From contig NC_049979.1 of NCBI RefSeq assembly GCF_000003815.2, positions 16,519,595 to 16,583,594 of the forward strand: a DNA stretch of 64,000 bases, in the 5' to 3' direction. Below, piece by piece: positions 1 through 64,000 of the stretch (position 1 is the first letter of the stretch; every line of letters begins with the position of its first letter). This DNA is from Branchiostoma floridae. Taxonomy: Eukaryota; Chordata; Leptocardii; Amphioxiformes; Branchiostomatidae. Made by a program: the position numbers and the translations under genes. Under the pieces are notes generated by a model. It saw nothing but the letters and a program-made list of their open reading frames with translations, did no database searches and had not been told where the DNA came from.

Positions 1-263
1 TCGTACAACGCTAGACTAGGTTATCTCCATCAGTCCATGGTTGAAAATATCTGACTAATGACATTGTGAGAAGGAAAAGGTACCCAGAACCCAGAGGAAT
101 GACAGGGACAATGTCCACTGTCTCAATGACATTTGCTTCCGTGGGTCAGTGTTTCCATCAGAAGAGGCGGCAGCAAATTTCTTATAGGGTGATTTAACTA
201 TTTCTGACAAAATTCAACACATGGAGCGCTGAAGGCACGATGCATCCTAGGGGTTCGGGGGGT

Positions 264-795
264 TCGCTTCCCCGGAAATGTTTTGAATTCATGACCCTCT
301 GAAATGCTATTTCCTGCATTTTCCGGTAAATTTTTCCGACAGAATAATAAAATTTTCATCAAAAGTACACATGGTTGTAGCTTTGACCTCCGGCCTCCGA
401 TATATCTTTACCATTTCGAGCTCGGAGGGCACGAGACATTGCAAGATAAGTCCGGGGAAATTTTAAAATCTGGACTGTCTGAAACGCCATTTCTTGCATT
501 TTGAAGGACAAATTTTGCCGGCCGACGAAGCAAAATCATATGACATTTTATTAGACAGAAAAGTTTTTTGGGTGACGACCAACACTCCAAACGTTTTTCC
601 AGCGACCTGGAATGGTAGAGACTAAGTAATTTTTGCCTGAAAGTACGCTAAGTTTGACATTGAAATCTGTATGTGTGAAAAGGTTTTGGGGGGCAACGCT
701 TCCACAACATATTTTTACCCGAAGTGGCCAGGAGGCTCGGAGAAATTTTGAAATCTGGACCCTTTGAAACACCATTTCCTGCATTTTCAGGGGCT
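264..795. repeat. Diverged tandem repeat, three units
   Basis: Three related segments share a block reading roughly 'ctgaaacaccatttcctgc', at about 302-324, 479-500 and 765-788. Each is preceded by a similar 'aaattttgaaatctggac' block, and the units are unevenly spaced (about 180 and 285 bases). No coding potential is recognised here. The small open frames in this stretch come from the repeat. Confidence 0.6.
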
Positions 796-1089
796 CTATC
801 TGGCATTTGACTTCATGGGTATAACTTGTTACGAAGAAATTCTTGGTAACGCTTAATGGTGAATTCAGGATAACAAATAACGATTAACGTTGAATTAAAA
901 TGACCAATAACGCTTCACGAAGAATATGCCAATGGCGCTTAACGTTGAATTAGACTAGTGAAATGAAGACCTTGCTAACGTCTATGCTCTATAAACCGTT
1001 GGAAGGATATGTTTAGAAACCTCCGCACAAATTTGTGACAACGGGAACTTTGAACTAGAAAGGCCGACATTTGCTTGAGAGCAAATACA

Positions 1090-1860
1090 GCATATTTCAG
1101 CCATCTCCCTCCCCATGCAACAATAGACTATTTCAAAATCCTTCATTTGAAAAATCACTTTTACTAATGACGGTTTAACCCAAAAATGAATCTTACAAAC
1201 TTCCCCCGTTCAAGAATGGACTCCAGTGCACCCTATGTGAATTCGCACAATAGACCAGTCCAGAAATACTCCCACTGAAACCCTGGCCTTTTGAATAAGA
1301 AACCAAATCCAAAATTGAATTTAGCAAAAAAAGGTACCAGTGCATGAAAAGGTATAATAGACCAGTCTAAAAACACTTCCACTAAAAATTGAATTTTGAA
1401 TCATCACCCGTCCAAAACTGAATTTGAAAAAATCCCCCTTCCGTGTACAAAAATGGACTCTTCCATGTAAAGTAGAGCTGTCCAAAAATACATCCGCTAA
1501 AATAGGACTTTGACATAATCACTAAAGTCCAAAATATGTATTTTTAAAAAAGCCCCCCTCCATGCAAGAATGGACTCTTCCAGCACACCCATGTAAAATT
1601 GCAAATTTGACCAGTCCAAAAATAACCCTACTGAAAGACTTTGACAAACTTGTAGTCACCAAAGTCCAAAAATGAATTTAAAAAAAAAAATCCCCCCTCT
1701 GTGCGAGAATAGACTCTTCCAGTACACCTTCTGTAAAATTGCAAAATAGACCTGTCCAAAAATACACCCACTGAAAGGCTTCACCAGTCCAATTAAGAAT
1801 TTTTAAAAAAATGAACCCCTCCGTGTAAGAATGGACTCTTCCAGATAACACCGGGCTCGC
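1090..1860. repeat. Tandem repeat, about 5 diverged units of 115-140 bp
   Basis: The phrase 'agaatggactcttccag' or a close variant recurs at about 1213, 1449, 1563, 1704 and 1827. It is followed each time by 'cacc..tgtaaaattgcaaa' and 'gaccagtccaaaaatac'. This is a minisatellite-like array with many substitutions and indels. No gene is seen in it. Confidence 0.75.
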
Positions 1861-1967
1861 TGATTGGCTGCCACCCCCCCTCTTTAGGATATAGATTCAG
1901 GCTGTGATTGGTTACCTATCAAATTAGATTAAATAGACATACATACCAGTAGGTGTAATCTGCAGTT

Positions 1968-2000
1968 GGGGGGGTCAACGACCTTAAGGTCATTGACCCC
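1968..2000. promoter_or_regulatory. Palindrome with a nuclear-receptor IR-1 core
   Basis: An imperfect 30-base palindrome is centred near 1984. Its right part contains the inverted repeat GGTCA-T-TGACC (1988-1998), which is the IR-1 arrangement bound by FXR/EcR-type nuclear receptors. The stretch lies between two repeat arrays, about 10 kb from the nearest coding exon. It may therefore be only part of a repeat, and no regulatory role is shown. Confidence 0.25.
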
Positions 2001-2029
2001 TCTGGCTATTGGAAAATGACAAAAAATCC

Positions 2030-2640
2030 CCAAATATATCATTTTGAAGTGGTTTATGCCAAAAATTATACATGTGTCATTTGAATAAATATCTAGTGCA
2101 CCATTTTACCAAAATTTAGGTCATTTAGTTTTAAAACCAGAGCACAGGAGCCAAAAGTGTACGTTTTTGGTCATAAAATGGCCAAATAATCGCAAAATTA
2201 AGCATTTTGTTGTACTGTATGCCTCAAGTGTTAATGAATCCATGTGCGCATATGTCTAGGGCACCTCTATACTAAATTTCAGGTCATCCGGTTCTAAAAC
2301 CAGGGTACAGGAGCCAAAAGTGTCCTTTTTTGGTAAAAAAATGACCAAAAAATCGCAAAAATAAGCATTTCGTTATACTGTACACCAAAAGTGATATTGA
2401 ATTTATATGGGGGAATTATCAAGGCACATCTGTGCCAAATTTCAGCTCATTCGGTTATAATACCAGGGTACAGGGGGCCAAAATATACAGTTTTGGTCTT
2501 AAGATGACCAAAAAACCTTAATAAAATCATTTAAGAGACAGATATGAAAAAAATGAAAAAAACGTCCGAGGGTATTGGCCCACTCTACCTTTGTGCCAAA
2601 TTTCAAGTCATTCGGTTCAGGAACAACGGAGATACCGTGT
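2030..2640. repeat. Tandem repeat, 3.5 units of about 163 bp
   Basis: The block 'tgccaaatttcaggtcattc' followed by 'aaaaccagggtacaggagc' and 'aaaagtg.acgtttttggt' recurs at about 2105, 2268, 2431 and 2590. The last copy is partial. The array runs into a hairpin-ended sequence at 2692-2725, so the whole may be one repetitive element with internal tandem units. Confidence 0.75.
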
Positions 2641-2691
2641 TCTGAAGATTTGACAGGAGAAAGAAGAAAGAAGAAACATTACGAATACAAT

Positions 2692-2725
2692 ATATTTCAC
2701 CATACCTGTGGTATGGCTGAAATAT
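2692..2725. repeat. Short hairpin at the end of a repeat element
   Basis: An inverted repeat has arms reading 'atatttcaccatac' and 'gtatggctgaaatat' with one base of mismatch or indel and a five-base loop. It follows a purine-rich GAAAGAAGAAAG stretch. It looks like the terminal hairpin of a non-autonomous repeat whose body is the 163-bp array just upstream. Confidence 0.5.
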
Positions 2726-2729
2726 AACT

Positions 2730-5700
2730 AACATTATAAGGAGGTTAGTAACAAAATATGTATGCACACAATATACACCAGAATTATGCAAGGCAAACAC
2801 TATCTCCCCAAGCCATTTCCATTGAATCAGGGGTCATCCAGGAATCATTGAATTAGTTTAGTTAACTGGTTCAAGCGAACTCCTCTACTTCCTATCAGTT
2901 TAAGACTTCATTTTACACAATGTTCAATAGCTACAGCATGATACAATGATACTGGTTGTCACATTAGGTGGAGCATTCCTTGTTTTTTTGTAATGAAGCA
3001 TTTCATAAACTTGTGCCATGAAAAAATTTGGTAAATAATAAACCTATCACAATAATGCTGCACAAATTGGAGATCAGAATTTTGCAATCCGATTGAAAAA
3101 AATGCGTTTACACTCCTTTTCACTCAGTCAATCCGATTATTCACACACATTCCAAGCGAATTGCCATTCCGTACCTGGACTTCAGGTACTTTACTTTCGT
3201 ACAACATTGTTTGTGGGTTTTCTCAAGCCCACTCTCAATCATGATGCCGAGGGAGATCTGCTCAAATTTTTCGAGTTTGCTCTGTGTTTCCTCTCTCCTC
3301 CAGGTTTTTTTCCTTTCCAGACATTATTGATAGGCACAAAGATAAGTAATGTGACCAAAACTGTCAGTGTATGGCGTGTATTCTGGCTCCCGCACTACGC
3401 AATCTAACCCTTTGTACCTGGAGATACAACCTCCAACTGGGGGCAAATCGGAACTTTGCATAGAATCTATCTATGTTGCATTGACATTCACGATTCGAAC
3501 CAATTGGATTGTTTGAAAGTGTTTCAAACTACATCGCGGGGACGGATTGCAAAGGAGCTGGATAGGTGAAAATCCAAGCCGTTTGGAGCGTTCACATTCA
3601 AAACAACGATCCGGATCCTTGCAGTTTAATCGGATTGCTTTTTTTGAATGTGAACAGGTCTGATACTTTATAAAACATGTAGGTGGTCTAACAGATGAAA
3701 GGTAATGTACAGACTGTCAGATTTCATTGGCTTATTTGCCATCCAATGTTTATGCATAGTGATAACATGTGGCATCAATTAAGACCTGCATCAGAAAGAC
3801 AAACTTTGGAAGATAGAATAAGTAATAGTGGCGCTAATTTCTTCATATTCATACTTTCACCCACCTTCTGATATCTTGCAGATGTATAGGACAGGATGCA
3901 GGATGTTCTTCGGAAGAAGCCAACAAGTTTCCGTCATCTGCCAGGAACACTTGCACTTCCTCTTACTCAAGATTCTAACATGTATGAAGTCAGTTACAGT
4001 ACCAGGTAAGTTTTTATACTTGCCCTTTGTGCAACATAACAAGTTTATTTGACTTGGTTATTGAAACCTTTCTAGGAAGGGGGGTGTTTTAAGTGGAAAA
4101 ATTTACTTCCTTATGAGACCTCACGCAAGCAAGTTACGTCATGCTTTTGCTTTTGATGCCATTGCACCAGTCCTGCAAATACTATTCAGCTATAAATGGA
4201 CTATTAAAGCCTCTCAAAGCCTCTCGAAGCTGATGCAATGGTCAATTGATAAAAGAGACAAAAATTGCTGGCAAAGGGCTGGCTCACATGAGGAAACTTT
4301 CTGGTTGTATGACAATGGCATGTCAAAGTCAAGTTTTTTGCTTCATGTGAACACATCCGTGGAGTTGGCAGACTGATATTTTATGACCGGGTCGTATATT
4401 AACCTCACTGGGTGGGTGTACGACCACTTGCGGCCACCAGGGTGAGGTCTGCAACACTTCTTGTGAACACAATTGCATCGCCCTTATTTCTCCAGCATAA
4501 ATCTCTGTTTCTGTCAGACTTCTTTATCTGTATTTTTTCCTTTTTTTTTGCTGTTTCATCTACTTTGCTTGTTTCCTAAGCAGCAGCTCAAACTGGAGCA
4601 GTGAGGAAACTTGCTGTTTGATAGGATTGTGGAAAATGATAAAAATGGAGGCATATGCAGAAATAAGTGAGTCCTGGGTCTGTTTGAGAACAGAAAGCTG
4701 ACAGAAAACTTTGACATGTGTCATTGTCTTACGACCAGAAAAAGGGGCCCAACAAAGATAAAAGTAAACTATTCATGGAGGTTCAGAACTTGGCTGGAAG
4801 CCAACTTCAATAACAAAGATGGTCACCTGGGTTGCAACCAGTGACTGCTGCTGTGTGCAGTTCATTGATCACTGGGATATAAGAAAACAATGGTGATCTC
4901 ATTATGTACACTATTTAAATGTCAAGAATGTTTGAATAACAGTTTTTTTTTAATTCCAGGAAATCTGCACACCTGGGCAAGACACAGAGAGTTGACCATA
5001 TTTGGTGATATAAGCTAACTTTTACTAAGGATCCAGCAAATTCCTTGAAAAAGAATGACTCACCATTTTACATGGAACAGGTGAGAGTTTTAGTCGTCAA
5101 GAATGTTCAAGATAACTTTTTTTTTTGAAATCTACACACCTGGGCCTTGGGAAAGGCACTTTACACAACTTTCCTCACTTTACTAAGGTTAGGGCTGTCC
5201 CTCAGATAGGACATTAAATGGATGTCCCATGCTTGAGGAGAGCCACACCTTGAGCACATTAAAGAACCCACCACACTCGTAAAAAAAGAATAGGGGTTCT
5301 TCGCGGTGCGAGTGGTTCAAAACCCACAGTCCTTTGGCCACATATGGGGCAATTGCTGTCATATTGAGGTCACCTGAGTTAGCGCTGAATAACAGCTGCT
5401 CCATTCTCCTATGCAGAGGGACCACAGTCATGTCGAAACAGGCAGTCAGCTAGTGCCATTGGGGACCGGGCGTAGGAGGATGAGCCGCTCCCGATCCTTG
5501 TGATCTATCGATTATGATGACCATCAGAAGAATTAGAAAATTGTATAAACCATAAATTCTCAACATACTTTCCTCTGCAGTCTCTGTTTTATTAGCAAAC
5601 CTGGTGATCCCTAAGTTTATGGCATCCCTGAAGTCCAAAGTTACAATTGATGAAACAACTTCCTTAATTGTCATATTGGTACTCGATTTGCTAGGTCCAA

Positions 5701-6450
5701 TAATCTGAAGCCTTAGAAACCTTGTCAGATTTGGATTCTCTTTAAGGTGAAATATATTATATATATCAGTGCCATTCTTACAGACAGTCTGAAATTATCA
5801 TACAAAATTAAGTTGTATGCTATTCACATGATCTGAATTCTAAATTGATCAGCCAAACAGTTCTGATTCTTGAAAAATTTGCAAGAAAATTATTTTCCGA
5901 AGAGGTCTGATTACATTACTGTACAACAATGACTTTGATGATAGACAAGACAGGCCAGAGGCAAACTGGCAATTCTGAGAAGAGGCAAAAGTAGCAACAA
6001 TATCATACTGCTAGAATGAAGCAGGTTGATCATAAACATGTTTTCAATATGGTTTGGTAGTGTGCCAAGTCAGAGGATCAGAGGGTACTGACCTTATCAC
6101 ATAGTATTACAGTATGTTACACTCACCTGGAGGCTTTGTTTTCCATCAAAATCAGTTCACAACAGTCACATGCACACATTATTTACTGTGACTCAGTCAT
6201 ATATGTACTCATAATGCATTCATTGATAACCATACATCACATCTTTCATGTACTGCTAGCATGCCCTACACTAATATTTGTATTTGCATATGTAGGTCAA
6301 TATATTTGTACATTATTCCAAATGCGAGACCAGATCACCCATACATATATGTGCTGTAATCCTTTTAATGTTATTGATGAAATTTTGTTGCACTGTATCT
6401 GTATGTGGCCATTGCCATACGTTGTATGCTGTACAATTGTCGAGCAATAA
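2730..6450. other. Intergenic stretch without a recognised gene
   Basis: Open frames here are short (up to 104 codons), lack recognisable domains and have no consistent splice context. Near-inverted copies of a GCAATCCGATT motif at about 3084 and 3635 hint at a degraded transposon between them, but the shared arms are only about 12 bases. Nothing else is supported. Confidence 0.5.
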
Positions 6451-6455
6451 AGTTC

Positions 6456-6525
6456 ATCCATCCATCCATCCATCCATCCATCCATCCATCCATCCATCCA
6501 TCCATCCATCCATCCATCCATCCAT
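6456..6525. repeat. (ATCC)n microsatellite
   Basis: About 17 uninterrupted copies of the tetranucleotide catc/atcc. On the reverse strand it makes a WMDG-repeat open frame that is an artefact. Confidence 0.97.
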
Positions 6526-6639
6526 TTGCTCAGACTGATGGACTTGCATTGTTGCAAGGAAGCATTTTAGCATAGAAATGAAGATGCCTACAAGCCATCT
6601 TAAGATTTAAAACTTGAATTGATCATAACAGACTTATGA

Positions 6640-6745
6640 ATTACTGTAAATGCAGAAATATTCGCGGTGGATTAATATTCGCGGTTTTCGCGGCGGACGC
6701 TTCACCGCGAAATTAAATCCACCGCGAATATTTCGTCTGCTGGCG
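6640..6745. repeat. CGCGG foldback element, copy 1
   Basis: The segment begins 'tactgtaaatgcagaaat' and contains clustered inverted CGCGG/CCGCG blocks ('attcgcggttttcgcgg', 'ttcaccgcgaaattaaatcc', 'accgcgaatatttcg') able to fold on themselves. The same opening words and block order occur at 19872-20060, and a partial copy lies at 7137-7200. It is therefore an interspersed family. Confidence 0.75.
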
Positions 6746-7136
6746 CCGCCTAAGGTGCCCCTTTTCCGCTCCATGTACATACTACTACTGTCTTTGTCAC
6801 TGTATAATGAAATGTTTGACATATTTACTACGGTGAAGTCTTGACTGAAGACACACATGTAATTTTTTCATACGACCAACTGTATTACAGTACTGTACAG
6901 TATGTTCACCATGATACAAAGGTCGTACTACTGTATACTATTACGTATTGAGAGGGTAGATACGATTAGATCAGTAACAGTGGCTCACGCAAGAACAAGT
7001 CAAAAGCATGGAAACTGTTCTATCCGTCTGTATAGGACCCTTACCGGGTAACCAGCAAGTGTTTTCCGACTGGCGGTTTGTAGAGGCGCCGGGTTTTACC
7101 GACGGCAGTTCGTGACTACAGTGCAGTGCTGAAAAT

Positions 7137-7200
7137 GCATTGAATTTCGCGGGATGGCGCTACCGCGAAATTAAATCCACCGCGAAATGTCCATTTTGCC
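7137..7200. repeat. CGCGG foldback element, partial copy 2
   Basis: The segment starts 'aatttcgcgggatggcg' and ends 'aaatccaccgcgaaatgtcc', matching the right-hand part of the elements at 6640 and 19872. It may be the distal end of the 6640 copy or a separate fragment. Confidence 0.6.
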
Positions 7201-7204
7201 GTAT

Positions 7205-7245
7205 ATATCATGACCCTGGACATATCATGTCCAGGGTCATGATAT
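7205..7245. repeat. Perfect 19-bp inverted repeat (hairpin)
   Basis: Arms at 7205-7223 and 7227-7245 are exact reverse complements around a three-base ATC loop; each arm contains catgaccctggacat. The hairpin sits immediately after a CGCGG element copy, so it may belong to that repeat. Confidence 0.9.
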
Positions 7246-7249
7246 TTAT

Positions 7250-9640
7250 TATCTTTGCCAGGATCACTGCTGCTGGATGTCGTGGAGCCCCTATGACCAC
7301 TGTGGTTATGGGCTGTGAGTGAGTCCCAGGAAAAGTATGTTCTTTACAGATCTGTGCCTTTTGTGTGTGTGTATATGTGTCTATTTCTTTTGTGGGTCAG
7401 CATACAAATGTAACTCAAGAAGTTTATGACTATGAAGTTGGATATGTTTTGACAACATGAAGGACAAGTTTGATACCATCCTAGCATCTTTTTGGGAAAT
7501 GCAGCGGCTTTCCATGCTGGAGATTTGGAGGAAAAGAACTCGAGAAGGGATTGATGGATTGTCATGATTTTTGGCATGTACCAGATAGCTATATTAACAT
7601 TTATCGTTATGGAAGTCAGATCTTACAGGATTATGCAAATCAGATGAATTCATTATTATTATGGTTCTTCCAATCCACCACCAGATCTGCTGTGATACAT
7701 GTAGTTCTGGAACCCAGGGTGACCTTCAGTAACTCGTGCTGACCATCAGTTCACCTGTCACCTGAGTCAATGACCGGTGAAAAGTCATCCCAGATTCTGG
7801 GAAGAACTACAATGGCTCACTTCCTAGTATGTGCATATTGCGTACTTGTAAAATGCTTCCGGACCAACAAACATTTGTTTGAGAGGCTAGACTCAAGTTG
7901 TTTTTTACCTTCAAGTCAAAGACTGATGAAATGTCATGGCCTTGCAGATTCTGGGAACAACTACAATAGTTCAGGTCCTAGTATTTGCATACTTGTAAAA
8001 TACTTCTAAAAACATTTGATTTAGAGTCTAGACACATGTTTTTGTGACATTATTGTTGTGACCTGTCGGTCACAAAACAGTACAGTTGTCAGCCCAAAGT
8101 CCTTGACTGTAGGCATGATAAATTGTGACATTTAAAGTCTGACTCAACTTTTTCCAAGAATAAGATGTTACTGATGACAGCAGTAATTTTTAGTTCAAGG
8201 ATATAACATCTATTACCCTAATACCTCCACGTTTACTGCGATTTCACAAGCGATACTAATTTGACAAATGATCAACGTACCATTTTCTTCAGTTCCATGT
8301 TGCTAGTACAGCTGACCTTTGACACTTTTTTTGTGTGTCTTTTTTGTCTCTTGTCCTGCCAAAAACATAATATCGTAATTGTAACACACCACGGAATTGC
8401 ACGGAGTATGGACGCGTGGTTAGGAGGGGGTTCGATATTACCGCCAGGAAGAAACACGGCACAATTAACTGCCGCTACATACCTTTATACATCCTCCCTT
8501 GTTCCTTTCTTTCTTGTTAGTAATTGCACAAAACAAAAACCTGCATGAGCATTCAAAACAATCATGAGAAAACGGACGTATACTGTTAACAAATTTTCAT
8601 TTAACTTTGGTCCGTCACAACTGCAATGACATAAATCTTTACTGCTAGCGTAGGGATAAAATGGCGGGAAAATGGCGGCGTACGTTCAATTTTGCCCATT
8701 CAACCGCAGGTCCGGGCTATTATACAACGGGTCTTCACACTTTTACACGAGTTGTAGGTCACCAACAGAAATTTAGTATTGCTGTTGAATCATGCTCGTC
8801 TTGTGCCGTGAGCAGGTCACTGGTGTGATTATTATCTACAAATCTGGCGATGAACGTGACAGTGTGTAACTGTTCGTCCCACGTCGAGCTCGCCTGCCCT
8901 GAAAAGGGACTGAAAACTTTTGGCATTGTTGTCTTCGAATGCATTGTTATTGAAGCCTTTTTGAAAATGTGTTGAACTCGTGGATGTCTGAAGTGTGCAT
9001 ACCTCGTAAATTACTGTTGCTGCACTAGTACTATTAGATCTCCTTAAATTCATCGTTTATTTATTTGGCGGTATTATAATTAGTGGCGGTATTATGTTAA
9101 TGGATGGTACATTTGTAAGAGCATCAGGCACTTAATGTGATTTTCCTGTCAATCATGAAGTTTTTTTCACCGCATAATTTATATCTTCATGTTTAATTGG
9201 GAAGATTCAGTGCAAAATAGCCCACAATTAAGTACTGTAAATTCTTTTATTTTTGTAGTATAAGGGGATAGGAGGTTCTTGCTGTGTTTCAAGTTTGCGG
9301 TTGGAAAAATTCTTTTAGCACATTAAAGCATGGGTAAACTAATAATGTTAAAAGATACTACTGTAACAGTATAATTACATGTACATAGAGCACAGTCACT
9401 CAGATTCATGTGCATCATAGCCTCAGGCATACAGTAGCTTTGGGATTGTTTACAGAATTACACCAGTTACATGATACAAATGTATAAGGTTACAGCAAAC
9501 GTGCCAGGTTAGACAAAATGACCTGGGCTATTGTCTCAGTGGGATTGATCAACATACTATAGTACAGTACTTGACTGCTTTTGTGTTGTAGGCATGCGCT
9601 GAGAGGTTGTTAACAGTTTAACAATGACATCACAAGGAAG
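7250..9640. other. Intergenic stretch, no recognised gene
   Basis: No open frame here resembles a known protein. The interval may hold non-coding upstream exons or the promoter of the ABC transporter, whose first coding exon is preceded by a splice acceptor at 12248 and must be joined to an upstream leader exon. Two adjacent AAAATGGCGG words at 8658-8680 are the only promoter-like signal I noticed. Confidence 0.4.
8658..8680 (+). promoter_or_regulatory. Tandem AAAATGGCGG words (YY1-like)
   Basis: Two copies of AAAATGGCGG lie 11 bases apart. AANATGGCGG is the core bound by YY1 and is common at TATA-less animal promoters and first exons. It lies 3.6 kb upstream of the transporter's first coding exon and could mark its promoter. 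This rests on motif identity alone. Confidence 0.25.
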
Positions 9641-9664
9641 GAAATTGCCACAGGATGTGGCTTT

Positions 9665-10120
9665 GTTTCCTCTTCCAAGAAGAATTAATGACAGGAGAAT
9701 CAACAAAGGTTCAACTTTTGTTGACCTTTAAGCCTCTGACATTGCACACTGTGTAATTTTGTATGATTATGTTAGATATGTCTCATTGACAGCTAAAGGA
9801 AGTAATGCCATAAAAAAAATGTGTAAAATGTACATATTTTCAAAATTTCCTCAACAGAGCAGGTACGATCTCTGGTTACAGCTGTACTCCAGCGACTGAA
9901 AAGTTCCTTTTCCAAGAAAAAGTACAGAAGAGTCAACAAAAGCACGACCTTTGTTCTGTGTGCGTACCCGGTAAGTCAAACCCAACATCTGACGTTGTTG
10001 CATGAAACACACCGTGTACTATTGATCGTGTCAGACATGTTTATTGACACTGAAGTTAAGTAATGCCATCGTAAAATGTACAAAATGTACATGTATTCAC
10101 AACAGCCTCACGCTTGAAGC
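9665..10120. repeat. Local direct duplication, about 235 bp apart
   Basis: Two diverged copies (about 9670-9865 and 9905-10110) share in order: 'cttccaagaa', 'aatcaacaaa', 'cacactgtgta', 'tcattgaca', 'aagtaatgccat' and 'gtaaaatgtaca'. The second copy overlaps a possible non-coding exon at about 9858-9968, with 'cctcaacag' before it and 'gtaagt' after it. That could be a leader exon of the downstream transporter, which is speculative. Confidence 0.55.
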
Positions 10121-10587
10121 CTGTTACTCGACTTGGGACCTGTCAACAAAACAGGTATGAGTACTAGTACTGATTTCCTTCCTCTAACCAGACTATGTTT
10201 ATATGTAACAAAACAAGTGCTTTTAAAAAAGCTGGCATTTTGCCAATGTTTGCGTGTGTGAACGTTTTTTTCTAGTTATTAGAATGTCATATAAATAGAA
10301 CAGAGTAACTAAACCTGATATTGGCGCATGGAGAGATTCACATCTGAATCTAGATCTAGACGCCACCTGTTAAAATTTGCGTGAACTGCAGCAAATTTCA
10401 CTACACTGCCTGTTTTTGAGTGAGCTCTGTTGCGGGGCATTTTTAAGTTTTTTTTTTTTAATTTTTATTTCTATTCGGCAAAAAAACGAAGCGGCGAATC
10501 CGTTAACCAAAGAAATAAATTGGTGTGGCCAAATGGATGTAAAAATTAGTATTTTAATGGATGTAAAAAAGAAAAAAAAAAAAAAAT

Positions 10588-10658
10588 CTACCTCCCCGGA
10601 TTCGAACCGGGTGCATTGGTTTAGAATGCGTAAACTTTAACCACTGCGCCAGTGCGAA
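10588..10658 (-). pseudogene. tRNA-like remnant (SINE head or tRNA pseudogene)
   Basis: Read on the minus strand, the segment has a box A-like TGGCGCAGTGG, a 5-bp anticodon-type stem GTTTA/TAAAC closing a 7-base loop, and a perfect T arm CCCGG-TTCGAAT-CCGGG that holds a canonical box B. About 71 bases in all, followed by a T-rich run. The acceptor ends do not pair properly (about 4 of 7), the D stem does not close and base 33 is not T. I therefore read it as a tRNA-derived SINE head or pseudogene rather than a working tRNA. Loop geometry would give CAT as the anticodon. Confidence 0.6.
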
Positions 10659-10908
10659 CATGTTGGAAAAATGCCTGTTTTAACAGGTTTAGAAATGTTT
10701 GGCATGGATTGAACAGGTCCGTTCATCTCAACATCACAACGGCGACTATTCTGGCCTCAGAGCATTTTGCCGCTAAGGCGGCAAAATGCAAAAATGTAAT
10801 ACAGTCATCAATATGTAGATTTCCTGTGAGCACATTTTAAGGTTTATGTTTGGTCTTTGCTTTTGATATTTAGAGATATTCTATCAGCCCTTAAACAGTT
10901 GCTAATTA

Positions 10909-11751
10909 GGCCATGTTGATTTGATTATATGGATGACATCCACTGGGAAGTCCAAAACTGATGCGAGCGAGCGAATAAAAAAAAAGTTTGGCCCCCAAAA
11001 AAAGTGGCCAGGAAGGTTTAACATAGGACTAAACACACTCAGTATGCTATACCAACAGTTAGGTGTAGGGACCAGTACATCATACGGGTGCAAAACATTT
11101 TTTTTCTTCTTCAAGTTCTTGGACCAATCCGAAAAAAACAGACCAGAAAAAAAATTGGAGGAACAGGTTTCGCCAATTACAAAATGGACACACTATGTTG
11201 GCAGGCATTTGGGGTCTTACTGGGGGCCAAGAAGACAACAAGAGCGAAGTCAAGTAGAGTTTATATTCAATTGTACCAAGTTTCTACAGTCAAAGGTACA
11301 GAGACAGTTAGCCTTTATTACATGGAGATGGGATTTTAAGATACCAGTGGGAGTCCAATAATCCACCAAACAGATTCCTTTGTAGCAAAACTGACCAATT
11401 ACCATTGTTTTGAGTATTGCCAGTTCTCAAGTTTCCAGGTCCAGGTTCAGGTCCGTACCTGGAAATGATCCTCTGGATCTGAATTTTATTGTACTGGTAC
11501 CTCCCCCTACCAACAATAGATTTTTTCTTTCTGTCCTTTCACATCTTATTATTTGACTTTAGATTTATTTTGGCATTCTATGGCATTAGTTATCTGTTTT
11601 CTGATACTTTTTTTCAATCTACGGAATATTTGTGCTCATTTTACAGCTGCTTTGCACAATTTATGGTGTGGTTGAAAACTTTTTTTTTTTGGAAACGGCC
11701 GAAAATTGGTGCAAGCGCGGATGTCATCCATATAATCAAATCAACATGGCC
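10909..11751. mobile_element. Harbinger-like non-autonomous DNA transposon
   Basis: The element is 843 bp. Its ends are exact inverted repeats of at least 33 bases, beginning GGCCATGTTGATTTGATTAT and its reverse complement, and it is flanked on both sides by TTA. A three-base TTA duplication is typical of PIF/Harbinger elements. It has no transposase; the 146-codon open frame inside shows no recognisable domain. The interior is A/T-homopolymer rich. Confidence 0.75.
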
Positions 11752-12259
11752 TTATATATAAAATAAGATTTTGTCCACTTTGAATTGGCATTCTTTAGTA
11801 TGCTGAGTGATGTAGTGAACAATAAAGTAAACAAGCAGAGTCTTGTACTCTAGATCTATAGACAGCTATATACAATGTATTACATGTAATCATAACAGGC
11901 AACCATCATTTCTAAGTTGGAATATATTAAAACCTGGTCCAATTTGTTCATCATGGACTATTGTACATGGAGATGGGGATATACCTACACCGTAGTACAG
12001 CACAACTCTGAAAAAGTTTCTTGACTACATGTACATGTATGTACTATAATTGTAGTCACTGTGATATTATAGAATATTGACAGTAATAAATCTCTATGTG
12101 GTAGATCTACAAACTCTAATAGTAAAGAGTATTCTATTGATTATAAGAGATGTCCCACACCTGTACATTTTCATTCCTTTGTACATATAGTTTTCTTAGG
12201 AGCACATACATATAACTATGTGATCTCATCCTTATATTATCATCACAGATTGACAACAA

Positions 12260-24045
<11,786 letters not shown>

Positions 24046-25538
24046 GGAGTTTAATGGCACATGTACTGTAGTAGTAGTAGGCATACTTGCATCTCTTGGG
24101 AAGAATATCTATGAACAAATGTTTTCCTGAACAATAGTTTGTCGACATTTTAATTAGGATATTGCCTTCAAGTTACATTTGAGCATCATAGATCACAATG
24201 TTTTAGCTTTTGAAAGTACAAAAAAGAGTTTAGGCAAACATTGCTTTTGAAGTTGGTTGTAACAGATTAATTGATTTTACACTATGGTCTTTAGAAATGG
24301 TTATGACAATTATTGTTAGTAATGTATGGAAAGTGCAATAAGGTGACAAGATACTGATTCAACAGTGCACACCAATAGCTGTGGCTGTTCTATTGGTTTT
24401 GATATTGATTGATTGTAAGCTTGAAGATTTGATACATGTTAAGCATTAAGTTGAAACACTGTATCATGTTATATTTTATTTGCACAATTGTGTTGCAGCT
24501 TGGTTATCTGAGCACAAAGATTGGCCACATACATTTCTTTTTGCTGTTCCAACTCTGTCAAGCACTTTTCTGTTATCTTTTTCATTATCATTTTTATTTG
24601 AATAGAACCTATATATATACCTGAAAACCTGTGTCTGATGCCATTATCATTTTGAATAGGAATGATAGAATTACTTTTGGGTAAGTCACCATTCTAATCT
24701 GAGACACCACCCCTGGTGTATAACAAAGTGCTTAAGTGCTAACAAGCTAGCTGGCAGCAGCTTTACCTGTAATTCACATGTTGTCATAAAATGTACAATC
24801 CTTTAAGTAACAAGACAGTTTTTGATCATGGGAAGTGAGTGACTTTAAGTTCATAAGGAAAAGTCTTGATCCAATATTCTGCTATATTCTTTCCTTGGGC
24901 TTTGCCTCCCATACATTGAGGAGATACAGGTATGCTAGTATGTACAGTGTCATATCTCTATCTTGTTAGCTTAGCTTTTTCTAAGGATTCTTTCTAATGG
25001 TATCATCCAGCTAAAGTATATTTACTGGTGACTGACTGTAGGGGACTTAAGAAAGAAGGATTCACACAAGCTAATAGAAGAAAACAAGGTGTGTACATGT
25101 CAAACGATTTAATATATACATTTCATCATTGTATGTCATGTCAACTGCGGATTTTGTACATGCAAAATGACATCCGTCCCGATAATTGTTCACCTGAGGC
25201 TTAATACCCTTTGTCCTGTTATGCAATTTGTAAATGCACTTTTTTACATGCTATGCTTGATGCTTTTGACATTGTGTCCTTAACTGCAGGAATAGCTTAT
25301 GCAATGACAAAACTAAAATCTATGTACACACATGTAGATAAAGCAGAATCTTAAATTTTACACAGAAACACACAATTACACACACACACATCCACTGATT
25401 TCTAGAAAAACAAAGTACAGAACAAAAAATGTGTATGTTAGATCTAAGGGACAATGCCCCTTGACATAAAGCAAAAGCTGGTGTGATTGACTATGGATGG
25501 AAGTAATGAAATGTTGTAATGGCTATTCTAACTTTTGT
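24046..25538. other. Convergent 3' regions of the transporter and the nucleotidase
   Basis: The two genes end tail to tail 1.5 kb apart, so most of this interval is probably 3' UTR of one or both. On the plus strand I see no canonical AATAAA; the nearest variant is AATAAG at 24337-24342. On the minus strand AATAAA occurs at 24475-24480 and 24593-24598, about 1 kb beyond the nucleotidase stop. If those are used, the two 3' UTRs could overlap. Confidence 0.45.
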
Positions 25539-28500
25539 TCAACCTTTCATCCCATTTTCCATGGCAAAAACTGGGTTTGCATGAGCCTGTTTTCTGCTTG
25601 TCATGGTGAAGTTGTTTCTACTTCTCTTCACACACCGAATCACACAGGCTATAACAGCAACGGTTAGGATCAGAGCTGCAGGGATTCCCACGGCTAAGGC
25701 GATGATGTTCTTGTTGTCAAAGTCGCCGTCATAGTGATCATCTGGCTCTGGAAATAGACCTCAGTGTCAGTACGTCATATAGACATGAAATCAAAGATAT
25801 GTGGGTAAAGGTCGGCTAAAGCTAAAGATAAAGAATGACTTGAATTGAATTGGGAAAAGACGGAAGCACACTAGTACTGTGCATTGTTAATTTCTGTGAG
25901 ATTAACACGTCAGTCGCTCTACAAGTTACGTTCCATCACCTTTACCTGTTGTGAAAACAAGGCCAGTAGTAGGTGCTGCCATAGTTGGACAGGGCTGCAG
26001 AACATGCGCCCCCTCCTGTGTTGAGTTGATGACCTTGATGCGTCCCTCCAGCCCTACAGACACGGGCGACGTGGTCTTGATGTAGGCAATCAGGATGTCT
26101 GTGTCGAGGTCACCTGTAGGGTGGACAGGGATATTTACTATATTGTAGTAATCCTTATAATTAACGTTTTGACTTTTATTCGAAACACTTGTTTCACATC
26201 TACGTATAGTTATCAGAACGTTACATACCTGGTATGTAGTGAGCTGTCTTGTTCTCAGCAATCATGTTGTATCCGTCCCCGCCGTTTGCCAAGAACGTCG
26301 GCATGATGATCTTGTAGCTGGCGGCGGGGTCCAGCGGTCGGTACTCGGGGATGAGGCAGCCCGTGCTGCAGCGTGCCTCTACTCTCACCACTCTGTGACC
26401 CGGGTCCTTCGTCTTGTCGTACACGACGCGAAGACCTGAAAGTAGAATGAACAATGCTGTATTTCTCTTTTCTCGTACCATGGGCATGGTAAAAGCTGTT
26501 GAGACACGAAAGTTTGCAGTCCTTGGAAACGAGAAACATGTCCAATAGAGTTTCCGACGAATTTCCTCAACAGATCTTGCTCATTGACACTGACAAAAGG
26601 TAGTGGATGCTACCTGAAACGGCCGAAAAACTTCCTAAATCATACACAGTTGCTTGAGTAAATGCTATTTGGCATTTCCAATCCATACCAACCAGAAACT
26701 TGCAGGAACCTTGGATGGCCGATAAGGCTTGCTGAGTGCTCCAACATGCGCACCACATCCTCCCCGCGCAGCTCCACGATGTCGATGGTGTTCATGAAAG
26801 GGATACATCCGACGATGTCTCCCACGGTGATGGTTCCTAATAGAGTAATTGACCAACTTCATCTTTAATGCACTAAATGCATCTAAATGGGAATACGTTA
26901 ATGTACTTACTGTATAAATGTTTGATCATGCATCGACACTTCATGTTTCTGTATGTACCACGGATAATGCAGAACATGAATGATCGTTCGTTTACTTAAG
27001 TTGCCCTTGTGACTACCGTCGGTCAGCATAGACTCGAAAGAATAAGTAAACAAATAGAGACTTTGGTATGCTTGCCTTACCCCATTGTCTAGTTGAAAAG
27101 TTGGCACGGACGTGCGGGTCAAACAAAGTCAACTGAATTTTACCAAGGTTCTTTTGGTTGATTTGCTCGCTTACTTCGCAGGTTAAGACGGGCTGAGTCG
27201 TCAACAGTCTTCAAGTAAGACGTTAACCTTATGTTGGGTGCGACGGCACGACCACATATCATTCTTTGTTTGAAAGTCGCCTGTGTTGTATGCAATTTGC
27301 CATAGTATTTGCTGTGCCCAATATGTTAACAAGCTCTTCCGTGGAGGTAATATTCGTATTTTGAAACTCATTGGTTCTTATGTGTTTCAATTCAGACTTA
27401 TTCCTACCGATAACTAAACAGTGTCCACCAATTAGAATCGATATGGCCAAATACAAATTCAGAGGTGAGACATCTGTGCCTACCTTGGCCTATGATGGAT
27501 CTGATGCCGCCGGAGTTCAGGACGGCAATGGCGACATCGTTCCAGCTGGTTTCGTCTGGATGTTTGATGTTGTGGTGAACCATGGAGTCTGTGATCAGGT
27601 TACCTGGTGATGTAGCAAGGGTTAGAATCATTCACACATTTTGTATATGAAAAGACAACCGCTATAGAATAACACCAAACTGATTTGGTGTTACGGGCCC
27701 CTGTGTGCATTCTTTCACGAACCAGCGATGTATATGATTTCTTCAAATTACAGTATATCATGATAAAACACAGCAATGAGAAATTAGCTGTGAACCTAAC
27801 GGCCGAATGGAACACTTGTCGAGTCTAAATAAAGGCACAAACAAACAAACAAACAAACAAACCTATGTTGCATTCCCCAAAGTCGCATTCCCCGCCAAGT
27901 AGTACTTGTGTTGTCCCCACGGACTGCTCCGTCTTGTTGGCGAGGCTTGTCGCCAGCCTGGCCACTTCGGCGGAGATGTTGGTGTCTGTTCATGGGGAAA
28001 CAAGTGTTATAAAATTATATGAAATATTGTATAGATTGGACGCTAATAGGTCGGTGATTACCTTGCTGCAAACTGTGCACTGTTCCGCACTGTATTTGTT
28101 CGATTTTAACGGTTAACCAGACCTAAAAGAACATTGTGTGTTCAAAAGTAGATGTTCCCTATGTTCATAATTATGGCATAATGCTATCATTAATAGCATG
28201 TGCTGAATAACAACTCACTCGCTTGAATCACGGAGGTTAAGTCAAGTGTGATTTCTGGTTAAAATAGATCAGTTTTTCGTACCTTTCGGAACTGTGTCGT
28301 TCAGAAGGATCGGGTCCCCCGCCCAGTGTGTAACTTTACCGTCGTCATCAAACGTCACCCTGAGGTGTCCCAGGTACTTCCCGAAGGCGTACGCCTGGAC
28401 CACCAGGACGGGGCTCGTCGGGTCGTGGTCAGGGTAGACCGCGATAGGGTACACGCCATATGGCTCTTCGTTAGATGGAGGTTTACCTACGACACAAGAG

Positions 28501-30535
28501 GGTTGTCTTATACATTCCATTTCATAAAAGTTCTACAACTGGTTTATATAAAATTTGATACTTTCTATTCTAACATAGCAACGTTACCTGTGTATAGGAA
28601 TGTGTTGGTGTGTCCGCCGACCACAATGTCCACTCCGCGCACACGCGAGGCCACCTCCTGGTCCACGAATATTCCTGTGGTTGAAAGCCAGGCGAAGTTA
28701 TATTTGACTGTCCTAACTTTCAGAAAATTTGCAAACAATGTTATCCTCATACATCTAGTTTACAAATATTTGAAACTCTAAAATCAGCGTGCACCGCCCT
28801 GCTTCGCATACCACCGAATTCAATGTAGTACAAGTCTCCTATTTAGTGATATACGCCAGTGCAGTGATAGCCTTTGCACAGTCTCAGTGCCGAAGTATCT
28901 CGTACCTGCATGGCCCAGGGCAATAATTTTGTTGACTCCCTGGTCCAGTAGTTTGTCTACCTCTTCCTGTACCGACTCCACTAGCGCGGAAAACACCAGA
29001 TTATCCCCTGTACACAAGAACAAGACAGATGTATTAAAATGTACGCGCAAATTTCGTTCTTTGCTTACTAGTATTTGACAATTCGTTTTGATTTCGTTTT
29101 AACAGTGGCAGCATACAATTATAACAGATAAGATATCTCTTTGTGTCGTTTGTAAGCTGAACGTTTGCTTGCCAATGAGGATTCACAAGTCCCACTAACT
29201 GACGGCTGGACCTGACGTCATAACAACTTACCTGGGTCGGAGATGAAGGGAGTGTCTGTAGTTGTGTAGCCGACGATACCGAGATATTCTCCGCTCACGT
29301 TCAGGACCACGGAAGGACTGTATGGAGGGGAAATGGGAATAGATGATTGATATATTGATGGTGCACGGAGGCATACCAGGAAAGAATATGGGGTAGGAAA
29401 ATGGAAGCAACATGGAAGATATGTTGACAAGTTGGAAATGTAGTTAGTAATACGTAACTTAGGGGGCTGTACAAGGCGGATATACATGCAATGTCTGCCT
29501 AAATACTTGCTGATCCAATTCCTGATCGCTGATATGATATCGTCAGTTTTATCTTCGTATAGGCTGCTAACAATGAATCACGTCCGGCAAAGTTTCTATT
29601 TTTGTAGTCCAAATATATATCTACTACGTGATTGCTGAAATACTTGAAATGGAACTTGTGATAGTGAATATTGAATTTCTTTCAAAAGAGAAAAGAGATT
29701 ATTACTGGGTATGTATGAAATGAGATGTCTAACCTAAAGAGAGATCGAAGCTCAGGTTCCCTGCTGGCGTTTATGTTGGCGCTCACACAGGAAAGTTTAC
29801 GTTCCTCAGAAAGCACCAGTTCTTCTACTCCGTCGTCAAACTCGTGGTTGCCGATAGTCTGAAATATAGACATGTACCATTTTTTTTATGAAAAAGGAGA
29901 CTCAGTCACTGTGCTTACAGTATCATTGCTGTTAGGGTGTTTCAAGTATGTGTGTGTATGGAAATTGGGCTCCCGATCCCTTTTGTAAACATTTGTTCTT
30001 TTGGTGGGAGGCAATCTAATCTTTTTTACCATCTACTGTTACAACAACTACATTGAATAAACTAAGTTTAAAAGCGTTTTCTACGCGGAACTCAGTCCAA
30101 AAATGCTCAGGAAAAATCTCGGGCTTAGGTATGCACTTTATCGACAGTTAACTTCACACCTACATGCATTTCATTGACTTGATGCATCTCTAGAAATACT
30201 AGTAGTAATAAACTAACCATGGCATCGTAGCGCAGTTCGTTCATAAATTGTGACAACACGGAGCTCCGAAAGAAGTAGTACCACAGCGTTCCCTGGAACC
30301 AGTCGCCGGCGTCAAGCAATATCACGTTATCTTCAATAGTTCGGACCTCTTCGACCTTGCTGGCCATGCGGGCGACTCCTCCGAAACAAGGCTGGCCCGG
30401 CCGGCACCTGCCGCCGAACGCGTTGGCCTCTTGAATACGGGAGTGGACATCGTTGGTGTGAAGGATGGACAGATGAAATGGACGAACAATGCTGCCTGAT
30501 AAAAGAAAAGGCAGAAGAACGAAATAACGCCACAT
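25539..30535 (-). CDS. NT5E: Ecto-5'-nucleotidase (CD73-like) with C-terminal transmembrane anchor, 12 exons
   Basis: Hydrolyses extracellular AMP to adenosine and phosphate at two metal ions. Exons in transcription order: 30535-30218, 29858-29734, 29317-29232, 29007-28906, 28674-28588, 28486-28283, 27985-27863, 27603-27484, 26836-26693, 26435-26229, 26113-25946, 25747-25539. Phases agree throughout; the product is 630 residues (human CD73 574). Residues 1-17 look like a signal peptide. Metal and catalytic motifs: ILHTNDVHSR with D29 and H31, LLDAGD, GNHEFDDG from 109, GGHTNTF. The C-terminal substrate domain has NSGGIRS, FLQVSG and FLANGGDGYN. The last exon encodes a hydrophobic segment (about 576-598) followed by RCVKRSR and a 32-residue tail, unlike the GPI-anchored vertebrate enzyme. 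The exon 9 donor (GTTGGT) is weak. An in-frame ATG 42 bases upstream at 30577 is possible, but the inner ATG precedes the signal peptide directly. Confidence 0.93.
27838..27862. repeat. (AAAC)n microsatellite at an NT5E splice donor
   Basis: About six copies of the tetranucleotide abut exon 7 of the minus-strand nucleotidase. On the coding strand the intron begins GTTTGTTTGTTT, so the microsatellite itself supplies the donor context (G|GTTTGT). Confidence 0.85.
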
Positions 30536-30621
30536 CTTTTTATCTAGAAACCGCAAACAAAATGTGCCAAGCCGCAAAGCAACGTGTGCTTAAACAAAGT
30601 ACATATGTGTGTGTATTGTAG

Positions 30622-30634
30622 GTATATATATAGA
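30622..30634 (-). promoter_or_regulatory. Possible TATA box of the nucleotidase gene
   Basis: An alternating TATATATA run lies about 90 bases upstream of the ATG at 30535 and about 45 bases upstream of the alternative ATG at 30577, the right side for a minus-strand promoter. A start about 30 bases downstream would give a 5' UTR of some 60 bases. Only the sequence and position support this. Confidence 0.3.
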
Positions 30635-30639
30635 TGGGC

Positions 30640-32660
30640 AGTTGCATCAAGGGAGGAAGTACACGGGGAAAATCCTTTGTAACGCAGTGACGAATACTGT
30701 GCAATTTCGGTACCCCATATACAGTATAGTCATTAAGTCCAGTGTGTTTGTGTATGAAACACAGATCATGATGGAAACCTATTAAATGACTCTTGACTAT
30801 ATTTGGGCAGGTAAAAAGTGGTCAGGAAGTCAACGATGGTCACCAAGTCACTCAACTTGCTCACGAGATAAGAAGTCATACTCTCCTCTGGCCGTAATGC
30901 GTCACGTCTATCCATAAAAAGAATTCGGGCCACCTTCCTGCTTTGCATTTTCCTGAATTACATTTAAGGAAACCTGACATACGGACCGTTATAAACTATT
31001 CGCGGCTTGAACGTTGATAAAAGTACGTCTCCTATTAGCGAACATTCGCATTTCCCACCCTCCAATTCCAACCTATGTCTTAGAAGCAGTTTTTGCGAAG
31101 TTTTGCTGGCCCTCCAAAGGTTAAGGCAGTTTTACTGGGAAAGGATGTACAAACGTGAGGTAGCCGACGCCTTACATCTGCTTGCAGATCGAATTTCGAC
31201 AGGCCTACGCCCACGCAAGCGAGTCTCTCCCGGGCACTCCGCTTCCCAAGGACAGAACATTGTACCGGAAAAGACTCGAGTTGATATACCCTGGGTACCT
31301 CCCTGCATTACATCTCACCGGATATCTAAGGTCCTAGATATGAAGAGTGAAAAGCGGCCTGCAGGCCGATTTGAGCTTCTCATGAATAATAAACAAAGGT
31401 TCAAACAAAAAAGAACTTCTTAAAGTCTTAAAAATTGTATCATTATGTTAACTACCGTCACAGATGAATTTACATTCAAAAAAAGAACTTCCTTGGCTGC
31501 CGAACTGATTCTCTGACGGGCCAAACGTTAACGTTACCTTCACCAATACCGTCATACTAAGCTGTGTGTGACGGATAGACTGGAATAAGAGATCGTTTCC
31601 TTCCAGATATGGGAATAAAAAATCATTTTTAAGACTAAGCGAGTGTTCAAATATATGCAATTCCCATATTTTATATCAAGTATCCATATTAAAGTTATGA
31701 ATATTCGAAAATATTCACGCCCCTGAGAATTTGTGGGGTTTTGATGTGATTTGACCATAATGAATGAATGAATGAATCCTTTATTATACGTGCATACCCA
31801 CTGGGTTAAGTACAAGTCGCAACAAAACATACATGAAATATAAAATTATACAATGCCAACCAACACAAGAAACATATTCTACTAAGTGAACTCGGCTTCT
31901 TCTCGCTTCTTTGTGATACTGAAAAAATGCTGTAGTCAAAAGTGTGTGTTTTATATGGGCCACGAGGAGGAAATGCCATGAAGGAAAAGAAGTAACCGAC
32001 GTCTTGATGAATTGTGTAGTCATGCTGAAAAGTATTTTCTACCATTAACGTGATGACTGGAGGGCAATACCCAAGTAGTGCGTAAACAACCACGCCTAGG
32101 ATGTCTCTGACCGGAAAGAAATCCAACGTTAGAACATCATATAACTTTGACATGAGTTATCTCAAAATGTAAAGATATATGCCACTGCATTAAAGAATCG
32201 GGGAAGACAAAACATGGCCCAAACTGCAACTTTTAACCACAGAATCGCATAGATGTAAAGAATGTTGTTGATGTGAAGGTATTGGATTGTATGACTGGGT
32301 TGACGAGTAGAAAAACGCTGGTGTGGAAATTACCGGCAGGCGGCAAGGAAGGCCTCGTGCAAGTTTTACACGTAGAAATGTATTACGTGTAGTATAACGT
32401 TAAAGGTGAAACATAACCTAAAGCAAACACAACGTGAAACTGTTTTTCTTGTACGTGAACTATACCAAAGTTCAATGCCATAGTATTGAAAAGAGCGGGC
32501 GCGCGGGTGACTCATATCATATGGTGACCCACGACCTTTGAAACGGCACAAGGAAGTGGCATGGCATGACTCGATCGTCGGCAAACTTTTCTCGGAAAAC
32601 GTCCTCGCCGAAGGCGCTGTTATTACGACCTACACAGTCAGGCGCGTCACGTCGTGTCTG
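30640..32660. other. Divergent intergenic region between nucleotidase and acyl-CoA synthetase
   Basis: The nucleotidase (minus) and the synthetase (plus) diverge from here, so both promoters probably lie in this 2 kb. The longest open frame (31007-31423, plus, 138 codons) is rich in basic residues, resembles no family I know and has no clear splice or promoter context. I do not call it a gene. A short (TGAA)n run lies near 31761-31776. Confidence 0.4.
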
Positions 32661-32663
32661 TAA

Positions 32664-35600
32664 TCCGCAGGTGTTCTCGGTCTCACAACACCTGGGCAGT
32701 CGCATCGTTGTCACTTACGGGACATCCTGCCGTCCACCTGCCGTCACAAACAAGTACCTGGTGAATCTGAAGCGACGGTCGTAGCAGATATGTGAGTACT
32801 GCATACCACGCGTGTTGTCTCCGGAATGATTCTCACTATGTGTTATTGGCAACCTGCCAACCTATGCAATCTCGGTCGTGACAGTGTCGGTATCACTGCT
32901 ATCGCGTTTAGCACAATTTATATTAAGTTAAGTGTGTTTGCAGATTTTTGGAAGCGTTAGTTTATAACTTGTAACTTAGCGATTAGAATCAATCAGTCAT
33001 AGATCATCACATTGCGATTCCGTGAATCGTGGGTACAAAAATCTTTCCAACACCCAAAGTAACATTATGATAGTACTTTTAAACAAAAATACATGTAACG
33101 TTAACAGCAAACCTCAAATTAAGTATTTGTTTATATGAACGGGGTGAACTTGGTCAACTTGACCGTAAGCAACGCGTTACGCTTTAAANNNNNNNNNNNN
33201 NNNNNNNNNNNNNNNNNNNNNNNNNNNNNNNNNNNNNNNNNNNNNNNNNNNNNNNNNNNNNNNNNNNNNNNNNNNNNNNNNNNNNNNNATACTTTATCAT
33301 TTTAAAATGGCTGTGCAGGGCTTACACACTAAAATACCATATAGATGACTTTAATTTGCCTACATGACTGTTATAACTTATAGGTCAAAACTCACACAAA
33401 GTTCCTACCATGGAGTGGACTCCACACCACTGCTCCAGGAGAAGACCATTGGGCAGCTGCTACAGGAAACAGCACAGAAGAACCCAGACAAGGAAGCACT
33501 GGTGTTCTGTGCTGAGGGCGTCAGGAAAACATTCTCACAACTGTTGCAGGAGGTGTGCTTCTATCATCTTATCAATGTCATATCTGCACAATAAAGACCT
33601 CACCTCACCTCACCTCACCTAGTCCCATCCTCATCAGGAGGGTCGGGGACTATGGTAGCCTCCAGCACAAGTCTAGATAAAGACATATGATGCAATAATA
33701 TACATGTAACGTAAGAGCAAATGGGGACAGGGATATAAGGGAAGAAAACATAATTTGACATATTGGATGCAATGTCACTAGAAGTATATGATTCTGCCAA
33801 TACACCCAGTAAGTATGATATAGAAAACAACACATTTTTTTTTTCATTTTCCCCCTAATATAAACCAATGTAGACTGATGCTCTAGCTGCTGGACTACTT
33901 GCCCTTGGCTTCCAACCAGGCGACCGTCTGGCAGTCTGGTCACCGAACCGGTACGAGTGGGTGTTGACACAATATGCATCTGCCATGGTTGGCATAATAC
34001 TGGTGGCAGTCAACCCTATGTTTGGGCCAGAGGAACTGAAGTATGCTCTGAACAAGGTACCAGTCATTCACAATTTGATAACAGCTTTCAATAGCTAGAC
34101 ATCTTCTACATTGTAGCTTATCAAAATTTCAAGATTGAGTAAGATTGAGCATTTCAATGTTAGCATTGAAACATGTCAATGTGTTAAAGGAAATGAATAT
34201 AAATCTACAGCATAGTTACAGGTTTTGAGTTCAATCTATCAGCATTCTGTGAGTCTTCATTGATATTGTGATATTGTGATATTGAATAAAATAGAATATA
34301 TCGGCACAGACTAAAGTTGAAATGCTCCTAGTATGGCTGTATAGCACATAACGTTACACATTTGATTATAATATGATTAATGACTTCAGAAAAGTTGTAC
34401 TACCAATAATGAATTACTGTACAATCATATATTTTTGATCATTTCTTTCATCTATGTGTCTCCTTCAGGTGCAGCCTCAGGGTATTGTGATTGCTCCAGC
34501 ATCTCCAAAGAGAGACTTTTACAAAGTGCTGATGTCTGTGGTCAGCTCTGATGCGGGATCCTCCAGTCTTAGTCAGCTGAAGGTCATCAGTATGAAAGAG
34601 GGGGAAACGGAGGGGTAGGGCAATTCTTTTGTAATCTGATACATTATTGTCAACTTGACAAAATTATTGCACGTTACTGTCAACAATTCTATGAAATATT
34701 GAATTTTCCACATTTTTCTAATGCACTTCAGTGATGTTCTGAAGTTTTGGGAAGTTACCAAAAAAGGAGGAGAACAGGAAGTGGAGAGACTGAAGCAGCT
34801 GCAACAAACCCTCCAGCCTGACCAGCCCATACACATCGCCTTCACCTCGGTAATGGATGGAGTAGATCAGACATTTTTATTACTTTTTCCTGCTTCTTTA
34901 ATCCTTTTGCAAAAAAAAAAAACTACTCAATTTGTGTCAAAAGTTAAGCAGTGTTATCCCTGTAACAACATGTTTGACTTAGAAACACAATGAGATGCAT
35001 GTTGTCATAGGGATTGAAATGTTCATCACAAATTGACTTTCAGGGCACTACAGGGCCTCCTAAAGCACCAGTCTTCTCTCACCGCCATGTGATCAACAAC
35101 TGCTACTTCACCGGCCGCAGACTCAACTATCATGAGGAGGTAAATAAAAAGTTTGAAGTGAAAATACAAAATAGTCAGTCAATGAAAGTCATCAGTTAAG
35201 TTACACCACACAAATTTGGATGTTTGTTTACAAGGTGTCAGATATTGTTGATGCATATATGTATGACACTCTAACAGGTGTCATCAGGTGCGTCACACAT
35301 AATGATAATGTGTTGTTATAGGACCATCGGCTGTGTGTTCCCATGCCCATCTGGCGTGCCCTGGGGATGATCGTGTGTAACCTGAACCCACTGGTGTTCG
35401 GACATACTGCTGTCTACAGTGGTCCTGACTTCAACCCTAAAGCTGTGCTGGCAGCCATCCACAAAGAGAGGTAAAATGCATTGTTATGTTTTTTCTTGAT
35501 AAAAATAGCCCAACATATCTGTACAAAAGTATTTCTTTTAAACTGTCACTGTGACAATGGTTCAGCATAATCATAGAAATCTAATGATCATTTCTTTTTC

Positions 35601-38600
35601 ATAGGTGTACATCTGTCTATGGCAATTCTCCAATGCTAATGGCCTTAGTCAAGCAGCCAACCTTTGGAGACTATGATGTCAGCAGCTTGAAAACAGGTAG
35701 GAGGTCATAAAAACTGTTGTCAAATGATGCAATAAAGATATGTAACATTGAAATTATACTTAAATGGTATAGATATGATAATGATATGTTGCTGTGCACT
35801 TTTGCATCATTTTGTGTTTTCTGCAGCAATGATTGGTGGGCAGGGTATAGGGGGTTCGGACCTGCCACTGCAGATGCTGCAGATGTTTAAACAGAAGCTG
35901 AACCTCATCAATGTGACGGTAATATTTTACAAAGCAAAATTTTGTGTTCTAGCTCAACTGTTTATGTTCTGAGCTTCCTTCCTGTGACTGTAAAATGTGT
36001 CTTTTTCTTATATGTTTGGTCAATGGAGACTGTAATATTCTCTTGTCGCACAGTATCAGATATTTGATTCCATCCTCACCTCACCTCACCCAAAACTTAA
36101 TCTGCCATTGAGGCAGCGATACAATCAACATGAGTTTATTTGATATGTTTGTGTTTGTGTTTGTGTACAGGTTGCCATGCCCATGACGGAGTGTGGCCCA
36201 GTAGCCTTCCAAAGTGTCCTGGGAGACCCAGAGGAAAAGCTGACTTCAACTGTGGGCCGTACCCTCTCCCATGTGGAGGTAAGGTGTTTAAAGGGGCATT
36301 AAGTTATCGTCTCTTTCAGAGAATATTCTGAAGTAAAATATCTGAGGGATGAGAGGATATCCCTTCACCTACAAACCTCTCTCTAACTAAGACTGAGTGG
36401 GATAGAGATTAGTGCAGTGCCCCACAATGCTGGACTACATGTAGACTGAGAGGAATCAGAGAGTAAGGCACAATAGACACCTGTTAGGTACATAAGAAAT
36501 GACTACATTGTAGATATTGCTGTAGTTAAATGATTGTTCTGTAATCAACCTTTACTGCATTTGGTTTTTTACTGGAATCTCTCCAGGTGAAAGTTGCTGA
36601 TGATGCCGGTTGTACCGTTCCTGTGAACACTCCTGGGCACTTCCTGACCTGTGGATACTACACCATGCTTCAGTACTGGGGTGACCAGGAGAAGACGGAC
36701 CAGGCTTTCACTGCAGATGGCTGGTTTCACACTGGGTGAGTTCATCAAGGGAGCAATATATTTAAGCTGATAATGGATAGGAAATATGATAGATTAAACA
36801 TTGCAAAACATTATCTTCTTAAAAACACTCTTTTGGATGTGATTGAATGGAAGAGGGAGGGGTTCATTGATGTGGAATTTGTCCTAAATATATCAAAAAT
36901 ATTTTGCCACTTGTTTGAAGAATGAGGCTGACTGTTTTATTTCCCACTCATCAGGGACATCATATCTATGGATGAAGATGGGTATGTTCAACTTCTGGGG
37001 AGGGAGTCAGAACGTATCAAACTTGGAGACAGCTACATCTTCCCTAAAGAACTAGAGAATGTCTTAAGGTCCCACAAACAAGTCAAAGATGGGCAGGTAA
37101 GACCAACAGTTGAAAATTCTTCTTTTCATGAAAGTGAAATTATGATTTATAACACCAGGTAATGTTAATGGCTTTGAAAGTTGGGAGCATCAGAAAAATG
37201 CTGCATTACAGAAAGTGAAGAGTCAACTTGTCCTTTTATTTGTGTGTCCAGATTGTAGAGTTGTCCGTTTCTGGAGAAACCAAGCTGTGCGCATGTGTTG
37301 TACTGGAAAGTGGAGCATCACTGTCCGAAACAGACATGTTGGATTTCTGCAAGGATAAGGTATGTGATCTTCATAAGGTATATCATTATACTGTTGTTGT
37401 TTTTTACGCTATAGTTGACAAGATCTTACATCTTATGAAGATCACATAAGGTTCATGTACTTTATTCTATTCTATCTATTGAAGACAAGTGATTTTTGAT
37501 GACAGATTGTATACAATACTAGCGTTACAATTCACTAAAATGTAAAACCGTTTTTTTGTCATCATCAGCTGCCAGCCATCCAAGTACCACAGTTTGTGTG
37601 CTTCTTTGACACTTTCCCTCTGACTCCTACTAAAAAGGTCAGTACTGGACTTTGTCAATTCTTATTTTTTACATCAGATTTTTTTCAAGCAGATTTGCCC
37701 TCTTATGATAATTCAATTACAACTAGTGTTCGGCGACCTCATACCTCCATGAAAATTTAGAGCTTTTGTAAATTTCATGCAACTGACTAACACATTAACA
37801 TAATTTAGGCATTGTGTTGTTCAGCATTGACTAACGTACACATGTCACAATTATAAAATTCCCATTATTAATCATAAAGCGGTTTTGCAATTTTTACATA
37901 AATTATGCAAATAAGTTCCTCATTACCATATTTGGTATCTGCTTATATTCCACCTATCATAATTAACATGTGTTACATTTATTGAAGTCCAGTTATTGAA
38001 AACAATGGAATCATACAATTTCCTCATTAATTATGCAAATTAACTCCTCATTTGCATAACATGTATATCATTATGAACATTTTGCATAAGGTACCCGCAT
38101 GCCTAAAATGCAGGCAATTCGTCCTTCCTTTCTGCAGTTATCCTCTTTAGAGTGTCTTGATAAAAACACCCCTGCAGTTCCACAATTAAATGTTAGGAGG
38201 CTGAAACTTAAAGACTGAAAGCTGTCTGCCACTCAAATGTCAAGACCATAGCATGTCTGGAACAAGAGATACATTGAAAAAACTGCTATGATAGAATAGT
38301 CTCATTAATTATGCAAATGTACTCCTATTTTGCATAATTAGTATCTTATCTTGTAAAATATTGTCTAAGGTACCTACAAACCAAAAATGATGAAAATCCG
38401 TTGTTTCCTTCTTGAGTTATCGTCTTCAGAAGTTTTTGACAAAAATGCCCCTGCTATCCCAAAATTAGACGCTAGGGGGCCCAAACTTATGTCACTTATT
38501 CCTGAGCACAATAGCTATCTAAGACTCAAAAATCGTGATCATAGCATGCTCAGAACGCCGAGATAGCAAAACCGGAAGTTGTGCTGCAGTACCAAGGGAA

Positions 38601-40260
38601 GCCGCTAGGGGGCCCAAAATCTAATCATTTCTAGCTTTCATCACACCCTACCAACACACCAAGTATGAAACCAATCCACCCAGCTGTTCTTGAGTTATCT
38701 TGTATACACACACACATACACACAGACAGACAAACACAGGGTAAACTAGAGTTCGGCGACCTCATACCTCCATGAAAATTGAGAGCTTTCGTAAATTTCA
38801 TGCAATTGATTAAATTAACACATTAACATAATTTATGCATGGTGTTGTTCATTATTGAATAACGTACACATGTCACAATTATAAAATTCCCATTATCAAT
38901 CATAAAGCGGTTTTGCGATTTTTCAATAAATTATGCAAATAAGTCCCTCATTACCATATTTGGTATCTGCTTACACTCCACCTATCATAATTAACATGTG
39001 TTACATTTATTGAAGTTCAGTTATTAAAAACAATGGAATTATACAATTCCCTCATTAATAATGCAAATTAAGTCCTCATTTGCATAACATGTATATCATT
39101 ATGAAAATCTTTGCCTAAGATACCTGCATGCCTAAAATGGAGGCAATCCGTTGTTCCTTTCTGCAGTTATCCTCTTTGGAGTGTCTTGACAAAAACGCCC
39201 CTGCAGTTCCACAATTAAATGTTAGAGGGCTGAAACTTGCTCCACTTTGTCATGGCACTAAAAGCTATCTACCACTTAAATTTCAAGACCATAGCATGTC
39301 TGGAACAAGAGATACATTGAAAAAAACTGGTATGATATAATATTCTCATTAATTATGCAAATGTACTCCAATTTTGCATAATTAGTATCTTATCTTCTAC
39401 AACATTGTCTAAGGTACCTACATACTAAAAATCATGAAAATTCGTAGTTCCCTTCTTGCGTTATCATCTTCAGAAGTTTTTGACAAAAATGCCCCTGCTA
39501 TCCCAAAATTAGACGATAGGGGGCCAAAACTTATGTCGGTTCTTCCTGAGCACAAGAGCTATCTAACACTCAAAAATCATGGCCATAGCTTGTTCAGAAC
39601 ACCGAGATAGCAAAACCGGAAGTTGCACTGCAGTACGAAGGGAAGCCGCTAGGGGGCCCAAAATCTAATCATTTCTAGCTTTCATCACACACTACCAACA
39701 CACCAAGTATAAAACCAATCCACCCAGCCATTCTTGAGTTATCTTGTTTACACACACACACACAAACACACACACAGACACACAAACGCAGGGTAAAATA
39801 TAACCTCCATGACATTTCATGGAGGTAAATATAACCTCCATGACATTTCATGGAGGTAATTAGCTTGCCAATAATGAAGAAGGTGCTACAGCTGCATGTA
39901 TTGTACGTAAAGGTCAATAAAAGAGCTTCATATTCATGTATGGCACTCACAAGTTCTTAACATCACTAGTAAGTTCTAGATATGAATAAATATTCATTGA
40001 CTAGCCATTTAGTAGACTACTATACAGTGGCAATAGCTTCAATTCACATGATTCTGGCACATGACTCATACGTTTTTGACACTCTTTCTTTTCAGTTTTT
40101 TTTTGTACAATGCAAATGACTATAAAAAGTAACAGTTAAGTGGTTGTAAATGGAAATAGAAAAGTGACAAAAGATCAATGCACTTCTGTCATTACAGGTC
40201 AAGAAGTCTGAAGTCAAGTTGGAGGCTGAAAGGAGATTGAAGCTGTCTTCCAGTGGCTAG
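32664..40260 (+). CDS. ACSF2: ACSF2-like medium-chain acyl-CoA synthetase (split start codon; 14 main coding exons)
   Basis: ANL-superfamily enzyme joining a fatty acid to CoA through an acyl-AMP. Coding exons: 33384-33552, 33874-34056, 34469-34614, 34732-34849, 35044-35139, 35322-35470, 35605-35696, 35827-35918, 36171-36278, 36587-36735, 36955-37096, 37252-37359, 37569-37637, 40198-40260. The first of these needs two upstream bases. A leader exon ending at 32791 supplies 'AT' before a strong GTGAGT donor, so the start codon would be AT|G with G at -3; this gives 561 residues. Only 32790-32791 of the leader would be coding, and 32664 marks the base after the last in-frame stop. A 100-N gap lies in this first intron and may hide another exon. 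Motifs: FTSGTTGPPK 204-213 (P-loop), MTECGP, HTGD 433-436, and PLTPTKKVKK near the C-terminus. The A5 and A8 motifs deviate: MPMTE for YGxTE, LGDSYIFP for xGGxxIxP. No mitochondrial presequence is visible in this model. Confidence 0.83.
33189..33288. other. Assembly gap, 100 N
   Basis: A run of exactly 100 N, the usual placeholder for a gap of unknown size. It falls in the first intron of the acyl-CoA synthetase model and may hide a 5' exon. Confidence 0.98.
37722..39860. repeat. Tandem direct duplication of a 1-kb repeat element
   Basis: Copy 1 (about 37722-38744) and copy 2 (about 38745-39795) run in parallel with few differences. Both open 'gttcggcgacctcatacc', share 'ccgctagggggcccaaaat' and end in a CACACA-rich tail followed by 'cagggtaaa'. 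After copy 2 comes a doubled 30-bp hairpin (39801-39860) built on acctccatgacatttcatgg. The element's own start also contains acctccatgaaaat, giving inverted ends. It fills most of the last intron (2.56 kb) of the acyl-CoA synthetase gene and contains no coding sequence. Confidence 0.85.
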
Positions 40261-40477
40261 CCTTCTATGAGAAACTGAGTATAACAGAGTGACTGCATTT
40301 ATCAGTTAAGAAACAACAGTCTGCCGTTTGTAGAACATATTGTGAAAGTGGTTACTTTTATCTAATTATACTGGGTGATTACTGTATGACAGTATGGAGG
40401 ATTTTATCACAAGGACATTCTTTTATCTATTTCAAGAAAGGTGTGTTACGTCGAATGGTGGTTATACCGGCTATATA

Positions 40478-40508
40478 GATACAGATACAGATACAGATAC
40501 AGATACAG
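40478..40508. repeat. (AGATAC)n hexanucleotide repeat in the 3' UTR
   Basis: Five copies of agatac lie about 220 bases downstream of the acyl-CoA synthetase stop codon and before its probable polyadenylation signal. Confidence 0.9.
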
Positions 40509-40809
40509 AAACCTGATGTATTATGTTCTGACTCTGTGAAATGTAAATGACTAAATACATGTGTATCAAAAAGTCACTTGGACTCATCAATAGAAAGTCG
40601 TCAAAAGTTTCTGAACATTAAAAAATGTATTTTTATTCCTAATAATCATAAGAAATAACACTGTTTGCATGATCCACAGTTCAATTGATAAGCATAAATA
40701 TTGGAAAAATAGAAGTTATTCAATGTAACATACTGGCTCAGTATGTTGTGAGATATTCATATTGCTGCAATGCTGTATAATGTATAATGTATATGGACCA
40801 AATGCTTGT

Positions 40810-40815
40810 AATAAA
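40810..40815 (+). terminator. Polyadenylation signal AATAAA of the acyl-CoA synthetase gene
   Basis: The first canonical AATAAA downstream of the stop at 40260, giving a 3' UTR of about 570 bases. A TG-rich tract follows within 40 bases, as expected for a downstream element. Confidence 0.6.
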
Positions 40816-40953
40816 GTACCCACTCAAATATGAAGCAGGTCTTTATATTGTTTATATGTATGTGTCTTAAGATCAGATTTTTCTTGTAAAAGGTGTAGTT
40901 AGAACTTCAAGATAAAAATCAACTTCTTTTTGAGATGCACAATCATATGTTGA

Positions 40954-42080
40954 ACTAGAGTTCAACGAACCCATCTCTTCGCCAAATAATCATGCCTTTA
41001 TTCAAGACTTTAAGGTCTTATTCATGTATTACTAAATCATGCCTTTATTTAAGACTTTAAGGTCTTATTCATGTATTACTAAATAGTACCTACCCCCAAA
41101 CCCCACAAATGCTACCAAAACAAGACCTGATTGTACAAGATGACCTGATAGCACCCCTGGTCAATCAGAATTTCAAGCTTTTCAGTGTCCAGCTCACGGC
41201 TTGTCAGTGTTTCCTCCAGCAAAAACATCTGTCAAACAGATGTGTCCATAGATATAGGTCAAGTGAGATACATGTATATACAAAACAGTTTATTTCTGTT
41301 AATTGGCCACTGATTACAATTAAATGCATCTTTCCATGTAGATTATTATTTTAAGTACTCATTCTATCTACATACCAAAAAATCCTGATGATCCGTCAAC
41401 ACGTTCTCGAGTTATTCTCGTTCAAAGTTTGAAAGGAAATCGGTGCCTGCAGTTCCCAAAAAGCCGCTAGGGGGTCCAAACTCACAGCACTTACTCTCTG
41501 CCCCAAGGGCTATCTACCACTCAAAAATCATGACCACAGCATATCCAAAACACGAAGTGTCAAAAATAAAAGTTTTGCTGCAGTACCTTAGGCAGTCACT
41601 AGGGGGCCCATTATCGAACTTGACCTTCGTTTTCTTGACCCCCACCCACCTACCAAATATCATCAGGATCCATTCAAGGGTTCTCGAGTTATCTTGCTTA
41701 CAGACAAACGCACTTACATACAAATCCCGCTACAGCGCCGTAGGTAAGAGCCAGGTAAACTATTTTCGCACTTGACCTTCCTCTCCAAAACCGCTACACA
41801 CCTACCAAGTTTCTTGAAAATCGCCCAGCTAGATTTTGACTTATGCTGCCCAAAACAAACTGCAAAAAACATACCAAGCTCGCTGCAGTACCGTAGGAAA
41901 ACGCCAGGTAAACCGTTTTCGAACTTGGCATTCCTTTCGACAACCGCTACACACCTACCAAAAATCACAAAGTTCCATCTACAATTTCTCGAGTTATATG
42001 CTGTTGACCTACATACAGACCCAAGTCGACAAAAACATACTCTATCGCCATTGGCGAAGAGAATTAGATGAGAAATATCT
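40954..42080. repeat. Diverged third copy of the 1-kb element
   Basis: The segment opens 'actagagttcaacgaaccc', resembling the openings of the duplicated element at 37722 and 38745. It then carries 'gccgctagggggtccaaac', 'tcactagggggccc' and 'ttctcgagttatcttgctta' at the same relative positions. It is more degenerate than the intronic pair and has extra internal duplications (41750-41980). Confidence 0.6.
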
Positions 42081-42089
42081 GGAAAACAA

Positions 42090-44830
42090 TGACACAAAGG
42101 TTGTTGGGTCTAACATGCTGCAATTGTTTGTAATGACTCCAAATGGACGTTTTGTGTCTTTTTAACCACCTTTACCTGGTGAAGGGTTCAATTGTGTAGA
42201 ACATTTTTGCAAACCCACCTGCAGTTAAAAATTTTGCCGCTAGAGGTCTCTGAATCATTGACTCAGGAACACATCCTGTTGAACCGCTGAATATATCCTC
42301 ACTGTGTACAAGTAGGCAAATATATCCACGATTGTTTATACCGTAGAATCAATAATGTAAATGACATAATAGACCCTTTATGTTGATGTATCCATACCTA
42401 TTTCCATACCTATAGATATTCATATATATGTGTTTAGTTTAACTGTTGTACTGTAAGTAGTTGTTATATATGTAGACCTTACGAAAGTCGCTGTACTTTT
42501 GTCGTGTCAATAAAGATTGTTTATCTGCCAAACACACCATGTCAAGAGTTTCTAAGCTGCTTTCCTTCCCTTAACTCTTCTGTATTATTAGCCCAATCAT
42601 ATACACGTATATACTAGTACATTGTATGATATAACAACATCCTTCGAAATTATGTCATTTTTGAGATATGCCTACTAGTATCTTAGGGCCGAACGATTTT
42701 AATAAAGAATAGCGTTTCCAGCTGTGTCATGATAAAAACTCATTCATCGCTACTGCTCATATGGGTGTATAAACTTCCGCATCATTTATAGGTATTTATG
42801 GGAAACAATGAGTACCTTGTTGACAGTTGGGATGAGGTGCGCGAACCACTTCCTGTGCTGATTTACGAACCTGTTGTGAGTGAGCCGCGGCCGTGACTCC
42901 AGGTGTTATATCATAAGGAAGTTAAATTTCTGGTGTTGTGACGTCCTCAGCCTGTCAGGGTCAATGACCGCAACTTAATACATTAAAGATAACGTCATAT
43001 TTCCAAACCGGCGCCTGTCTGGAAATGTGACGAAGGCAATGTAAATTGTTTGTCGGCCCCTGCTGTATGTTGAAGGTCAATGTACAGGGATGAAAATCAC
43101 ATAATTGCTTTGTTCATGCCTTCGTGTTGTCAAAAAAAAATTTAGTTTAGCCAACTTCAACTTGGCATATGTTATAGGGGTTACAGTATGTGTACGTACT
43201 GACTGACGCAACATGGATCATTGCCAAGAAAACGGGAGGAACCGGATGTTAGCAGGTACAACAACAGAATGACCACCGAACAAGTAATGACACTGACCAA
43301 CACTGGCACAGAACACAGCAGGATGCCATGGAACTGTGAGAACCCTGCACTAATCAAGGATACATGCTGGCACCGTTCTGCAGTAATTGTAAGAGAACTT
43401 TAAACCTGACTTCTATGATATTTTTTGTTATTAGGTGTCTCATGAGCGGACACAGACAGTCTCAATTTCATCAGCTAGCAATGGAACACTTTTTCAAGCT
43501 TTATTCGCATGTCCATCAAGTAACAAATATCCAAATTTCTAAACCAACCAGAACCAATAATTTTCACATTACTGAAATGTACTTAAAAGTACAGTTACTT
43601 AAAAGTACATTTTATTCAGTAAGCGTGCTTCAGATTTGGAGTACTTGCTAGTCAACTATAAAAAACAGCAACCCCATGTTCTATATTTCTTATTGTTTCC
43701 TTGCGAATCTCTTATCTTTAAGTACTTAACTCCACGGGAGACGCCATGATACCCGTAATAGGTCAACAACCTGACGATTACCAGGGTCGTGCCCTCTGCG
43801 AACCGGTATTATCTGGTTCACCTTTTTACACGACCCATCAGGATGTTTGATCACAACCGCAGACCCTCCCTGTGTTACTTCCTTCCCTGTGCATCAACGT
43901 CATAAGGAAACAAATTTCTGCAGAAATCACAGAGAGCCAACACGTCCCACCCTTGACACCCTTTCCTAGAAATCACGAACAATATTGCCAAGGCCAATTA
44001 ACACAGGACTATAAAAACCCAGTAGTTCCATGTGAAGCTTACATAACTGTTAGTCTCGTCAGCCAGATGGTCATCTTAGGGAGTCGGAAGTCTCCTGATA
44101 AAAAGTGTTAGTTTTGCAATTTTGTCTTCAGAACACCTCATCAGGGAAATCAACGAGAAATTAAAGGTAGGAAGAAACTTTTAGTATGAATTTTGCGTGC
44201 TTCAACAAAAATGACCTGATATCGATAGTTTAATAAGCGTTCTCGATTTTAGTCATGTTGTCAGAGTTCAGACAGTCCCCAGCATACACACCTGGTGTGT
44301 TGAATCTTTGTGCGTTTTTGACGATCGGGCGGGCGGCGCTCAGCCCGGGTATAACTTATATATTGCCTATAAACGCGGCCGTTTGATGACGAGTTATACT
44401 TTTTCTGTCTTTTTTTGCAACTCACTGTGCCAGCAGGATGTAGAATTAAGACAGCTGGATGTGTTTGCGGTCTGAATCGCGCTGGATGACGATAGTTACC
44501 CATTATATCATATGCTTCGCCGAGAAGGTTGTGCTTTTGGTGTTGTTTGTTTGTGTGTTATGTGGGTAGGTGTCATATGTATACAGTAGCCACCGGCACG
44601 CAAATCAGGAATGACTACCCGGTTGCAAATTCCAAATCCTTTTTTTTTTCTGAGGTTACCCACCGGGCAACCTCAGCCCAAAGCTAGGATGTCCATTAAC
44701 ATTTCAGATTGTTTAAGTTCTGTAATCGTTAATCATTCTACTTAGTAACCAGACAGCAAAGAAAAACGGCTTGATAGATACACAAACCTTGAATAAAACT
44801 ATGCATGATACAAAATTTGTTACATGACAA
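42090..44830. other. Intergenic stretch without a recognised gene
   Basis: No open frame here shows a domain or a credible exon structure. A nuclear-receptor-like IR-1 core lies at 42959-42969. The rest gives no signal I can interpret. Confidence 0.4.
42959..42969. promoter_or_regulatory. IR-1 nuclear-receptor-like half-site pair
   Basis: GGTCA-A-TGACC is an exact inverted repeat with one-base spacing, the FXR/EcR IR-1 arrangement. It lies 3.9 kb upstream of the first polyketide synthase coding exon and 2.7 kb downstream of the acyl-CoA synthetase. There is no evidence of function beyond the motif. Confidence 0.3.
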
Positions 44831-44845
44831 TGACAACTAACGCTA

Positions 44846-45052
44846 GTTCATCCGCGGGGTATTCTATATCCGTTGTTAACGTTTTAATGAGAAACAGGGT
44901 ATTGGGGGATATTAAGTCGACGGACTGTCGTTTGTTTCAAATTGCAATATTTAATATCGCAGTTTTAAACCCACAGTCCGTCGACATGATATCGCTAAAT
45001 ACCATGTTTTGAAAATAACGGATATAGGTTACCCCGCGGATAATGGTGAACT
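44846..45052. mobile_element. Foldback (MITE-like) element A
   Basis: The left end 'atccgcggggtattctatat' is mirrored at the right end by 'atataggttaccccgcggat'. Inner blocks (GTCGACGGACTGT and its complement ACAGTCCGTCGAC) also pair, so the whole unit folds into one long imperfect hairpin. A related element lies 390 bases downstream. Confidence 0.8.
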
Positions 45053-45437
45053 ACCGTCACATGTATGTGCAACGGTACTTAAGTATTGGCCTAAATGGAT
45101 ACAGCAGAACTTGACACAAGCTAGGTATAAACACCTTGCCTGTGTGTCTCTAGCTCTTCATGTACGGTGGCGCTAGTGATTTTCTTCATCGTGCATCCAG
45201 TGACATAGACATTTCTATGCCTAGATTTATCACGTTCTTTCTATCAGTCATAAAACAGAACTCATTTTTCGTGTTAGTGAAGCTCAATGACTCAATGATG
45301 ACATAATTATGCGCACGCTTTAGCGCATACCAAGCGGTACCGATGTTCGCTCACTTTGCCTTGCCGTGACTCCATTTCCGCCTCTTGTCCCCTTTCGCGT
45401 CCTCGGCTGACCAGCTAATAAAAACTCCTGTTACTCC

Positions 45438-45606
45438 TAGTTCACCTTCTTCCGCGGGGTAAGCTATACCCGTTGTATTTAAAAAGGGGATATCAGGTTG
45501 ACGGGTGGTGGTTTGAAAATATTGCAATTTGAAACCACTCTCCGTCTGCTTGATATCCCTGAAAACCCTGTTTTTAGATACAACGGGTACATGTTTTCTA
45601 CTATTT
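45438..45606. mobile_element. Foldback (MITE-like) element B, same family as A
   Basis: It opens 'tagttcaccttcttccgcgg' with 'tatacccgttgta', closes with 'tacaacgggtacatg', and has complementary inner blocks (GGGATATCA...TGATATCCC). The order and words match element A, but the right end is degraded, with a C-run in place of the CCCCGCGG block. Confidence 0.75.
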
Positions 45607-46820
45607 CCCCCCCACGGCCCACCTATGGGGTCTACTAGAGATTAGCTCGATATGTTTGTACCTTGCTTGCACCTCTGACTCAGTTTCAAACTCTAAACGT
45701 ACGAGGCACGGTAAACCACGCAATTCCGTTTCTTGTAAAAAAGATGTACATTTCGGGTGCTATGGCAAATTGCTGTCACTCTTGAAGCTTTTGCAAATTT
45801 CCGTCCTGAGCAGTGATTGGTTGGTAGGTTAATTGATCTACCTGCACGCCGAACATGTACTGTGCCTTACTGTGCCAAATATGATCAGTCTGTTACATTT
45901 GCTGTCTCTGTGCATCACGTGACTCACGGTGTTTCACGTGTCAAAACTGTCATGAGCGGTAAATTCAAGATGACGACTTCTGACTTCTACGTATTCCAAC
46001 GATATCTTGGCTTTAAAAAAACTCAGAATCGGTGTTAGCCAGGCACTGGTCCATCATATATGATCATATTAGTAGGAAACATATGTATTCCGCAAAACTC
46101 ATAACATTATGAATTTTGTAAAACTCATGAGAATTCGGTTAGATTGGTATATTTCTAAGGGGTGAATAGTATGAATTTTGCAAAACTACAGAATACTGTC
46201 GTCTTCGGAGAATATTTGCTGCGAAATAGGTTTTATTTACATAAAATATCCGTAGTAATATGTGTGGCACAATCTACAAAATGGGTAACGTTACGGTTCC
46301 TTTAATCATTCCGATGTACCGTTGGTGTTAACGCGTACGCTAATATCAACCTAAAGGTATAAAGCAAAGTTCTGCTCCTGGAGAAGTAGCTCTATTATTA
46401 GATACAAACCATAGAATAGCTCTACCGACATCATGAGCAATAGGGAGCATCCACGGGGATGAAGGGACAGGTCTTTCTCCCTCGTGTACATCGGGTCTTT
46501 GTCACTTCGTTTAAATCATTCTGTATAGTTAAGGGCATGACTATACGGGAACTATTATGATTGTGTGACACAGATTACGTACACTTTAAGTGTAAGATTC
46601 TGCAAAACAAATTGCCAATACAGAATATTTCATGTAGTTTCATCCTATTCTACAATAACTACTTTCCAATGACTCAAGCTGACATTTCCTTAACCACACA
46701 TTTAGTGTTATTGATGTCAGGTAACCACCATTTTGCAAGTCAACGCTTTTCTCTACAGCTATTTGTACTAGGTTATATGAACAATGCTTAATGTTTATGT
46801 AACATTGTGTCTCATCTCAG

Positions 46821-46905
46821 GTCCAGGACAAGAAGACCACATTACCCGTACCGTATGACGGGACCAGTGGACGCCATGGCCTCTCAACAGGCAGAGCCCA
46901 GCAAG
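46821..46905 (+). other. Probable first coding exon of the polyketide synthase
   Basis: The exon is bounded by an acceptor (CATCTCAG) and a donor (AAG|GTGGGT). It contains an ATG at 46855 whose 17 codons join in phase to the next exon at 48293. That next exon itself starts with ATG directly at its acceptor, so translation could alternatively begin there. An upstream leader exon must exist if this acceptor is real. Confidence 0.6.
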
Positions 46906-49900
46906 GTGGGTTCATCCCTTAGCCTTAAAGGCCCCCTCTCACTTGACGTGGGGCACGCTTGCGGCATTGCTGCGTTCGTTCACTGCGGCACTGTTGTGTT
47001 AATTTCGCCGATTTTGTCTTGCACTCACACTGACGTGCGGCACTGTTGCGTTTCTAGACTAAATGAACATGTTATTGACAATTGCAGCGTTGTCAATTTA
47101 TGAAAAATCACCGTAAAATGATGAGAATGCCCCAAAATGAGATTTATAATGAAAAGATTTCCCTTATGATAATGAATTATATGGTACATATGCTATAAAT
47201 AACCTTGAAAGACTTTTACAGTAAAGGAAATGACCCAAATAAACGGACACGAACTATATACCAGATTTCACTCGATGTGTACGTTTTGCACCATGTAACG
47301 TTATGTGTAATTATGTATGTTTATATGTTTATTCACCAATTTTGCAAATTTCTAAAATGAAAATGTTTGATATTTCATACTTTTTTTGTATGACGCTGAG
47401 TATTTTCATTGTCGGTGGATGGCTTGCCAGCCTATTGATGTCTAAGTCTATCATATTTGTAAAAAGTGAGAAAAATATGGCCCATGGGTCTGAATGACTG
47501 CAATTTTGTATTTTATCGGTGGCAGGCTGCCAGCAATGATTAGCTTGTAACGTTATAACGCAAACGCAAACTCGTTATCATGATCATCCAACATAAATAA
47601 TTTCTTTTTGAACGTTGTACGATAACCTTTATCTCTACATCCTTAGGTTAATCGATAAACCAGTTACTTATTTTTTGTTTTCAAGTATAAAATACTGACC
47701 TACTTTCCATTAAATAAATCAAAAGATGTATTTTTAAGTTAACTCTGAATACGGATACAAGGTAAGTTTTCTGGAATTCGCAGTGTTTTAACTGGATCGA
47801 AAACCGCTGTAAAATTATTAGAAATGCATCTAAAATAGTTTTTCGGTGATAAAATGGTGTTTACTTTTGATTCTTGGTGTAAAATAGGCAAAATATATCC
47901 TTGATACTGTTTGGGGCATGGTGGCGGCACTGTTGGGGCATTGTTGGGGCACCGTTGGGGCACCGTTGGGGCACTGTTGCGGCACTGTTGCGGCATCTTG
48001 CCACTTGCGTTATTTTTAAACTTTTTAAAAAACGTCGCGCTTGCAAGCGGCACTTCTAGGTTTGCTTGCGGCACCTCTAGGTTTGCTTGCGGCACCTCTA
48101 GGTTCCGTGGGGGTACATCTGCGTTTTCGAACGCAGCAATGCCGCAAGCGTGCCCCACGTCAAGTGAGAGGGGGCCTTTAGCCTAGCCATGTCCATCTTT
48201 GAATTGTTTACCTTTTATATGAAGAAAATTATTTTCATTATCAAATCATGTCTGCAACCAGTGTATCATTTTGCTGTCGATGTATTCCACAGATGGAAGA
48301 CAGCAATAAGGACCATTTCGACGGGTTCCCCGAGGAAAGAAACTATCGCGCACAGAGCAGAGAAAAGCGATGTGAAGAGACACAGCAGTCATGTCAACAT
48401 CCAGGTCCAGACGACAGCCACTATGCACTCGCTATAGTCGGAATCGGTGAGCCATAAAGGAATCCAACTTTCTAACACTACTGAACCAAGAACCTTTATA
48501 AGAAGTCTGGTACCATATTTTCCTATCCATAAGATGCTATACCAATCAATACTAAGTGTGCGTTATCTGTAATCAATTTCAGGTTGCCGAATGCCTGGCG
48601 GCACAGACACTCCCTCGAAGTTCTGGGACGTCATCAGAGAAGGAAGAAACGTCATCACCGAGGTTCCACCAGAAAGATGGTCCCTTGAAGCCTACCACAG
48701 TACAGACCCACACCAGTCAGGTACCCACGTCACACGCAAGGCTGGGTTTGTGGACGACATCGACATGTTCGACCATACCTTCTTCAAGATCTCACCTCGT
48801 GAGGCCGCCATGATGGACCCCCAGCAGCGCCACCTGCTGGAAGTGACGTACGAGGCGTTTGAAGATGCAGGTATCACGCCTGAGAGTGTGTCTGAGTCGT
48901 GTGGTGTGTTTGTAGGAATAGGCATGATAGATTATGCTTTGTTCATGGCAGGAGACAAACACCTGTTCAACTCATATGTAAACACAGGAATAGCGCATAG
49001 CGTGGCCGCAAACAGAATCTCCTATGCTTTCAACCTGAAGGGACCCAGTCTTGCTGTAGATACCGCATGCGCAGCATCAATGACAGCCCTCCACATCGCG
49101 TGTTCCTCCTTGAGGAACAAAGAATGCAGCGTCGCCCTCGTGGGGGGCAGCAATGTGCTCCTCATGCCGGAGGTAACCGTAGCTTTCAGCGCAATGGGGG
49201 TTCTGTCACCTGACGGATTCAGCTGTCCATTTGACGCATCTGCCAACGGCTACGTCCGCAGTGAAGGGTTTGGAGCCGTCCTGATCAAGCCTCTCAGCGA
49301 CGCCATACGAGACAGAGATCACGTGTACAGCATCATCAGGGGAAGTGCCATATCCGATAACGGCTTCAGTCACAGCATCACCATGCCGTCCTCCAGTGCA
49401 CAGGAGCAGCTCATGAGGACAACCTACGCCCGCTTCGGAGTTCCCCTCTCAGATGTCCTGTACGTCGAGGCTCACGGGACCAGTACGCCCGTCGGAGATC
49501 CCGCAGAAGCTGAAGCCATCGGAAAAGCCTTCGGTCAGCATCGCGCCTCCCCCATGAGGATCGGGTCTGCCAAGAGCAATTTTGGACACATGGAGTGCGC
49601 TGCAGGAATGGTGGGTGTCATCAAGACAGCACTGATGCTGGATAAGCGAACCCTCTGTCCCTCCGTCAACTACACCTCACCGACTCCTAAAGTTGACTTT
49701 GAAGAGCTGGGCATCTCTGTACAGACCAAAGTAGAGAACTTTCCTGACAACCAAAACGTGACGCTTGGCGTGAACTGTTTTGGATTTGGTGGAGCCCTGG
49801 CCCATGTCATCATGGAGGAGCACAACGCTACACCGCCAGTAGCTCCGACCCACCACGGGAGGGGATGGCAGTTCGGACCAAGTGACCAAGAGGGTGACTT

Positions 49901-52900
49901 CATCATTCTGCCGCTGAGTGGAAAGTCTTCAGACGCCCTCAGAGACCTTTCTTCCAAGTGGCTGACGTTTCAAGAAGAGAAAGATGCCCTCAGCGTTTCT
50001 TCATGGGTAGCGACACGCAGAAACCACTATCAAAATAGACTTGCTGTCGTCACCAATTCTGGGGCCAAAGCAAGAGAAGGCCTGCAATGTTTTGTCAACA
50101 AGATGGCTGCTGACGATGTCATCACCGGAATATCACAGAATGCCCGTCCTAAAGTTTGCTTTGTCTTTCCTGGTCAAGGGCAGCAATGGGATGACATGGG
50201 AAGGAAGTTGTATCAGCTAGAGCCTGTGTTCAGGGAAACAGTCGATGTCTGTGACCAGATCTTCACACAAGTCAGTGGATGGTCCCTTATGCAGAAGACC
50301 GGATTGTTCAACACAAGCGACGGTCCCGCCGAGTTCACACTTGCAGAAATGAAAGTCTCCCAACCCGCAATACTCTTCACCCAGGTGGGGTTGTTTGCTT
50401 TGCTGAAGCATTGGGGCATTTCCCCTGACGTGATCGTCGGTCACAGTCTAGGAGAAGTTGCAGCAGCCTATGCGTGCGGTGGTCTGACTTTGGACGAAGC
50501 TATCCGGGCTATCTACATCAGAAGCACAGAACAAGCCAAACTGCAGGGATGTGGGAGCATGGCAGCCATGCGTGCATCAAGGAAAGAGGCTGAGGAGCTT
50601 GTTGCCAAGAGTCAGGGAGTGAAACTGGCGTGTGACAATTCTCCCACATCTGTCACAGTAGCAGGAACGACAGAAGCCATTGCTGCACTTCAAGATCAAA
50701 ACCCAACAAAGGTCAAAATGCTGCGTGTCTCCTGTGCCTTCCACACCGACCACATGGACCCCATCAGAGAGTCCTTCCTCGAGGCGATGTCTTCCGTACA
50801 GCCTGACAGACATGGAGAAGCTCACGCACCTTTGTACTNNNNNNNNNNNNNNNNNNNNNNNNNNNNNNNNNNNNNNNNNNNNNNNNNNNNNNNNNNNNNN
50901 NNNNNNNNNNNNNNNNNNNNNNNNNNNNNNNNNNNNNNTGGTGGAAAAACATCAGAGGAGAAGTCAAGTTCACGTCAGCCATTCGGTCCATCATCCAAGA
51001 TCACAATCCTGACGTTTTCATCGAACTTGGTGCCTCCGCTACGCTGTTGTCGTCCGTCAGCCAAACACTCAAGCATGAAAGCTGCCCAATAAAAGTCACC
51101 GTGCCATGTGGACAACGTCAGCAAAACGACCACAAATGCATGCTACGTGCCTTGGCCACATTGTACGTGAATGGGGTGGACATCGACTGGACAAATGTAA
51201 CTCAGGACGCAGCTGAATGGACGCCTGCCCCAACATACGCCTGGCAGCACCAACGACATTGGCAAGAGGCCGAATCCTCGCGGAAAAGGAGGCTGGGTCT
51301 CGAAGATCGCACCTTCAAGGGACAAAACGGGCACATCACCCTTGAGAAGTTCCCCTTCCTTGCAGATCACGTAGTGAACGACAGCGTGGTGTTTCCTGGG
51401 GCGGGATATATTGAATACATGGTGCAGATGGCTGTAGATAGCTCTGAGAACCCAACACTGCAGGACATTCAGTTTAAAAACGTCCTTGTTTGGCCAGACG
51501 CTAGTGACCTCAACAAAACTAGCGCCACCATCCAGCTGACGTACACAAAGGAGGGAAGGAAGCTAGAGGTAGCCACAGACAGAGTACACGCTGGGTGTCA
51601 GCTCACTCAACCTAGCAATGTCAACTCTGAGAGTGTTCTGGACACGACGACTACAGGGGCCATGGAAAAGATCACGGGTCAGAATTTTTACGAAAGATTC
51701 AGTGACTTGGGACTGATGTACGGCCCCGAGTTTCAGGTCGTGAACGAGGCCTTCGTGGGCGACTGGAAAGCCATTGGCTTCCTGAAGCCAGCAACGGATG
51801 CGCAGCAAAGAGTCCAAACTACAACACTGGATGGGTGCTTTCAGGTTGCCCTCGCTGCCATAGGACCCTGCTCAACTCTATATCTCCCCACTCAGATCAC
51901 CACATTCAGCATGCTTGTACCCTCCCTACCACTCGGGGAACACATGGTAGTACATGCCACAGTTGTCTCCCGTTCCAGCATGTCAGTCAAGGCCAACATA
52001 ACACTGGCGACAGTCCAGGGGAACATCCTTGCGCAAATCGACGGCTTCGAAGCGACAAATGTTTCCGGTATCAACTCTGACGTCGACACAGACAGCTGCT
52101 TGTATGAAACAAGATGGCAGCCTGTCATCTCTCCTCTGCCGGAAACAAGTATCTTCTGCGACCTGTTCAAAGACGAACATCTACAGAAACAGTACAGCGA
52201 TGAAATGGAGATGATAGAAGCAGCAGAGAAAGCCCTGCCTAACCTCAAACGTCTAGCTTTATCCTACGTTCAACTCGCGTTGGATACTGTTCCAGACGCC
52301 GAGGTCAGCCCAAGAAACAAGAGGTACATAGAGAGGCTCAGAACCGTCATCGACGACGTGGATAAGACCGCATTTGACACGATGTCACTAGATGAGATCC
52401 ACAAGTCCCTGGATGAGATGAGAAAAGACGTACCGGCGATGAGGCTCGAGTTCAGCATGCTGCAGCGCCTTGGGGACATTCTGCCGACCATTCTCCGTGA
52501 CCCCTCAGCTGCCCTGCCGATTCTCTTTGCCGCCGACTGCCTAGCTGACTACTTCATGGACTCACTGACAACAAGACTGTACTACCGAGCTTGCACTGAT
52601 GCCATAGAACAAGCCGTGAAGACCGCACTCGAACGGAAACAAACTGTTCGCATTCTTGAAGTCGGAGGTCGTATGGGGGGACTGGCGCGCTACCTACTGA
52701 AACCTCTCAAAAGCCAAGGAGATGCGGGGCACATTGAGTACGTCTTCACCGACCTGAACACAACCTTCTTTGCACATGCCAGCCAAGTCCTTGAAGATTA
52801 CGCTTTTGTCAAGTATCAACAGCTCGACATCGAGAAAGCGGTGGAGCCACAGGACTTCATCCCAGGAACGTTTGACATCGTCGTCTGCATGGACACCCTT

Positions 52901-55900
52901 CACTCGGCGGTGGACGTGATGGAAGGCTTGAAGAACATGCAAAGTCTTCTCTGTCCCGGTGGCTGGCTTGTCATGTTCGAAGCGACAAACGCTTTCTACA
53001 TGTGCGAGGTTGTGTTTGGATCATTGGAGCTTTGTTGGGTGTATGATGATGACTACAGGATGGACACATGTTGGCTCTCCAGGGAAGGGTGGAGCAACCT
53101 ATTTGAAGATGGAGGAATGCACGATGTTGTGAGTGTGTCATCACCTCAGGAGTTTTTCCATTCTATCACCATCGGTAGGAAACCCACGCCCTTACAACAA
53201 GCAGCTCCTGCTATTTTGCAAACTAATGACAGCCAACAGTGGCTTCTCGTGGGGCCCCCTGACAGCCCCCTTATCAACACAGTTCAGAGGCTGCTACCCG
53301 ACAACACAATGGTACGTTCCATCGGTGACAGGATCGACATTCCCAACAATGGCCCTCCCTTGCGAGTTGTGTACGTCTGGCCAGAAGACGACAAGTCCCT
53401 GGTACACGCCCGGTCCCTAACCAACGCCCTGTACCAGGCGTCCGAGAGAGTTCAGGACATGTGGGTTTTCACAGTAAGTGGCAGTGTTGAGTGTGCCTGT
53501 CCGACAGCATCTGCCGCCACGGGCTTCTTCCGAGTTGTAAACAACGAGATCAGAGACCTCCCAATCTACACAGTAGATCTACCGTCAGACATTCTGAACG
53601 GCTTGACGGACGTGGTTGAGACCTTGCTGAAGTCTGACCCACCGACCGAGAGGGAGCTATCCATCCGTAACGGCGAAGTCCTGACCCCAAGGCTCGTGAA
53701 GGCGTCCATCTCAGACGGCATCAGCACGTCGCCCTCCGGAAGCTGGGCTCTGGATATCGCTCCTGGGAAGACAGGAACATTGGATGACATGGCGTTCTAC
53801 GGGCAGGCATCCACATCTCTGTCAGACAACGGAGTCAAAGTCAAAGTTCATGCAGCCGGCTTGAATTTCAAAGATGTAATGATGGCTCTGAGTCTTCTGG
53901 AAGGGCTCAAGTTGCAAACACAGTTTGGCCTGGAATGTTCAGGAACAGTCGTGGAAGTCGGTAATGATGTGAAGAGGATCAAAGTTGGAGACGAGGTCAT
54001 CGCCTTTGGTGACCACTGCTTCGCGTCACACGTGACTTGTGACGAGCACTTTGTCATGGCCAAACCTCCACACACCAGTTGGACGGATGCAGCTGGGTTC
54101 AGCATGGTGTACATCACTGCGTACTACGCCTTGATCGAGAGAGCACGGCTACAAGAAGGGCAGACACTGCTGATACACTCTGCCTGTGGTGGGGTGGGAC
54201 AAGCAGCCATACAAGTGGCAGGCATGGTGGGGGCCCGTGTGTTCTGTACGGCCGGATCTGAAGAGAAGCGCAACTACCTACGGCAGATGGGAATGACACA
54301 CGTGTCTGACTCCAGGTCTACCCAGTTCTACCATGACGTCATGGAATGGACAGATGGCGAAGGAGTAGATGTCGTCCTCAGCTCCTTGTACGGTGAACTG
54401 CAAACTGCCACCATGAAGTCTCTAAAACCCGGAGGCACGTTCTGCGAAATCGGGAAACGCTCCATTCTCGAAGGCGTAGGCATGGACATGGGGCCACTGT
54501 TGAACAACAAGACGTTTCTGTCTGTTCAGCTAGATCTGCTGATGAAGGAGAGACCGAAGTACGTCCGAAAGATGATGGAGACAATCTGCTCTCTTCTGGA
54601 GAAAAGACATATCTCTCCTGTGCTGACGACAGTTAAAACTATTGACGACTACAAGGAGACGTTTCGGTGGATGTCAAAGGGCCAACATGTCGGCAAGGTT
54701 GTCTTTGAGATGCCAGTCAAGTTTGAACCGGAGAGCTTGGTGCCATCTTCTCACATTCTAGAGGAAAACGGTACTTACCTCATCACTGGCGGGTTTGGAG
54801 GGGTTGGACAATCCCTGGCCCGTTGGCTGGTAGACCATGGAGCAAAGCACATTGCCCTCCTGTCCAGAAATGGGTGCAAAACAGCTGAAAATGTTCACAC
54901 TGTCGAGTACATGGAGTCCAAAGGTGGAAAGGTGTACACGTACGAAGCGGACGTGTCAAACAAGACATCGTTGACAAACGTGCTGAACCATCTCAGAGCC
55001 GACCCCTCGCTTCCTGCGCTGAAAGGCATCTTCCATCTCGCTGCTGTCATTGATGATGCCAATGTGTTGGACGTGAAGGACAGTCAACTGGAAAAGTCAC
55101 TAGCAGCGAAGGCGTGGGGAGCCCTCCACCTGCACGAGCTGACACAGGACGATGACCTGGACATCTTCTTCCTGCTGTCATCTGTCACTGCCGCCTGGGG
55201 GAATCCAGAGCAATGTGGGTATGTGGCGGCCAACAGCATCCTGGATGCTCTCGCTGAACACCGACACCGGCGGGGACTTCCAGCACTGTCTCTCCAGCTT
55301 GGAGCCGTCAGAGGTGTGGGGATCCTGGAAGGCAACACTAAAGCAGCCAAAATCGTCACAGGGAAGGGTATGCTGACTCTCCACATTGACGAGTGCCTCC
55401 AGATGCTGCCACGCCTGCTACAGGCCAGGGACACTCCTGTTGTCACATTAGCCAATATGGTAAGTACAGCTGATATACGGTTTTAGTTGTTTTCATCACC
55501 ATGTCGGTTTGCATAAACATATTTTCAATTTATCCTGTATTTATGGTAGCATGTAGTAACAGTAGCGATGTGCATTTGTTATCACATGTTGTCTATCACA
55601 CACATCTGCTGATTGTGCTTCTGTCTTTAACATCAAAACAGGATTGGGCCAAATGCATGCAGTTCTCCTACCCGACGAGCATGAAGTTCCGTCATCTTGC
55701 AGCTGGAAAGAACAAGGAGAAGTCCGGTACGTTTCTGTGACGTCATTACTTTTAATGATCTGTTGATGGTGTGTTTTCTTTATATGCTGTGTACATTTCA
55801 TCATCACGGTTCAATAGGTACATTGTCTTCCATTGCTATGCATTCCCATACTGATAACATCTTCTTGACAAAATAGTTGACGCTGACTTGAACGAAGACG

Positions 55901-56145
55901 ACCTACGCGAGCAGGTTCTGGAGCAGCTGGGACAGATCCTCTGCATGCCGCCCAGCCAGATCGACCCCGACCAGCCCATGATCAACTACGGCGTGGACTC
56001 CCTGATGGCCGTGGACATTGTCAACTGGATGAACAAGAACTTCGACCTCAGCGTGTCCCAACTGGACATCTTGGGCGGGATGACAACGACCACGCTAGTA
56101 GGGAAAGCTGTAGTTGGGGAGGTAGCACTTCCCTTGCGCAAGTAA
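46855..56145 (+). CDS. Highly reducing type I polyketide synthase (animal FAS-like PKS), KS-AT-DH-MT-ER-KR-ACP
   Basis: Iterative megasynthase that builds and reduces a carbon chain on its carrier protein. Exons: 46855-46905, 48293-48446, 48583-55459 (interrupted by 100 N), 55642-55726, 55877-56145; about 2445 residues are readable. KS: DTACAAS with Cys231, EAHGTS His366, NFGHME His404. AT: FPGQGQQW and GHSLGE with Ser690; the gap falls in late AT, and sequence resumes at WWKNIRG. DH: His codon 51368, DxxxQ Asp codon 51830. A methyltransferase-like region follows (about 52650-52990; ILEVGGRMGG, CPGGWLVMFE). ER: AGLNFKD and CGGVGQ. KR: TGGFGGVG, LSSVTAAWG, YVAAN. ACP: GVDSL with Ser codon 55999. 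There is no thioesterase after the ACP and no condensation or reductive-release domain. The order matches sea-urchin and mollusc animal PKSs and fungal highly reducing PKSs more than fatty acid synthase, which ends in a thioesterase. The product cannot be deduced. Confidence 0.94.
46926..48180. mobile_element. Non-autonomous DNA transposon in a PKS intron
   Basis: The ends are inverted repeats of about 53 bases, identical as far as I can align them: taaaggccccctctcacttg at the left and its reverse complement at the right. They are flanked by TA if the inverted repeat is taken to start at AAGGCC. The interior near the right end carries many direct GGCACTGTTG/GGGGCACCG words and a 23-bp tandem (gcggcacctctaggtttgctt-like). 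There is no transposase. The 139-codon reverse-strand open frame is only the translated repeat. It occupies most of the first coding intron. Confidence 0.8.
50839..50938. other. Assembly gap, 100 N, inside the PKS acyltransferase domain
   Basis: Exactly 100 N interrupts the large PKS exon. The reading frame before the gap and the frame after it differ by an amount that 100 bases cannot satisfy, so the true gap is not 100 bases (it should be 2 modulo 3). By family comparison some 20-35 residues of the acyltransferase are missing. Confidence 0.97.
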
Positions 56146-57690
56146 TGACCACGAGGGGGTCAGCGTAGGATGGTTAACCCGAACCTGTACCATTAGCTGC
56201 TAACGCTACGATTTTTAAGATCATGGTCTGACATACATGTACCCGAATGCGAGCTAGACAAACAACTCAAAACCACTCAATGTTGTCTTGGGATAGGTAT
56301 ATACTTCTTTTCTTTTGCGATGTCTCAGGAACAGTACCGTTTTTAAAGTTTGGACAACGTCTGTTTTTATGCAATTTTATCATGTAAATGATACTGCTTC
56401 TTCTTTTTGCCTTGAATCTAGTTTTAATAGAGTCGTAATAAGTACAAATGTGTGGTGATATATGGTACTTCAGTAGTAGCAGTTTGTTTCTGCTATGGAT
56501 AAAGGGCTATGGATGAAAGCTGGTTCTGTCCTGCCCTGCCCTGTTTAGCTATGTTAACGTTATAAAATGTCTATCTATGTATGTATGTAATTGATTAAGC
56601 TTATACTCGTGACATTTTAAAAACGACAATTATTTATACTATTAATACTTTTAGTCGATTCATACTATGTTATATTCAAGATGTACATCTTGCTGGCCAG
56701 TAAAAGGCATTCTTAATATATTTTGTATCAAAATATTTTGTATGACTCATATATACTCGTATAAACCAAGCCAGTATAGTCACCAGTTAAACACGGAAAC
56801 ATATCCTTTGTTTTTTTTGATGCAAGACTTTCATTATTTAAATCCTATTATTGTTGCATAGTCTCATACTAGTAATGTAAAGAATCTCACGCAAGCTTTA
56901 GTGTTGATGATCAGCCATACACTACCCTCACTACCCCCCCCCCCCCCAATGCCATTTGCAATGTATAATAAAGCACAAAGGATCGAGCTGATACATAGGG
57001 AATACCACATTTGCGCCAGGCATGCCTGTGCGTTTTTATATACTCGTAGTAGACGGTGGGACAAGTACACCTTCTTTTTTCAGTGTAGTTTTTTTTATGA
57101 CCTAAAGAATAAAAGTAGATGATGAACTCACATTGTTTCCGCGTTGTCTCCGTTTTAATGTAAAATGACATCTTAATAGAGCACCGTGAATAGCGTCATG
57201 GCCTTCTTCAATGGTTCTCCATAAGTTGTAATTAAATCACAGGTAATCTAATATAAACATCTCAAGGCCACAATGTCTCCGAACTTGACATAGATAATCT
57301 GCGCTCAGATTATTAGTCTCCAGACTCTCCACCAGACTCGTTTGGGTCTCACTAGTTTTGTGTTGCTTCTGGGAGTTTCGAAAAGAATTCCTTCCCAATT
57401 TGAAAAGAACCACCACAAATCCCAATTACAAATCTATTTTGACAAAAGTAATTATATGCTAGTCAGAGCATTTACATTTCACACTAAAGGAGGTACCTAC
57501 TTATGTTAACATAATCAAGGGTGTTGAATCGATAGAAATGAATTGTTTAAAAACTTTAAATATTTTCGGAAGTAAAATTATATATTGCTGATTGACATAT
57601 GGAATAATAGTGACAGATGCTTTTTAAAAAGACAATTTCTACCACAGTGCATGATACGAAGTGACCATGTTATAAGAGGCATGTTTACTA
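56146..57690. other. 3' flank of the polyketide synthase
   Basis: It probably contains the PKS 3' UTR. Canonical AATAAA signals occur at 56967-56972 and 57108-57113, 0.8-1.0 kb after the stop. A run of about 15 C lies near 56934-56948. No gene is seen. Confidence 0.4.
56967..56972 (+). terminator. Candidate polyadenylation signal of the PKS gene
   Basis: First canonical AATAAA after the PKS stop at 56145; a second lies at 57108-57113 with T-rich surroundings. Which is used cannot be told from sequence. Confidence 0.4.
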
Positions 57691-57692
57691 GT

Positions 57693-58422
57693 CAGGGCTC
57701 GAAATACCACATGCATATGCAAGTTTGTGCATGTAAAATTGGTGTGGTGCAAGTAAGTTTGGACCAAACTTGCACCAGTGCAAGTTACTTTTATCCACTA
57801 ATACCTGACTTTAGAAAAAGCTTACACACACCAAGAATATTGTCTGCCATTGAAAGGTAAAAGAAAACAACACTGAATAAAAAAATAGCCTAAATTTGTT
57901 ATTTCTAAACTTGGTTAGACATCCAGGTAAACAAAATTTGAAGACAATTCCATCTCTATAATGCTAATAATTCCTATGGTGTTGTCTTACCTTGATTTGC
58001 ATATGAGTAAATACATTTTGCATACAATTTAGTGACTTTGATATGATCAACAGTACTGGATTTTCCAGTTATATGTGTTTGTATTGAGATGTTCTAGCGA
58101 TGGTTAAGAATAGTGATGGAAGTCACTCGAAGAGTCCAGAAGAAATCTATTGATCTTATCAAGTTGTAGACATTGAATTGTCTTAAGCCTAAATTCACAT
58201 TTGTTGTACAATTTGAAATCCAAAATAAAATACGCTTTGGAAAACAAATATCCAAACATGTGGTCTTTATGTATCCCCATATATTTGCAAATTTTCAGAA
58301 GAAGAATAAAGGGTTAACAGTTCACTATTTTGGGTTGTGCAAGTAAGTTTCTTTTGGTGCAAGTTACCTTTGGCTTAACTTGCACTGGTGCAAGTTGACT
58401 GAAAAGTGTATTTCGAGCCCTG
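57693..58422. mobile_element. hAT-like non-autonomous element
   Basis: The element is 730 bp. Its ends CAGGGCTCGAAATAC and GTATTTCGAGCCCTG are exact inverted repeats. The flanks repeat ACTAGT on both sides as a likely target duplication; hAT duplications are usually 8 bases, and here only six match. Subterminal regions carry repeated and inverted gcaagttactt/gtgcaagt words, as in hAT elements. No transposase frame is present. Confidence 0.75.
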
Positions 58423-59437
58423 ACTAGTATTTTAGGTTACAGTAATAATGCATGTATTTCTTTAGTCATTTTACAAATACAGATATATTTTGATACTTTT
58501 GTTCTGTTTTCAAAGAAATTGAAGGATGGTTATTATATTATAAAATGGGTAATACTGATAATAAGTCATAATTGAATATTAGAAATTGTAGTGCCAGATC
58601 AAAGGAAGGGATTTACGCGTCATGAAACGTAAAAAGCTGAGAACTTGAATAATCATATCATTCTTAATGAAGCAGAATTTTGATTTATTTCCACCTTTTT
58701 TTCCTGAATTAAGTCCCAAAAGCAACAAATGGGATCGGTGTGGCCTTGGTTAAAAACAGTACAAGTTAGCTAAATGATACGAATACTAAGTAATTTGACA
58801 AAGGCCATAAAATTACAGATTTGCAAATTACTGGCAAATAATTTGCCAAACTTGGCAATTTTGCACTATGTTCAGTCAACACAATGACTACTGATTCCTG
58901 AATACGCAAAAACGGCGCCGTCACCAACAGTTTGACATGTCTTTATTTTATTGGGAGACGTTTCTATCTATGGACCGGTTATCAATCCACCGGTGTGACG
59001 GAGCTTAACTTCTGCCATGTCTATGTAGGCAGTGCCAGTCATTCTCACATCTCACTATATTTGAGACTATACAAAGCTACAGACAACATTTACACTTTTT
59101 CCTGGGATCTCTATGGCATTCTATGATGAAATTTTCTACGTTCATACCCTAATCATATTCATTTGCTACTAATTAGTTTTACCGTGTAGCTGTAAACATT
59201 TGTTAACATTAAACTTACCGACGAGGCGGAAAACTATATGAAACACCAACCTGGTACTACATCTTTTAGAATTTTAAGGCTTAACAGATTGTTACAAAAT
59301 TATGATAAATAGACTTAATTTAAAATAACCACATTAATCGCTTTGAAATTTATATCAGTGAGAATCAAGGAAGCACTGTGTGACAAACATTCCCAAAATA
59401 CAGCATTCCTGAGGAAGAGATTTGATGTAGAGTCATA
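58423..59437. other. AT-rich spacer downstream of the FMO gene
   Basis: It probably includes the 3' UTR of the minus-strand monooxygenase. On the minus strand AATAAA occurs at 58942-58947, about 490 bases beyond its stop codon. No other feature is recognised. Confidence 0.4.
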
Positions 59438-62400
59438 TTACAACAAACAATATAGCGCCACCAGCAGCATTCCGAACAACACGATAAACTTTACGATTTT
59501 GGCCAATGAAAGGAAGGACTGTTCCTTGTCCAGAGCAGGTGACCTGAAGGGGTACAGGGTGTTGGCCAGGGCTGACTTGGCGTGGTCAGCTGCTCCTGAC
59601 CAGGGGTGTGGCCCCAGCAGGCGGTACTGGACAGAGAAAGCGGGGCCGAAGTAGCAGAGGAAAGCTAGTTTCGGGTCCCGAGGAAGGAGCTTCCAAAACG
59701 ATGGTTTCACTCCGATCTCTTCGGCAATGTCATCCCGGTACGGCACGTTCATCATCTGTAAAAGGAACGAGATATCTTAGAATCATTCAGACCTATAAAC
59801 CAATCATAAGTAATATAGATGATAACCAATTATAAGATACAGTTTATCAATGTGGTAGCATATTTTTTCCTTGCACCTAAAGTTCAAGATGGAAGTTGAT
59901 GTTACGTAGTCCACGATTTCTTCTGCTTTATGTCGTGTTTATGAACTTGACTATGGACCAAACGTTACCGCCTTGCTTCCCCCAGTAAAGAAATATTACC
60001 CCTGTATCCAGTCTAACAAAACTGTGTTACCTGAAGTTTGACGTAGCCGAACCGCTGCTTCAGCTCCAGCTTGTCGGAGCGGGCCCGCTCCAGCATGGTC
60101 TCCTTGTCGGGAAGCTTATTCAGGCCCTGGGACAAGATAGGTTGGCTGTGTTATGACTCCAGATAACTACAAATCCTATCTAAAACTGATATGATTCTTT
60201 TCTTACGAGAGAGGACGTAACAGTTCTTACTTGCTTATGAATTGCCCATTTGTTTGCCCAGTGACACATGTACTGTCTACCCTGATCACTTAAGTCAAAT
60301 TAATATTTTCAGGACGTTCAAACTGGAAACGAGTGACCTTAGGGAGGAATCACTGTTACAAAACGACCCACTTACCAAGAACACCCTGACGGCCCAGCGA
60401 GCCTGCAGTTCGTAGATAGGAGGATGGGCCCCTATGGTAGACAGGCAGCCGATCACGGACAGGGTGGGTTTTGTCAGCTCCGCGGGGAACACCAACTTGT
60501 ACAGGTTCAGGTCCTCCGTGTTATCTGAGGAGGAACAGGATTGTCAGTCAAAGTGCACGAAAGTTGTCAACTGCTCCTGAATAAAATAAGCTTTGAAAAT
60601 TGTCGTATGCTTACACTTCGTTGTTGTCAGGGTATTTTATCAGTTAGAAAACTATGCACGGGACTTACCAGGAAGAATGGACTTGTCACTGAAGTTAAAC
60701 GCCAGACTGAAGCCAGTGGCGAACACCACAGCGTCCAGTCCGTCCACTGTACTGCCGTCCTCGAACCGAGCGGTGTGCTGGGTGAACCGGGAGAGCTGGG
60801 GCTTCGTGATGACCTGTTGGGGACAGGTGTGTGATTATCAAAAGGTAGTCACAATTACATATTAGATTAGACGTGAAGCGCTATAAAACTGTCACTGACA
60901 CACATAACAAGATAGATAACTGAATAAACAGTCTGACAACAGATCATTAGAAGCACAAACACCAAGTAGAATGCATGAAATGTTGTGTATTGTTCAATCG
61001 TTCAATCGACACATTTACAGTATGCATTATATAAACTTACCTGCCCAGTGGCCAGTCTGTAGCCTATTTCATCATTGGCCATGACGGAATGTTTGAGCGG
61101 TTCGGCCGGACACGTCAGCCCGTAGTTGTCATGGCACACTCTGGCGTTCGCCTCGCCCTTAATGATTTTGTTGACGATGAACTCGGGCATGCTCATGAGT
61201 ACCCGGCGCAGCATCATGTCCCGCGGCATCCCGGCCTGAGCCAGCCGGGGGAGCACCCAGGCACCGTCCCTCAGACTCAGGTACACCTGCGGAACGGCAA
61301 GGGTTGTCAGGATGAACAGTGCACGTTCATAGAGAAGGGTCAAATAGAGCCTCAGTACTGATTAAAAAATTTTATTTTGAAGTACCACTCGGATATGCAC
61401 AATTGGAGTTATGGGTCTTGGCGGACTGGTTTATCGAAGGGAAGAAAAAAGTCAACATGAAATTAAAGAAGACTATAGCACAGCAGTTGTCATAAACTCT
61501 CACCTGTGACGCCACCTGAGCGATCTCCGCCGCCACGTCGCCTGCAGAGTTTCCGGCCCCTGATGATAGATTTGTGGATGAATGAGGTTATCTACAGTCA
61601 TTTGACTTAAGAGTTAAACACAGGACTAGAATGACTGAATCTGGGTATGTAAGTGGAAGGTGATAACTAACCTACAACAACCACCTTCTTCCCTCTGAAC
61701 TGTTGAGCAGTCCGGTACTCCTGACTGTGCATGGTGACGCCTGAGAAGCCCGACAGACCTGGCACGTCTGGAACGTACGGCCGGGCGAACACGCCGTTAC
61801 ACACCTGGGGAGGAAGTAGAGAATCATGAGGAAAGTTTAGCCTGGAGTTCAGCCTTGTTAGCTTTGATCCGCTCCCGAAAGTGGCTACCCTTCGGGAGCG
61901 GACCAAAGCGAACAAGGCTGGACTCCAGGCTAGTAAAGTTGAGATGAGTTAACTTAGCGAAGGAAAATAAGTACAGTATGGAAGTACCAAAGGGGGATGG
62001 ACCGTCACGATCACAGCTTTGAAATAATCACATGTAGAAGATGTCGCAAGTGATCGGTTGGATCTATTACATTTCGTCGCAGATTATCAGTGATCTCTGT
62101 GTTTCACATTTCTATTTCTATGGGCACGTACCATGATGGCTTCAAAGATGTCTTTCTGTTCCGCATCGCTGTGCCCCGTCTGTACGGTACGGACCTCCCA
62201 CCGGCCTGTCTCATCAAAGTCTTCTGTCTTCTCTATGTGACTGACCTGGAGTGATAGACAGGGTTGAACGTAAGAAAGGAGAACAACAGAACAACGATTT
62301 AGAATAGATGGTATAGAAGCTGAAAGTGGTTCAACAACAAAAAATTCCCACCTGTGTGCCGAATCGGATGTGTTTCTTCAGGTCGAAGTGCTGAGCGTAG

Positions 62401-62851
62401 TCCTGCAGATATGTGTACACACGGTGGTACGGCAGGTAGGGGGGCGTGTCCTTAGGGAAGGGGAAGTCGCTGAATGACATCATTTCTTTGCTGGAGTTGG
62501 TGATGAGAGAGCGGTACATGGCGGCGCCCTGGTTGGGCCTGACGTCGTCGGAGTAGTGCCATACGCCGCCTGGAATATTTATATTATAAAATTATTAGCA
62601 CTAGCACGCAATAGGTAGAAGCCAAGGGGACAGGGAAAATACACCTCTATTCTAATCAATAAGACAGGTACATGCCATACTGTGCCTCTATATCAGTACC
62701 ATGCAGACTACCACAAAGAACTATACTATTAGTCATAACTTTCAAAGTAGTCGTGGGTTGGCATGGCAGCTGGTGGAATATTGACGTTTGACTTAAACGA
62801 ATGATAGGTATTGCTAACAGGCTAGGCGTGATGTAACATATACCAACAGTC

Positions 62852-62900
<49 letters not shown>

Positions 62901-63099
62901 TGTTCACACGCACCAATGGAATTAGTTATCTTATGTTTCAACGCTGTTGAACTGAACAATGAAGACGTAATGTCTGGTTCTTACCGAGATCATCATGTTG
63001 CTCGAAACACACAGGCTGAAGCCCCTCCTCCAGACAAGCCTTGATTGACGTGAGTCCGCTCACCCCGGCTCCTATGATTGCCACTTTCTTAAAACCCAT
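59438..63099 (-). CDS. FMO: Flavin-containing monooxygenase, 10 exons
   Basis: FAD- and NADPH-dependent enzyme inserting oxygen into N- or S-nucleophiles (or ketones, for FMO5 types) on the ER membrane. Exons in transcription order: 63099-62985, 62569-62352, 62245-62132, 61804-61672, 61559-61504, 61286-61041, 60813-60669, 60524-60376, 60126-60031, 59755-59438. All introns are GT-AG, phases agree, and the product is 529 residues (vertebrate FMOs about 532-558). Motifs: FAD-binding GAGVSG 10-15; FMO signature [11 protein letters not shown] 169-179 (FxGxxxHxxxY); NADPH-binding GAGNSAGD 194-201; FATGFS 325-330. The C-terminal [20 protein letters not shown] (510-529) is a membrane anchor as in vertebrate FMOs. 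The start was chosen because the FAD motif follows within ten residues; an in-frame upstream ATG at 63141 would add 14 residues. The vertebrate paralogue it matches best cannot be told here. Confidence 0.95.
61838..61932. repeat. Foldback element (about 42-bp arms) in an FMO intron
   Basis: The left arm 'tagcctggagttcagccttg...gctcccgaa' is mirrored by 'ttcgggagc...caaggctggactccaggcta' around an 11-base loop, with a few mismatches. It is a compact MITE-like hairpin 34 bases upstream of FMO exon 4 in transcription order. Confidence 0.9.
62851..62900. repeat. (CA)n microsatellite in an FMO intron
   Basis: About 24 CA dinucleotides with two small interruptions lie between FMO exons 1 and 2. 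Confidence 0.96.
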
Positions 63100-64000
63100 G
63101 GCTAGGGAAGGAAAGAACAACAGGATTTTTTGGGACGACAAGAACCGGTTACAAATGCTGACTTTTAAAGTCTACTCAAGAAATAGTTTTATATGTCTTC
63201 AAATATCTAATTTTATGAATTGTGTAAATTATAAATTGTCACATTGGTATGGCGCCTGGATAAAGCAGCACAGTGTGTTGTACAGCGAGGGTTTTCTGAT
63301 AACCACTGAGAATTCACCCACTACATTATCCCATTATGACAATATGCTAAGAAACGTATCAAAGTGTAGCAAAGAGAGGAAGATCAAGGAGCAATGAATA
63401 AAATCTCACCCGTGCTGCCACCTGTGCAAGTCTTACCTGGGGACTAAGCTTTCCAAACAAACGTCGTCTTACCTGATTCAGTTGGTAACCTTTCCACACA
63501 ATGAAACTCTTGAACTGTCGATGGCACTCTACTGGTAGTTTTGCGTACTCCTGTAGTGTACGTGGAGTACGTGGACTGCGCTTCCCAGTGCTCAGACAAT
63601 GTGTGTATGTAAGGCTCAGTTCTGGGAATGGGAGCGCCCAGTGAGTCTTGACTGGATAGGACATCGAAGGTCACAGCAGCCAGGAAGAATTACTTTCCAC
63701 AACCACAGTGTCCTTGGCGTGAGTGTGCGTGTGCGTGTTCCGCTGGGCTCGCACCTTCTCACCACCGGAAATGACGAACAGGACCAGTACGGGGATTTAC
63801 ATGTATAGTCCGCAGCAGGAAGTTAACACCAAAGCGGGATTCCGAAGCACTCCGGAAGTAGACACTGGAGTTTTACGGTGAACCACAATGCACGTCATGG
63901 ACTGTTACTCGTACGGAGGTCAACACGTCTTGAAGGTACTCTCCAAGCAGAGGTCGAGTCGCGGAGATATACTAGTAGTCGAAAAAAATACAGAGCGGCT
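63100..64000. other. Upstream flank of the FMO gene
   Basis: Should contain its 5' UTR and promoter on the minus strand. Open frames here (up to 101 codons) show no domain. I see no TATA box at a convincing distance and cannot place the transcription start. Confidence 0.35.

Follow-up and report, generated by a model that had tools for sequence, protein, structure and literature searches.

A likely canonical iterative type I polyketide synthase with reducing domains and no thioesterase in Branchiostoma floridae

We analysed a window of 64,000 nucleotides from Branchiostoma floridae, located on a 35.3-Mb contig (NC_049979.1) of a genome assembly of 513 Mb in 431 contigs. The window carries a polyketide synthase (PKS) gene, hereafter the window PKS, between an acyl-CoA ligase upstream and a flavin-containing monooxygenase (FMO) downstream. 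The PKS gene (46855..56145, +) has five exons, with the ATG at 46855 and the stop codon TAA at 56143-56145, which are also the bounds that a first-pass annotation, made from the sequence alone, had given. The features are listed below; C1L, C11a, C11b and C4 are paralogues of the window PKS.

33355..37757, +, acyl-CoA ligase of the ANL superfamily, in exon pieces, upstream (joined pieces; best PDB phmmer score 118 bits, acyl-CoA synthetases)
46855..46905, +, PKS exon 1, start codon, 17 codons (ATG and GT donor; similar exon in C1L, 15/17 residues aligned)
48293..48446, +, PKS exon 2, start of KS (splice sites; 84.6% identity over 52 residues in C1L)
48583..50838, +, first portion of the giant PKS exon 3, up to the gap, with the KS (ending near 49673) and the beginning of the AT (starting near 50160) (Pfam PF00109, PF02801, PF16197, PF00698; exon start set by hand)
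48921..48932, +, KS motif GMID, position inferred (GMMD in C1L, C11a and C11b, GMSD in C4; five-gene alignment)
50839..50938, no strand, assembly gap of 100 N within the AT domain (47 nt at the matching place in C1L)
50939..55459, +, PKS exon 3 downstream of the gap, with the AT ending near 51181 (Pfam and PDB matches)
about 51329-52066, +, DH (exon 3; Pfam)
about 52370-53230, +, methyltransferase (MT) (exon 3; Pfam and PDB matches)
52664..52681, +, SAM loop of the MT, GGRMGG (GAGTGG in 5/5 solved methyltransferases shown)
about 53825-54703, +, ER (exon 3; Pfam)
about 54770-55312, +, KR (exon 3; Pfam and PDB matches)
55642..55726, +, PKS exon 4 (96.4% identical in C1L)
55877..56145, +, PKS exon 5, ACP (about 55909-56082), short tail and stop codon TAA (Pfam PF00550; 89/89 residues identical in C1L)
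59441..63171, -, FMO, downstream (two pieces match Pfam FMO-like at 1.6e-15 and 5.1e-12; low end placed by eye)

Pfam searches of the protein gave the domain order KS-AT-DH-MT-ER-KR-ACP followed by the stop codon, with E-values of 1.9e-87 (KS), 6.3e-39 (KS-C), 2.3e-16 (DH), 1.2e-13 (MT), 3.8e-21 (ER), 6.8e-58 (KR) and 1.6e-10 (ACP), so that the domain set initially read from the sequence was confirmed in one chain. The AT is split by the gap, with one Pfam match on each side (2.1e-50 and 1.3e-4). As written, the 100 N break the frame into two ORFs, with 820 coding residues before the gap and 1624 after it, and the earlier description of the gene as complete does not hold for the present assembly. 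Exon 3 alone provides 751 open codons before the gap and 1507 after it (2258 codons without a stop), and the other four exons have counterparts in the inverted paralogue C1L. The length of this exon, together with the dN/dS values of 0.11-0.20 to four paralogues, excludes a chance ORF. We rejected the idea that the gene is a bacterial contaminant or was recently acquired from a sampled bacterium, since the gene is spliced and lies on a 35.3-Mb contig, and since a GTDB scan with the window KS, having only close relatives within its reach, gave 18 pattern matches of which tblastn confirmed 0.

The genome contains 35 matches to PF00109. Grouped by place, they make up no fewer than 14 PKS loci, plus a KS that stands alone on C7. 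Five loci have one giant exon (class A: the window PKS, C1L, C11a, C11b and C4), five have a thioesterase (TE; class B) and four have a split KS (class C). C1L lies inverted about 50 kb to the left of the window PKS, and C11a and C11b also form an inverted pair. Over the giant exon, pairwise identity among the class A proteins ranges from 63 to 96%; the window PKS is 96.2% identical to C1L (2259 positions), 81.9% to C11a (2258), 80.7% to C11b (2257) and 64.8% to C4 (2192). The corresponding dN/dS values are 0.203, 0.143, 0.146 and 0.114, the last with a dS of 2.2, near saturation. These low ratios show that the window PKS is under purifying selection, including the six domains tested. The loosest domain relative to C1L was the DH (0.39, from 28 changes), and the KR gave 0.04, 0.10 and 0.08 in comparison to C1L, C11a and C4, respectively.

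To place the enzyme within its family we relied on the KS. The window KS scored 399 bits with CurL, 336 with mycocerosic acid synthase, 332 with PKS16, which we take to be a Dictyostelium protein, and 296 with LovB, versus 277 at best with FAS; the top total, 593, belonged to a chain with two KS domains (302.9 and 288.0). The mollusc enzymes EcPKS1 and EcPKS2, which are animal FAS-like PKSs (AFPKs), were outside the best 60 of the 154 matches, the 60th of which scored 230.5. A FAS-type KS used as the query scored 456 bits with EcPKS1 and 424 with EcPKS2, above all other PKSs shown except the two-KS chain (total 491), and at most 302 from rank 11 down. By KS score the window PKS is therefore not FAS-like, contrary to the resemblance to AFPKs proposed in the first-pass annotation. 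That proposal had lumped sea urchin and mollusc enzymes together; Lin 2024 (PMC10764717) counts echinoderm PKSs as canonical PKSs.

In a KS tree of 14 rows, the five class A genes formed a clade with support of 100/100 and FAS formed a separate clade, also with 100/100. The tree holds two vertebrate-type FAS rows and no AFPK rows; six rows are partial or joined (LovB, PsoA, C4, two of class B and one of class C), and L006, L008, the remaining class C loci, 7zma and PKS13 were left out. When it was rebuilt without PikA1, LovB and the class C row, the window clade was still recovered with 100/100. LovB and the PKS-NRPS PsoA, both partial rows, grouped with 100/99 without the window PKS. The window KS fell neither inside the two vertebrate-type FAS rows, a placement that would have contradicted the first-pass annotation, nor inside the fungal group of these partial rows. 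Forcing class A and FAS together cost 0.90 log units (p-AU 0.241), and the deep order is not resolved. In the tree the window KS is not nested in FAS, and by score it does not belong with the AFPKs; the class A clade may be a distant sister of FAS, a relation not rejected at p-AU 0.241.

Catalytic competence was assessed domain by domain. The window PKS has the KS Cys, the AT Ser and His, the DH His and Asp, the Lys/Ser/Tyr/Asn set of the KR (aligned to mycocerosic acid synthase) and the ACP Ser, in the motifs DTACAAS (KS), GHSLGE and CAFH (AT), LDGCFQ (DH), HSACGGVGQAA (ER) and GVDSL (ACP); the ER dinucleotide motif is also present. In the five-gene alignment the catalytic Tyr of the KR is kept in 5/5 class A genes. 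Two features count against a fully competent enzyme. In the DH motif HxxxGxxxxP, the Gly is replaced by Asp in the window PKS and C1L and by Glu in C11a and C11b, and is retained in C4; the KS active-site motif is DTACAAS in the window PKS and DTACASS in C4. GHSLGE and CAFH are malonyl-type AT motifs according to rules quoted in Torres 2020 (PMC7280274) and in PMC3908369. EcPKS2 also carries GHSLGE, and malonyl-CoA was its first predicted substrate (PMC7280274), yet the pyrones made by the clade that holds EcPKS1 and EcPKS2 are methylmalonate-derived (Lin 2024, PMC10764717), which weakens the malonyl call for the window AT. The motifs suggest malonyl-CoA as the substrate by a rule that is unsafe in animals; of the two extender units initially put forward, malonyl- and methylmalonyl-CoA, they favour the former.

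The MT domain differs from the others in its cofactor loop. An Arg replaces a Gly of the loop in all five class A copies (GGRMGG in four, GGRSGG in one). The MT His and Glu, which are the catalytic residues of such domains, align with 5/5 methyltransferases shown and are retained in the four paralogues. Eight distinct PDB sequences matched the MT region, CurJ being the best at 106 bits, followed by AprA, PsoF, DisA, a putative methyltransferase, LovB and a citrinin PKS; an insect O-methyltransferase matched weakly, and none of the FAS chains reached E 0.001. The dN/dS of the MT (0.16, 0.08 and 0.10 for the window PKS and its paralogues) indicates conservation similar to that of the other domains. 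The altered loop suggests that the MT is probably non-catalytic, with a structural role or weak activity. Since the MT is no less conserved than the other domains and keeps His and Glu, it may instead be an unusual active form. The cMT of the echinoderm enzymes CrPKS and SpPks1 is taken as a pseudo-domain in Li 2024 (PMC11414698).

Pfam found no thioesterase in the window PKS protein. Between its stop codon and position 59651, eight stop-to-stop ORFs of at least 70 aa were scanned, leaving aside shorter ones and one that overlaps the FMO gene; they contained no TE and gave just two insignificant matches (E 0.12 and 0.18). An AATAAA is present at 56967, 3' of the stop codon. In the whole genome PF00975 had six matches, five nearly full and one weak exon on C180. 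The five, at 15.87, 28.88, 34.27, 34.38 and 34.46 Mb on C1, each have a KS exon that belongs to another PKS class at a distance of 5 to 9 kb, and the nearest TE exon found is about 700 kb from the window PKS, beside another PKS class. Since the search works exon by exon and scores only the best candidates, it could miss a TE cut by introns. A TE exon downstream of 56145, which would have contradicted the initial annotation, was thus found neither by the ORF scan nor by the PF00975 search. Chain release is probably TE-independent or in trans, judging from the predicted protein. SpPks1 and CrPKS (PMC11414698) and EcPKS1 (PMC7280274; PMC10764717) function without a TE; release is by aromatic ring closure in the TE-less echinoderm relatives (PMC11414698) and possibly by pyrone formation in EcPKS1 and EcPKS2 (PMC10764717).

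From their position, the acyl-CoA ligase and the FMO may be release partners. The FMO is co-duplicated with the PKS, its five protein pieces being alike at 96-100% and the DNA blocks at 88-97%. Queries with pieces of the ligase, the FMO, an ABC transporter and a 5'-nucleotidase (one nucleotidase piece approximate by a few letters) gave no match at E 1e-4 around the C11 genes (110 kb) or C4 (35 kb), nor in the 20 kb to the right of the window. A biosynthetic gene cluster of ligase, PKS, FMO and ABC transporter is not supported, because the FMO belongs to the inverted duplicate and the neighbours have no matches in those stretches around the C11 and C4 paralogues.

Lancelet and sea urchin enzymes of this build have been published before. 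Table 2 of Hojo 2015 (PMC4604110) lists 13 B. floridae PKSs, five of them with KS-AT-DH-MT-ADH-KR-ACP (BRAFLDRAFT_91451, 87410, 89867, 87413 and 125650), where 91451 has a further mark behind and 125650 has AMP in front. Their domain string is that of the window PKS and their number equals that of the five class A genes. The window PKS is likely one of these proteins, as judged by number and pairing rather than by sequence, and the fused AMP-KS model may have arisen when gene prediction merged the upstream ligase with the PKS. In the same paper a sea urchin protein, 'polyketide synthase 1-like', has this string too, its KR being marked as lacking an active-site residue, and the text states that animal PKSs are distinct from animal FASs. 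Canonical chordate PKSs without a TE are also known from fish and birds (medaka OlPKS and others), but these are KS-AT-DH-KR-ACP proteins that have no MT or ER in the table of Hojo 2015 (PMC4604110). Lin 2024 (PMC10764717) separates AFPKs from canonical animal PKSs and reports the former only from molluscs and arthropods. There, mollusc PKS genes have few introns concentrated at the N end, and AFPK and FAS genes are intron-dense. The window PKS has four introns, two near each end, which fits a canonical PKS in part. Among the papers listed by our literature search, which left most subscription journals outside, none dealt with what a lancelet PKS does. LovB, a fungal highly reducing PKS, shares with the window PKS the domain order with an MT and the lack of a TE; unlike the window PKS, its KS groups with that of PsoA (partial rows) and its ER acts in trans.

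We consider it likely that the window PKS is an animal iterative type I PKS of the canonical rather than the FAS-like kind, built like sea urchin Pks1, and that it makes a reduced or partly reduced chain without an in-cis TE. This reading draws on the domain set, the catalytic residues, purifying selection, a PKS-like KS, the GMMD motif in 3/5 genes and the printed examples of the same build, and it agrees with the initial view of a reducing animal PKS that has a methyltransferase-like region but lacks a release domain. The AT, going by its motifs, would load malonyl-CoA, the KS would condense repeatedly, and the KR, the DH and, in some or all rounds, the ER would reduce the chain on the single ACP, with the MT probably structural or weakly active. 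The chain would leave through cyclisation if reduction is skipped in the late rounds, or else through a trans-acting enzyme. Because the window KR retains its Tyr, unlike the echinoderm enzymes, the expected product is a chain that is at least partly reduced, not an aromatic pigment precursor. An intact KR does not by itself prove that it is used.

The closest published parallels lead to a different product. SpPks1 and CrPKS share the domain order of the window PKS and its lack of a TE, and make aromatics; their KR has no Tyr, and the reductive domains of SpPks1 are not needed (PMC11414698). A window PKS working likewise with KS, AT and ACP alone, its reductive domains idle, would yield an aromatic pigment precursor. 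The KS motif GMMD or GLMD, which bears on chain length in echinoderm PKSs (PMC11414698), is consistent with this, with G(M/L)MD occurring in C1L, C11a and C11b and GMID in the window PKS, although the SpPks1 sequence is outside the five-gene alignment. We regard this as unlikely, as the KR Tyr lost in SpPks1 and CrPKS (PMC11414698) is kept in the window PKS and 4/4 paralogues, and the KR is among its constrained parts (0.04, 0.10 and 0.08, above). Membership of the AFPKs is highly improbable. EcPKS1 and EcPKS2 have KS, AT, MT, DH, ER, KR and ACP and no TE, much as the window PKS does, GHSLGE is common to EcPKS2, and a sister relation of class A to FAS is not rejected; against this, their KS is FAS-like and scores high with a FAS-type query, the window KS prefers CurL to FAS and leaves both enzymes outside the best 60 of 154, and AFPK genes, so far from molluscs and arthropods, are intron-dense (PMC10764717) where the window PKS has four introns. 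The mollusc enzymes also differ in that EcPKS1 uses methylmalonyl-CoA and the ER is inactive. That the gene is a pseudogene, an allele duplicate or an assembly artefact is hardly credible: the gap in the AT and the nearby inverted copy C1L (96.2% identical, about 50 kb distant) could be so read, but exon 3 reads open over 2258 codons, the dN/dS is 0.11-0.20, and similarity to C1L ends at the stop codon, with 44% over the next 500 nt (taken as chance level), which argues against alleles.

A further alternative is that the window PKS replaces the animal FAS as a malonyl-specific, fully reducing enzyme whose chains are freed by a type II thioesterase. Its reductive domains look active, and C180 carries a type II TE-like fragment, but the frame changes inside that fragment. 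A vertebrate-type FAS KS had 25 matches in the genome, all PKS-class exons and the C7 KS, the best 48% identical; a FAS thioesterase query found nothing, and PF21149 found nothing in the genome, with no control match either. The KS query was a vertebrate-type sequence (777 bits with PDB FAS), the search scores best candidates only, and the assembly may lack the FAS gene. Intron-rich genes were within reach of the search, since it picked up split class C exons at 36-48% identity and six matches of the acetyl-CoA carboxylase family on C147. The many diverged PKS copies suggest specialised metabolism, and we judge the replacement very unlikely. The lack of a vertebrate-type FAS in the present assembly is a lead rather than a result, bounded by assembly completeness, and we give only slight credence to the broader idea that the lineage lost the animal FAS and makes its fatty acids with canonical PKSs like this one and a separate thioesterase. 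If the missing FAS were real, it would bear on how a chordate makes fats.

Few animal PKSs have known products. As a canonical PKS, the window PKS would be a likely reducing chordate relative of the sea urchin pigment enzyme, and it raises the questions of how animal PKSs that lack a TE release the finished chain and whether the echinoderm enzymes lost reduction from such an ancestor.

The unit formed by the PKS gene and the neighbouring flavin-containing monooxygenase (FMO) gene was found to be duplicated in inverted orientation on C1, the contig that carries the window (48231-63114 in the window versus 16501836-16518190 of the G000 assembly). The two copies flank genes for an ABC transporter, a 5'-nucleotidase and an acyl-CoA ligase; the stretch between them includes, in window coordinates:

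12000-24100, plus strand: ABC transporter exons (PF00005, 2.8e-7)
25500-30600, minus strand: putative 5'-nucleotidase gene, assigned by eye and from a weak metallophosphatase match (2.9e-4)
33189-33288: second 100-N assembly gap in the window, directly ahead of the first ligase exon found

Another inverted PKS pair lies on contig C11 (12270129-12276986 versus 12313047-12319901; 93.7% identity over 6.9 kb compared). A shorter stretch, perhaps a mobile element, is also repeated in inverted orientation (window 1053-2730 and C1 16480754-16482431; 1.7 kb, 99.9% identical).

Vertebrate-type FAS was not found in the whole G000 genome using vertebrate FAS KS and TE queries, whereas acetyl-CoA carboxylase was detected. 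A type II thioesterase-like fragment (L036, contig C180:167301-169300) contains an internal frame change; its best PDB match scored 39 bits, and the match to medium-chain FAS thioesterase 21 bits.

Introns 3 and 4 of the window PKS are 92.9% and 89.3% identical to those of its inverted paralogue C1L, yet the similarity stops at the stop codon, which suggests either that the copies have undergone gene conversion or that the duplication has a sharp boundary there. Intron 1 contains a 1255-bp element (46926-48180) bounded by perfect 53-bp terminal inverted repeats. Since intron 1 of C1L is short and lacks this element, it is probably a transposon that was inserted after the PKS duplication.
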